Assembly (NCBI GenBank): GCA_037447655.1
Contig: JBBHKE010002877.1
Span: forward strand, 50,176-114,175
DNA: 64,000 nt
Direction of reading: 5' to 3'
From: Zygnema cylindricum
Lineage: Eukaryota; Streptophyta; Zygnematophyceae; Zygnematales; Zygnemataceae
Shown here: positions 1 through 64,000 of the stretch, piece by piece
How positions within the stretch are numbered: the stretch's first letter is position 1
Layout of the letters: every line of letters begins with the position of its first letter
Position numbers and translations under genes: made by a program
Notes under the pieces: model-generated
What the model was told of the DNA's origin: nothing
Database searches by the model: none
The model's input: the letters and a program-made list of their open reading frames with translations, nothing else

Positions 1-125
1 AATGAACTGGTAAAAGTCACTAAGAAAAACGACGTCTGAGTCCCCTCAGGTACGATGTGTCTTGTTCCATCAAACATAGGCACCCTAGATGGTGGGTCCA
101 TAACCTGAAACTCTGAGACCTCCAT
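1..125 (-). pseudogene. copia gag N-terminus, cut by window edge
   Basis: Start of a Ty1/copia gag frame that runs off the left edge. The ATG at 125-123 lies inside the adjacent LTR, and the frame stays open through the LTR end and the primer-binding site. The first residues (MEVSEFQVMDPPSRVPMFDG) match the gag starts near 7712, 59016 and 60910. After about 22 residues the sequence diverges from those copies (HIVPEGTQT instead of the usual GFIYWES), so this is either another subfamily or a rearranged copy. Gag forms the retrotransposon particle. The rest of this element lies outside the window. Confidence 0.55.
91..105 (-). other. primer-binding site, half tRNA-iMet type
   Basis: The plus strand reads GGTGGGTCCATAACC, directly next to the LTR start (TGAAACTCTG at 106). 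From recall, this is the anticodon stem-loop of plant-type initiator tRNA-Met (GGTGGGCCCATAACC) with one difference. The element strand is therefore complementary to the middle of the tRNA and not its 3' end, as in Drosophila copia and yeast Ty5, which prime from a cleaved half tRNA. Confidence 0.7.
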
Positions 126-1285
126 TGGTCCTCAGAGTATGCAGATCCAAAAGAAGCTAATCTAGATAGTGCCGACTCCAAGTTGATATAAGCCGAAATG
201 ACTGAACCCTTGACAGTCAGAACCCCAATATATATTCGCCCTTGTGAAATAACACTTTCTGTGTGCTCAGTTCCACCACAGAAAGCAAAGTTAGAATATG
301 AGATTTGGACACATTCACCCACTTTGACTTTCCCTTAGAAATACAACCACCCTGGCAGACAAAAACTCTGACCGACCACACCCATGTGTAGCATGGACTC
401 CCCTGAGTCTGCAGCAAAAAGAATCACTGAAAATGGTCAAGTAAATTGATAGTTATGGCTGCCAATAGTTAGCCATTTATACAAGGTGCTCTCTGAGAGA
501 GAGGGTCCTATCTGCCAAATTTTTCTAAGTCCTATCTCCCTCTAAAACTCTATCTACTGAAGTACGGCACCAATTAAAATACTGTGTCGTACAGAAAAGT
601 ACACGTGCCGGTGTACTTTTTGTACGGCCATAATACGACATGGCCAAAATGTTGACACATGTCATATCCGGATTTGTTTCCGTAATTCCCGGAGTTGCCG
701 CAATCCAATGTAGTTTTGCCACGTGTCACTCGATGTGGCATTGATCGCAAACCGCCAAAAATCCTACTCCGCGATCTCGGCATCCTTCGCGGCCGTCCGA
801 TCAAATCCGGATTTCAATCGTAGCCGTCATAAATACTTGCGCGGTATTTTTTCCGTCGTCAAACAAAATGCGCGGTATTTATTTCGTAGCTGTATCGTAC
901 GTCTTACTTTACACAACTGTTTCCATGCATTATGTATATAGTTCTTGTTAAATGAACTAGTCTACATGTAACTAGTTAAATATTCATCAAACCCCATAAC
1001 TTGTAACACTAGCTCTAGTCTAAACGGCTAAAGTCACCGGTTAAGGGCAGACTGACGGACGGTAGGTACCAGGATCAATTCCTTGGTCCGTCAAGGATCT
1101 ATTGGTAAGTCTTACTAATTTACCTCATGTCTTCTCTAGAGAGCATAGGCAGCCATGGCTTTAGCTCCCTATCCAGCCTTTAGTGACTACAACAAGTGTG
1201 GGGGCTTGGAGAGGGGAGTTAGAGGCAGACTGTCTTTGCCTTTTTCTATCCTATTACAAACCTAGAAAATACACAAATATCAACA
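106..1285 (-). repeat. copia LTR shared by two internal regions
   Basis: A 1180 bp LTR with TGAAACTCTG at the left and ATCAACA at the right, so it reads TGTTGAT to GTTTCA in element orientation. It has a primer-binding site on its left (5' LTR of an element off the window) and a polypurine tract on its right (3' LTR of the element fragments that follow). One LTR therefore serves two neighbours, as expected after recombination between tandem copies. A tRNA-like module sits at about 1010-1095. Related LTR pieces lie at 42797-43060 and, inverted, at 46175-47252. Confidence 0.8.
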
Positions 1286-1302
1286 CTCCCCTTATTTTCT
1301 AG
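1286..1302 (-). other. polypurine tract of copia 3' end
   Basis: The plus strand CTCCCCTTATTTTCTAG is, on the element strand, CTAGAAAATAAGGGGAG just before the LTR. The same tract abuts LTRs at 31250, 54629 and, in plus orientation, 53466-53482. It primes second-strand synthesis. Confidence 0.75.
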
Positions 1303-2200
1303 TTTTTTTTTTTTTTTTTTTTCACTTCCACAAGCAAGTAAACAAACACCCCCTCCCCTTTTTCTTTTTTCTTTTTCTTTTTTCCTTTTCTTTTCATAAA
1401 ACTTAAGTATTTAACACAGTACATCAAATGAACTGAAATAATAATTGCATCACACATTTGATTTAACATCCCACTTTTCATAAATCCGAGCAAAGATTTT
1501 ATCCACCTCATGACTTTTTCATCCACACACAAACCGATTTCTCTCTTGCAATCCAAACAACCGGCCGCATCTCCAATCTGCAACATATACCCAGATGCTA
1601 ACCCTTTCACAGACACACCTTCATAAATACCATCACTCCTTTTAGCGATGTCAAACCCATTACCCGCAAAAATTAAACTTTCCTCACTCTCTCCCATAGA
1701 TTTTTTTCCACTATCAGTTTCTGTTTTAATTCCCAATAAATATTTCTTCTCCCCTAAACCTTTAATCAAATATTTCTCTTCTCCCCTATCCTTTAAAATC
1801 CCCTCTAGAATTAATTCTCCCCTTTCCTCGGAATCCGTTGAAGTCTCCCTTTCCGACCAGTTTTCTATTACCAAAATATCTATGAAACTATCCTCAATAT
1901 TTTGAACTCCCTCAAGTATCTCCTCTCTCTGTACTTCCCTTATACCTCCAAAAGCACACTGTTGCCTTCGTGTAATTTCTGTGTACTTTTCTCTCTTCCT
2001 CATTCTACCGATGTGAAGAAGCTCCAATTTTTCTTCATCCTCTTTCTCCTCTTCCTCGTCGTTCTCCTCATCCACATTCCAACTTCTAAGTTTTTCCAAA
2101 CAAGGGCATTCCTCCATATAATGACCCAGTTCCCTACAAAAGAAGTAAACCCCTTTTTTCAAAGCTCCAGTGTCATTTCCTCTCCCTCCATCTAGAATTT
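1299..2200 (-). pseudogene. degenerate copia gag zinc knuckle to pre-integrase fragment
   Basis: An open frame of about 287 codons (2162-1299). It starts with a knuckle-like CRELGHYMEEC, where C-X2-C-X4-H-X4-C is expected (CRFCKKPGHYMADC in the copy at 6.8 kb). It continues with an acidic linker, the CAFGGIRE segment that joins gag to protease, and a region resembling GAG-pre-integrase (NGFDIAKRSDGIYEG). The protease D-S/T-G motif is not recognisable. The C-terminus is a lysine-rich low-complexity tail encoded by the pyrimidine-rich DNA at 1300-1400. The fragment lies downstream of an RT remnant in the same orientation, which is the wrong order for one element, so two element pieces are joined here. 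Confidence 0.6.
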
Positions 2201-2381
2201 CTAAAACATATAACCTATTGCTTCTTTTTTAGTAAGACTAATGATCATTTTCCCCCAATCTCTCTCCATTTGGATTCCCAAAATATATCTTGCCTCTCTA
2301 AATCCTTCATATCAAATCAACTTCTAACATATTTCTTTAAATTATTGATATTTTCTAAAGACTTACTTAACACCAACAGAT
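2201..2381 (-). pseudogene. RT remnant of outer copia element, left half
   Basis: The DNA encodes the segment after the YVDD box (LVLSKS..INNLKKY, then D-L-G-E-A-like). It is nearly identical to 32150-32240 of another copy. The sequence breaks at 2381, where the nested element is inserted, and resumes at 8645 with the piece encoding the YVDD neighbourhood. It is a broken remnant. Confidence 0.7.
2377..2381. repeat. target-site duplication, left (CAGAT)
   Basis: CAGAT immediately precedes the LTR at 2382 and recurs immediately after the other LTR at 8640-8644. A 5 bp duplication is the copia norm and fixes both borders of the nested element. Confidence 0.85.
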
Positions 2382-3301
2382 TGAAACTCTGTGACCTCCC
2401 TTGGTCCACAAAATGTCCAGCTTATATGAAGCCTCTAGGATAATATTTGCACTTTTGACTTTGGAAATAAATATGTGCCACCCTGGCACGTAAAAACTAT
2501 GACCGACTACACCACTATATGGCTTGGACTCTCGTGAGTCCGCAGCAAAAAGAATCACTGAATTTGCTCACCCGAGTAATAAGTTATGGCCGGCCAAAGA
2601 TGGCATATAAATACAGAAGTACTCTAGGAGAGAGGCTGAAACCAAGAAATATTCTAAGTCCTAAACTACCTCTCTACGCCTAATACTAGTGTACTTATCC
2701 AATCAGAAGACCGTAAGGTACAAGTACCTCTGTACCTTTTGTACGACCATAATACGGCATGGCCGCTCCGCTGACGCGTGTCAGTTCTTGAGCCAAAGTT
2801 GCTCCTTCCGTGATACCGACTGTCCATTTATCCCTCGTCACATGTCACCCGCCAACATATGCTCAGCAAACCGCCAAAAACCACTTCGAATTCCAACTAA
2901 TCCGCGAGCCGTCGATCGCGAACGACTTTCAATTTCGTCCGTCAAAATTTTATGTCGTTTCGTGCGGTACCGCATGTTTCATGTTCACTTCGTCCCGTAA
3001 AAGTTTGAATGAAATATGCCAACGCGTTACAATTTCTATTTTTACGAAACAAGTTAAGATTATCGTTTCCATAAGACCTACTAGATAAGGCAAACAACTA
3101 CGCCGTACGTCTGTTATTCGAAGTTCACTGGTTCAAGTCCTACTGGTGCAAGTTTACATTTTGCATGAAACTAAAGCTTCTCTCTGTCTCCTTACCTACA
3201 TGAGACAGCCATGGCTGCCTGCTAGTCCTCAGTGACTACGACAAGTATGAGGGCTGCTAGAAGACCAAAAAGTACAAGACTATAAAATACCTTTTTCAAC
3301 A
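2382..3301 (-). repeat. 3' LTR of nested copia element
   Basis: 920 bp, plus strand TGAAACTCTG to TTTTTCAACA. It matches 7693-8639 along its length with scattered substitutions and small gaps. It carries a TATATAAATA-like box near 2603, the word TTTCGTGCGGTAC near 2957, and a tRNA-like module at 3075-3155 that includes GGTTCAAGTCC, a near-perfect B box. Confidence 0.88.
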
Positions 3302-3315
3302 ATCCCTTTATTTTA
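3302..3315 (-). other. polypurine tract
   Basis: ATCCCTTTATTTTA on the plus strand is a short purine run on the element strand directly before the 3' LTR. It is slightly diverged from the AATAAGGGGAG tract of its relatives. Confidence 0.6.
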
Positions 3316-3320
3316 TAGTC

Positions 3321-5200
3321 TAGCTTTTGCTTCAGCCCACATTTCTACCTACAAAATATCAATTTAGGAGAAGGAACCGGTTTAGTCATCATATATGCTA
3401 CCATCTCTCCAACTGGTCTATATTCCAAGCTAATTATTTTATTCTCAACCTTTTCTCTAACAAGGCTCAAACGAATATCCATATGTTTTGCTTTAAAGTG
3501 ATGCGTAGGGTTTGCTGCAATTGTTATCGCAGCTTGATTGTCACAAAATATTTTTTGTCTTCCATTCTTCATATATTTTGATTCTTGAAGCAAAAATTTC
3601 ACCCACATAAATTCTTTCATAGCCGAACAAGAGGCCATATACTCAGCCTCCATGGTGGACTGAGCAATCACCTTTTGTTGCTTGCTGCTCCAATAGCAAG
3701 CTCAATTCCCAGCATATAACACATACCCAGAGGTACACCTCCTCATCAGAGCATCCCCATAACTGGCATCACTCCAAGTGGTGATGTCAGTATTATCCCC
3801 TCCCAATTGCAACCATAGATCTCTAGATCCTACCAAATACCGCATGACCCTTTTGGTCGCTTCCCAATCTTTCTTCCTAGGATCATTCAGACTCCTACTT
3901 AATACTCCCACAGCTGCAGCTATACCAGGACGAGAAGAGTTCATAAAGTAGATCAAACTACAGACAACCTGTTTGTACAGAATAGTTTGCATTAACTTGT
4001 TTTCCTCAAGTCCTAGCTCATTATTGAAGATCAAGATTCCCTCCTCTGAGCTCCCATCATTTCCCTTCTTTAAGTCCATTGGAGTCGTACAACTATTTGC
4101 TTTTTCCATTTGAAATTTTTCAAGCATATTCCCAATTGCTTCCTTTTGAGTTAGTCTAATTGTTTTCTTTTCTCTCTCCCTCTCCATTTGAATTCCCAAA
4201 ATGTACTTTGCCTCCCCCAAATCTTTTATTTCAAATCTACTCTTTAGATCCTTTTCAATCTATTAATTTTCACCATTGATTTACTCAAAACAAGGCAATC
4301 ATCAACATATATGGCAATGAAAATTATACCTTCCTCATCCTCAAATAAGTTGATGGAATGATCCGAACTGATTCGGATATATCCCAAACTTGTCAAAAAC
4401 TCGTCCAACTTTTTATTCCATTGCCGTGGAGCGCGCTTTAGTCTATAAAGGGACTTTATCAATCTGCACACCTTACTTTCTTCTCCGTTCTCCACAAATC
4501 CTTCCGGTTGTCGCATGAAGATCTCTTCTTCCAATTCTCCGTGTAAGAAAGCGGTTTTGATGTCCATGTGGTGCACTTCCATGTCTTCCGTTGCCGCAAG
4601 ACTAAGTAGAATCCGGACGGAGGGGAATCTAATAACTGGAGCAAAAGTCTCCTCATAATCGATTCCCTACTTCTGTGTGAACCCCTTTGCCACTAATCTG
4701 GCTTTGTATCGCTCTATAGTGTTGTCTGGATTGAGCTTCAACTTAAATGCCCACTTGTATCCTATTGGTTTTCTATTCGGAGGACAATCCACTAACTCCT
4801 AAGTGTTTGTTTCAATAATGGAAGCCATCTCATCATTAATAGTTGTCACCCGTCTACCGCCTTCTCGACTATTAACTGCTTCTGAGTAAGTCTGGGGTGC
4901 GCTCAAATGTGACAGCTTAATTACCTTGTTGTTCACTTGTCTCTCTTGAAGTCTCTTGCTGCTTCTCTTTCCTCCTTCAAATATTGACGCTAAGATGGAG
5001 GGTAATCTCTGGTTTCTCCGAACAACTTCACCTTCTCCCCTATCCGTGGAGTCCATCTCCGGTCGTTCATCGTCCATTTCCTGTATTTCCTCGTTTTCTT
5101 CCTCGGTTGGAATCGAAAGTTGTGACTCCAAGAGAGGATCATTCTCGGTCAGATTTTTCTCTTCTTCTGCACTGTCTGGCTGAACTGGAGTTCGGTTAGT
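3321..5200 (-). pseudogene. copia reverse transcriptase and RNase H, broken
   Basis: C-terminal half of pol. From high to low coordinates: an acidic linker after integrase, the RT start (CPPNRKPIGYKWAFK), the palm motif MDIKTAFLHGEL, the catalytic box FIAIYVDDCLVL near 4290, then the connection (KYILGIQ) and RNase H with TTWSDASYGD, TMEAEYMA and CDNQAA holding the catalytic acids, ending at DMMTKPVPSP near 3350. These domains copy element RNA into DNA and remove the RNA strand. At least four interruptions separate the pieces at 4799-5131, 4244-4582, 3702-4220 and 3345-3671. The YVDD and RNase H residues remain intact. Confidence 0.88.
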
Positions 5201-5261
5201 AGAATCTGCATCTAACTCACTTTCGGATTCAATTCAAATTCTGACCGGTTTAGTGTACTTA

Positions 5262-6600
5262 AAGGGATCTATGGATTTTCCTTCATCCATAACTACCAAG
5301 TGTTTTACTAGAATTATGTCTTCTCTTCCGAGATCATAAACTCTATGCCCTTTTATGTTCTCATTATACCCGAGAAATTATCCCGGCTTTTCTCTAGCAT
5401 CTAACTTCCTATCAGATTTTTCTGTGTTTAAACTAAACACTTAACTTTCTTACACATTTAAGTGTGATATACCACGTTTTCTCCCGGTCCATCTTTCATA
5501 AGGTGTTTGACCTTTTACAATTGAGGTAATGACTCTATTCTTGAGATAGTTAGCACAATTCATAGCTTCTGCCCAAAAACTTTTCCTTATCTTTTTATCC
5601 GTCAACATACTACGGGCACTATCACTTAATGTCCGATTTAGTCTCTCGGCTACACCATTTTGTTCTGGGTTCTTTGGGACAGTCTTTTGGTGTTGAACCC
5701 CTTCCTCTTTTAAGTAATCCTCAAACTCATTAGAAGTGAATTCCCCCCCATTATCACTTCTCACTCTCTTTATAAGTGTCTCATGAAGCTTTTCACTCCA
5801 TGATTTATATTCCTTAAATAAGCCAAAGCCTTAGATTTGTTTTTCAAGAAATATAATCTAGAGTATCTAGACCAATCATCAATGATAGTAAGCATAAATC
5901 TTTTCCCTCCAACTGATTGCACTTTGGCCGGTCCCCATATGTCACTGTGATCCAAATCTAAAACCTTTTCACCCTTATATGTTGCGGCTTTTGGAAAAGG
6001 CAATCTGTGGGCTTTTCCTTGAGCACACCCACTACAATCATCCAAAGTCTCATTATCTCCAAAATGTATGCCCTCAACAACACCCATTTTCTTCATTTCC
6101 TTCACTCTATCTAGATGCACATGTCCCAATCTTTTATGACACATCATCAAATCCATTACACCAACATAGTAAACTCCCGTCTTTCCATTACTCAAATTCA
6201 GCCTAAACATTCCTTGGCTACCTTTTTCAGCTGTGAAGTACACTTCATTCTCATAGCTAGCAACAAAGACTCCTTTCTTAGTACTAGTCTCAAAACCATT
6301 ATCATCTAAGACCGACGTAGATATAAGATTCTTGTTCAACTCTGGGATAAAAAGAACATCGGAGAAAGTGAATATGGATGCCTTTCCATCAACTAAGTCT
6401 CTCAGATCCACAGATCCCACTAAATTAGTGGTGACTAATCTCTCATCCCCATACTTTTTCTCTACAGTAGCGATCTTTCTCATTTTGGTAAACAATGGTT
6501 TTTCTCTACACATATTTATAGAGGCTCCTAAATCAATAATCCATCCTTCTTCTTGAGCTTCTCTTACTCCACCGAAAGCACACTTTTGCCTCATTGGAAT
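5262..6600 (-). pseudogene. copia protease and integrase, broken
   Basis: Begins at CAFGGVREAQ, then the protease site as WIIDLGAS (the usual DSG/DTG serine or threonine is leucine). It continues to DVLFIPELNKNLIS and the integrase HHCC zinc site (HKRLGHVHLDRV then CSGCAQGK). The DDE core is present: DLDHSDIWGP, TIIDDWSRY, SDNGGEFTSN and EQNGVAERLNRT. Integrase joins the cDNA to the host genome and protease cuts the polyprotein. The frame is interrupted near 5765-5770 and again at 5450, and the leucine in the protease triad would inactivate it. Confidence 0.85.
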
Positions 6601-6627
6601 CTCCGGCTAACCTTTCACCTCCAACTC

Positions 6628-7712
6628 CTAGTTGAGGAGTAGTTCTCCATCGTCCTCATCGGAGTCATCTCCGATGACTTCCGTTCCCACAAATACCATA
6701 TTTCTCATTGCGGCTGGTTTTCCGACCCGTTCCTCCTTCAATCTCAGCTCTGTCAGTTTAGTACAATCCGCCATGTAATGTCCCGGCTTCTTACAAAAGC
6801 GACAAATCCCCTTCGAAGTCCTCGATCCAGATCCTTCTGATTGATTTCCTCTTCCAACTCCGACAAAGTTTCCAAAAGGTTTCTTAGAATCTTTATTTCC
6901 CAAATTAGTTCCAGCAGCCAATGCCTGAATACTCTTTCTTCCTCTCCGAATCTCAATTGTGTTTTCCCGAACCAAAATCATTCCCACAACGTAGTTCCAA
7001 ATCCACCGATGATTTGGCAAGTCCTGAACCTTGTTAACAATGTTTTTATAATCATCTGGGAGTTTCATCAACAAAGTATTCACCTTCTTTTTCTTGGTCT
7101 CCCTTTTCCCTGCACACTCCAACTCCATAAATAACCTAGTGAAGTCATTACAAAAATCTAACATTTTCCCCCCTTTGTACACATATGATTGTACCTTCTG
7201 ATCTACCTGCTTCTGCTGCTGAATCTTACCACTCTTGTAAATGTTGACAAGAGCCTCCCACAACTTGTCAGCCCTGTCCACATGAAGATGAGGTGTAGCC
7301 ACTGTTTGGGTGAGACACCCGAGAATAAAATGAGTCGTCACTGTATTGTTGATATCCCAGATTTCACTATCATTAGCCTCGGTTTTCTAAACATCTGCTA
7401 CCAAAACCGATCCAATAGACATCGGTGTGAGTTTCTCCTTTCGTTCTCCTTCCCCATGTCCGACACGATGCTCTCTCTAACATCCTCTTCCACCTCTGCC
7501 CCCGCAGATCCTCTTGTGAACTGAGATTCTCCAAACCCTGGTGGAACTCCCAATTTTGCGGATGGCTGACACTCACGACGAGTCACAATGCCCCATAGCC
7601 ATTTTTCAACCAGTGCACCCCTCATCATGGTTTCCCAATAAATGAACCCTATTCTATTAAAAATGGGCACCTTAGAGGGTGGGCTTATAACCTGAAACTC
7701 TGTGACCTCCAT
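6628..7712 (-). pseudogene. copia gag, frameshifted
   Basis: The ATG at 7712-7710 lies about 20 bases inside the 5' LTR, and the frame reads through the LTR end and PBS (MEVTEFQVISPPSKVPIFN). It continues to about 7398, then the frame is lost and resumes at 7341 as a conserved helical gag body (KVQSYVYKGGKMLDFCNDF, NTLLMKLPDDYKNIVNKVQ) ending with the zinc knuckle CRFCKKPGHYMADC and an acidic tail. Gag packages element RNA, and the knuckle binds nucleic acid. Confidence 0.82.
7678..7692 (-). other. primer-binding site, half tRNA-iMet type
   Basis: Plus strand GGTGGGCTTATAACC abuts the 5' LTR. It equals the initiator tRNA-Met anticodon arm with two differences (CC to TT in the loop side). Confidence 0.65.
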
Positions 7713-8639
7713 TGGTCCACAAAATGTCCAGCTTATATAAAGCCTCTAGGATAATATTTGCACTTTTGAATTCGGAAATTAATAAGTGCCACCTTGGCAC
7801 GCAAAAACTATGAGTGACTACACCCTTGTGAAGCTTGGACTCCCCTGAGTTCGGAGCAAAGAGAATCACCGAATTTGCTCACCCGAGCATTAAGTTATGG
7901 CTGGCCAAAGATGGCCTATAAATACAGAAGCACTCTGGGAGAGAGGCTGAAACCAAGAAATATTCTAAGTCCTAAACTACACTTCTAAGCCTACTACTAG
8001 TGTACGTATCCAATAAGAAGACCGTAAGGTACAAGAAGGTACCGGTACCAATGTACTTTTTGTACGGCCATAGTACGGCATGGCCGCTCCGCTGATGCGT
8101 GTCAGTTCCTTAACCGAAGTTTCTCCTTCTGTGATACCTGCTGTCCATTCATCCCTCGCCACGTGTCACCCGCCAACGTATGCTCATTAAACCGCCAAAA
8201 AACACTCTTGAATTCCGGCTCCTCCGCGAGCCGTCGATCGCGAACGACTTTCAATTTTGTCCGTCGAAATTTGATGTCGTCTCGTGCGGTACTTTGTTTC
8301 GTGCGGTACCGCATGTTTCATGATCACTTCGTCCCGTAATAGGTTGAATGAAGTATGCTGACGCGTTACAATTTATATATGTACGAAACAAATTAAGTTT
8401 ATCGTTTCGATAAGACGTACTGGATAAGGTTAACGATTACGCCGTACAGCTGTTATTCAGAGTTCACTGGTTCAAGTCCAACTAGTGCAAGTTTACATTT
8501 TGCATGGAACTAAAGCTTCTATCTGTCTCCTTACCTGCATGAGACAACCATGGCTGCCTGCAAGTACTCAGTGACTACGACAAGTATGAGGGTTGCGGAA
8601 GACGAAAAATGATAAGATTATAAAATACATTTTTCAACA
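7693..8639 (-). repeat. 5' LTR of nested copia element
   Basis: 947 bp partner of the LTR at 2382-3301, with the same ends (TGAAACTCTG, TTTTTCAACA) and the same internal marks: TATAAATA near 7918, TTTCGTGCGGTAC twice near 8283-8305, and a tRNA-like module at 8420-8500 with GGTTCAAGTCC. Confidence 0.88.
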
Positions 8640-8644
8640 CAGAT
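8640..8644. repeat. target-site duplication, right (CAGAT)
   Basis: Second copy of the duplication that flanks the nested element (first copy 2377-2381). The host sequence reads on as outer-element RT (ATCATCCATATAAATTGCAAT). Confidence 0.85.
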
Positions 8645-9083
8645 CATCCATATAAATTGCAATATAAACTTATACCGCTTATGCCAAATCATAAACTATG
8701 GAAAACCAACATGGTAAGCATTTTTCTTTTCATTACTCATGCTAGGCCTAAATATTCTTTGGCTACCCTAATCTGCCGTGAAGTAGACTTCATCCCCATA
8801 CTTTGCTGTAAAGATTCCCTTTCTAGTGAAGGTATCAAACTCATTCTCATTTAACACAGACGTAGCGACAAGATTTTTTCTCAGCTGAGGAATGTATAGT
8901 ACATTTGAAAGGTGAGTATAGAAGTCTTACCCTTCACTAAGACTTTCAAATTAACCGACCTCACGAGATCTGTAGTAACCTCTCTCCCATCCCCATACTC
9001 TATCTCTACAGTAGGGATCTTTCTTAGCTTAGTAAAGAGGTGCTTATCACGACACATATGCATGGATGCACCTGAGTCGATGA
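8645..9083 (-). pseudogene. outer copia element: protease/pre-integrase, deleted into RT
   Basis: After about 30 bases of RT (YVDD neighbourhood), the sequence jumps directly to the pre-integrase and protease region: MHMCRDKHLFTKLRKIPTV, VEIEYGDGREVTT, and the piece matching VLFIPELNKNLIS. The integrase gene and the front of RT have been deleted. The protease aspartate region (IIDSGASMHM) is near 9063-9085 with a stop. Confidence 0.65.
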
Positions 9084-9084
9084 T

Positions 9085-10172
9085 CTATCCTCCCTGTGGA
9101 GCTTCCCGAATTGCTCCGAGAGCACACTCTTGTTTACGAGGAATCTCCTTCTCCTCCAGACTCTCGTCAAGAAGAAGCTCCCCATCCTCCTCCTCAAAGG
9201 ATTTGTCCTCGATCTCTCTTTTTACTTTTGTGAACACAAGTGCCATCTTCTTCCATCCCGAAGTACCCCCTCCACGGTTCTCTTGGAGTCTTAGCTCCGA
9301 CAGCATTACACAATCCGCTATGAAGTGTCCCAGTTTTTTGCAAAAGTGACAAAAACCATATGGGGGCCTCGGTCCTCCAGATTTATCTCTCTCTCCTTTG
9401 TACGGTTCCTTTGGGTCCTTCCCCCATGGGTTTGCTTTTGCAGCTAGAGCTTGGATGGTCTTTACCCCTGTCTTAATCTCAATTGTGTTCTCCTCCACAA
9501 GTATCATCTGGACCACTGTGTTACACTTCCATGAAGTCATTTCCTGTACTCGGTACACTATGTTTTCATACTCGTCGGGTAACTTCATAATGAGAGTGCT
9601 AACTTTCATCTTCATTGTACCTGTCCACCTGGCACTCTCTATCTCTATATACAAACAAGAGAGATCATTACAGTAGTCTAACATCTTTCCCCCTTTGTAA
9701 GAATAATTCCCAACCTTTTGCTCGGCCAACTAGAGCTCCTCAATAGTACTAGCTCTATAGATCTCCACCAAACTCACCCACAACTCCTCGGCCTTGTAAA
9801 TGTGTAGGTGGGGGGTTGCCAAAGCCTGAGTGAGGTGTCTTAGAATGAAGTTTTTGGCAGCCGTGTTGGTGTCTTCCCACGTTTGGGTATCGTTCTCCGC
9901 GGTCTTGACGGCCGAGGCTCCGGGTACAGTGACAATAAGAGAAATAGGAGTAAGAGGTGTCCCCTTTCCCTTTTTCGGACACACTACTATCCTCGTCATC
10001 TACCTCCTCTACTGCTGCAAATGCTACTGCAAAAAACCTTATTCCACCAAACCTTGGTGGAGTTCTCTGAGGTGGACTTTTCACTTTTCTAATGACAATA
10101 CCCCAGTATCATTTTTTGCACAAAGCCTCTGTCATCATGGCTTCCCAATAGATGAACCCTGATCCATTGCAA
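9085..10172 (-). pseudogene. outer copia element: gag, broken
   Basis: Gag of the older, interrupted copy. The C-terminal part (9729-9085) has KVGNYSYKGGKMLDYCNDL, LIMKLPDEYENIVYRVQEM, a knuckle CHFCKKLGHFIADC and CALGAIREAP at the junction with protease. The N-terminal part (10162-9730) is frameshifted but still shows a piece related to LRHLTQALATPHLHIYKAE. The 5' end stops near 10172 at a deletion into the LTR remnant, so the PBS is gone. Confidence 0.7.
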
Positions 10173-10347
10173 CTGCCTATGGAGCTGAGGCAGCCTTGGC
10201 TCCACTACTCTCTCTCTCCCTCTGTGATGAAAGCAAGTATGGGGGATAGAAAAAAGAGTTGGAGGCAGAGTGCCTGCGCTTTTTCTTTCTTTATTTACTA
10301 AGCTATTCAGACCTAGAAAATACTCCATAAATCTAGTGATTTGAACA
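10173..10347 (-). repeat. LTR remnant at the 5' end of outer copia element
   Basis: Only the outer (U3 side) 175 bp remain: GCCTATGGAGCTGAGGCAGCC to ATCTAGTGATTTGAACA. It resembles the end of the LTR at 30263-31249 (ATCTAGTGATTTCAACA) more than that of 106-1285. Confidence 0.65.
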
Positions 10348-11938
10348 GAAGAGGCCTCTTTCTCTCTCCCTCTCCCACTACCCTATCTATCTCACAATCC
10401 TTGTAATGAAAAAACCAATAATGGTATCAAATTAAAAAACAACAACAAAAAACAAAATTAAACTGTATTTGGGCTATTTTGATGGCAAAAATAGTGAGAA
10501 AGGACGAGAAATAGAATTGGGAAACCATGCTAGAAATATTTGGAATTAGTAACGTCGACGCCGTCATAGTGTGCGTGATGTCAAAATATCACAAAACTTA
10601 AACATCTACAATGTCACACGAAAGTACACGCCTACAACCTTCGCTATTTTGTAAACGTTATCAATAGTAGCAAGTTTTGTAGTCGTCTACAACTGTCAAA
10701 AATTACACCCGTGTCTACAAAGTAACGATCGAATTGCGTTAAAGCAAAACGCTATGAAAGTAATACATAAAATATTTGCTAAAAACAAAGTAGCAAAACT
10801 AAGTTTTGGTTACATGAAAAGCACCGTTAAACAAAATTGAGTATTTACAAGTGGCGAGATTATAAAAAATAATTTTAGTATGCACGAAACAATACGTGTA
10901 CGCACAAAAACACGTAAGACAAAGGTTGAATTCACATTGCAAACACAAAATGAATAACGTTTGACCGACATAGAAAATGTGTGTAACGACCCTGGAATTT
11001 TAGATGAAACGACCAAAATCTGTTGAAACAGTAAATGATTCCAAACCTATAAAATGAGCGGTATTAAGCGCAAAAAAATAACAAAGGATTCGATTTAGTC
11101 TTCAATTTAGGCCTCTGTTCCATTAAGCAGTCTCAATAAATGTAAAAGTACGTTTACTGGCGACCTTTGTTCCACTGTGACTTGGCTAAAGTTCCATTCT
11201 CTCGGTTCAGTAACCGACTTTCTATTTGCTTGGCACATTTTTGTTGGTACCGCGTAGGAAATTATTAATATTATGCAAATCTACAAAGAATTTTTGACAA
11301 CAAAGTGTAGAGCAATATTTGTACAAATGGAGGTAAAAAATGACTTGTACAAGGTCTTTAATAAAATTTGCAAAAGTAGACCAAACTTACAGTGAAGTTC
11401 CATTAGGGGGAAAATGCGGTTGTTCAGTGAAGCCCCTACTCGTCGTACAATGTTGTACCAATTATTTTTTTTTTAGTAAAAAAAATAAAACTAAATGACT
11501 GATTTGATTCTCCGAGGTTATGGGAGTAAACCTTGATCGTCGGATGCAAAATCAGACATGCCATCCGTCAAACCTTTCAGTTTGCATCAACTGACCTGAA
11601 GAGGGTCAATTTTAAGAACCTTGACTTATAACATTGTGCCCCGCGTAAAAGTCAAAAAATATCCATGATGCATGTGATACCACTTGATGGATCTTTAAAA
11701 AAAAACAGTTAGCGCAAATGCAAGCATAAGCATAAATAAAACATTCATTAACGTCCTCTAACTCCTCCATAGACTTCACTTAGCTGCCAAACTTCTCTTA
11801 CTCCTTGATAAACAATAAAGAGGGTCAATGCCAACTCAATTGATAAAAATCTCTCTCTCGCTCTCTCATGCCTTAAATGTACTTATTCCAAATGCCTCAT
11901 AATAACTACAAACCAACCTTACATTTAATACACACTAA
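10348..11938. other. gene-free AT-rich DNA with a MITE fragment
   Basis: No credible coding region. The part at about 10490-10825 repeats the right half of the MITE at 11939-12581 (shared words: AACATCTACAATGTCAC, GTAGTCGTCTACAAC, TTTTGGTTACATG), so it is a truncated relative. Nothing further is recognisable in 10826-11938. Confidence 0.55.
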
Positions 11939-12581
11939 AGGCACTTTCCCATGTGTTTAAGTTGGGGTTTTTTTTGTCGTTTTTCCTCTAGAACTTAGCC
12001 CTCAACGAGAAAATCCGCAGCCGTACCAAAAATATAAATTACCACTGTACATTTTGCGTGACTTTGAAACTTTTAATGTAGTTTGTCGTCTAGCGCGTTT
12101 CGACCCACTTTGGTGTCCCGCCATCTCATCTTCAAACTTCTACTCAAATCACCTCGGAAGGTGATTTCAACTAAGGTTTTAGGATGTGAGCGAATACGCA
12201 GATGTTGTTGCACATGTTGGAGGTTTTTGGCATTAGAAATGACTAAAAACAAAATTGGGAAACTATGGCGGAAAGTTTTAGAATTTGTGATGTCGACGTT
12301 GTTATAATTGAGCGTGACGTCAAAATGTCACAAACCTGAAACATCTACAATGTCACAAGTATCTAGACGTCTACAATTGTCGCTATTTTGTTAACGTCAT
12401 TAATTATAGCGAGTTTTGTAGTCGTCTACAACCATCACAAATTACACCCACGTCTACACCCGTCACAACCTTAAGTAATGATTTCATTTCTTTACATTGG
12501 AACGCTTTCAAAGTAGTGCGAAAAATCTACGCTAAAAAACAAAGTAATACGACTAAGTTTCGGTTACATGGGAAAGTGCCC
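11939..12581. mobile_element. Harbinger-like MITE, 643 bp
   Basis: Inverted ends AGGCACTTTCCCATGT and ACATGGGAAAGTGCCC, flanked by TAA on both sides (11936-11938 and 12582-12584). A 3 bp TAA/TTA duplication is typical of PIF/Harbinger elements. There is no transposase. The interior shares long stretches with 26846-29279 (inverted) and 29655-30262. Confidence 0.65.
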
Positions 12582-12932
12582 TAAGTGCCTACCAATGAAA
12601 CTACACTTCAAGCGAAGGCACAATTCAAACTAACACTTCAAACGCAATTCGAAACAAAATCTTAATACTAAACAAAATCTCCGCAATTATCACGATGTAA
12701 AACAAAACCTCTAAAAGTATCACTCGCGCAGAATGTGCAAAGCATATCTGTATCATTCATACGTGTTTTGATATTTTTACAAAATTTCGTTATTTTTAAC
12801 AGATTTTGAACCTTTCGTACAATGCGTGTAAGTTTCGTACGGAATTAATGTACGGAATTATAGTACGGAAAATTTCAAATAAAGAATTGAAATTACACGT
12901 TAAATCGCTATTAGAGCTGAAAAATAGTTAGT

Positions 12933-13194
12933 GTAAAGACACAATAAGTGTTATTTACTTTATTTTGGGTTCAAAGGCCTAACGCCTACAAAAATTAACG
13001 CTAATTTATACACCTAACACTATTTTGGATGTAGCCGCGTTAGTCTATGTTCACATATTCGACGATTGAACATGTGAGAACAAGTATTCACGATTCTCCA
13101 TTGTTTTTATGACCGGGAATCAAATCCGAGTGCGCTTTTTCGTGGCTACCGCGTGTTGACGCCTTTACCTAACACTTATTCTGTAGGTCTTTAC
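12933..13194. mobile_element. small MITE with imperfect inverted ends
   Basis: Left end GTAAAGACACAATAAGTGTTA and right end TAACACTTATTCTGTAGGTCTTTAC are inverse repeats with a 4 base gap. It spans about 262 bp and is non-coding. No clear target duplication was found, so the family is unassigned. Confidence 0.5.
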
Positions 13195-13345
13195 AAAATA
13201 ATGAGTAATTTAGTACGGACTGACACAAATTGTACATTCCACTTTTTAAAACCAATCGAACTTAGAGTAATTAACGCTAATTAAACAGTACGTAAATTAA
13301 CGTAAAACAAAAATATGTTTGATTAAGTTGTAGAATTTTTTTTTC

Positions 13346-14826
13346 GGGAATTGCTAACCGCATACATTTTTTGCTGCGCGTAGGTAGTTGTCAAAAATTG
13401 TATAGTTGAAGTACAATATAGTACAAGTCTTGTACCTTTGAGTTCAGATTTGACGGTCAATCCGTCGATCAACTTTGACTAGCGAAATATTGTAACGACA
13501 GTTAAAAAAGTGTCTTGCTTGCAACGTCGACCGTCATAAAAAAAAAACAATTCACACGGTTGGCGCAGGTTTACAGTAACAAAACTGCGGTAACCACATG
13601 TTAATAAAATTGTTGCGCGCAGGTAGTTTCTCACTTCACGTAAACTTCATTATGAGAGCACACGTTGGCATCTAAGTGCGTACTTTATTTTGTTTTTATG
13701 GGCGCATTCAATTTTTTTCGTGAATGTGAATCAATGTGAAGTACGTTGTCAACGTAAAAATGTTTATTCGTGAATAGTGTGGCTTTATTTGGTCGCGTGT
13801 GATGACGCGCTTTTTTATCATTTAGTTTCATCGATATATTTAGGCATGTATGCTTTCTTATCTTGTACGAAGTTTATTTTCGTTTCGTCCGAGTTAATTT
13901 ATACATATGACGTCGTCGTGTAATTTGTGTCCAAGTTCAAAGTAACAGTTCGCGATTATATTCCATTTTTGCGGCTAAGTTAAATGTCAGTATTTGCTCT
14001 CACAGTGGAGCTAACGTGAAGTGAGAAACTACCCGCGCACAACCATTTTATTTACATGTGGCTGCCGCAGTTTTGTTACCGTGAACCTGCGCCGGTTGTG
14101 TGATTTTTTTTTATTTTATGACGGTTGACGTTCGGAAGCGCGACACTTTTTTAACCTTCGTTACAATATTTCGCCAGTCAAAGTTGTTTGACGGATTGAC
14201 TGACAAATCTGAACTCAAAGGTACGTGACTTGTACTATACTGTGCCTAAACTGTACTATTTTTGAAAAATACACCGCGATTCGTAACTAGAGTAAGGAAA
14301 AAATTAGAGCAAAAAAAGTAAAAAAAAATATTTGAGTTATGAACTCTAATTTGTGTGATAGAACTTTTTCAAAAAGGATATTTACTCTAATTTATCAATA
14401 ACTCTAATATGGGCTTAAATTTGGGCGCTGAATACATCAACTTTAAATTATGTAAACATACGCAATCTGACAAAACGTACAGATTCACGTCATTATGACG
14501 TTTGCATTACGCAGTTTGTTAAAACGTAGTTACATGCAAACAGCCTGTACTAAATCATTATTTGTACTTTTTTACTTCATAAAGTACAATTTTGCACGGT
14601 CAGACACCGACCGTACGCCTCACTATTTAAAAAGGCACTGTATTAGAGTTATTAACGCTCATTCAAAAAGTACCTTAAATAACGTAAAGAGTAATTTAGA
14701 ATAATGTACTCTATTTATAGTTGTAGAGTCAAAATTTGGGGTGACGGAATTAGCGTACATAACTCTAATGACGATTCGCGGTGTACCTGCGCGCAGCAAA
14801 AATTGTCTCTGCGATTAGCAATCCCC
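13346..14826. mobile_element. MULE/foldback-like element with long inverted repeats
   Basis: Left end GGGAATTGCTAACCGCA and right end TGCGATTAGCAATCCCC. Long inverted arms (about 13346-13665 and 13990-14270 plus 14786-14826) share a core with CACATGT, TTTACAGTAAC and GACGTCGACCGTCAT-like words. The spacer is about 320 bp and no transposase is seen. The right arm is split by a TA-flanked MITE. The same arm sequence recurs in 48383-50627 and 29327-29650, so this is one non-autonomous family. Target duplication unclear. Confidence 0.6.
14272..14783. mobile_element. TA-flanked MITE nested in the MULE-like arm
   Basis: Ends CACCGCGATTCGTAACTAGAGT and its inverse ACTCTAATGACGATTCGCGGTG, flanked by TA on each side, as in Tc1/mariner-type MITEs. 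It interrupts the right arm of the surrounding element: removing it rejoins TTTTTGAAAAA-TA with CCTGCGCGCAGCAAAAATTG. A 69-codon frame inside (14495-14704) looks fortuitous. Confidence 0.6.
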
Positions 14827-16774
14827 TATTTTTTATTAGATGTTTTCCTATGTTTTTTAGTATGAAGTCAAATTCGGGCAACGCATTTTAAAAACTTTTG
14901 AATTTTGTTTTATGCGCATATTCGTTTTTTTTGGGCGTTTCATGCGTGTGTTTCATGCGCATCAAGGTCAAGTTCCATCAGTCGGGTAGTTTACAGAAAT
15001 CCACGACTACCGTACCAAACCGTACTGATTATTTTGTTTTTACACGTGAAACAACATTACAAAGAATCTTGCCAATATTCACCGAAGGTCCAACGTACCT
15101 ACGTACCTGTAAGAGGTGGGTCGTACCTGTAAGAGGTGGGTTGGCATGGCAGATACAGACAAAAAATATTTGTGACACGCTGGACGAATACGCTACGTGT
15201 CACGATGGAAAACCAACGAAAATTGACGAAATTTGCACATGGTATGTACTTTTCAAAATGCAACTGAAAATTAGAAAAGTAATCTCGAAACGGTCCTTCG
15301 TCGCGCTATTTCTGGCAACGCTCTTTCGTCACACTATTTTCGGCAAAGGATTTTCGTCATGTTCGAAAACAGGAACCCTAAAAAATGAGCTGGCGTAAAA
15401 GACTGGCGTTTGCAAAAATTACAAAAGTTCTGTCGTATCATGACTTGACTTGGTACGCAAAGATTTGAAGTGAAGTTTGTCGGTGTGAAGATTTTGAAAT
15501 ATTTGAAATATCCGGTCAAAACCCACGTGGTGCTACTCAATGTATAACACGTAGTTTTCAGACTCTTCGTGATGGAACATCGACTCAATTAACCCGGCCC
15601 GTATAGTTGGCTGTACGATTAGAGGAACGACTGATGGAACTTGACCCTGAGAACATCTATGGTGCAAAGTCAAACAACAATCGTACAAAGAATAACACGG
15701 AATCAAGTACGTAGTCACCTCGAAGCATCATCGCTCTCCGTACACGATGAATGTAACGTACGGGAACGTCAGCCGAAACTCCACGACAAAGTGAAACGAT
15801 ATCGTCCGTACAAAATGTACGCCGCAATCCAAAAGAAAAATCTACACACCGAAACGAAATAAAATCGTGCTTCGCGATGCAAAACATCGTCAATCTCGTG
15901 GACGCCCGATTCTCCAAATGAAACGTCACAGACCTCAAATCCTCAAAGAACCAACAAGTACCGTACCTAAATACAAATTAACCAATCAGCCGCGTCGAGC
16001 GATACGCGCGCCGGCAAAGTGAAAGAGTACATCGGGTCACTTTGTTGCAAACTGAAAGGTTCGTCCGATGACGTATCCGATTCTGCATCGACGGCCGAGG
16101 TTTACGCTCCTAACTTCGGAGAATAAAATCAATCATTCAATAACTTTTTTTTTTACTCACAAATCTTTTTTTTTGGTACGGCACTGCACGAAACAGTACA
16201 GCATTCAGTAAACAACCTCATTTTTCCCGTAATGGAACTTTACCCTTATTTGTATTTTAGTTGACTCCTGTAAAACCCTTAGATATGGATGACAAGAAAT
16301 AACAAAGTTTGACCTTTTTTTATTTGTTGACCGTTGTAGAACCCTTAGGTAATTGACAGTACCTATTTTACCATTTAGGAAAAAAATAGCAATTTTCTTT
16401 TTTAGATTCAAGGGATGAAATTTAAGGGCGCCGAAATAACATTATCAACACATTAGCTATTTACGACTTTTGAGAATAGTCATTAGAATAAACTGATACA
16501 GCATTCACACGTATACAGACGAACGAAATATATTTTATTTCCAAGAGCGCGATGGTAATACCATCAAAGTACAAAACGATAAAACATGATTGTCACTAAA
16601 AACAACTGATGACCAACAAAGTCAAAAAGACCAGAATCGTAAGGACAAAAGTGGACCGTGAAACTACAATTCTGATATTAAAGGACAAAAGACGACCGCT
16701 AAAATTCAATTCAGCGGCTGTACTGTACAGTACAGACAGCTTTAGTTTGACTCTTCCGCTCTGAAGTCAAACTC
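14827..16774. other. unassigned DNA, possible decayed coding stretch
   Basis: No gene is recognised. Between about 15640 and 16126 the DNA is richer in GC and CpG and has readable segments in one orientation (RSHLEASSLSVHDEC; later KVKEYIGSLCCKLKGS and STAEVYAPNFGE, stop at 16124, then AATAAA). Frames change and stops intervene, so this could be a relic exon or chance. The 166-codon frame at 14898-15398 has no recognisable motif. A 9 bp doublet (GTACCTGTAAGAGGTGGGT, twice) lies at 15101-15140. Confidence 0.3.
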
Positions 16775-16776
16775 TA

Positions 16777-16995
16777 TACCGTGTATCGCTATTACTGTTG
16801 ATGTTTTTTTTTGAGTTAAAACATCTTTTCTCCGTACACATTCATCCGATTTTCAATTTGAAACCGCCAATCGGAAGCTGAGAATCTTACCTTTCAATCG
16901 AAACCATCCGATCCACAATTCGACATGTGTGTACGGGAAAAAAAGATGTTTTACGTCGAAAAAAAATACATTAACACCAATAGCGATACACGGTG
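16777..16995. mobile_element. Stowaway/mariner-type MITE, 219 bp
   Basis: Ends TACCGTGTATCGCTATT and AATAGCGATACACGGTG, with TA immediately outside each end (16775-16776, 16996-16997). The arms extend inward about 90 bp and include AAAACATCTTTT and CCGTACACA in both arms, so the element can fold into one long hairpin. No coding capacity. Confidence 0.72.
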
Positions 16996-16999
16996 TAGT

Positions 17000-17666
17000 T
17001 CTGCTCTTCCGTTACTCTGCTTCTCCAGGAAGTCCTCGTCCTCCGTAGTTCACCAAAATTAGTGTAGTATCATAAAGCTGCTGTAAGTGGGTCCAGATTG
17101 AATACGATTACCAGTTTGCGGAGGCGTAACGTGAGTCACAGCGAGAAGGTTCCCGGAAGGATGTCGCCATGGAAGTGAGTATTGGACACACGTGTGTGGT
17201 GAGAGAGGCGGAGAGGAGAGGAGGAATTGAATTTAGATGCGGTAATTTGATGGAGAGGAATGTTCGAAAGGAGGAAGGAATAAATAGGCGAGAGAGATTT
17301 TTTTTTTTTTTTGTCCTGAAAGCTTAGAGGAAGTCAAGACAATTCATTGTTTTTCTTTCTCTTCTTCTCTTCTCTCTTTCCCTCACATTTTATCTCTCTC
17401 TTTTTCTTTCAGTTTTCCTTTCTATGTTCCTTCTCTCTTGCCCTCTCTCCTCCTCAATCTCTTGGTACTTCTCCCTCAATTGTTCCCTACCTTTACTTGT
17501 GCCTTTATGTTCTCTGTCTGTTTGTCTATTTATCTTTCCCTGCCGCCTTTGCTTTTTGACTGACTATATCTGCTGCCCTTGCTCTTTGACTATATCTCTT
17601 TTTCTGTCACTTTGCCTTTCCTGTTCACTTTCTCTCTATATCCCTCTCTCACCCTTTATCTCGTGT
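17000..17666 (+). promoter_or_regulatory. putative upstream region of the S41 gene, CT-rich
   Basis: No repeats of the TE families lie here. A T15 run near 17300 is followed by about 300 bases that are strongly pyrimidine-rich (CTCTTTCCCTC-type, 17345-17660). Such tracts are common in 5' regions and leaders of plant and protist genes. The reading frames across it are low-complexity and not taken as genes. A promoter role is an inference from position only. Confidence 0.35.
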
Positions 17667-17822
17667 TCATTGGACATTGGACATTGGACATTGAACATCG
17701 GACATTGGATATTGGACATTGGACATTGGACATTAGACATTGGACATTGAATATAGGACATTGGACATTGAACATTAGACATTGGACATTGGACATTGGA
17801 TATTGGGCGTTGGGGACATTGT
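17667..17822. repeat. ATTGGAC heptanucleotide minisatellite
   Basis: About 21 head-to-tail copies of a 7 bp unit, ATTGGAC, with single-base variants (ATTGAAC, ATTAGAC, ATTGGAT, ATCGGAC). Because 7 is not a multiple of 3, every frame reads as a 7-residue peptide repeat (GHWTLDI-like), which explains the open frames there. It lies 125 bp upstream of the first S41 exon. Confidence 0.9.
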
Positions 17823-17946
17823 TTATGTTGTTACATTCTAAATTTTAAATCCCAAGCCTTGGTTGCCTGTTTCTTTCGTTTACACAACACAAACAGTCAG
17901 ACCTTTTTCTAAACCATGCATACTGTGGGTTGTTTTATCTTTTCAG

Positions 17947-18466
17947 GGCCAAAGTTCACAATTTTGGACCATCAAAAACTTTTTTCTTCTACATCTTGCT
18001 TTTGGCAATTAATGGATTCATGGGTATATTTGCAAAAGCAGTGGATCCATGTGCAACCGTTGGGCAGATGGTTCAAATTAGTGAAGGTATTGCTCCCTCT
18101 CAATTTAGAGCATGTCTCCGTACTTTCCCGTACCGCCCACAAGAAGCAAAAACCGTGTTAAACATCATTTGGAAGATGCTTATCAAAGTGTACCCTTACA
18201 CCGATTTTGCCATTCAGTCACCCGACATGCGACTCTACAGTAAAATTCGTCTTCGAAACAATTTATCCGAATACAGAACACAAACTATTCCAGCGATTTT
18301 GATTTCCATCAAGACATCATAAAGACTATCAACAATTTGAGAGATGCGCACACGGGATGGAGTCCTGACTGTTATACAGTTGTTTCTGCTATAAACGGCC
18401 TTCCTATGGTTCAAGTGTTTAACAGCGAAACAAGTTCAACAGAGGTCAAAATTGCTCCGCTTTCAG
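17947..18466 (+). CDS. S41-family peptidase, exon 1 (start unresolved, frameshifted)
   Basis: First recognisable exon of a secreted peptidase of family S41 (tail-specific/C-terminal processing protease fold), of the kind found in fungi, slime moulds and other eukaryotes. An acceptor-like TTTTATCTTTTCAG ends at 17946. The frame then opens without an ATG until 18020, so the true start may lie in an unseen upstream exon. A hydrophobic stretch (FFFYILLLAINGFMGIFAKA) looks like a signal peptide or anchor, followed by CATVGQMVQISEG and a region matching the family N-domain (FAIQSPDM). The frame slips by one base at about 18268: NNLS is read in one frame and RIQNTNYSSDFDF in the next, then DAHTGW (a family landmark) continues to a donor CAG/GTAAAC. 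It is either a sequencing error or a disabling deletion. Confidence 0.68.
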
Positions 18467-18717
18467 GTAAACGACAAACCGACATATGTTTCTTCATAGG
18501 TCTTACATTGGAACGCGGCGCGAAACTTTTCAAGGCTCTAAAAACATTTTCAGTACTAAAGCCGAATCTTTGTCTTTTCGGTCAGCTCATTATTTTAGAC
18601 ATTTTAGTAAATATATTTTGATAGCTTTTCCAATCAACTTTAAAATGGTTATCATGTTTTTTCCGGACGCTTTTTGTGTTTTTTTTAATCTGGGTGTTTA
18701 TCTTATTTAATTGGCAG

Positions 18718-19006
18718 TATTTAATTATTTAATGACAAAACTGTCGAGAATCCTAAGTGTAACGGCTCAAGCATTAAATGTCGAAGACATAACTGTATTT
18801 GCGGGAGCCCAAGTGTTGAAAATCGACGGTCTAGATTCTGCGGATTACATTGTATGGAGAACGAGTAAGGAGGGTGGTTATCGTAATTCACAATCACGCG
18901 TGAACAAACTCTTTTTTCGGCTTGGTGTTGATGAAACCCAATACGGAAGCTTGATGGAACCTCCCATTTTTCCGGACAATGATACACTTACTCTTACAGT
19001 TCGTAG
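18718..19006 (+). CDS. S41-family peptidase, exon 2
   Basis: Acceptor TTAATTGGCAG at 18717, donor TAG/GTATGT at 19006. It reads in phase from exon 1 (split Val codon): VFNYLMTKLSRILSV, then VLKIDGLDSADYIV, a PDZ-like segment that in this family precedes the catalytic core, and GVDETQYGSLMEPPIFP near the end. Confidence 0.72.
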
Positions 19007-19324
19007 GTATGTATTGAAGTGCAACTTCCGGAATCATTCATTTGGGAATATTTCTCAATTTTTTTCATGAATTGTTTACTAATATGCCAAACATGGAAGG
19101 GGGTTCCAATGTATTTTTCACATATGACAAGTGGAAATATATGATTGTAGAATCAATTGTTAGTTTCTTTGTGGTGTTTTATCATGGATTGAACCGAGCC
19201 CAAGTGACATATTGGTACAGCATCTTAAGGTAGAACTGCCAACCAGAATATGTGTTTTTCAGAATTCCTTGCAGCAAAACTGACATGCCATTTGTCCTTC
19301 CTATCGTCATTTTTGTCTTTCCAG

Positions 19325-19601
19325 GAAAAATTCAATTGAATCGGAGGTCCTCCAAGTACCTTACTATGCGTTATACGGAGGTGCCACTTATTTTAACACA
19401 AGTAAAGAATATTATAATGCCAATTGTCGGAAACAAGTCCAAACAGTGGCCATGGTGGAATCTTTTAAGAGGGACCCAACCAACTTTTTCACTTTTCTTG
19501 AACCAAAAAAAAAAAATCCACGACATTTTTCTTTAGAAATGATGAAAGCTGGGACAGGTGCAAGCGTACAACTTTTGTCCGACACGGATGACTATGTGAA
19601 G
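19325..19601 (+). CDS. S41-family peptidase, exon 3
   Basis: Acceptor TCTTTCCAG at 19324, donor AAG/GTATAT after 19601. The frame is kept across an A12 run at 19505-19516 (EPKKKNPRHF). It encodes VPYYALYGGATYFNTS, a Tyr/Asn-rich linker and the segment GTGASVQLLSDTDD before the next exon. Confidence 0.7.
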
Positions 19602-19855
19602 GTATATTCTCTAAACTAAAATTCAGGATTCTTTTTCAATTTCTGAATGGTGTTTAGTTTTTAATAGTTGACGTTCTATTTGATGCAAGGTAAAACTTGG
19701 ACTAGAATAGTAATAGTAATAATAGAATAGTAAAGGTGGCTTGCAATTTCTCAAGGACTTGAGAACCCTTTGCATATCCAAATCGGATCGAGTAAGCTGG
19801 ATACATTTCCCCATTTTTGAAATTTTCCATCTTTTACAATTCTCCTTTTTTACAG

Positions 19856-19968
19856 GTGTATCTTTTGGAAGATAAGATTACTGCTGTTATGGCAATTCCC
19901 AGTTTTGAATTTAATGATAACCTTACTCTTACTAAGGAAGCACTTATCACCGGATATTTGACAGTAAG
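19856..19968 (+). CDS. S41-family peptidase, exon 4
   Basis: Acceptor TTTTTTACAG at 19855. It encodes VYLLEDKITAVMAIPSFEF and ends at GTAAG/GTTGTA. This donor, and not the ACA/GTAAGG five bases earlier, keeps phase with the next exon (split Arg codon, giving LTVRNSGASRLIIEL). Confidence 0.65.
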
Positions 19969-20594
19969 GTTGTATTTCTACCCCAAAATTCATAATTTAT
20001 TTGGGTGTATAGTTAACTTGCGCTTGATCTAAGATCACTGTATATTTTAACATCAGTGAGAACTTTTATCTCTTACGGTTTAATAATTATTCATAATTCA
20101 CACTGTTTAAGTTTTTCGATTTCCTTATTTTGACTTCTCTGTACTCAGTATATATCCTCGTCATTAATTCATTTTTCTCTTATTGCAAGCTTTTGAGTAT
20201 AAATCTTTGTAAAAGAAAAGCAAAATAATTTGATGTTTCGAAAGTGTGAACTTTACGTTTAATTGTTTGTTTTCTTGGGTCTGAAAACTCATCCCAGAAT
20301 CTCTCAAATTCAACGGTTCCAAGATAATCACCTTCCCATCTAATTTGTAAACACACTTTTCCTATTTGTGTTCATCAATCAAATTAAATAAAAAAAAAAA
20401 AATTGTTCCCGAAAATGTTTTGCAGAAATTCTGGCACCTCTCATAAGGTAGGTACCACTTTTTTAGTGTTTCCCCACATAAACTAAATTCGAGATTGACA
20501 ATAGAAATTAGCAAGAGATTTTCCTAATGTGTTCCGATCAATCTGAAATGTTCTCTTTGCTGAAATGTTTTTTTGTTTTTGAAATGTTTTGCAG
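19969..20594 (+). other. intron with a duplicated acceptor and exon start
   Basis: The 626 bp intron holds no gene. At 20412-20447 it contains AATGTTTTGCAGAAATTCTGG-like sequence followed by a donor-like AAG/GTAGGT, a near-copy of the true acceptor and exon start at 20583-20606. It may be a cryptic exon left by a local duplication. Confidence 0.6.
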
Positions 20595-21378
20595 AAATTC
20601 TGGAGCCTCTCGTCTGATAATAGAACTTAGCAACAATGGCGGTGGATTTGCCCAAACCGCAGCTTTTCTGACACAATTATTTTTCCCCGATAAATTTCCT
20701 GGATTCTTATTGCAATTCAAAGCAAACAGTTTTGTCCAAGAAGCTTACAAAAAAGCATCGAAATCGAAAACAGCGACAGGTTCTAATTACGACTATCGAC
20801 GTGGCACTTACGCTAATAGCGATGGGACACCGATAAAAAGTTCCTCGGATTTCTTTTACCCCTTAGTGAATATAACTGTAAACAACAATACTTCACCATA
20901 TTCATCTCTCATCCACTTTTCCAATTTATTTACTAATGAGTTTGACCTTCCCACGAAATCCATTTTTCCGAAAAACAAAATTATGATTGTAAGTAACGGT
21001 CTTTGTTATTCCACTTGCGCCCTATTTAGTTACCAAATGGTACAATGGTACAATATTACAGCTGTTAGTGTCGGTGGAAAGAAAAATTCGAATCCGTTTC
21101 AAATCGGAGATGGAGCCGTCGGATTCGTCACCGATTCTGACTCATTTTACACTAGGGAAGTTGTCGGTTTAAACCTTACGGAGAGTCAATATGCGCCTCC
21201 TCTTTTACCCATTCCCGGAGTTTTACGTTTTGTCGTATCTCAAGCTTACGGACCCGAAAGTTCAACTATTCCCCAAGAATTTATTTATGTCCCTGGACGT
21301 TTTAAAATACGATACACGGAAGCGAATGTGGTGGACCAAAAGCTTATTTGGAAAGAAGCGACAAAGTTCTTTCAGTAA
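20595..21378 (+). CDS. S41-family peptidase, exon 5 (catalytic core, stop)
   Basis: Acceptor TGTTTTGCAG at 20594, stop TAA 21376-21378. It holds the substrate-binding motif LIIELSNNGGG typical of these proteases, then KNKIMIVSNGLCYSTCALFS, where the Ser at 21010-21012 (Y-S-T-C-A) fits the family nucleophile. The 260-codon exon is open throughout, with several N-glycosylation-type Asn-X-Thr sites, in line with a secreted protein. The gene lies tail to tail with the ubiquitin hydrolase. The preserved active-site serine argues that the frameshift in exon 1 is recent or an error. Confidence 0.82.
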
Positions 21379-21385
21379 TTAGATC

Positions 21386-21505
21386 GAGTGGAGGGAGACG
21401 GAGGGACAGAGAGAGAGGCAGAGGCAGAGGGAGAGGGAGAGGGAGACATAGAGGCAGAGGCAGAGGGAGAGGGAGAGGGAGAGGCAGAGAGAGGGGGAGA
21501 GGTCG
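21386..21505 (+). repeat. GAGGGA/GAGGCA purine tract
   Basis: About 120 bases of pure purine with few exceptions, built of GAGGGA and GAGGCA hexamers, starting 8 bases after the peptidase stop codon. The 63-codon Arg/Gly frame across it is a by-product. Confidence 0.8.
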
Positions 21506-21610
21506 AAGTTTGGGTCAATCTCTCAAGCTTGGGCCTTAGACGAGTGTAGACATGAACCAAACATATATATGGAATAGTGCCATTTGTGTGAATTTACTCT
21601 ACCATTGGTG

Positions 21611-21613
<3 letters not shown>

Positions 21614-21651
<38 letters not shown>
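21614..21651 (+). repeat. (GA)n microsatellite
   Basis: About 19 uninterrupted AG units between the two convergent genes. Confidence 0.9.
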
Positions 21652-21655
<4 letters not shown>

Positions 21656-21754
21656 AAGGGAGCCAAAAAAAGCTTCCTAAGAAACAAAAATCCTGAAACA
21701 TGCAGCGAAAATCGACATATCACCACTTTTTGCCACATCAAATGTGTTTTTTAC

Positions 21755-22204
21755 CTGCATTCCCAGAGCATTGCTGCTATTGATCTGCGAATTGTAATCA
21801 CCCATAAAAAAATCCTTGAGAGGAGGAGTATGAACCAAACACTGAAGGGCACTATTCATAAAACAAGTATTCCCCAAATTTGTCAATCCCGTTAACCCAT
21901 ATGGTCCCTCCTTCGCAACCGCACTGCTACCTCCCATCCATCCATTATCTGTATCCTTCGCAGTTGTACTACTTGAAAAGGGAGACCAGGTAGGAAAAGG
22001 ACCCCAAGAACTTGAACTCCCTCCTCCTGTTCCTCCTCCTTTACTGGGAAGAGCTCCTCTTGCAATTGACTGTCCTTGAGGTTCCCCCGAGGTGGTCGGA
22101 ATTATTGCCAAAGCGTTGTTATTTGCATAGGGATCCACCTTATGGAGAGAATCTTCAGGTGCTTCTGATGGCCAACCGTTTTTTCCTTTTTCTTCGACAA
22201 GAAG
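21755..22204 (-). CDS. ubiquitin carboxyl-terminal hydrolase, last exon present (Cys box)
   Basis: Acceptor ATGCAG at 22205-22210 (weak) and donor CAG/GTAAAA at 21755-21752. After a Gly/Ser-rich linker the exon reads [20 protein letters not shown], the Cys box of USP-type deubiquitinases. The catalytic Cys codon is 21863-21865. It continues [11 protein letters not shown] to LGMQ and then splices. No downstream exon follows: the next 370 bases are microsatellite, and then comes the peptidase gene on the other strand. The His box and the rest of the UCH domain, several hundred residues in plant UBPs, are absent. Confidence 0.85.
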
Positions 22205-22731
22205 CTGCATTTTCCAATGCAAGAAACTAAAGCCCAGATCAGAATTTAGGTTACTTTGGCGTTAAATGGGTTTCAGTCAAGGTTGTATGAAGTTTAAAGG
22301 GCTTTCAAGTGTTTTGACGGGTTCAAGCTTGTCAGAAACATCGTTGGTTGTTATTAAGCATTTTTTAGTGACAATATACAGCCATTCTCATATTCCCAGC
22401 TTAGCTGCTTATTAAGCTGTCCTCTAAGGTTATATTGCCTTTCAGGTGTCAATCAACAAAAAAACATACAAATCTCCTAAGTTTTAATACAGGTTTGTAG
22501 TTTACGACAACAATAAAAATCAATTGGCCATACAATGGAAGTATTATGAAGTGTTTACTTGAGAAAACAAAACAACAGCCATACAGACAAAATCATCGAC
22601 TCATGCCAAAAAAAATTGAAAAGAACAACCAAAAAAAGGGGATTTTGTGTTCTGTATCTGCTGAAAAACGGAGCAGCAAGGAAACGTTTCCTAATTAAAA
22701 TGATTTAAAAAATTCAAAATGTAAAACAGAC

Positions 22732-22827
22732 CTCGTTGTTCATTTGCAACATTGTATCCTGAAGAAACTGGTCAGGATCGGATAAGACTTTATCCCTCTT
22801 TCCTCCAAAAAAGTCCCATATTCGTAC
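22732..22827 (-). CDS. ubiquitin carboxyl-terminal hydrolase, exon 5
   Basis: Acceptor ATTCATGCAG, donor GAG/GTCTGT. It encodes VRIWDFFGGKRDKVLSDPD and LQDTMLQMNNE, matching the ubiquitin-like insert between the DUSP and UCH domains of plant UBP5/8-type proteins. In phase with its neighbours. Confidence 0.78.
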
Positions 22828-23209
22828 CTGCATGAATGTAAAAAAAAAAATAAAAAACAAAAAAAAACAGAAAAACCTGAGTTGGATCCAAGATCAAACG
22901 ATTCCAATCTAGAGGTCCCTCGACCAATCAGCTCAGGTGAGATCTTCGTTCACATAGTTAAACTATTATTCGGTGGGAATGACAAAAAAAAATAAAGCAG
23001 AAAAGAAAAGAAAAACCCAAAAAAAAAGAAAAACATCACAATTAAAAAAAAACGGGAAAAAAAATCAATCCATACAAACAAAGTATGTACCATAAAACAG
23101 CCAAAGTTGTGTGCAAAAAAATCAAACAAAATGAGGAGGATTTGTGATAAACTGTAAGGGAGAAGTAAATTTCAAACGAAAGAAAGAAAACTGATGCAAT
23201 TTCACTTAC

Positions 23210-23269
23210 ATCGTTGGTTTGCAATCCAAAAAGCTGGCTAACCCTTTCCACTAACTCACGAACAGTCGC
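23210..23269 (-). CDS. ubiquitin carboxyl-terminal hydrolase, exon 4
   Basis: A 60 bp exon with acceptor TTTTTTGCAG and donor GAT/GTAAGT. It encodes ATVRELVERVSQLFGLQTND, a ubiquitin-like fold segment, in phase 0 on both sides. Confidence 0.78.
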
Positions 23270-23413
23270 CTGCAAAAAAGTAAACAAAAAAAAAAACAAT
23301 AAGTTGAAAGAACAAAACATCAACAACAAACAAGATGAAACGACAAAAAAACCGCCGTAAACAAGAGTCAGACGGAAAAAAAATGCCAAGAGTAGCATAA
23401 GAAGGGAATGCAC

Positions 23414-23555
23414 CTTCTTGCTCATGAAAACAACCGTTTCTTCATTCCTATCCCACCGACAAACTCGCAGTCGAAGTGGATAGACTTCCACCACCGGTTG
23501 GTCCTGTTGTCTCAATCTTATGACGGGTCTTTTGATAGCCGGTCCACCACCATAC
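23414..23555 (-). CDS. ubiquitin carboxyl-terminal hydrolase, exon 3
   Basis: Acceptor TTGTTCAG, donor AAG/GTGCAT. It encodes YGGGPAIKRPVI, VEVYPLRLRV and the start of a ubiquitin-like domain. The Tyr-Gly-Gly-Gly-Pro turn with the VYPLRL strand is a hallmark of the DUSP end in plant UBPs. Confidence 0.8.
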
Positions 23556-24213
23556 CTGAACAAACAATTAGAAACCTGAAAATCAGAAAAAACTCTTGAC
23601 AATAGCACAGGGAAAACCTATTGGAAAACTTGAAAATAAAAAAATATTCAAATGTCAAAAGTAAGGAGCAAAAGGTGCTGAAAATCAGGAAAGAAACCTT
23701 AACAAATAACATGGAAAGCAACCCAAGTGGTGCATTAAGGAGAATGCGATCTAGCATTAACTGCATATACATCAAGAAACAATTGTCAGCTTGTCACTCA
23801 GTTAAATGTCAAAAACAAGAGGAAAGTCATCACAGCTTTGGACAGTGCAAAGGGAACGGTCAATTTAAACAGGTGATCAACAATATCATTCCAAAAAGTT
23901 TGTGGGTACAGGCACGACAATAATCCACGATTTGATAAATAATTTCAGCCTGTAATGTCAGCATTAAACGACCTCCAGAAAAAGAAGAAGGAACTAATGC
24001 AGAAGATGAATGTGAGAACTAAGTTCCACATTGAAAGTTTTCTTAAGAAACCTCTCAAAACAATCAGCATACCAGTCAAAGGAAGAAAACTTTACCAATT
24101 GATGAGAAATTTTCTGAATTGATGCTGGCACAAAAATAGACATCCCCACAAAAAAAAATCCTGAACAAGTAAAAGAAAACTGTCAAATCACCCAAAAAAA
24201 AAAGAAACCTCAC

Positions 24214-24462
24214 CATTGCTGGAAAACTTTCCAAACAGCTGCTGGTACAAGAATATAATCTCTCTCCTCTGCCAAAAGTTCCTTCAACTCAGGCTCTGCA
24301 GTCACGTCCCCTGTCGGAAGCCCAACCAAAAGCTCTCCATTGTCAATCGGTGGAGGTCTGCGGGATGATTGAACTGGAGTAGTGTTGCCTCCTTTTTCTG
24401 TAACCTGTTTTCCATCTTGAACCTCCTCATTTCCAACATAAGAGCTCCATTCTCGCCACCAT
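24214..24462 (-). CDS. ubiquitin carboxyl-terminal hydrolase, exon 2 (DUSP)
   Basis: Acceptor TTTTCCAG at 24470-24463, donor ATG/GTGAGG. It opens with RWWREWSSYVGNE, the centre of the DUSP domain, then a low-complexity loop, RPPPIDNGELL and ERDYILVPAAVWKVFQQW. The split Arg codon joins exactly to exon 1. Confidence 0.82.
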
Positions 24463-25269
24463 CTGGAAAACGCCTTCACATTCAAAATTGTATGAGAAAG
24501 TGTATATAATTAGCTAATGTATTACTAATATTACATGACCTGGGTGCAGACAAAGCTCAAGTATAATTGCAAACGGCAAACAGTGCAGAACACAAATAAA
24601 TACCACAGGGTTATGGTAAAAATATGTGTGCTATGATGATTTCTTTTTGTGAGCCTGTCTGAAAGTCAAAGCGACACATATCAGTCAGTTTAACTCAAGG
24701 AACATGATCAAACAGAGAGAGTTGGATATAAACTCAAATGACTATACACGCAAATGATTGTCCAATCCCTCAAAAAATTAAGGGCATCTTGTTATATCGA
24801 CTCTGTTTTGAAACCAAACATTCCTGGAGAGAAGCCGACAAATTTCTGAAAAGTGGCCTAGACTTCACTGGTGCCTGGTACGAAGACATCTTGATTACTC
24901 AACTAATTTTCTGGCAAAGGACAACCAATGAATCAAGAAGAAGCTGCACAGGGCAAAATATAGTACAAATCCTGGCAAATCAGGCCACTATACAATATGC
25001 TCTAAAGTTTTTTGTTGAAAAAGAGAAAATCCCAAAAGTGACAGAGGAAAGAGAGTTCATAGGCTCACTCACAACTGTTCTATAAGATTCAATAACGTAA
25101 GGTATCCGCCTCTAGAATAGTAATCAGGTGCCTCTTTAACCTCACTGACTCTTTCATTTGGCACCTTAAAAAAAAGAAAAAAATGCTCAGTCATTTTTCA
25201 ATAAATTTGACCTTTTAAAAGAACATCAAACAAGCTAAAACTAATTCTGTTCCAGCAAGTTGCTCAAAC

Positions 25270-25416
25270 CTTGAGGAGATTAAATAGAAAAAATCCCCTT
25301 CCTTAAGGCTGGCTTCCACTTGTGCTGTAATCTCATCAACCTTTTTTCTTTCTTCTAACGCTGATAATTGTTCCGAAGATGGACTTGGAACTGCTGTAAA
25401 CCCCAGCGCAGGCATC
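25270..25416 (-). CDS. ubiquitin carboxyl-terminal hydrolase, exon 1 (start codon)
   Basis: Start ATG at 25415-25413, one base after an acceptor (TATGTAAACAG), so an intron lies in the 5' leader. It encodes MPALGFTAVPSPSSEQLSAL, then KEGDFFYLISSR, the first half of the DUSP domain. The enzyme family removes ubiquitin from proteins by a cysteine protease mechanism, and the DUSP and ubiquitin-like segments help substrate or ubiquitin exchange. The six exons sum to 1143 nt (381 codons) in one continuous frame, about a third to a half of a usual plant UBP. The 115-codon plus-strand frame in the following intron (24738-25085) is not supported by any motif. What is left of the gene looks intact but truncated. 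Confidence 0.82.
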
Positions 25417-26845
25417 CTGTTTACATATTTAAAAAAACAAAACAATTTCAGCTGACAGTTGAAACTGCAGATGTCACTAAGTAAAAAAATAAAAAAAAAC
25501 TGCCAGGAAAAAAAGGGGACCAAGCAAAAGAAAAATAAACTGTTAGCTTTAAAATGTCAGTGATCATAGCAAACAAAACAGCAAAATAAATGGCGCATAA
25601 AAATGAGACACTGGATAGTGAAAATCATATCATTGTGCATCGTACTTATTCCAGTAAAAAATAACCCATACACATCCTGAGAAAATTTACATGACATGCC
25701 AAAAAAAAATGCTTAGTGTGGATGGAACCCTCTGCTAACTTAATCTGGACTCTTTCCTCCCTCTCCCTCTCCCTCTCCCTCTCCATCTCCTTCTCACGCT
25801 CCCTATCCCTCTCCCTCTCCCTCTCCTGCCACCACCCTCTCCTTTTCCCTCTACTTCATGCTCACAAGCGAAACGGGTGATGTACATAGACTGCGGTTAA
25901 TCCACAACAGATTCAGTTAAGGCGAACATCCAAACCAAGCTTAACTATCTTGTTGCTTAACTGTTCCAAAACAACTAAACAGTCCAGTAGACAGCTTTTT
26001 GAACACCTAATCCTGACAGGGATATGAACAACCTGACTAAATACTTTTTCTGTATAGAAAACCCCTACATTTACTCACAGAGATGCATGTTTTTTCATAT
26101 CAGCGTGAGTGCAACCCGATTTTGTCATCTTCCTACGATGGTAAAAAAATGAAGTTCTGCTATGAAACCACTAAATTTCGAACAGAAATGAAACAAAAAC
26201 TAAGAGTTGCGAGAGATTCTTCGAAACATAGTAGAATAGGAAATGATAAAACAAAAATATACAACATCGACCAGAAATAAAAGCTACTTTGCACCTCAAC
26301 TCTTTATAAAGAATTCTGGACTGACGTGATTTGCTTCAACCGTCCCCTTAAGAGTACAACAAATTATACTTTGCGGAAGAAGCTACAGACATTTACAATT
26401 GAGCGGATTCGTCTTACCTAAGACTAAAAACGTTATCAATTTTAAAATACAGGTCACCACACAGTTAGAATGAATCAAAAGCTCACCTGAAACAAAAGGT
26501 CAAAAGTTGAAAAAGACGAATGGTGTAAAGAATAATAAAAAAAAAAAATCTACTGTTCTATAATCATGTGAAAATCAGATAGAACATGTTTACATTATTA
26601 ATGACAACTCAAGGTTTCATGAGAGGCATCGTTGCCGGCGTCGTCCTCTTCGTTTTTTTTTTCTGCATTGCAGAACGGTACCCTAACGGAGCGTGTGCAC
26701 ATGGACTGCGGACGCTCTATTGCGAACGATTCAGGGACTGATAGCGGTAACGAGCCGTGGGCGGTATATCGAGCAAAGCGTATCCGAGGCACTTGGACCA
26801 ATGGGATGATGCCACTCAAGGACAAAAGTAATGACGCTTGCATAA
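25417..26845. other. 5' region of the hydrolase gene, then unassigned DNA
   Basis: 25752-25860 is a polypyrimidine tract of CCCTCT units (purine on the gene strand), likely leader or promoter sequence. 25900-26600 is AT-rich with no credible gene. 26610-26845 is richer in GC with open frames on both strands (87 and 81 codons) but no motif. It borders the MITE dimer. Confidence 0.4.
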
Positions 26846-29279
26846 TGGTGTGTGCCCATGTAACCGAAACTTTGAAATGTTACTTTGGATTTTAGCACAG
26901 ATTTTACGGTGTACTTTTCAAAGTGTTCCTATGTCAATCATTGCGCCTCATTGCTTCAAATCATAGTTCGCGGTAAAAGTAGGCCCATACAGATGCCTAT
27001 TGTATGCAAAACATTTTAATATGCCCTTAAGACCCATATTGGCGTGGTCTAAAATGAAAAAAGGTTAGCGGGTTGAGTTGCATCGACATAGAGATTAAGC
27101 GGCGTTCAATTTTAAAAATCGGACAAAATATTTTTTCTGGAATTTTGAGGTGTTTTTATTTAACCGTCAGATTAACCATCGGACGGCCGATCAAAAGCGA
27201 TGTTAAGAAGATCAATGAAAAGCCCATAACACAACTTACGATAGATACTGTCATATTCGCGTCTGCAATTGAAGGCCACACTGATAAGCATCAAATTGAC
27301 CAACCAGGTCCCGTCCGCTTTTTTTTGGCTGAATGTCATCCCACCGTGTCACCGCTAAAATTTCATCAGTAGCGGCGCTGTACTCTGATCATACGTGCTA
27401 TCGACAAATTACCTAAGCACATACAACATGCTACTTACGCGAGTTTAACCAAGTTTAGTGCGCCACCAAGGGCTCACCATAAAACGCCTACTTTTGAACT
27501 ATGCTTCAAATATAGGATGTAGACGTCTACAAAATGTGCACAACCTACGATAGTAACGAAATGAAATGTAGACGACTACAAAACTTCCTAAAACAGGGCG
27601 ATACAAAACGGCGACTTGTAGAGTGAGTTTTGTGACATTGTAGATGTTTAGGGTTTTGTGGATGAAGTCATGCTACCTTGTGACGTCATGAACACGTAAA
27701 CTTTCCGCCATGGCTTCTCGATTTCTCTTTCTTACCTTTTATCATTCGATATGCCATCAAAATGAGACCAAAAATATTCAAAAAAAAGGAAAAACAAATA
27801 TCTTTCATTTGATACTATTATTGTTGCATTTTATTTAGAGATGATAGAAAGAGGAGCGGTCGAATGAAAAAGATAGGGAGAGACGAAGACGTCGTAAATT
27901 TGCTAAGGACCCATGAATGAAAGTGGAGGTCCGCGACCCCAACGATTTTTTCCGTACATGCTTGTCATTTTTATACGTACATGCGCGTGACGAGCAGGGA
28001 AAAAAATAGCGTGTACTCTCCCTCGCTCAAAAAAGTTCGAAGACGTTTCACGCTTGCAATATCGGCTTTCTATTCGTCGATAGGGTGTTATTTTTGTTAA
28101 GATCATATCGGGATTTGATTCCAGTACAAGTGTGAAGATGAGCTGGCGTGACGTGGAAGTGGGTCGCGATGATAATAACGCCAAATTGACGTACTGTCCA
28201 AGTTCCAAGATGACGCAAAATGTACTTTTGTTTTTGCCCATTTTTCGTACGGCGTAAGATTTTCTCGTTGCAAACCCCAATTTATGTGAAAACGACGGAA
28301 AAAAACCCTTACTTGGGTGTGTGCCCATGTAACCGAAACTTTGAAATGTTACTTTGGATTTTAGCGCAGATTTTACGGTCTACTTTTCGAAGTGTTGCTA
28401 TGTCAATCATTACTTGCGCCTTCATTACTTCAAATATGTGATAGCTGTAGACGTGTATAAAATGTGTGACAGCCTACAATAGTACGAAACGAAATGTAGA
28501 CAACTAAGAAACTTCCTAAAATTAGTGACGTCTACAAAAACGGCGACGGTTGTAGACGTCGAGTTTTTTGTGACATTGTAGATGATTAGGGTTTTGTGAC
28601 ATATCGAAGTCATGCTACCTTGTGACGTTATCAGTACGTCGATTTTCCGCCATGGCTTCCCGATTTCTTTTTATTACCTTCTATCATTCGATATGCCATC
28701 AAATTGAGACGAAGAATATTAAAAAAAAAGGAAAAACAAATATCTTTCATTTGATACTATCATTGCTACATTACATTTAAAGATGAGAGAAAGAGGAGCG
28801 GTCGAATGAGAAAGATGGGGAAAAACGAGGACGTCGTAAACTTTTGCAAAGGACCCATGAATGAAAGTGGAGGTCCGAGATTCCAACAAATTTTTTTCCG
28901 TACATGCTTGTCATTTTTGTACTTACATGCGCGTGACGAGCAGGGAAAAAAATAGTGTGTACTCTCCCTCGTTCTAAATTTTTAGAAGAATTTTCACGCG
29001 TCCAATACCAAATTTCTATTCGTCGATAAGGTGTTATTTTGGTTAGAATTAGGTCGCGATTTAATCCCAGTACAAGTATGAAGATTAGCTGGAGTGACGT
29101 GGAAGCGGGTCGCGATGATAATAACGCCATATTGACTTACTGTTCAAGTTTTAAGATGACACAAAATGTACTTTGGTTCTTGCCCATTTTTCGTATGGCG
29201 TAAGTATTTCTCGTTACCAACCCCATTTCTATGAAAACGAAGGAAAAAAACCCTTACTGGAACAGATGGGCACACACCT
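26846..29279. mobile_element. tandem-dimer Harbinger-like MITE
   Basis: Outer ends TGGTGTGTGCCCAT and ATGGGCACACACCT with TAA on each outer side (26843-26845, 29280-29282). Inside are two head-to-tail units: the first 26846-28318, interrupted by a 542 bp insertion, the second 28319-29279. Shared landmarks are ATGTAACCGAAACTTTGAAA at 26857 and 28327, GTGACATTGTAGATG, and ATGCCATCAAA. The junction at about 28315-28325 keeps a single copy of the terminal sequence. No transposase. The 12 kb MITE (11939-12581) is an inverted relative. Confidence 0.65.
26962..27503. mobile_element. hAT-like non-autonomous element inside the MITE
   Basis: Ends CATAGTTC and GAACTATG, flanked by an exact 8 bp duplication CTTCAAAT (26954-26961, 27504-27511). 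An 8 bp duplication and short ends fit the hAT superfamily. The 99-codon frame inside (27073-27372) shows no transposase motif. Confidence 0.7.
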
Positions 29280-29326
29280 TAAGATATCACCCATAATTCA
29301 AATGTGCAAAGAACACCATATTTTTT

Positions 29327-29650
29327 GGGAATTAATCATGGCAGTGACTAGTTTGGTTGCGCACACCTTGTGAAAGATTGGGTTTGTGTTTTGCAATAAG
29401 ATAGGTATAAGTAAAGTACCGCTGAGTTAAAAATTTGACTACAATTAGTTGAACAACTTTTACCTTCAAAATATTGTTACAACCGGTTGAAATTTTGCTT
29501 CGCTTAACGTCGACCGTCATAACAAAATCAACAATTCACATGGCGGACGAAGGTTTACAGTCACAAAACTGAGGCAACCACATGTCAATAAAAGTGTTGA
29601 GCACAATCCCTTTCTGACTTTACGTGACCTCCGCAGCAAAGCACATGTTC
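29327..29650. mobile_element. single arm of the MULE-like element
   Basis: Starts GGGAATTAATCATGGCAGTG and follows the arm of 48383-48720 in order: GTTGCGC, TTTGACTACA, AATATTGTTACAACCGGTTGA, GTCGACCGTCATAA, ACCACATGT. The other arm is missing. It lies 47 bp from the end of the MITE dimer. Confidence 0.6.
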
Positions 29651-29654
29651 GCTT

Positions 29655-30262
29655 TTAACTTAGGGTACGACCCCATGTGGTTAAGTACGGGTTTTTTTTT
29701 GTAGTTTTCCATTAAAACTTAGCGCCGTAGTGCCTAAGTTGAAACCGTACAAAGAAATTGCAAATTTGTAGAGTACAATTTGCGTCATTCTCAAACTTAG
29801 GATGCATGAAACTTTGTCGTCTTGTGGTTTTTCGACCCACTGTCATGTCATCTTCATACTTTTCATAAACCACATCGGCAGTTTGTTAACCGTTTACACA
29901 AACAGGAAAACACATTCCCACATGTGAAAAGTTTTTAAAAGGTTTTGACGATTGAAAAAAGAATAGGGTTGTTCGTTTTTCTCCGCAAGCACCTTGTACT
30001 GTTTTTTTTTTTTGCAGGGGCTTCGATGGTGCAATGTAATTTTACGTAAATGTGAAAAAATTGCGAAGGTGAAAAATCTGCGAAGTCATGGCGGCCGGAC
30101 AGGAGATGTTTACGCAAATGTATGTCGTACAACCACGGCTACAAGGTTGGACGTCTAGTATGTCACGCAATGACATGCGACATGCCAAATCGTTTTTAAA
30201 ATTACGATGTGTTTTGCGACGCTTCAAAAAGCTTTAAAAATACGGTGCGGCAAAACAGATTG
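29655..30262. mobile_element. truncated Harbinger-like MITE left half
   Basis: Begins TTAGGGTACGACCCCATGTGG and parallels 11939-12200 (GTAGTTTTCC, CAAATTTGTAGAGTACAATTTGCGT, TTTTTCGACCCACT). The right end is lost at the copia LTR that starts at 30263. The interior from 29900 on is not otherwise recognised. Confidence 0.5.
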
Positions 30263-31249
30263 TGTAATTCTGTATCCCCCATTGGACTACAGAATTCAGG
30301 AAGCCTCTAGGCAGTTTTTGACTGACCCACTTTCAACTAAGACCACTGCTACCCAAGCAGGGAAATAGGCAATCTGACTGCACCCCTGTGCAGTCTGGAC
30401 TCCCTTGAGTCCGCAACAAAAAGAATCATAGAAAACGCCAAACTTGGCGATTGATTATTAAGTGGCAAAGATGCCAATATTTATACAAGCTCATTAGGAG
30501 AGAGGCGGCTTCCTCCTCAATTCTCTAAGTCCTAAACCCCTCTCACAACCCCTATCTATTAACGTACGAACCAATCAGAAGAGAGTACAATACAAAAAGG
30601 TACTTTGATCGATGTCGAATCTGCACGGCCTGTGTACGACAAGGTCATGGATGGAAGTCTGTCTCATTCACACTTGTCTTCATGCTCTCTGGGATTTCTG
30701 CTTTCCAATTCCATTGTGCCATGTGGCGCTAGGTCATGTTACGCCCGAAAACCACCAAAACGACTATTTTGGGATCTCGGCGATGATGCAAACCGTCTAA
30801 TCTAAACCGACATTTACAAGTAGCTCTTAAACAAATGTCTGGTACATTTGTTTCGTGCGGGTTTCTGTTCGCACTATATTCCAACTAGTCTCTATGTTCT
30901 TTATCTCTAATTCCGCTAATTGGATTAAAGTTCCTCAACAATGTTTTAAAAGCATTCAAACCCTATGTAGTCTAACGAACTCCTACGACTGACCGGCTAA
31001 AGCTGACGGCTACGCCTCGCTCTGCCGGTCGGAGATTTGAGTCATGCCGGACTCTACCTTTTTGTTAAGAGTGTATTATGTCACTCTTCAGTCATGCCTA
31101 TGGAGCTAAGGCGACCATGGCTCCACCACTCTCTCTTTCCTTCAATGACTATATGGGGGGTAGAGAGAGAACGTGGAGGCAGGCTGCCTACGCTTTTACT
31201 TAATCTATTCAGACCTAGAAAATACCCCCTAAATCTAGTGATTTCAACA
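30263..31249 (-). repeat. 3' LTR of truncated copia element
   Basis: 987 bp, plus strand TGTAATTCTGTATCCCCCAT to GATTTCAACA, followed directly by the polypurine tract at 31250-31266. Its start differs from the TGAAACTCTG group, so it is another subfamily. Pieces of that subfamily occur at 10173-10347 and 44036-44110. A tRNA-like module lies at about 30985-31060. Confidence 0.8.
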
Positions 31250-31266
31250 CTCCCCTTATTTTCTAG
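31250..31266 (-). other. polypurine tract
   Basis: CTCCCCTTATTTTCTAG on the plus strand, identical to the tracts at 1286 and 54629. Confidence 0.75.
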
Positions 31267-33805
31267 TCTAATTTCAATATCTCTTTTAATCCACACTTTT
31301 CTCTACAATATTTTAACTTGGGAGAGGGTACAGGTTTGGTCATCATATCAGCCATCATTTCCCTATCACCCCTATACACAAGATTCACAATTTTGTTTTC
31401 AACCTTTTCCCTTACAAAACTTAATCTTATGTCCATATGTTTAGCCTTGAAATGATGTTTTGGATTGGGTGCAATTGCAAAGGAAGCTTGATTATCACAA
31501 AAGACTTCATGCACTCCCTCTTTCATATACCCTAGTTCTTGCAAAAAAATACAACCCACATCAACTCTTTAACAACAGAACATGAGGCCATGTACTGAGC
31601 CTCTATAGTGGACTGAGCAACCACCTTTGTTTGCTTGCTACTCCAACAGCAAGCACCTTCCCCCACATATTACACATACCCAGAAGTGCATCTTCTCATA
31701 GGTGCATCTTTATAACTAGCGTCGCTCTAAGTAGTGAAGTCAGTGTGCTTCCCTCCCGATTGCAACCATAAATCTTTGGTTCCCACCAGATATCTCATGA
31801 ATCTCTTAGCTGCCTCCCAATCTCTCTTCCTAGGATCATTAAGACTCCTACTGAGGACTCCAACTGCTACAGCTATGTCAGGCCTATTACAGTTTAAAAA
31901 GTAGATTAAGCTTCCTACAACCTGTCTGTAAGCAATAGACTTCATAAACTGTTTCTCTTCTGGACTCATTTGATCATCTAAGATCATCACTCCTCCTTCT
32001 ACACTCCCATCACTTACTTTCTTCAACTCCATAGGAGTTGTACAACTGTTTGCCTTTTCCATCTGGAATTTCTCATGCATATTCTCTATGTTTCTTTCTG
32101 AGTTAGTCTGATAATTTTTTTCCCTTTATCTCTTGCCATTTGAATTCACAAAATGTATATTGCCTCCCCTAAATCCTTCATGTCAAATCTGCTTCTAAGA
32201 TATTTCTTTAAATTATTGATATTTTCCATAGACTTACTTAACACCAGCAAATCATCCACATAAATTGCAATGAAAATAACACTATTCTCATCCTCAAACA
32301 TATAAATAAAATGGTCAAATCTGATCTGAATATATCCTTGACCGGTGAGAAACTCATCTTGTTTGTTATTCGATTGTCTGCGAGCCTGTTTCAGTCCATA
32401 TAAGGACTTTGAGAGTCGGCATACTTTGCTCTCTTCTCCTTCCTTTACAAAACCCTCTGGTTGCCGCATGAAGATGTTTTCCACTAGCTCACCATTGAGG
32501 AAGGCGGTCTTAATATCCATTTGGTGCATTTCCATGTCTTTTGCTGCCGCTAGCCTGAGGAGAATCCTTACTGATGGGAACCAAATAACCGGAGCAAAAG
32601 TCTCCTCATAATCTATCCCTTCTTTTTGAGTGAACCCTTTTGCTACCAACCGAGCCTTATATCTCTCAATGGTATTATTTGGGTTCAATTTCAGTTTAAA
32701 CACCCATTTGCACCCAATCGGTTTTCTGTCTGGAGGACAGTCCACCAGCTCCCAAGTATTCGCTTCCATGATGGAGGCCATCTCATCATTTATGGCTCTA
32801 ACCCATCTGTCTTTCTCCGGACTGTTCATTGCCTCCGAGTATTACTGAGGTTCATCATGGTTAGACAGCTTAGTTACCTTGTGAGCGGCCTGTTTTTCCT
32901 GTAGCCTTTTGCTGCTTCTTCGTCCTCGCTCAAAGTCCGAAGATGGAATGGTGGGAAGTCTCGAGTTCCTCCTCACTGTCTCATTGGCTCCCCTATCCAT
33001 GGAAACCGGTTCTGGCTCCTCCTCCTCCGTCTCTTCGGAGTGTATAGAGATATGGGGAGCTTCCGGTATGTCTCCCCCATCTTGGATCTCCCCTGAATCT
33101 GCAATCACTTTTTCCATCATATCCCTTTCAAGAAAATCCGAGTCCTCCTCATTCTCGGACTCAAAGCTGATTCTTATCTTCTTGGTATATTTGAAAGGAT
33201 CAAATGACTTTTTTTCATCCATGACAACTAGGTTCTTTACCAGAATGATATCTTGTTTTGCTAAGTCATAGACTCTATATCCTTTGACATCCTCATCATA
33301 TCCCACAAAATATCCAGGTTTCCCTTTAGCATCGAGTTTCCAGTTTTTCCTATCCGTATCAAGACTGTAAACTAGACTACCGAATACTTTCAAGTGAGAA
33401 ACTTCTGGTTTCCTTCCAACCCATCTCTCATAAGGTGTCATTCCTTTCACTGTTGAGGTAAGGAATCTATTCTAAATGTAGTTAGCACAGTTCATGGCTT
33501 CTGCCGGAAACCTTTTTCCTACCTTCTTATCGGCCAACATACTAAATACACTATCTCCTAGAGTCCGGTTCAACCTTTCAGCTACGCTATTCTGTTCTGG
33601 ATTATACGGTACAGCTTTTAGATGCTGAACTCCCTCATCCCTGAAGTATTCCTCAAACTAGTTAGAGGTATATTCTCCTCCATTATCACTCCTTATCCTT
33701 TTAATGGGGTTACGTGCAACTTCTCACTCCATGCTTTATATTCTTTGAAGTAAGTTGGTGTTTCAGACTTAGTTTTTAGGAAGTAGACCCTAGAGTATCT
33801 AGACC
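31263..33805 (-). pseudogene. copia integrase, RT and RNase H, 5' truncated
   Basis: Pol of a minus-strand element, from the integrase core down to the 3' end. Integrase pieces (33805-33450) show EQNSVAERLNRT with the catalytic Glu and KGMTPYERWVGRKPEVSHLK. An acidic, Ser-rich linker (33450-32842) leads to RT (32829-32146) with MDIKTAFLNGEL and the intact box FIAIYVDDLLVL. RT/RNase H continues in 32080-31727 and 31559-31263 (CDNQASFAIA, DMMTKPVPSP). Frame breaks occur near 33460, 32840, 32146, 31725 and 31560. The element is cut at 33805 within integrase, where an unrelated LTR border begins; gag, protease and the 5' LTR are missing. Confidence 0.85.
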
Positions 33806-33854
33806 ATGTTGTATTGAAAGCTTAAATCCTTACTAAGCTTCATTGGCGAGGGGA

Positions 33855-34720
33855 GTGTTTTCTCAGTATTTAGAATATTTTGTGAAAAGTCTGGTTCAGT
33901 ATGTACCAAATTAATGTTACAGTGAACAGTGAGGGAGTTCTTGGTGTGACACACTTCAAGGCACGAGTCGGTAAATGAGACACTCTACAAAGATTCGTTC
34001 GTATTATTCAGACTTAACATAAAGACCGAAGTGTCACATAAAAGTTTCATCTTGGATGAAACTTTGAAATGATGGTCGGTGAAGATTTGCTGCCGACGGA
34101 AGGTGACCATCCTAGACCACGTCTATATACATCTGACGTGTTTGTACACGGTGTACTGTGATGTTAATTATCTCTAGTTTGTACAAAAGCGTGTTTTGTT
34201 TGATTAGTGTCTCAGTTCAGATTCTTTCTATATGACATACCTTGACATATTCAGGTATCCTCTTTTAGATAGTAGATATTATTGATGCATGGCTGGTATG
34301 CTTCCTTTGCTTAGTTAGGGCAATAAGTGGCTGCTAGCTCTTAGAAGAATAGATCTTTTAGGTATAAGAATAGGACTTAGCCATCTCAGAATTAGGAACT
34401 TGTTGTATCAAAATTATGCTGTAATATTTTTGATATATTTGACTGAGAATATCTCTTAGATATATTTGCAAATTTCTGTGTAAATTTGCACTTATGTTCC
34501 TTTGTGTATTATCTGCATTGTGTCAGATTTTTAGGCCTTTTGGTTGCCTAAATTATCTTTGACTGTGTTCCAAAGTTGTGTGTATTTTTTGGAGTATCTG
34601 TGAGAGCTTCTTGCTTATCTGAATTCTGTGATGTCTACTCGAGCATCATCTTCATCTTCAGTTGGTGTAGCAGTCACAAAACAACATTGGTTAGCTCTTT
34701 TGTGGATTGTGCCGCTTTAG
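33855..34720 (+). mobile_element. plus-strand copia LTR and gag start, another family
   Basis: A purine tract GCGAGGGGAG is followed by TGTTTTCTCAGTATTTAG, the usual polypurine/LTR junction. The LTR runs to about 34630 and shares words with 50645-51480 (GACATAC-TTGA-TATTC-GGTAT, GGCTGGTATGC). At 34632 an ATG opens MSTRASSSSSVGVAVTKQHW, typical of copia gag N-termini, before the frame is lost at about 34720, where the gypsy element leader seems to begin. Confidence 0.5.
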
Positions 34721-35278
34721 ATCTGCACTTGGGAGCGCCTGGATAGTAAGTTATTTGCCTTTATAGATTTGGCCTTTCAGCCTTGTCCCCTTGTTTGTAG
34801 TGTAGAAGGTTTTGGTAATACGCCTTCCTGATAGATCTGGCCATCGAGGCCCTGTTAGAGATTGATTGGCTGATTGGACAAGAGAGTGGTGTGGCCTGGC
34901 ATTTGAAGCATATCGGTTAGATCAATTTTGTTATCTGGTCATCATTTGTTGTTATCATTTTTTATGCCCACCGATTGAGATAATCTTGATTATCCTGTCG
35001 GAACCACCCGATCGTCGGCCTCGTTTAGGCCCACGGAATCTGGACTATCAGATTTATCTAGTTTTTTTGAACCATCCTTTCCTAAATATCTCGGGTCAAA
35101 TTTTCCCTCCGGTTTGATCTACTCTCACCTTAGTATTTTCTTTATCATCAGTCTCTTCCACATTTTTCGTTGAGGAAACTTACCACGATTCCCTTGACTG
35201 GTCGGATTCCAATTCATTATCTTTTTGGTTTCCACAAATTACAAATTCATTATTATCCCCAAGCATTCTATTATTGGA
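34721..35278 (+). other. gypsy 5' leader, no gene seen
   Basis: 558 bases between the copia gag start and the gypsy gag ATG. No LTR, no clear PBS and no credible frame are seen. The exact left border of the gypsy element is not determined. Confidence 0.4.
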
Positions 35279-36646
35279 AATGGCTTCCACATCCGAGGGA
35301 GGGGGTCGCCTTCATTTCTGTTTTTCAAGAATGAAGGACACCATGACTTTATCGCATATTCAAATGTTATTCGATACTGAAATGCGTGATCTTGCATTTC
35401 GGTTCCAAGATCGGTTTGACCTACGGGTCGCTTTCTCTCTTTTAGGCCGTTACCTTCGCGGTTCAGCCCTTACTCTTTATTCCCGCAAGTTTGATTCCGT
35501 ACTTGCGATGACAAAGTTTTCTCTGGCTTTTGCTAGGAGTCTTGCTATTATAGGACAACCAGAAATTCCCTACCAGACGGCAATCGCGGAAGTCCTTGAT
35601 CTCAACAGCGATGTTATTACATCAGCAGTTCCGAAAATACCGCAATAGTTTGCTATATCCGCACGTGCTGGAATACCAGCACGACCAGCGATGACGATCC
35701 CTATACTGGATCCGCTCTCATGTTTGACATGTTGCAGGCGGAATACCATATGCAAAATCTTGACCAAGTTCGTGAGTTAATGAACTTCGAACGGAAGTCA
35801 GGAGAGACAGACCGTGCCATGCGTGCTCGTATGGAAGCTCTTCGTGAAGCATTGTCGGGCTTCATGTCGGATGCTGAAGCTTTCCAGATATTTGTAAGAC
35901 AGTTTCCGAGTCAGTCTAAGAAATTTATTTAGAGTCACCTGACTAAAACGTACGGCTTGAAGTTCACTTTTGACCAAGCCGCCGAGCATGCCGTGGAATA
36001 CGGAATGCAAAATTGTTGGTGGGAAGCCCATGACCGTCCTAAAGCGGTCCCAAAAGAACTGATTGTTCCACCATGGAACAATCCTCGTCCTAACAACCGA
36101 CTTTCTAAAGTTCCAGCCATGGGAACCCCACTTGTTGAACTTGGAAACCGTTTATGTTTCCGATGTGAGAAGACGGGGCATGATGCCCGAATGTGTCGAG
36201 ACAAAACTGTTACCTGTACACATTGCAAGCAAACTGGACATTATGTCCAACGTTGTTATATAAAAAACCCGGATATTTCTTATCAGAACCAAATTAAAAG
36301 TGGTGGCATTCTCGCTCGATCCGCAAAATCGGTTCAACCGGTTAAAGAACTGGAGAAGGACACCACTCCACCTAAGGTATCCCGAAGAGAGAGAGAGAGA
36401 GCGTTTAGAAATGCAAGAGCAAATGGCGGCTATGATGAAAGAACAATTCGCAGCCTTGATGACTCAAATGAAGCCACAATTTACAGGCATGGCTCGCATT
36501 GTAGTACACATGCCAACGTTGGCAGGTCGAATCTTACGAGATTCCACCATCCAACAAAGAGAGGCTACCTTCGACAAAGGTTCGACCGATCACAGCCGTG
36601 ACGGTAAAATTCCTTACACACGCATTCCTTTGTCATTCACTTAAGA
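35279..36646 (+). pseudogene. gypsy gag with two zinc knuckles, broken
   Basis: ATG at 35279 (MASTSEGGGRLHF), then the capsid-like part (FDLRVAFSLLGRYLRGSALT), a gap, and the conserved gag block MLQAEYHMQNLDQVRELMNF to FVRQFPSQSKKF. Two CCHC knuckles follow, CFRCEKTGHDARMC (36150s) and CTHCKQTGHYVQRC (36215s), for RNA binding. The frame changes at about 35648 and 35935 and again inside an (AG)n run at 36387-36401, after which a Gln/Met-rich coiled stretch (QEQMAAMMKEQFAALMTQM) continues in another frame. Confidence 0.78.
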
Positions 36647-36899
36647 ACCTTCTCCTCCCTTGCCAGAAAACGCTTCAGCCATCGCGGCTGAAGCTCTCAA
36701 CATAGTGGATCGAACTATACACGAGGCACACAGCGTAAAAGAACGCTTGTGCATTCTATCCAATATGATTTCCGACTCACAAAAAATCTCCCCTATATCC
36801 TTTACTTCCGATAGCTCATCTGCAGCTGCCGCGTTACAAACACTTCAGCTGCACATAAATCTTTCTGCTATTTAGTCTATTTCCATATAGGAGCGAAAT

Positions 36900-37564
36900 T
36901 CCCTCGATCCTCACATCAGTTTTTTGGATAACGCGAAATGTGTATTGTTGATCAATGGTATAGCCCCTTCCGTGCCTCTCATAGATACAGGTGCAAAGCC
37001 GGTGATATTGGGCTCCAGCTTTGCACTCAAGCTTGGTCTAACTCCGGACAAGCTTGAGACCACTTCTACTCGCTTGTTAATATCAGCGGGTACTACCGAG
37101 CCAGTTCTAGGAATCACTAAGGAACCGCTCGCTTTGAGGTTCCAGAACGGAACGACCACAGACTTTGTTGAGATCTCGGTTCACGCTCTGGTCACTAAAT
37201 GTATATGTGAATGCCTGTGGGATGTGCCGCTATACTCGTGGTAGGTGGAGGTGACATGCATGATTATACATTTTCTTATAGGCCCACTAACTTCCCAGAA
37301 AGCAAAATTTGCATTCCGCTAATTTTTGTTAGAAAGCCCATGCCTGTTATGGCAAATTCGGCCACATCTATACCTGTATTTTCACGGAATTCGGTGGGGG
37401 CCGAAATATTTCATTCATTGTCAGCAGAAGAAATTATGCCCAATAGTTCTTACTTACCAGAAATTTTTAGTGACCCGGGTTTTCTTATAGATACGAAGGA
37501 ATTCGTCCGAATATATAACCAAACCTTGTCAATTCGACTTTCTCCGCTCTCTCCTAAATCTTAG
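36900..37564 (+). pseudogene. gypsy aspartic protease and linker
   Basis: The retroviral-type protease reads CVLLINGIAPSVPLIDTGAK with the intact active triad Asp-Thr-Gly-Ala near 36983, then VILGSSFALKLGL and the flap region to ALVTK. The second half, with the family's C-LLG-like motif, continues in another frame (CECLWDVPLYSW, then GCAAILVVGGGDMHDYTFSY). A linker of about 100 residues (to 37564) then leads to the methyltransferase. Protease cuts the polyprotein. Confidence 0.72.
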
Positions 37565-37617
37565 TCCCAACAGACTCTTTTAGGTTTCTTCCCATTAATT
37601 GGAATCCGGTCTAATTG

Positions 37618-38649
37618 AAACCTCATCCAAATGGATTGGTGATTTTGGTCCTGTTCGGTGAAAAAGGCACTTCCCTTCTTGTATGTTTGCGAAATGGATT
37701 ATTAATCCGATTTTATTATTCGGTTGAGATTGATCCGTTAGCATGGAAAGCACAATTACATCATTGTAATCTGGTACATTCCTAATACCCGCATTTGTTA
37801 CCAAAATCTGCATACGAGCATATGCATACTGCTCTCCCAAAGGACATGCGGATAATGGGCAACCATCACTTATAGGATATTGGTCCTATCGATCTAGTTT
37901 TTGGCGGATGGGAGTACCAGGGAATGTCTCGGGCTGGGAAAGGTCTCGGATTAGGCGATCCCTGCACCAAATTATTTTTTGAATTGGTTCGTGTTCTGCA
38001 TTTTCTACAAACTTTAGATCATCCTATGGGATATATCTTGGAAAATGACGCAACCTATAATGATCCAAGACCTACACTTTTGGCTGATTATCAACAGATT
38101 GAACAATTAATTGGGCTGCCTCTTATTATTGACGCGGCTCGCCATGGCTCACTAGCACACCGAGTTCGCTCCAAATGGACGAACCTGATCGATATTGGTA
38201 GACTCCGTGAGGCCAACTTGTTAGTTTGTCCTCCTCCTACAGACATTCAAGCTGCTCTTCTTCCTTTCCACAAGGTGCAGCCTTGCATTCAAAAGGACTG
38301 TCCCCCTAATTTCAGTGTCAATGTCCTGGGTCAACCTCTCAAGGTGCTTCCTACCTTAGTTTCTTACCCACATTCACATACATTCTCTAATGACGGTCTT
38401 GGCATGCTCTGAAACATTCATACCGGTGAGCTCGAAGAGCCTACCTCTACGGAACCAGAACACCTCATGCATTTCATTCCTGGCACTACAGCCGCTACTG
38501 GTCTTATAGAACGCCAAAGATGCATTTTATTAGATCGTGTCATGGACCCCCAGTCTTTGTCTTTTGTTTTAGGGCTTGGATTTGTAGCTGGTCGCCACTC
38601 TCAGGCACATCCGTCTCAACCAGCTGGGGGGGGGGGAATGCATCACTAA
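37618..38649 (+). pseudogene. C5 cytosine DNA methyltransferase domain in gypsy pol
   Basis: 344 codons in a single frame with only three stops (near 37792, 37873 and 38409). Motif I: LFGEKGTSLLVCLRNGL (cofactor loop, usually F-x-G-x-G). Motif II: YYSVEIDPLAW. Motif IV: IDLVFGGWEYQGMSRAGKG, where Pro-Cys is expected at 37912-37917 but Glu-Tyr is found (the Cys nucleophile TGY is TAC). Then KLFFELVRVLHFLQ. Motif VI: YILENDATYND (Glu-Asn kept at 38041-38046, Val to Asp). Motif VIII: DAARHGSLAHRVRSKWTNL, like the AHRAR-FWGNL of DNMT3/DRM enzymes. Motifs IX/X: KVLPTLVSYPHSH and FIPGTTAATGLIERQ then QRCILLDRVMDPQSLSFVLG. The family transfers methyl groups from S-adenosylmethionine to cytosine C5. 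This copy is dead through the lost Cys and the stops. It ends at a G11 tract (38627-38637) where the frame shifts. Confidence 0.85.
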
Positions 38650-39019
38650 GAAAATATTTCCGTCCCACTCTCCAAGGGACCACATTTCATTTTTTCCTCT
38701 TTCCTTCTCCAATTCCACTAGTCCCGGAGATCTTTATCTACGATTTCGTCAATGCTAGCCATATGTCCTAGTCTATTCCCGCATACACGGCTGTCCAGTC
38801 TACAAGTCCCATGCATATTCCACCCACTCCTCATTGGAGTGCTGCTTTTCCAACACGCAGCTGGAATCATTCGGTTAATTGCATTAAACAGACACCTATA
38901 GCTTACGAGTTAGGTTAAACCCTTATCGCAGAGGAGTAGTTGGCCTTTCCACAAGGTATGAAGCTATGACAACCAAAAATTCTGATGCTCTTAAATGGAA
39001 ATTCGACACCAATCTAACA
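38650..39019 (+). other. linker between methyltransferase and RT
   Basis: About 370 bases with short, shifted frames (after the G11 tract: NASLRKYFRPTLQGTT, then Pro-rich pieces). No domain recognised; probably a decayed polyprotein linker. Confidence 0.45.
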
Positions 39020-39952
39020 AAGGCCAAACAAAAGTAACTGAATGACGTAGTTTTACGGAATATTGATGCCTTTGCCTTTTGTATGAACGATTTGGTTTGT
39101 CATACTGCTTATAAGATGTCGATAGATCTCCAAGATGATCGCCCGATATTTAAACCGAAACATCGTTCGTCAAAAACAAAATGGGAAATGGTAGACGAGC
39201 GATGTACTTAACTAGAGGAAGCTGTCCTAATCTATCGGTCAGACTCCATATTTGCAGCTCCCACTGTCTTGCCTCGGAAAAAGGATTCCGATGATATTTT
39301 GACTGAACGTCGAATGTGTGGTGACTATTGTGAACTAAATGCTAGAACGGTTCAAGATCGTCATCCCATGCCTCTTGCCGAAGAAATATTTGATCACATG
39401 GGCGGAGCAAAGTATTTTAGTATCCTTGACCTCCGTCAGGGATTCAATCAAATTGAGATAGAGGAAAAAAACCGACATAAAATTTCCTTTTGGGGTAGCG
39501 ACGACCGATGGGAATGGGCCGTAAAGCCATCCAGACTGAAAAATGCTCCGGCACTATTTCAAAAAGTTAGGGACTCTGTTCTTGGAGGTTGTAAGTTTGC
39601 TAGATGTTACATCGATGACCTCATCATTGCCTCGGCTACTATCGAAAAGCACGCAGCTCACATCGAATGGGTATTGACTGAATTGAAAAAGGTCGGATTA
39701 AAATGTCATCTAGCGAAATGCACCTTTGGAGCTGAGGGAGTGCCTTACCTCGGCCATTTTATCTCGGCTGAGGGGATCACCCCTCTCGAAGCAAAGGTAG
39801 AGGCAATCAGTAAATTGCCTGCTCCCACAGACCTTACAAGTCTGCGAGGTTTTCTTGGACTTGCTAATTATTATCGTAGGTTTGTTTCTAATTTTAGCAC
39901 CATCGCATCTCCGTTAAACGACCTTCTCAAGAAGGAAGTGGGGTTTATATAG
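39020..39952 (+). pseudogene. gypsy reverse transcriptase
   Basis: The front part (about 39060-39268) carries two stops but reads as the RT start (FKPKHR, EEAVLIYRSDSIFAAP). The rest is a clean frame to 39952: RMCGDYCELNARTVQDRHPM, KYFSILDLRQGFNQIEIEE (first catalytic Asp), the box CYIDDLIIAS (YIDD instead of the common YVDD/FLDD), CHLAKCTFG, YLGHFISAEGI and the thumb motif SLRGFLGLANYYRRFV. It copies element RNA. A stop (TAG) ends the frame where RNase H begins. Confidence 0.88.
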
Positions 39953-40440
39953 GGTCCCGATCAGATTTCAGCATTTCAAAAATTACAAAAAACCTCTTTA
40001 TCTAGTGCTCTAATTCTCCGTCCTCCCAATAACAAACTCCCATTTTGTCTCCAAACAGATTTTGGGAAACCCGGAATAGCTGCCATCTTGACACAAAGAG
40101 AGTCGAGCGGAGAGGAATACGTAGTTGCTTACGCGAGTAGAAGCAATAATCGGGCTGAATCAAATTATAGTAGCTACGAAGGAGAGTGTCTAGCCGCGGT
40201 TTGGGGAGTCATTCACTTCCGCCATTATTTGTACGGCAAACCTTCACACTCCTAACTGACCATCAACCCTAACATTGGCTGATGACAAACGATAAGCTTT
40301 CCGAGAAGCTAACCCTGATGGGCTTTAATCTTACAAGAATATAACGTTGAAATAATTCATCGACCCGGCCTGCTTAGTCTGAACGCAGACAGAATTTCCT
40401 GAAATCTTTTGCCTCGAACGCAGACAGAATTTCATGAAAT
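39953..40440 (+). pseudogene. gypsy RNase H
   Basis: Reads GPDQISAFQKLQ then FCLQTDFGKPGIAAIL (catalytic Asp), VVAYASRS, SSYEGECLAAVWGVIHFRHYL (catalytic Glu) and, after a shift, the LTDHQ motif, where the third acid is expected. Several stops after 40250. A direct repeat of about 40 bases (GAACGCAGACAGAATTTC.., twice at 40380-40452) disrupts the end. Confidence 0.78.
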
Positions 40441-40571
40441 CCTTTGCCTCGAACGACAGATAACGGAGTTCGACAGGATTTCGATGACGAGAATGTTCCC
40501 GTCATGTCAATGGGTTCTTATCTTACTTACTGCCTGGCCTCTATTCCGAACCCCCGTCCCACCATAGATCC

Positions 40572-41450
40572 TTGGCGTTATGGGCCTCTTTTCTTTTCTT
40601 ATCCACCCAGACCATCAGGTGCGACACTACCTCTGATGAAGAAGAAAGAGTGAAAAGGAGGGCCAAAAGTTACCTTTGTCTCGGAGGGTTTTTAGATCGG
40701 TTAGTGTCGGATGGAAGCCATAGACACGTCCCTCGTCCTACCGAGCGACTTTCCCTAATTGAACAAATTCACACCAAGCTTGGTCACTACGGTACCAAGC
40801 GGACGTTAAGTCTTGTTCATTTACAGTATTGGTGTTCAAGAATGCAAGCTGATGTCGCTGCTATTCTACATAAGTGTGCTACCTGTGATCGTCTCCAAAC
40901 TTCGTTCTCTAACCGGCAGACTACGCTCCAACCTCTACCCATTAGGGGTTTATTCTATCGATGGTCGGTCGATTTGGCCAACCTTTTCCCATCTCACATA
41001 GAGGGAAACAATATATCATGATTATGATCAAAAATTTCAGTAAGTGGGTAGAAATCGTAGCATTGCCTCATAAGACAGCTAAGTAAATAGCGCGCGAAGA
41101 ACATGTCCTTTGAGATACAGTGCTAGCCGGTCTTTACGGGATCAGGTACAAAGTGGGGAGAATTTCAAGAGATGGATGAGCTCTCATTGATCATCGTCGT
41201 ACAAGTCGGGATCACCCCTAGGCCGATGGCCTAGCTGAACGGGCAGTCCAAACATTTCGGGCCTTGCGTAAATATTACTTTGAGAAACACATTTCGGTTT
41301 GGGACGAGTCCCTCGGTTACATTACCATTGGATATCGCATGTCAGTTCAGGCTAGTCAGGCTAATTTCAGCCTGTATTATGTTTTATTTGGGCGACAACC
41401 GTTGTTGGTCGCAATATTCAGAAAGCTACAAGCTTTCAACTTCCGTTGAT
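40572..41450 (+). pseudogene. gypsy integrase, catalytic residue lost
   Basis: The H2C2 zinc site is intact: IHTKLGHYGTKRTL with the two His and ILHKCATCDR with the two Cys. The first catalytic Asp is in RWSVDLANLF (near 40970). The second, normally in T-D-x-G-T, reads TGSGTKWGEF, so the Asp is lost. The Glu is kept in ADGLAERAVQTFRALRKYYF. Frames change near 41020 and 41230. It normally inserts the cDNA into the genome. Confidence 0.8.
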
Positions 41451-41599
41451 GTCAGACACTATCTTTTTGGAAGAACTCACAAGTCGAGCTTTGCTTTTTG
41501 CCCGTGAAATGCCCATGGCTTTTGATAACCTGCAGATTGCCCAGCATCGAGACACACTTCGGTTTGCCACCACTCGAAGCGGCAGTTAGAGGCCGCAAC

Positions 41600-42000
41600 A
41601 GAAGCCCTATCGGGTGGGAGACTATGTTTATCTTCGCAGGCAATCTTTCGACGCTTTGGACACTGATGTTTCTGCACACATCCTACGGATCATCGAGGTG
41701 GATCCGAACGAAATGTTGGGATTACAAGGAGCGGACACACGGACTTTTCGAGAGCACTCCAAGAATTATGCTCCATGTTACTTACCAGATTTGTCGCAGG
41801 ATATGGATCCTATGCGGATGCCAATTACGAAGGTGACGGCATGTACCTTTTGTCATCGATCGGACGCGGAAATGCTATCAGTGGTTTCAAATGGAGTGTT
41901 TGGTGCCACCATTGTTGGTGGTTCCGGATGGTCACTGGTTTTGCCACGGATGCCGCGAGCTTCCGGTCGTGTTGGCCACCTCCTCTGTCGGCTAAAGAGC
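41600..42000 (+). pseudogene. integrase C-terminus with PHD-finger-like cluster
   Basis: After an SH3-like segment (GDYVYLRRQSFDALDTD, AHILRIIEVDPNE) a cysteine-rich end follows: CTFCHRSDAEM (Cys-X2-Cys at 41842-41853), a WCHHC piece in a second frame near 41912, and VPDGHWFCHGCREL in a third, the typical W-x-C-x2-C end of PHD fingers. Two frameshifts divide it. In many gypsy elements this position holds a chromodomain that guides insertion by reading histone marks; a PHD finger could do the same job. Confidence 0.6.
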
Positions 42001-42010
42001 TGGGGGGGGG
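42001..42010 (+). other. G9 tract, likely gypsy polypurine tract
   Basis: AGCTGGGGGGGGGAATAAACC marks the end of the coding region and the start of LTR sequence that is repeated at 43718. A second AGCTG plus G11 run with GAAT lies at 38622-38640. Confidence 0.5.
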
Positions 42011-42796
42011 AATAAACCGACCTTACCATAACTAGCTAAGTCGTTGACCTTTCTTTTTCTTTCACCTTGCCTGTTGTTTTATTTATTCATTTTTCTCTTT
42101 CATGTCGTATTTCATTCACAATATATTTTCATCGTTCGGGTTTGAGTTAAGCACAGCAGATGATATTGCATGCATCTTCATGTTATTTGATACATGCACG
42201 ATAGCTGTCATGCCACATCTCGTTGGCCATTTTAGTTGTTTATATTTAGGTGTAAGGACGGGCAGCCGCTACACTAATTTGTATTTGGGTGTTATTTGGG
42301 TTTCGCAAGACTCTATGACGTGTACCGTATGACCTACATTCTCTGTAATTTCCAGGATGACGATTTGGACCGTTCCCGCGGTCCTACCGTATGACATATA
42401 TGTCCCGCGATTTCCGCCAATAGTGGATTTGATTATTTCGCGTCGACCGTACGACTTACGTCGACCAGAATTCCCGCGGCCACAAATTGGACCGTACTTG
42501 CGGTCTTGTCGTACCTGTTTTTATTTCCCGGATTTCCGACGACAATGAATCGGGTCGATTCACGTCGACCTTATTTATTTATTTTTTCCAAGATTTTTCG
42601 CCGACAACTTACGTTAAAATTCACGATGGTACAAATAAACTTATCGTTTTATATACATTTTCCGCGATTCTCGCTGACGACAATTTTGATCATTTCACGG
42701 CTACCGTACAAGCTTCCATTCCCTTGAACCCCGGCCGACAGCAAATTTTAATCATTTTGCGTGGAGTAGCATCTCGGCCGTCGACATAAAGTATGC
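42011..42796 (+). repeat. gypsy 3' LTR, first part
   Basis: Starts AATAAACCGACCTTACC. The first 190 bp recur at 43718-43915, and the following part (GTCATGCCACATCTCG, GGACGGGCAGCCGCTACAC) recurs inverted at 45770-45862. CpG-rich from 42350 on. It is broken at 42796 by a copia LTR fragment. Confidence 0.65.
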
Positions 42797-43060
42797 TGAA
42801 ACTCTGAGACCTCCATTGGCCCTCAGAGTATGCAGATCCAAAAGAAGCTAATCTAGATAGTGCCGACTCCAAGTTGATATAAACCCAAATGACTGACCCC
42901 TTCACAGTCAGAACCCCAATATAGATTCACCCTTGTGAAATAACACTTTCTGTGTGCTCAGTTCCACCACAGAATGCAAAGTTAGAATATGAGATTTGGA
43001 CACATTCACCCACTTTGACTTTCCCTTAGAAACACAGCCACCCTGGCAAACAAAAACTCT
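42797..43060 (-). repeat. copia LTR fragment inside the gypsy LTR
   Basis: TGAAACTCTGAGACCTCC to GGCAAACAAAAACTCT, nearly identical to 106-370. It has no PBS and no other end, so it is a broken insertion or conversion patch. Confidence 0.75.
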
Positions 43061-43915
43061 ACATAGCACGCTGTACTCTGATTGGCTTGTTTTTGCTAGG
43101 CGTAGTTTTTGTTACTTAGTTCATTTCGGATCATTTCCTGCACACAATTTTCAAGTGCAAGAATTATTCATTTTATTTCTTTTCAGTATTGAGGATTTTC
43201 TTCAGCCATCTTTTTACTTGTAAAATTGTCCGGACAGCTTAGAGGCAATTTCCTGCCTTTGCATGAAGCGTCTAGTTTTCCATTACATTATCAATATCTT
43301 GTAAAGCCTTACATATTAATCTATACGGCTTCGGCCAAGACCTACACGGTTTCCCTTCACTTTTCTTGTCCTTATGAGTGGATTTGGACCGCGATCTCAC
43401 TACACGAACTTCTTTCCCTGGCTGTGGCTCAATTCTAATTAGTGTGGAAGTTACATGTTGGGATTTTGATTTGTTGTGTTTATTTCTTGTGATAGTGTAT
43501 TTATTTCTATTTGGCTTTTGCGCATCTTTTGAGTTGGGTTATCTCAAACCTCATAAGTGTCGCGCATATAGTCATTTTCAGTTTTTATTTATCTTTCTCG
43601 GTTGTTTATGTTTTGATTTATTATATTTAAGTATAAATTCAGATTATTCTCGATAAAGATAACTCTTGCAAGGAATATAAATAGACCGTGGGGCCTAGTG
43701 GTCATCCATCGGCTGAATAAACCGACCTAACCAGAACCAGCTAAGTCGTTGACCTTTCTTTTTCTTTCACCTTGCCTGATGTTATATTTGTTCATTTTTC
43801 TCTTTCATGTCTTATTTCATTCACAATATATTTTCATCGTTTGGGTTTGGGTTTGAGTTGTGCACCGCTGATGATATTGCATGCATCTTCATGTTATTTG
43901 ATAGATGCACGACAA
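43061..43915 (+). repeat. gypsy LTR, end part and second start
   Basis: 43061-43717 matches the inner end of the inverted LTR at 44341-45000 (CGGTTTCCCTTCA, GAGTGGATTTGGACC-like, AACTCTTG-AAGGAAT, GACCGTGGGGCCTAGTGG). At 43718 the LTR start (GAATAAACCGACCTAACC) appears again and runs to about 43915. Either two LTRs are joined end to start or AATAAACC belongs to the LTR end. Short open frames here are not genes. Confidence 0.5.
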
Positions 43916-44340
43916 AAGGTTTGAATGCGGGTTTAGTGAACAGGCAAAATATCTTTAGGGGAAATCAAAAAGGTGGATAAAGTAATGTCATAGTGTAGGA
44001 AACAAATTTAACAAAATAGGGGGATACCTAAAGACTGTAATTTTGTGTTCCCCCATTGGATCACATAATTCCCCTTTGTATATGAAGCCTCTAGTGAATT
44101 ATAAATGGTCTTCTTTGTCGTGCATGTGTCCAATGTGTCCAATCAAACCAAAAATCATGCAGCCCAACCAGCTGGCGAGTAGAAAACATGGAATAAACAA
44201 CAGCAAAGCACATCCCGAAGCAAAAAGAAATATATTACAAAGCTAATATGAATATGACAAAGTAAAAATGAGATAACATGTGGAAAGGATAAAAGGTGAA
44301 AGGTGAGTGGGAAGCCGAGAGAGAGATCCATTTATTCAAC
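43916..44340. other. junction DNA with a copia LTR start fragment
   Basis: 44036-44110 (TGTAATTTTGTGTTCCCCCAT .. ATGAAGCCTCTAG) matches the LTR start at 30263. The remainder is unassigned. Confidence 0.5.
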
Positions 44341-45866
44341 TAAGACGATAGGTAGCCACTAGGCTCCACGGTCTGGGCAAATTCCTTACAAGAGTTAGAT
44401 CTAGGATTGCAAATGAAGAAAAAATAGCAACCGAAACAGAAAGTAATAAATAGCAAACTGTAAAGAATTCGAAATAACCGAATTCGAACAAAACTGAAAA
44501 TTATAACAGTAAGCCACAAAATAGCAAATAATAAGAGAACCAATAAGTAAAACTGGCACGAGAAAAACACAAGAAGCAACGTTAAAAATCTGCACCGAAT
44601 CCGAGATAACCAGATTCCAATACACTAATAACCAATCGCAAAAAAATGATAATAAAAACAAGCAATAGAAAGCTATTGAGAATCCGAGATAACCGGATCC
44701 TACCAAACACAAGCAAACTCCAATCGAGGCACCAGAAATTCGACAACAACAAGTCCAACTCCAATTCACAAAATGCATACACAAAGGTCTAGAGATAGCC
44801 TGTGAAAGTCGACAAAATCCACACTAAAAGAGGTTGTTGAAGGGAAACCGTGCAGACTCCGGCCGAAACCGAGTGAATTAAACTGTAGGGCTTACAAGGA
44901 AAGTATAATAGAGAAAAGAGAAAGACTAGGCGCTTAACTAACTAAGGCAGAAAAAGCCTTGCAGAAAAACACTGACAATTTGACTAGGAAAAAGACAAGG
45001 GAAAAAGACAAGAAAATGTAAGTCCTCTTCGATCAATTCATGTACTCTCAAATTATGAGAGTACAAAACCTAAAGTAATAGCCTAAGTACCAACGAAACA
45101 ACCAAAGTACTTATTTCTGACATTTCTAACTAACCAATAGCGTGAGAGTATTTTATTGTACATCTGCGCCTAGTTTGGGTCCTAGCCAATAAACGACCAG
45201 GACCATCTGCCTACGTTACAAAATTCACAGTCCGCGGATTAAAACCCTTCCTAAATACATGTGAATGCGTGAACCTACATGGGTTCACGACTCAAAATAC
45301 ACCAATCAGCGTGCGTCGCCAACATTTCGAAATCGCACGCTGCGTCGCCAATGTTTTGAAATTGTACGTCGCGTCACCAACGTTTAAAAACGTACGTCGC
45401 ATCACCGACATCCCAAAGTCATACGTTGCGGAATAAGTGTCTCGAAATTGCACATCGCGTCACGACAAAACCTGCGATGGAAATCAAAAGTACGGACGCC
45501 GCCGCTCCCGCGAAAATATATCTCCCTGATACTCGCGAGATTCCCAGCGTCGCTTTGATCGAAGTAAATATATGAAATTGTCTGTCGCGTCACGCCAAAA
45601 TCTGCGACAAAAAACCTAAGTACGGACGTGAAGTCGAAAATGAATCGGCACCGAGACTTCCGAGAAATGAAAGTCGTACGGTCCAACTCTTCACCAGCGG
45701 AAATTACGGTCAACGTAGGTATGTACCGAGGGTCAAACTTACAATGTACGGACCTGCAAACCACAATAACACCCAAATGCAAATAAGTGTGGCGGCCGCC
45801 TGTCCTAAACCCTAAATATAAACAAGAAAAGTGTCCGACGAGATGCGGCATGACATCTTTGTGTAT
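44341..45866 (-). repeat. gypsy-type LTR, inverted copy
   Basis: About 1.5 kb. The reverse complement runs from GTCATGCCGCATCTCG to AACTCTTGTAAGGAATTTGCCCAGACCGTGGAGCCTAGTGGCTACC and matches, in pieces, 42190-42300, 43330-43717 and 62500-62812. The first 180 bp of the LTR are missing at 45866. The 127- and 156-codon frames inside it are not accepted as genes. Confidence 0.6.
45312..45475. repeat. about 31 bp tandem repeats in the gypsy LTR, CpG-dense
   Basis: Five degenerate units of the type GTCGCCAACRTTTCGAAATYG-CACG. By eye there are about 18 CpG in 130 bases, unusual in this AT-rich window. Confidence 0.6.
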
Positions 45867-45879
45867 GAACAATTGCCAC

Positions 45880-46170
45880 CCTGGCTAAAAAATTATATCA
45901 AATACTATACCCCTGTCTAGTCTAGACTCCCGTGAGCCCACAAGAGAAAAAAAATCTCAAAACGCAGGCGGTTGATTAGAAAGAGGCAAAAATACCTATT
46001 TGTACAGAATCATTGTGGGAGAGAGGCGGAATTCTACTTCACCCACATTAACTCTTTCACAACAAAACTAGAGGCCATATACTCAGCCTCCATTGTGGAT
46101 TGAGCAACCACCTTTTGTTGCTTAGTGCTCGAACAACAAACACCACTCCAAAAATACTAAAGATACCCAA
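45880..46170 (-). pseudogene. joined copia LTR and RNase H fragments
   Basis: 45885-46030 is an LTR piece (GCCACCCTGGC, GACTCCCGTGAG, GAGAGAGGCGG). At 46031 it changes abruptly to RNase H sequence encoding the TMEAEYMAS neighbourhood and SSKQQKVVAQS-like residues, ending at about 46165. Confidence 0.6.
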
Positions 46171-46174
46171 AAGT

Positions 46175-47252
46175 AATATAGAAATTCAAGGTTTTATAAA
46201 GGTTTTCGGGTATTTTCTACGTTTTTACATGTAAAGATAAAGAGCAGAAAAGAAGCAGAGGCAGTGTGCCTCTAACTCCTCTCTCTAACTCCCACATTTG
46301 TCGCGGTCACTGAAGGTTGGAGAGGAAGCTAGAGCCATGGCTACCTATGCTGTCCAAAGAGAGACAATTAGTAGTTTGGTATGTTTACCAAAAGGAATTT
46401 GACGGACCCAAGATTTGATTTTGGAACCTACCGTCCGTCAAGTCAAGCAGTAGCCGGTAGCTTTATCCTATTAGTCTAGGATCAGTGCTAAGGTATATAG
46501 GGTTTCATAAATATTTATAGATGTATGCGTAGACAATTTCATTTAACAGCGTGAACAGGTTCTTAGGACATAGATATAGTTTTGTCTAGTAAGGTATACG
46601 GTACTCCACAAAACAAATATCGCGCATTTGTTTTGACGGCAAAACAAATCATTTTCGACGGTTATAATTAAAAGTCGATCTTGATCGAACGGCCGCGATA
46701 GATGCCGCGATCGTGGAATGAGCACTTTGGCGGTTTTTAGTCATCGCCACATCAAGTGACACGTGGCAAAACCACATTGGCTTGCGGCATCTCCGGAGAA
46801 TACGGGAACAAATCCGGATATGGCAAGCGTCGACATTTTGGATTTACCATACGATGGTCCTAAAGAAAGTACTTCAGCACCAGTACTTTTGTGTACAACA
46901 CAAAAATTTGATTAGTGCCGTACTCTAGTAGTATAGGGTTTAGAGAGGGATTTAGAACTTAGAAAACTTGGTAGGTTGACCCTTATCTTCCAGAGAGCTC
47001 CAGTACAAAAGCTCAACTTTGACCCTTCATAACTTACTGCTCAAGGGAGCAAAATCTCATATTCTAACTTTGCATTCTGTGGTGGAACTGAGCACACAGA
47101 AAGTGTTATTTCACAGGGGTGAATCAATATTGGGGTTCTGACTGTCAAGGGGTCAGTCACTTGGGTTTATATTAACTTGTAGTCGGCACTATCTAGATTA
47201 GCTTCTTTTGGATCTGCATACTCTGAGGGCCAATGGAGGTCTCAGAGTTTCA
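46175..47252 (+). repeat. copia LTR, plus orientation
   Basis: Begins with TTCGGGTATTTTCTACGTTTTTAC-like sequence shared with the LTR at 53483 and ends CTGAGGGCCAATGGAGGTCTCAGAGTTTCA at 47252. It is the mirror of 106-1285. No internal region follows: a second LTR in the opposite direction abuts it. Confidence 0.75.
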
Positions 47253-48020
47253 AGAGGCATCTACCTACTAGAATTATTCTAAGTCCTGAAACCCCTCTCT
47301 AAGCTCCCTAGTAGTGAGGAATGGTCCAATCGTAAGACTGTACCGTACAATTAAGTACAGGTACGGTCATACTTTCTGTACTGTCCATGTACGACATCAC
47401 TAGAATATGACATTTGTCATATCCGGAATTATCATCTCGTGTTCCAGAAATCTCGCAACCCTTCCGCATCGTGCCACATGTCATCCGAAGTGGCGTTGCC
47501 CGAAAATGCCAAGTCGTCCACTCCTAAATCTCAGCTCGCACCATGGTCGTTCGATGAAAACCGTCATTTAATATTGGTCGTTTAAATAAAATGTCGTTTC
47601 GTTAATTCTTTGCGGTACGGAATTCGTGCGGTCTAATATGTTTCCGTGTACAGGCCATCCCGTTAAGCAGTTAAATGAAACATTTTGCGTCTTTCATATT
47701 TATACAATTGTCGTACCCTATATACTCTAACACCGATCTTAGACTATTGGATAAAGCTACTGGCTACCGGATACTTGACGGACGACACGTACCACGATCA
47801 AACCTTGGGTCCGTCAAGATCTTTTTGGTACACCTACCAAAAACTACAGCTCGTCTCTCTCTTTGGGTAGCATGGGCAGCCATGGCTCTATCTTCCTCTC
47901 CAACCTTCAGTGACTGCGACAAGTGTGGGGGTTTGGAGAGTGGAGCGAGAGGGAGGTTGCCTTTGTTGACTTCCTCTTATTAATTTTCCTTTATTCAGAC
48001 CTAGAAAATGTTGTTTTTGA
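47253..48020 (-). repeat. copia LTR fragment, minus orientation
   Basis: AGAGGCATCTACCTACTAG to CAGACCTAGAAAATG. It lacks the first 350 bases of an LTR. A tRNA-like module at about 47745-47825 has TTGACGGAC paired with GTCCGTCAA. Confidence 0.7.
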
Positions 48021-48382
48021 AATGTTAGTTTCGTGCGTACAACACACTTTGTGCGCACGGGACGTTTCATGCGTATTTAATTAAATGAATTTAATGTGGT
48101 TGTACGAATGGATTTTCGGGTTGGGGGAGAAGTGAAATTAATTGATGTTCAGCGTACGAAATAATAATTTGAGTGACGCGAACCAACGCACGTAATTTAT
48201 GGAATGCGTTGGAGAAATGGACGGCGGATCGCGAAGCGATCCGACGTAAGATTTTCGAAGAGGTTGAAATTGTACGTCGCACTTACGAAATAAAATGCGA
48301 CGGTGGCTTTTATGGAAAAGGACGCGACGGTACAAAGAATCTTATTTGACAGGTGTACTTCAAATTTGGTAGGCGTAATTTA

Positions 48383-50627
48383 AGGAATTGATCATGACAG
48401 TGACTGTTTTGGTTGCGCGTAGTCACTTACGTCATTTTGTCAAAAAACGTACGTTTGAAGTACACATTGGTACAAATAAAGTATAAATTGAGTATAAATT
48501 TGACGGTCAATCGGTTGGACATCTTTGACTTTCATAATATTGTTTCAACCGCTTAAAAATTTGCCGCGCTTGCGAACATCGACCGTCATCATAAAATTAG
48601 CAATTCACACGGCCGACGAGCGTTTACGGTAACAAACCTGCGGCGACCACATGTAAATAAAATGGTTGTAGACAATAACTTTTTGTCGTTATGTGAGCTT
48701 CACGGTGAGAGCACTTAGCCGAAAAATTGAAATTTAATCGTCTAAGTATTACATTGAACTTAGACGCAAAGTGAAACAAAACCTATTGAAACTGAAGTAC
48801 TATAGGTCTCGTACGGAAATATTTTAATGCACGAAACAAAAAAACTTTTATAATAAAACGAACTGGCGTGAAAATATCATTTGAAATTAAATGAAAAAAA
48901 TGAGCGTCGTCACGTGCGACGAAATCGAGCCACGCTATTTAGGAATCAACATACTTTCATTAACAGCGAAATGTTACGATATTGGGCGAATCGGCGCTGG
49001 CCAAAATTGTGCAGTCAAATTTTTGTTCGGTTCGCGTCAGTTATGTTTTGTTTCGTTCGGTATTGTACTTTTGTGTCGGTTCAGTTTGGTGCGAGCGCTG
49101 ACCGGCAGAGGTCGCAAAAGTCAAAAAATTTCATACCCGAAACTGACCATTATTTTTTTTTCAAAATCTGAGTAACCGACGCCTGATCGAGTTTTGTCAC
49201 GCTCCAAAATTGTTAACCGTTAACTGACCGTCGTTTACGAAAAAAAAAATTAACCGAATCTTGATTTTTCGCGACTAACCGTGCTCGCGCGTAACCGAAA
49301 AAGTACAAAATTCATCATTGTACGACGGAATAAGCCAATAATTACGATTTGTTGCGTTCCCTAAGATTTGCGAAATGAAGTGTTACTACTGTGTCAGATT
49401 TGCGACGCTTTGTCGCGTTCCCTAAGATTTGCGAAATGAATAGTGTACTACTGTGTCAGATTTGCGACGATTTGTCGCGTTCTCTAAGATTTTTGAAATG
49501 AATAGCGTACTACCGTGTCAGATTTGCGACGCTTTGTCGCGTTCCCTGATTTGCGAAATAAATAGTTTACTACAGTACCGTGTCACTTTGCGACGCGAAT
49601 CATGATGTCACGTACTTCCACGAGGCCAAAGCGACGCAAATCATGATGTCACGTACTTCCACAATGCTAAAGAGTACAAAGTACAATAATGTTGGATTAT
49701 AAAGACAGTACAAAATTTTCTTTTTTTTTGGTTTTTTGGTTGACCGATCGTAATCGACCGTTTTTTTTTTCCTGGTGAATCAACCGACCGTAACCGCCCG
49801 ACCCCCAAAATTTGGCAACCGAATCCGTTCCGGATCTGGCGCGGGCGGTCGGTTAACGGTCGGTCACGGTTTCGGTTGACCGTTTGCAACCTCTGCCGAC
49901 CGGTATTCATTTGTTCAAGTCGCACGCTGGTCGATTGCGAGGAAATGTTGGTTCGCGAAGCGTGACGCGATTTTTTCGTCCGTGGAAGTAATTTATGTGT
50001 ACGACAAAGCGGCAATACCTTTGTACGGCCGATCCTGCTACGATCCAATCAATGTAAGTATGTTGATCCGGAAATAGCACGGCTCGATATCGTCGCGCAT
50101 GACGACGCTCATTTTTTCATTTAATTTCAAATGATATTTTCACGCCGGTTCGTTTTATTATAAAAGTTTTTTTCGTTTCGTGCATTAAAATATTTCCATA
50201 CGAGACTTATAGTACTTCAATTTCAATAGGTTTTGTTTCACCTTGCGTCTAAGTTCAATGTAACACTTAGACGATTAAATTTCAATTTTGCGGCTAAGTG
50301 CTCTCATCGTGAAGCTCACATAACGACAAAAAGTTACTGTTTGCAATCATTTTATTTACATGTGGTCGCCGCAGGTTTGATACCGTAAACGCTCGTCGAC
50401 CGTGTGAATTGCTAATTTTATTATGACGGTCGACGTTCGCAAGCGCGGCAAATTTTTAAGCGGTTGAAACAATATTGTGAAATTCAAAGATGTCCAACCG
50501 ATTGACCCTCAAATTTATACTCAATGGTACATTATTTGTACCAATGTGTACTTCAAACGTACGTTTTTTGGCAAAATGAAGTAAATGACTGTGCGCATCC
50601 AAAACAGTCACTGTCATGATCAATTCC
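48383..50627. mobile_element. MULE-like element with about 570 bp inverted repeats
   Basis: Arms 48383-48952 and 50058-50627 are inverse copies (outer end GGAATTGATCATGACAGTGAC; inner end GAATCAACATAC against GTATGTTGATC). CGTAATTTA flanks both sides (48374-48382, 50628-50636), a 9 bp duplication as in Mutator-like elements. The 1.1 kb centre has no transposase, so the element is non-autonomous. Related arms lie at 13346-14826 and 29327-29650. Frames inside the arms (96 and 135 codons) are not genes. Confidence 0.78.
49340..49665. repeat. tandem repeats in the MULE-like centre
   Basis: Four units of about 60 bp (GTGTCAGATTTGCGACG-TTTGTCGCGTTCCCTAAGATTTGCGAAATGAA) from about 49351 to 49595, then two units of about 38 bp (GCGACGCAAATCATGATGTCACGTACTTCCAC). 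Confidence 0.8.
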
Positions 50628-50644
50628 CGTAATTTATTGCGAAG

Positions 50645-51480
50645 TACATAATTGAGGCATGGATAAATTTTGATGGTTTGACGTCGTTTCGTCAAGTGGA
50701 CTTTGAGACCACGTGGCGTGACATCAAGGGTGTTGGATAAAAGCTATAGACGGCGGACAAAGGCAGCCGTAATTTTTCATTGATTGGGGAATCGAAATTG
50801 GTCAAATCACAAGATGTACATTTTGGACGTCCCGGATTGTTTGACGAAATTCGAGGAGTTTCGTTGAGTGACCCAGCATACGATTTTGTGAAATTGTGTG
50901 TACTTGTAAATATTTGTAACAACAGTGGTTTGTCTGTTTGTGTATTAGTTAATAGTGTAGATTTATTTATTTTGACATACTTTGAGTTATTCGGGTATAC
51001 TAACATTAATTTAAGTAGATGCTAGATTACGTACGGCTGGTATGCCTCCGTACATTTAGTAGTGAACCTGAGTATAAACTTGTAGGACATAATTTATTTT
51101 AGTATCACAGTTAAGTTTATCAAAGCCATGGCAGACTGTTTTTCTGCAACTTTGACCTGATGGTGTGATCACCTTGATTGATGTTTTTAGTTTTATTCTG
51201 TTTTGTCAATTCTGTAGATTTCTATGGGAAGTTTACTTGGTTAGTTTGAAAAGCTGTCAGCTGTTTTTGGGAAACTCTGGAGCTTATATCTTCTAGATTC
51301 CTTGGTTGGTTTGGCTGTAATTTTGGTAGTTTACACTTTCTATGGTATAATGCATATTGCAGCAGTTTGAAGTGATTTTTTTTACCGTGGAGTAATCTGT
51401 GCTGTCTAAAACACAGCAGTTTTGGGGTAGTCTGTGGGTGTCTTCCGTGAGTAATCCATGGTTGAAATAGGCTATAGACA
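50645..51480 (+). repeat. copia LTR-like fragment of the 34 kb family
   Basis: Shares GACATACTTTGA-TATTCGGGTATAC, GATGCTAGATTACGTACGGCTGGTATGCCTCC and a T-rich tail with 34230-34320. It borders the integrase fragment of the next element at about 51480, so it is a joined remnant and not that element's own LTR. Confidence 0.45.
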
Positions 51481-53466
51481 ACAGGTTTATGATCTAAAAA
51501 GGGAAGATATAATCTAAGTAAAGCACCTAGTAGTTATGGATAAAGGAAAGTTTGTGGATCCCTTCAAGAATACAAAGTCAGTAAAAATCAGATTTGAGTC
51601 AAAAAAATTCGATGACTTAGAGCTTCCTAACTATCCAGGTTTCAAAGAAGATGACATCCTTACAGGTACAAATCAGACCGAGAAGGACTCGGCCGCAAAA
51701 ACTCCAGTGACAACTCTACCCGAAGCGAAAGACGTGGTGGAAATTTTTTCGGATTCAAGGAACAGGGGAGAAGCCAAGATTGTTCGATTAGACCCCACGC
51801 GAACCATCTATTATGACAACAAATTTTGAGGGGGGAAAGGAGAAGTAGAAAAATGATGCAAGAAAAAAAGGTTAATAACAAGGTAACAAAACTATCTAAT
51901 CCTGACCTCAAACTTATGGAGAGGCGATAAACAGTCCAGAAATGAGCCGGTGGAAGACAGCAACCAATGAGGAAATGGCCTCAATTACGGCAGCCGATGC
52001 TTGGGAGCTGGTGGATTGTCCACCTAACCAAAAACCAATCGGTTCTGAGTGGGTTTTTAAAATACAAAATGGACCCAGATAACACCATTGAGCGCTACAA
52101 GGCGCGGTTAGTGGCAAAATGATTTACACAGAAAGAGGGAATCGACTACGAGAAAACCTTTGCCCCGGCCGTCAAATTTCCCTCTGTCCGCATACTTCTC
52201 AGTCTATTAGCAGCAAAAGACATGGAAGTGCACCAGATGGACATCAAGACAACCTTTTTGCATAGAGAATTGGAAGAGGAGATCGTCATGCGACAACCCG
52301 AAAGATTTGTGGTGCAAGGAGAGGAGAGTAAGTTATGCCGGCTGATTGAATCTCTTTATGGTTTGAAACAAGCGCCCAACGGTGGAATAAGAAGCTTGAT
52401 GAATGATATATCCAGATCAGCTCAAATCACTCAATCTATGTTTTTCAAGATGAGGAAAATGTTATTTTTATTGCAATTGATGATTTGCTTGTTTTAAGTA
52501 AATCAATGGACAAAATTATTAAACTGAAAACGTATCTTAAGGGGAGATTTGAGATGAAGGATATGGGGGAGGCAAAATATATTTTGGGAGCTCAAGTAAA
52601 ATTAGACCAAGAAAGAAAGATTATAAGACTAACTCATAAGGAAGCAATAGGGATCATGTTGGAAAAGTTTCAGAAGGATAAGGCCAATAGTTGTACAACT
52701 CCAATGGAGTTAAAGAAAGGAAGTGAGGGGAATGTGGAAGAAAGAGTCATAATCTTCGACAAGGAATTAGGTCCTGAAGAACAAAAGTTCATGCAGACTA
52801 TTCCTTACAAGCAAGTAGTGTGAAGTCTTATCTATTATATGAATTGTACCCAATTGGATTTAGCTGCAGCTGTAGGAGTGATGAGTAGAAGTCTAAATGC
52901 TCCCACTAAGAGAAAAAGGGAGGCAACTAAGAGAGTCCTTAGATATTTGATAGGAACTAGGGATCTATGGTTGCATTTGGGTGGGGAAAAAAATTGACAT
53001 CACTACTTGGAGTGAGGCTAATTATGGTGATGCTCCGAGAAGGAGATGCACTTCTGGATATGTATTATATGTGGGTGATGGGGCTTGCTGTTGGAGTAGC
53101 AAACAGCAAAAGGTTATTGCTCAGTCCACCATGGAGGCTGAGTATATGGCCTCTTGCTCTGCTGTAAAAGAATTGATGTGGGTCAAGTCTTTGCTTGGTG
53201 AGCTTGGTCACCTTAAGAGTGGTGTGCAGAAAATATTTTGTGATAATCAGGCAGCAATCGCTATTTTTGCCAATCCTAAGCATCATTTTAAAGCCAAACA
53301 CATGGACATTAGACTAAGCTTTGTAAGAGAGAAGGTAGAAGACAAAATAATCAGTTTAGAGTACAAACCAAATAGCGAGATGGTAGTAGATATGATGACC
53401 AAACCTGTGCCTTCCCTTAAGCTATTTTTTTGTAGGGAGAAGTGTGGTTTTAGATTGAAGAGTGAC
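51481..53466 (+). pseudogene. plus-strand copia pol, 5' truncated, RT box damaged
   Basis: Starts in the integrase tail (VYDLKREDII region, VDPFKNTKSVKIRFESK). It passes a linker and the RT (CPPNQKPIGSEWVFK, MDIKTTFLHRELEEEI, SLYGLKQAPN) and ends with RNase H in 52981-53469 (TTWSEANYGD, GACCWSSKQQKVIAQSTMEA, CDNQAA, DMMTKPVPS). Frameshifts lie near 51830, 52060, 52390, 52500 and 52825. At the catalytic box the DNA reads FIAIDDLLVL: Tyr-Val of YVDD has been deleted. In RNase H the SDAS Asp is Glu (WSEAN). It is dead. Confidence 0.85.
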
Positions 53467-53482
53467 TAGAAAATAAGGGGAG
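53466..53482 (+). other. polypurine tract
   Basis: CTAGAAAATAAGGGGAG directly before the LTR start TGTATAAACT, in the plus orientation of this element. Confidence 0.75.
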
Positions 53483-54050
53483 TGTATAAACTAAATGTTT
53501 TTTGGTATTTTCTAGGTTTAAACATGTAAAGATAAAGAGCCAAAAAGAAGCAGAGGCAGTCTGCTTTTAAATCCTCTCTCCAACTCCCACAATTGTCGCA
53601 GTCATTCAAGGTTGGAGAGGAAGCTGCAACCATGGTTGCGTATGTTGTCCAGAGAGAGGCAAGTAATAGTTTGATAGAATTACCAAAAGAACTTGACAGG
53701 CCCGGGATTTGATCCTGGTACCTGTCGCTCGTCAAATCAAGCACCAGTCGGTAGCTTATCCTCTTAGTCTAAGATCAATGTTGAGGTATATGGGGCTTCA
53801 TAAATATTTATAGATGTATACGTAAACAATTTCATTTAACACCGCGAATAAGTTCATAGGACATAGATACAGTTTTGTCTAGTACGGTATGCGATACTCT
53901 ACTAAACAAATACCGCGCATTTTTATTGACAACGAAACAAATACCACGCAATCATTTTTTACGGCTATAATTAAATTTCAATCTTAATAGAACGACCGCG
54001 ATAGATGCCCAGATTGCGAAATGGGCGCTTTGGCAATTTTTTGTCATCGC
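53483..54050 (+). repeat. 3' LTR, truncated
   Basis: 568 bp of a plus-orientation LTR (TGTATAAACTAAATG .. GTCATCGC). It stops exactly where the minus-strand LTR of the next element begins. A tRNA-like module lies on the opposite strand at about 53690-53800 (CCAGGATCAAATCC read on the minus strand). Confidence 0.78.
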
Positions 54051-54628
54051 TGAAACTTTGAGACCTCTATAAGTCCTCAAAGTGGACAGCTTCCAAGAAG
54101 CCTCTAGGATAACCTTGACCCCTTTCTGTTTCATCAAGAACAACTGCCACCCTGGCAGACAAAAACTTTCAACAGCTTCACCACCTGTGAAGGCAAGACT
54201 CCCCTAAGTCGATAGCAAAAAGAATATCTAAATTTGCTCCCCTGAGCAGTTTCAGTTAAATGAATAATCCTACGTGTTAATGTTTAAATAAATATCAAAC
54301 CCTATAGTAAGTAACACTAGGTCTAGACTTAACGGATAAGGCTACCGGTTACCGGCAGCTTACCGTCCGGCAGGAACCAGGATCAAATCCTGGAGGCATC
54401 ACATATTCTTTTAATAAAAAAACCCCTAATGGTCAATAAACTAATATTTTTATCCCGTAAACCTATAGATAGCCTAGGTAACCATGGCCTTAGCTTCCTC
54501 TCCAATTTCTCACTGACTGCGACAAGTTTGAGAGTAGGAGAGAGAAGTTAGAGGTAGACTGCCTCGGCTTCTTTCTATATTTCTATTTAGACCTAGAAAA
54601 TACTAAAAATATACCATTAATTTCTACA
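54051..54628 (-). repeat. 3' LTR with internal deletion
   Basis: 578 bp, TGAAACTTTGAGACC to ATTTCTACA. Compared with 58997-60063 it lacks about 490 bp, between CTGAGCAGT and AGTTAAATGAA. The tRNA-like hairpin at about 54355-54405 is perfect here (CCAGG-ATCAAAT-CCTGG). Confidence 0.82.
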
Positions 54629-54645
54629 CTCCCCTTATTTTCTAG
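54629..54645 (-). other. polypurine tract
   Basis: CTCCCCTTATTTTCTAG on the plus strand, next to the 3' LTR. Confidence 0.78.
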
Positions 54646-56213
54646 TCAATCTTTAATTTCAGACCGCACTTCTCCCTGCAGAAAATTAGCTTAGGGGAAG
54701 GCACAGGTTTGGTCATCATATCTGCTACCATCTCACTATCTGGTTTGTACTCTAAACTGATTATTTTGTTTTCTACTTTCTCTCTAACAAAGCTGAGTCT
54801 GATGTCCATGTGTTTGGCTTTAAAATGATGTTTAGGATTGGCAGAAATAACGATTGCTGCCTGATTATCACAAAATATTTTCTGCACACCACTCTTAAGG
54901 TGACCAAGCTCACCAAGCAAAGACTTGACCCACATCAATTCTTTTACAGCAGAGCAAGAGGCCATATACTCAGCCTCCATGGTGGACTGAGCAATAACCT
55001 TTTGCTGTTTGCTACTCCAACAGCAAGCCCCATCACCCACATATAATACATATCCAGAAGTGCATCTCCTCATCGGAGCATCACCATAACTGGCATCACT
55101 CCAAGTAGTGATGTCAGTATTCTCCCCACCCAAATGCAACCATAGATCTCTAGTTCCTACCAAGTATCTAAGGACTCTCTTAGCTACCTCCCAATCCTTC
55201 TTAGTGGGAGCATTTAGACTTCTACTCAGCACTCCTACAGCTGCAGCTAAATCCGGCCGGGTACAATTCATAAAATAGATTAGACTTCCCACTACTTGCC
55301 TATAAGGAATAGTCTGCATGAACTTCTGTTCATCAGGAGATAATTCCTCGTCTAAGACTATGACTCCTTCTTCCTCACTCCCCTCACTTCCCTTCTTCAA
55401 CTCCATTGGAGATGTACAACTATTAGCTTTATCCATTTGAAATTTTTCAAGCATGTTCCCTATTGCTTCCTTTTGAGTCAATCTTATAATCTTTCTTATC
55501 CTGTCTCTTTCTACTTGAATTCCTAAAATATATTTTGCTTCCCCAATATCCTTCATTTCAAATCTCCCGTTAACATCGGTTTTCGGTTTATTAATTTTTT
55601 CGATTGATTTACTTAAAACAAGCAAATCATCAAAATAAATTTCAATAAATATAAAACCTTCCTCATCTTTGAAAACATATATTGAGTGATCTGAGCTGAT
55701 CCGGATATATCCCAGACCGGTAAGAAACTCATGAAGCTTCTTATTCCATTGTCGAGGCCCCTATTTCAAACCATAAAGAGATTTAATCAGCCGACATACC
55801 TTACTCTCCTCTCTTTCCTCCACAAACTCTTCGGGTTGTCCCATGAAGATCTCCTCTTCCAATTCTCCATTCAAAAAGGTTGTCTTGATGTCCATCTGGT
55901 GCACTTCCATGTCTTCCGCTGCTGCTTGACTGAGAAGTATGCGAACGGAGGGAAATTTGACGACCAGGGCAAAGGTTTCCTCGTAGTCGATTCCCTCCTT
56001 TTGTGGAAATCCCTTTGCCACTAATCTGGCCTTGTAGCGCTCGATTGTGTTATCTGGGTTCAATTTTAATTTGAAAACCCACTTACAACCAATTGGTTTT
56101 CGGTTAGGCGGACAATCCACCAGCTCCCAAGTATCGGCTGCCATAATTGAGGCCATCTCCTCATTGATGGCTGTCTTCCACCGGTTCCTTTTTAGACAAG
56201 TCATCGCCTCTCC
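54642..56213 (-). pseudogene. copia reverse transcriptase and RNase H, one or two stops
   Basis: RT N-part (56204-55761): CPPNRKPIGCKWVFKLKLNP, RLVAKGFPQKEGIDYEE, MDIKTTFLNGELEEEI, SLYGLK, then a TAG where Gln is expected (55760-55758). The frame continues to the catalytic box, read as FIEIYFDDLLVL (YFDD where relatives have YVDD). The last 327 codons (55625-54642) are open: DMKDIGEAKYILGIQV, NCTRPDLAAAVGVLSRS, then RNase H with TTWSDASYGD, GACCWSSKQQKVIAQSTMEA, CDNQAA and KHMDIRLSFVREKVE. The Val to Phe change would probably impair the polymerase. Confidence 0.88.
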
Positions 56214-56219
56214 ATAAGT

Positions 56220-57520
56220 CTAAGGTTCATCTTGATGAGATAGTTTAGTTACCTTGTTATTAACCTGTTTTTCTTGCAGTTTTTTGCTACTTCTCCTCCC
56301 CCCCTCAAAATCTGAGGCCGGAATAGATGGTTTTCGTGGATTCTTTCGAACAAACTCGGCTTCTCCCCTATCCCTTGATTCCGAATCAATTTCCACCACG
56401 TCTTCCGCTTCAGGTAGAGTTGTCACTGGAGTTTCCACAGCCGAGTGCTTTTCGGTCTGTTTTGTACCTGCAAGAATGTCATCTTCTCTAAAACCTGGAT
56501 AGTTAGGAAGCTCAAAGTCATCGGAATTTTCTGACTCAAATCTGATTTTTACTGACTTCGTATATTTGAAGGGATCCACAGACTTTCCTTCATCCATATC
56601 TACTAGATGCTTTACTAAAATTATATCTTCCCTTTTTAGATCATAAACTATATATCCTTTAACATCCTCATCATATCCTAATAAGTAACCCGGTTTTCCT
56701 TTAGGATCTAGCATCCAATTGGACCTATCAGTATCTAGACTGAACACTTGACTGCCGAAATCCTTTAAGTGAGATATGTCTGGTTTTCGGCCTGTCCATC
56801 TCTCATTAGGTGTTTGATCTTTTATAACTGAAGTAAGAACTCTATTTTTGAGGTAATTAGCACATTTCATTGCTTCTGCCCAAAACCTTTTTCCTATCTT
56901 CTTATCTGACAACATACTTCTAACACTATCACTTAGTGTTCTATTTAACCTTTCAGCTACCCCATTCTGTTCCACGGTTTCTGGAACTGTATTTTGGTGT
57001 TGGACCCCATCTTCTTTCAAAAAATCCTCAAACTGGTTAGAAGTATACTCTCCACCATTGTCACTCCTTACTCTCTTGATTGGAGTTTCATGGAGTTTTT
57101 CGCTCCATGCTTTATATTGTCTAAAACAATCCTCAGCTTCGGACTTGTTTTTCAAAAAATACACTCGGAAATACCGAGACCAATCATCAGTGATAGTCAT
57201 CATAAATCTCTTCCCCCCTGGTGAGGGCACTTTAGCCGGTCCCCAAATATCTATGTGTCATAGATCTAGAATTTTTTCTCCCTTATAGGTGGTTGTTTTA
57301 AGAAAGGGTAATCTGTGTGTTTTACACTGAGCACATCCACTATAATCACTCATATTATCATTCTCATTGAACTTAATCCCTTCCACCACTCCCATCTTTT
57401 TTATCTCTCTTAACTTGTCTAGATTCACATGCCCAAGCCTCTTATGCCACATCATAATATCATGAACACCAGCATAATAAAGTTTCTTCTTTTCATTACT
57501 GAAAACAAGCCTAAACATCC
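56220..57520 (-). pseudogene. copia integrase, few stops
   Basis: The pre-integrase and zinc part (57518-57258) has HKRLGHVNLDKLREIKKMG, then YSGCAQCKTHRLPF, where the first Cys of the HHCC site is Tyr. A stop near 57255 separates HIDIWGPAKV (first catalytic Asp). The core in 57230-56220 is open for 336 codons: TITDDWSRYFRVYF, RSDNGGEYTSNQFEDFLKE (second Asp), VEQNGVAERLNRTL (Glu), TPNERWTGRKPDISHLK, VYDLKREDIILVKHLV, then an acidic C-tail ending at a stop before the RT linker. Confidence 0.87.
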
Positions 57521-57559
57521 CATGGCTACCTTTCTCAGCAATGAAATAGACATCCTCCT

Positions 57560-57905
57560 CAAAACTAGTAGTAAAGACTCCTTCCCTAGTGCTAGCAAAA
57601 AAACCATTGTCATCTTATACGGATGTAGAGATGAGGTTTTTGTTCAGCTCCGGAATAAACAATACATCGGAGAATGTAACTATGGATATCTTTCCTTCTA
57701 CTAACACTTTCAAATCTACCGATCCTACAAGAGTAGTGGTGACTATCCTCCCATCCCCGTACTCTATCTCTTCGGTGGGAATATTTCTTATCTTAGTGAA
57801 TAGGTGTCTATCCTTACACATGTGCATGGAGGCACCTCAATCTACAATCTAGCCTGCTTCACCTTTCAATCCACCGTAAGCACATTTCTACCTTCGTGGA
57901 ATTTC
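57560..57905 (-). pseudogene. copia protease, active triad broken
   Basis: Around 57850-57830 the sequence reads V-D-stop-G-A-S: the Ser of the usual D-S-G triad is a TGA. A second stop lies a few codons earlier. Downstream, MHMCKDRHLFTKIRNIPTEE, GDGRIVTTTLVGSVDLKVLV and SDVLFIPELNKNLISTSV are well kept (57827-57615). Confidence 0.75.
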
Positions 57906-57949
57906 GACCTCGTTTTTCGCCTCCAACTCCTCATCCAAAAGGAGCTCAT

Positions 57950-59016
57950 CGTCCACGTCCTCAGATTCTGCCTCATGTACGTGTGTCACAAGGGCCTTTT
58001 CTTTCCTCTCGGGGTACCACCGGTCTGCCCCTCCTTTAACCGAAGCTCGGTTAGCTTAGTGCACTCTGCCATATAGTGCTCCTGTTTCTTGCAAAAATGA
58101 CATAAACCTTTAGGAGCCCTTGGCCCGAACTCGTCGGCCTGATTTTTTTGCTCCCTTCCCCCATAGTTTCCGACCGGTTTCCGGGAATCCTTGTTCCTCC
58201 AATCGGTCGAAGTTGCCAAGGCTTGGCCACTCTTTCCTCCCCTTCGGATCTCAATCGTATTCTCCCGAACGAGAATCATCCCTACCACTGAGTTCCATAT
58301 CCACCTTGAGTCCGGCAAGTCCTGCACACGGTTGACTATGTTCTCACGGTTGACTATGTTCTCGAACTCATCAGGTAACTTCATCAGTAAACAGTTAACC
58401 TTTTCTTTTTCACTAGAATCTTTTTCTGCACTCTCTAGCTCCATGAAGAGTGTAGCAAGCTCATTGCAAAAATCCAACATTTATCCCCCTTTGTATAGAG
58501 ATTTTTAACTTTCTGATCAGCCAACTGTTGTTGCTGAATCGTACCACTTCGGTACATCTTTATGAGAGCCATCCACAGATTGGATGCCATTTCTACCTGC
58601 AAATGAGGACATGCAAGTCCTTGAGTAAGATGGCGTAGGATGAAGTGCTTTGCAACCATATTGTTGAAATCCCAGGTTTGAGTATCATTCTCCTAGTTCC
58701 TCGGAATAGGTGACATGAATGCTGAACCAATTGCTATTAGTGTGGTCGTCACCTTCTCCACTCCTTTGTCCACCACCTCTCCTTCCTTTGTCTCTTCCGT
58801 TGAAGATGGACCTGCTTTCTTTGTGAATCTGCTTCCTTCAATCCCTGGAGGAATTCCAAGACTTGATGGACGCCCCAATCGTCCACTCACTATCCCCCAA
58901 AACCTTTTTTCCCATAAAGCTCCTATCATCATACTTTCCCAGTATATGAAGCCAGTTCCATTAAAGATAGGTACCCTAGAGGGTGGGCTCATAACATGAC
59001 ACTCTGAGACCTCCAT
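57950..59016 (-). pseudogene. copia gag, three frame pieces
   Basis: The start ATG at 59016 lies 20 bases inside the LTR (MEVSECHVMSPPSRVPIFNG, GFIYWESMMIGALWEKRFWG). The pieces 59016-58693, 58659-58435 (LRHLTQGLACPHLQVEMA) and 58480-57986 are in different frames. The last has LLMKLPDEFENIVNR, a short internal duplication (ENIVNR twice, from a 15 bp repeat at 58333-58362), GMILVRENTIEIRRG and the knuckle CHFCKKQEHYMAEC. Confidence 0.8.
58982..58996 (-). other. primer-binding site, half tRNA-iMet type
   Basis: Plus strand GGTGGGCTCATAACA next to the LTR: the initiator tRNA anticodon arm with two differences. Confidence 0.65.
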
Positions 59017-60063
59017 AAGTCCTCAGAGTGGACAGCTTCTAAGAAGCCTCTTGGATAACCCTGACCCCTTTGTGTTTCAGCAAAAATAACTGCCACCCTG
59101 GCTGACAAAAACTCTGACCAACTTCACCCCTATGAAGACAAGACTCCCTTGAGTCGATAGCAAAAAGAATCTTTGAATTTGCTCCTCTGAGCAGTAAGTT
59201 ATGGAGGGTCAAAGTTGACCTTTTGTACAGAAGCTCTCAGGGAGAGAAGGTCCTATCTCCTAATTTTTCTAAGTCCTATCTCTCTCACAGACTCTATTTA
59301 CTGAAGTAAGGAGCCAATCAGATTATACTTCCGTACACAAAAGTACAGCTGCAGGTGTACTTTCTGTACGAACGTTGTACAACATGGCCTAAATGTAGAC
59401 ACGTGGTATATCCGTATTCGCTCCCTTAATCCTCAGAGATGCCGCGATCCAATGTCATTCCGCCACGTGTCATCCGATGTGGCGATGACCAAAAACTGCC
59501 GAAATCCTCTTTCGCGATCTTGGCGTTTAATTCTGGTCGTCCGATTAAATTCACATTTAATCGTAGGCGTAATAAATACATGCGCGGTATTCGTTTCGCT
59601 AAATAAATAAATGCGCCGTATTCGTTTCTTATCCGTACCGTAATCGGTACTTTCACATTACTGGATCTATGTCTCTCGTAAAACTGTTACAGTTAAATGA
59701 ACTATCCTACGTATTAATGTTTAATTAATTATCAAACCCTAAGTTACGTAACACAATGTCTAGACTTAACGGTTAAAGCTACCAGCTACTGGCAGCTTAT
59801 CGTCCGACAGGTTCCAAGATCAAATACTGGAGGTATCACATAACTTTTAGTAAATAAACCCCTAATTATAAATAAACAAATATTTATATCGCGTAAACCT
59901 CTGGATAGCCTAGGTAGCCATGGCTCTAGCTTCCTCTCCAATTTCTCAATGACTGCGACAAGTTTGAGAGTTGGAGAGAGAAGTTAGAGGTAGACTGCCT
60001 CGGCTTCTTTCTATATTTCTATTTAGACCTAGAAAATACTTTAAAAGACCATTAATTTCTACA
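58997..60063 (-). repeat. 5' LTR
   Basis: 1067 bp, TGACACTCTGAGACC to ATTTCTACA. It is close to 60891-61944 over its whole length and to 54051-54628 apart from that copy's deletion. A tRNA-like module lies at about 59760-59835. Confidence 0.85.
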
Positions 60064-60484
60064 AAAAACACAAGACGACAACATGTAGTATATTTTAAGT
60101 TCGACGATGACGCAAAATGTACTTCTCATTTTTTCGATTTTTTTGTACGGTTGAAACTTNNNNNNNNNNCAGTGGATAACGCTCCTTGCTGCTCTTACTA
60201 TGACTTTGGAGCCTGAGTTGTTATACCGCCGTTTCGTGAAGTAGAATGCGGTAGAGTGAGTTCCTGAACGTACAGGAGTAAACGTGCATCTTTCACAACA
60301 AAAACTTTTGAATCAAAGCACGCATTAATTTTCTTCGTACATTTACTCCCCCAATCCGCAAATCAATTCGAACCTCCACACTACATCGCGTAAATGCGCA
60401 CGCACGCGAACACGCGCACGCACGAAACGCTCCGTACGCACGAAACGCTCCGTACGCACGAAACTAAGTTTTCAAAAACAACAC
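60064..60484. other. unassigned DNA with assembly gap
   Basis: 60070-60159 resembles MITE sequence (GACGATGACGCAAAATGTACTT, like 28190-28225). Ten N follow (60160-60169). 60395-60475 has short tandem units (CGTACGCACGAAACGCTC). No gene seen. Confidence 0.5.
60160..60169. other. assembly gap, 10 N
   Basis: Ten undetermined bases between two copia copies that share long near-identical stretches. Confidence 0.99.
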
Positions 60485-60910
60485 TTTCTACGTGCAAATG
60501 AGGACATGCAAGTCCTTGAGTGAGATGGCGTAAGATGAAGTGCTTTGCCGCCATATTGTTGAGTCCGAGGTTTCAGTATCATTCTCGTCGTTCCTCGCAA
60601 TAGGTGACATGAATGCCGAACCAGTTGCTATTGGTGTGGTTGCCTCCTTCTCCTTTCCTTTGTCAACCACCTCTCCTTCTTTTCTTTCCTCCGTTGAAGG
60701 TGGATCCTCTTTCCTGGTGAATCTGCTTCCTCCAAACCTTGGAGGAATTCCAAGACTTGATGGACGCCCCAACCGTCCACTCACTATCCCCCAAAACCTT
60801 TTTTCGCATAGAGCTCCTATCATCATACTTTCCCAGTATATGAAGCCAGTTCCATTAAAGATTGGTACCCTAAAGGATGGGCCCATAACCTGAAACTCTG
60901 AGACCTCCAT
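60485..60910 (-). pseudogene. copia gag N-terminal fragment
   Basis: ATG at 60910 inside the LTR. Open for 140 codons (MEVSEFQVMGPSFRVPIFNG, YWESMMIGALCEKRFWGIVS), then a piece matching ISLKDLHVLICT in shifted frame. It is almost the same as 58996-58560. The rest of the element is absent. Confidence 0.78.
60876..60890 (-). other. primer-binding site, half tRNA-iMet type
   Basis: Plus strand GATGGGCCCATAACC: the initiator tRNA-Met anticodon arm with one difference in the stem. Confidence 0.72.
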
Positions 60911-61944
60911 AAGTCCTCAGAGTGGACAGCTTCCAAGAAGCCTCTTGGATAACCCTGACCCCTTTGTGTTTCAGCAAAAACAACTACCACCCTGGCAGAC
61001 AATAAATCTTGCCAACTTCACCCTTGTGAAGGCAAGACTCCTCTGTGTCAATAGCAAAAAGAATCTCTGAATTTGCTCCCCTGAGCAGTAAGTTATGGAG
61101 GGTCAAAGTTAACCTTTTGTACAGAAGCTCTCTGGGAGAGAGGGTCCTATCTCCTAATTTTTCTAAGTCCTATCTCTCTCACAAACTCTATCTACTGATG
61201 TACGGAGCCAATCAGAATGCCGTTCCGTACACAAAAATACAGTTGCCGGTGTACTTTCTGTACGAACACTATACTACATGGCCTAAATGTCGACACGTGG
61301 TATGTCCGGATTCGCTCTCGTAATCCTCTGAGATGCCGCGATCCAATGTAATTCCGCCACGTGTCATCCGATGTGGCGATGTCCACAAACCGCCGAAATT
61401 CTCTTCCCCGATCTCGGCGTTAATTTCGGCCGTCCGATTAAATTCATATTTAATCATAGCCGTAATAAATACATGTGCGGTATTCTTTTCTATAAAGAAA
61501 CAAATGCGCGGTATTAGTTTCTTATCCGTACCGCAATCCGTACTTTTACAATTATGGATCTATGTCTCCCGTAAAAATTTATAGTTAAATGAATTTTCCT
61601 ACTTGATATATTTAATTAAATATCAAACCCTATATTACGTAACACTCGATAAAGACATAATGGCTAAGGCTACCGTCTACCGGCTGTCTGCCGGCCGGTA
61701 GGTACAAGGATCAAATCCTGTAGCCTGCTCTTTCCTTTTAGTAAATAAACCCCTAACTAATATATAATCCTCGTAAACTTTTGGATAGCCTAGGTAGCCA
61801 TGGCTCTAGCTCCTTCTTTAATTTCTCAATGACTACGACAAGTTTGAGAGTTGGAGAGAGAAGTTAGAGGTAGACTGCCTAGGCTTCTTTCTATATTTCT
61901 ATTTAGACCTAGAAAATACTTTAAATGGACCATTAATATCTACA
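60891..61944 (-). repeat. 5' LTR of a truncated copia element
   Basis: 1054 bp, TGAAACTCTGAGACC to ATATCTACA. A tRNA-like module lies at about 61650-61725 (ACAAGGATCAAATCCTGTAG). It is a close relative of 58997-60063. Confidence 0.85.
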
Positions 61945-62479
61945 ATATTTTGCACGCACGCGCGGTATCTTGCATGCACCCACGATTTTATGCATGCACG
62001 CACGTTTTCATGTTGTTTCGTCGCACGTGCAATTTCACGTCGATTCACTTATTTTCACGTTTGGCTCTATAGTACTAATTCCGTGCGATACCTTTGATTT
62101 CGTGCGTAGGTATACAATTTCCAAAGTATCGACGCGATATATCGTTTGGGCGACGCATCGCGATTCTGGGAATATTTCGTGCGATATATTACGTTTCGTG
62201 CGGTATTTATCGTTTCGTGCGGTTGGCCGCCTATTAGCCAACATCTCAAGTAGTTTGATGCATGTAAAGTAGACTACACGTAGGCTAATTTTGCTTAGGC
62301 CTAGCGTAGCTCTTACTTAGCCTAATTCTCAGACTTAGAGAATTTAGCTTTTGGACAAGAATTTTCTCTTGGCAGCGGAGCTTTTCTCTTGCTCTCTCTC
62401 TCACCGATTGCCCACGTGTCTTTCTTCTCCTTGCTAGCTAGCTGTAGAGGCTAGATAGAGTAAGATTATTCTCCTTGTT
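61945..62479. other. unassigned DNA, rich in CGTTTCGTGCG words
   Basis: GCACGCACG-type repeats at 61950-62010 and four GTTTCGTGCG-like words at 62170-62225. No gene seen. Confidence 0.4.
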
Positions 62480-62812
62480 TTTCTGCCCTCGTTTTTAATC
62501 CACACGGCCTAAGGCCACGTCCGGAAGGTTTCCCTCCAAAGTTTGTCATTTGGTGGAAGTGTGAGATTGGAGATCGTGAGGGAGCACATATGGACCTTGT
62601 TGTGCCTTCCTCGGGCAGCTAGACGGTTTGGTTGTGTTGTGTGTGTCTTGTTTGTATTTCGGTTGGCTTGAAAGGAGTGTATTTTGGATCAGATTTGGAT
62701 TTTTCCTTATTCCGGTTGGAATATTTCTTGCTTTGCTGTCGTAACGAGATAACTCTTGTAGAGAATGTGATAAAGACCAGAGAGCCTAGTGGCTACCTCC
62801 TGGCTTAGCATT
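62480..62812 (+). repeat. gypsy LTR end fragment
   Basis: CACACGGCCTAAGGCC, GGAAGGTTTCCCTCCAAAG and AACTCTTGTAGAGAATGTGATAAAGACCAGAGAGCCTAGTGGCTACC follow the end of the LTRs at 43061-43717 and, inverted, 44341-45000. The similarity is partial. Confidence 0.5.
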
Positions 62813-63769
62813 CTTGTCCAAAAGCTCCACTTTTGAAAATCACATTTTCTAAAAGTCTATTTTTTTTAATATTAAATTATTAAAAATATAAATTTTATTT
62901 CATTAAAAAAATATTACCTTTCATATCCGGTTTTTATTCTTGTTTTTGTCTTTCTATTTTCCTGCCTATTTACCTTTCATTTTCAGTTGTACTTCTCAGT
63001 TTTGTGTGATAAAATAAATCTGGAGGAAGAAAAATATAAAAATTAAATTATTTTCAATAGAAAATCTATTTTTTTCATTTCTAGATTTTCTCCCACCTAT
63101 TTTTGAGTTGGTTTTTTCCTTTTGACTTTGCTTTATTTTTCTACAAGCTTCATTCTACTTTCTCTCCATTATTGCTTTTGCTTTCAGTTTTGCCTTTGAA
63201 GAAAATATTATAAAAATAAATAAATTTATAAATTTTATTTTTATAAATAAAAGAAAAAAAAACATTTTGTTTTGTTCTTTTTCTTTCTTTCGTGCAATCT
63301 TTTCTTTCTTTCTTAATGCCACTCTATTTCTAGTCTGCAGATTAAGGTCTGATTTTGTGTCAGATTTTTAGGGTTAATTTACGGAATTAGGGTTTGGTTG
63401 CAGATTTAGGGTTTGGGCCGCAGATTTAGGGTTTGGGCGTATTTCGGGTTTATTTTTTGAAATTCTTCACCCTACGTCAGCATATTACCATTCATTGGTC
63501 GCAGATTTTTGATTTTTACAGTGTGGAATTAGGGTTTGGGAAACCTTTTTGCCCAATTTTACTGTATTTTGTGTTTTATTTTGATTTTTTCTCAATATTC
63601 CTCATATTTCTTTCCCTTAGTGCAACTAAAAATTGTTATCTAGTGGATGTTTATTTTGTTTGAGATTTGATATTTTCTTTCTTTTTCTCTTGTCAAATTT
63701 AATCATTCAAAAAACTTAACAAAATAAAAATATATATTCTATATATCAAGATTGCACCATTTATCACCT
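62813..63769. other. AT-rich DNA with telo-box cluster
   Basis: 62830-63330 is A/T homopolymer-rich with no gene. 63365-63545 holds five TTAGGGTTT words (plant telo-box type), four of them within 90 bases. The 76-codon frame at 63433-63663 is Phe/Leu-rich and not convincing. Confidence 0.45.
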
Positions 63770-63840
63770 ATAATTTTCACCGCTTTATAGTTGGGCATAG
63801 CGTGGCATAGCGCCGATACGCTTACCCTAGCAGGATACTA

Positions 63841-63930
63841 ATTGATTTGGTGTTTAGCGGTGGTTCTTGACACGTTTATTCGGAATCGGAGCGGGTTCGA
63901 TTCCAGGGAGCTCTGCAAAATCCGACTTGC
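63841..63930 (+). repeat. tRNA-like sequence, possible SINE head
   Basis: TTTAGCGGTGG (A-box-like) about 35 bases before GGTTCGATTCC (perfect B-box consensus, 63894-63904). T-arm pairing is weak, so it is not a functional tRNA; a tRNA-derived SINE is more likely. The downstream end is outside the window. Confidence 0.4.
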
Positions 63931-64000
63931 CTCGACCAAGTCTGGTTAACTTTTAGTACTCACCAGAGTATTAAAGGTGTTTGTAAATATGACGATGCCT

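Follow-up and report, generated by a model that had tools for sequence, protein, structure and literature searches.

DNA methylation is a frequent means of silencing retrotransposons, a picture that is inverted by elements carrying a methyltransferase of their own. Two such systems are described in the main text of de Mendoza et al. 2018 (PMC5890265): KnitGypsy-Dnmt3 of Klebsormidium nitens, a Gypsy element with a DNMT3 in Pol, DIRS-like repeats in the order A-coding-B-A-B and purifying selection, and SymbioDIRS-Dnmt3 of Symbiodinium, a DIRS element with a tyrosine recombinase, which also has the DNMT3-type enzyme in Pol and the same order of repeats. The same text offers a precedent for CG methylation by a retrotransposon enzyme of this type and calls the role of methyltransferase-bearing retrotransposons unclear; a passage of a 2025 survey (PMC12344493) points back to it. 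A literature search, with most subscription journals outside its scope, brought up no further gypsy element that we recognised as carrying a DNMT or a PHD finger, and a word search in the text of a 2019 survey of LTR elements in plants (PMC6317226) found neither 'PHD' nor 'methyltransferase'.

We analysed a stretch of 64,000 nt from Zygnema cylindricum (GCA_037447655.1, contig JBBHKE010002877.1, positions 50,176-114,175, forward strand), called the window hereafter, to which all coordinates refer. The window had been proposed to contain a Ty3/gypsy element whose protease and reverse transcriptase enclose a C5 cytosine methyltransferase, and a precedent had been named in dinoflagellates and one charophyte, which agrees with the main text of PMC5890265. 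The arrangement was borne out, since matches to PF13650 and PF00078 flank the enzyme and the relatives described below keep the same order. The window element contains gag, protease, C5 methyltransferase, reverse transcriptase, RNase H, integrase and a PHD finger, and its features are the following:

34685-43914, forward strand: decayed, 5'-truncated Ty3/gypsy element (blastn against four copies)

35957-36601, forward strand: gag fragment with two CCHC zinc knuckles (PF00098, 1.3e-4, in two stretches)

36924-37244, forward strand: aspartyl protease with IDTGA (PF13650, 1.7e-5, above cut-off)

37564-38634, forward strand: DNMT3-type C5 cytosine methyltransferase, broken by stops, a damaged motif I and loss of the catalytic cysteine (tblastn with the methyltransferase of copy L090; phmmer match to DNMT3A in PDB)

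39269-39952, forward strand: reverse transcriptase (PF00078, 1.2e-20)

40572-41021, forward strand: integrase zinc-binding domain H2C2, the core 3' of it being interrupted (PF17921, 7.8e-13)

41806-41992, forward strand: PHD finger remnant, frameshifted (tblastn with the PHD finger of L090, two pieces at 41806-41871 and 41873-41992)

42010-42201, forward strand: repeat B1 (90% identity with 43715-43912; matches repeat B of element C1915)

42204-43714, forward strand: repeat A2, including a foreign 265-base repeat at 42796-43060 (matches repeat A of C1915 and C829)

43715-43914, forward strand: repeat B2, the right end of the element, terminating in GACA (repeat comparison)

Three of the four copies compared by blastn match the window element from 34685 onwards (L099, 88.5% over 8190 columns; L108, 89.0% over 7689; L100, 89.9% over 7584) and the fourth, L090, matches it at 66.4% from 35298. 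Repeat A1 and the leader were sought upstream of 34685 and not found. Near the right end we observed degenerate inverted matches to repeat A at 44838-45867. The foreign repeat within A2 recurs, with 94-97% identity and over no more than 265 bases, at two other sites of the window, 105-369 and 47052-47252. We are almost certain that a Ty3/gypsy family which was active recently, and which carries a DNMT3-type methyltransferase, left the window element behind as a dead copy.

Regarding the methyltransferase itself, a single frame with three stops had been noted at 37618-38649, and the three internal stops were located (TAA at 37783, TAG at 37873 and TGA at 38410) ahead of the final TAA at 38647; the match begins further 5', at 37564. 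With its stops masked, the frame scored 17.5 bits against PF00145 (E 0.003, cut-off 22), 18.1 bits against TIGR00675 (E 0.0017, cut-off 100.65) and reached 5.7e-5 against phrog_116, while phmmer against PDB found DNMT3A with 1.8e-6 over residues 75-195. When the frame was shuffled as a control, the score against DNMT3A was reached by 0/2000 shuffles for the middle part, 13/2000 for the N-terminal part and 1421/2000 for the C-terminal part, and therefore motifs IX-X of this copy draw no support from DNMT3A alone. The N- and C-terminal pieces, each searched alone against PDB, found no methyltransferase. Furthermore, motif I reads LVLFGEKG in place of LDLFAGIG and motif IV has lost the catalytic cysteine. 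The complete motif set with the catalytic cysteine, in order, is found in the intact relatives and not in the window copy. The identity of the frame is nevertheless settled by these relatives: the methyltransferase of L090 matches it by tblastn with 72.3% amino-acid identity over 357 aa (E 2e-172), which overturns the result below cut-off that the window copy alone gave with PF00145.

The host assembly that we searched comprises 353 Mb in 2689 contigs. The PF00145 profile gave at least 123 matches, all above cut-off, a lower bound because 123 were scored from 782 first-look candidates; these matches are not equivalent to elements, as some copies may give two. Open frames of at least 900 aa without a stop in the match held 11 of them. 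For 20 of the 123, selected with priority to long frames and top scores, we retrieved the surrounding 10 kb; the methyltransferase was present in all 20 loci, which fell into subfamily A (12 loci; the window copy belongs here) and subfamily B (8 loci), with about 40% identity between the enzymes of the two. The possibility raised beforehand, that gypsy relatives always lack the insert, is thus contradicted, with the reservation that these loci were picked by a methylase search. A scan by motif gave the order protease, methyltransferase, reverse transcriptase in 15 of the 20, and a partial result in L098, L101, L103, L104 and L106. Intact relatives do exist in this genome: L090, of subfamily A, has one uninterrupted frame of 2395 aa running from CCHC to PHD finger. 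According to Pfam match positions, its order is CCHC (0.0086, below cut-off), protease motif, PF00145 (2e-11), RVT_1 (1.4e-29), RNase H (2.6e-34), H2C2 (4e-15), rve (1.7e-11) and PHD (1.5e-9), that is, the gypsy series protease, reverse transcriptase, RNase H and integrase with a gypsy-type reverse transcriptase. Such elements appear to be common in this genome.

Not all of the 123 matches are elements, because a further locus outside the 20 (L088, 1501-1749, G000:C514) is host-like and a copy of neither subfamily. It holds a short exon-like stretch that among the references is closest to DNMT1 (tblastn 9e-18; 0.68 against subfamily A and 0.003 against subfamily B) and that reads like a chromomethylase exon. 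Judging from it, a methyltransferase of DNMT1/chromomethylase type seems to be encoded by the host itself. No phage match was found. In viral contigs the window enzyme as query gave 1 pattern match and DNMT3A gave 6, with 0 relatives in both cases, and a degenerate motif pattern gave 0 sites. The one site of this pattern in a bacterial contig falls within a dnaJ-like frame, in antisense orientation, and was taken as chance.

A likeness to DNMT3 had been predicted, and profile, tree and fold matches all point to it. A profile of 10 copies matched DNMT3A in PDB with 8e-19, followed by HhaI (1.5e-7), DNMT2 (1.3e-6) and DRM2 (6.9e-6), the value for DNMT1 not being significant (0.33). The tree was built from 20 proteins, namely the enzymes of 7 of the 20 fetched loci, DNMT3A, DNMT1, DNMT2 and 10 of 80 fetched phage enzymes, with DRM and CMT left out. 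It joined subfamilies A and B with supports of 97/97 and both of them with DNMT3A with 100/99, although long branches meet there. AlphaFold, run on 10 rows, gave a poor model of the methyltransferase (pLDDT 48), which lends the C-terminal half no structural support. The 50 Foldseek matches listed were all DNMT3 entries, to which we give little weight because of TM-scores around 0.3 by query length. Vertebrate DNMT3A/3B are thus the best match by profile, tree and fold, but the identity in the fold alignments is 20-25%, and here the domain sits in a retrotransposon polyprotein with the PHD finger at the far end. By these comparisons the retrotransposon enzyme is of DNMT3 type rather than of DNMT1, DNMT2, DRM or bacterial type.

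All 20 fetched copies (12 of subfamily A, 8 of subfamily B) retain the catalytic cysteine together with the motif VI EN and the motif VIII R-x-R; within subfamily A, two residues ahead of the catalytic cysteine, one copy is interrupted by a stop and another carries a changed residue. Most C5 methyltransferases have a proline before this cysteine. That is the case in subfamily B, with the canonical PCQ, whereas subfamily A has a glutamate. Regarding constraint, the median dN/dS of the methyltransferase was 0.222 in subfamily A (27/78 pairs usable) and 0.275 in subfamily B (14/28), compared with 0.155 (18/78) and 0.114 (9/15) for the reverse transcriptase, 0.116 and 0.168 for RNase H, and 0.169 and 0.252 for the integrase; the usable pairs were few, those lost for the subfamily A methyltransferase being too close, saturated or too short. 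Of these four domains, the methyltransferase is therefore under the weakest constraint in both subfamilies, and yet these ratios clearly indicate purifying selection on it. In intact copies the enzyme is very probably catalytically competent.

At the other end of the polyprotein, a full-length PHD finger match follows the integrase in 10 of the 12 A loci (one of them with a zinc-binding cysteine changed), with one further partial match, and in 5 of the 8 B loci. It scores above the Pfam cut-off in L090 and below it in the subfamily B polyprotein scanned, and the closest solved structures are those of PHF12, BAZ2B, Lid and WSTF. The two polyproteins scanned showed no chromodomain at E 0.01. Chromoviruses, which are also Ty3/gypsy elements, likewise carry a chromatin-reader module at the C-terminus of the integrase, but in them it is a chromodomain and in these two polyproteins a PHD finger. 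A TAG that lies in frame and is continued by CAATTC recurs at one position, between protease and methyltransferase, in 6 of the 8 loci of subfamily B (L093, L094, L104-L107). This sequence resembles leaky stop contexts and may reflect a programmed readthrough.

Three subfamily A elements (C1344, C1915 and C829) could be read to their ends, and all of them have split repeats in the order A-coding-B-A-B. In C1344, no difference separates A1 from A2 across 931 bases and B1 and B2 share 99.6%, while the repeat pairs of C1915 and C829 share 99.0-100%. With such near-identical repeats and intact frames, the family appears to be recently active. The termini are TGTC..GACA, and the internal joint of B1 and A2 consists of the same ends with GC between them. 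The three elements are flanked by 4-bp target duplications (TTGG, CCCT and AAGG), so that TG..CA ends with a short target duplication were seen in 3/3, the window copy lacking its 5' end. Therefore, despite the DIRS-like repeats, integration looks like the work of a DDE integrase. A DIRS element has a tyrosine recombinase and no target duplication; here we find an rve integrase and 4-bp duplications, which also separates these elements from SymbioDIRS-Dnmt3 as the main text of PMC5890265 describes it.

We consider it likely that one joint explanation covers these observations: the window element would be a dead copy of a family that methylates its own cDNA, inserts by a DDE reaction and is guided in its targeting by the PHD finger. 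The methyltransferase, produced together with reverse transcriptase and integrase, would methylate the cDNA of the element, probably at CG, either ahead of integration or during it. Insertion would be carried out by the integrase through the usual DDE chemistry, which is how the 4-bp duplications would arise, and the PHD finger would steer integration toward chromatin with a particular state of the histone H3 tail. Chromodomains are thought to steer integration likewise in chromoviruses. Taken as separate parts, the self-methylation of cDNA is one to which we give even chances, and the targeting by the PHD finger may be true with chances just short of that.

Three results count against self-methylation. 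The first is that CpG depletion, which self-methylation would predict, is weak: in the 10-kb stretches, flanks included, the observed/expected CpG ratio was 0.78-1.00 for subfamily A and 0.60-0.74 for subfamily B, and it was 0.37-0.63 in three copia stretches of the window. The second is that the excess of C to T changes at CpG in the old window copy is just 1.4- to 1.5-fold. From L099 to the window copy they amount to 98/875 at CpG and 231/2903 elsewhere (1.4-fold), with about 1.5-fold for L108 and L100; in the reverse direction CpG makes hardly any difference. The third is the weaker constraint on the methyltransferase than on reverse transcriptase, RNase H and integrase.

The alternative that survives best would assign the element to KnitGypsy-Dnmt3, already known, or to the closest relative of that family, with no novelty in it; this is a serious contender that we place somewhat below an even chance. 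The host is photosynthetic, as 88 matches to light-harvesting proteins show (best 1.3e-48), and by eye these proteins look streptophyte-like; this and the host exon resembling chromomethylase/DNMT1 agree with that reading. The genome size does not, as the 353 Mb found here stand against about 104 Mb for K. nitens. Judged by the main text of PMC5890265, both share an LTR Gypsy superfamily, a DNMT3-type enzyme within Pol, purifying selection, the DIRS-like A-coding-B-A-B repeats and a green host, but the word PHD occurs 0 times in that main text. Set apart by the same description, although some of these traits may be shared, are the C-terminal PHD finger, the two subfamilies, the TAG of subfamily B, the 4-bp duplications (3/3) and the at least 123 matches. 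The element thus belongs to an already reported, rare kind, here multiplied and recently mobile, to which the C-terminal PHD finger, the two diverged subfamilies and the in-frame TAG are possible additions.

A second alternative keeps the enzyme active and changes its target, which would be host chromatin or the silencing of competing elements instead of the element's own cDNA. Products of the polyprotein could enter the nucleus with the integrase, the main text of PMC5890265 discusses effects on the host methylome, and the copia elements of the window are poorer in CpG than the gypsy element. However, a position between protease and reverse transcriptase in one polyprotein better suits action inside the particle, and we find this alternative unlikely. 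Less probable still is the retention of the domain as a non-catalytic module for binding DNA or RNA: the unusual glutamate of subfamily A and the slightly weaker constraint would fit it, but the catalytic residues kept throughout the fetched copies and the canonical PCQ of subfamily B argue otherwise. Finally, a host methyltransferase gene landed by chance in one gypsy copy, for which the broken state of the window copy is the sole point in favour, is refuted for practical purposes by the enzyme recurring at 20 places, in 15 of them in the same order by motif.

Returning to self-methylation with PHD-guided insertion, a broader version of it can be put forward only tentatively. It would be a lineage that joins a writer (the DNMT3-type enzyme) and a reader (the PHD finger on the integrase) in one polyprotein, methylates its own cDNA, lands by histone marks and combines DIRS-like split repeats with a DDE integrase, and that has spread through the genome of a green alga, with at least 123 domain matches, possibly shaping the methylome of its host. 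Long-framed, recently moved copies with two diverged enzyme types and a linked histone reader make the question of the role testable, specifically which cytosines are marked, whether methylation is present on new copies from the start and whether landing sites are chosen by the PHD finger.

Some further observations concern the host genome and the surroundings of the element. Light-harvesting protein genes form dense arrays on both strands in G000:C519 and G000:C2590. The 88 matches to these proteins also led us to reject a Physarum-like slime mould as host, to which the T-rich introns of the protease gene described below had initially pointed. The window contains copia elements and related repeats at 343-9700, 30400-33800, 46200-48000 and 51485-61945, which are up to 88% alike over long stretches. 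An open frame resembling an S41 peptidase lies at 20527-21378 on the forward strand (PF03572, 0.0026, below cut-off). A host gene for a ubiquitin-specific protease occupies 21755-24466 on the reverse strand, and its four introns, placed by eye, are rich in T (T 0.37-0.58, pyrimidine 0.54-0.74).
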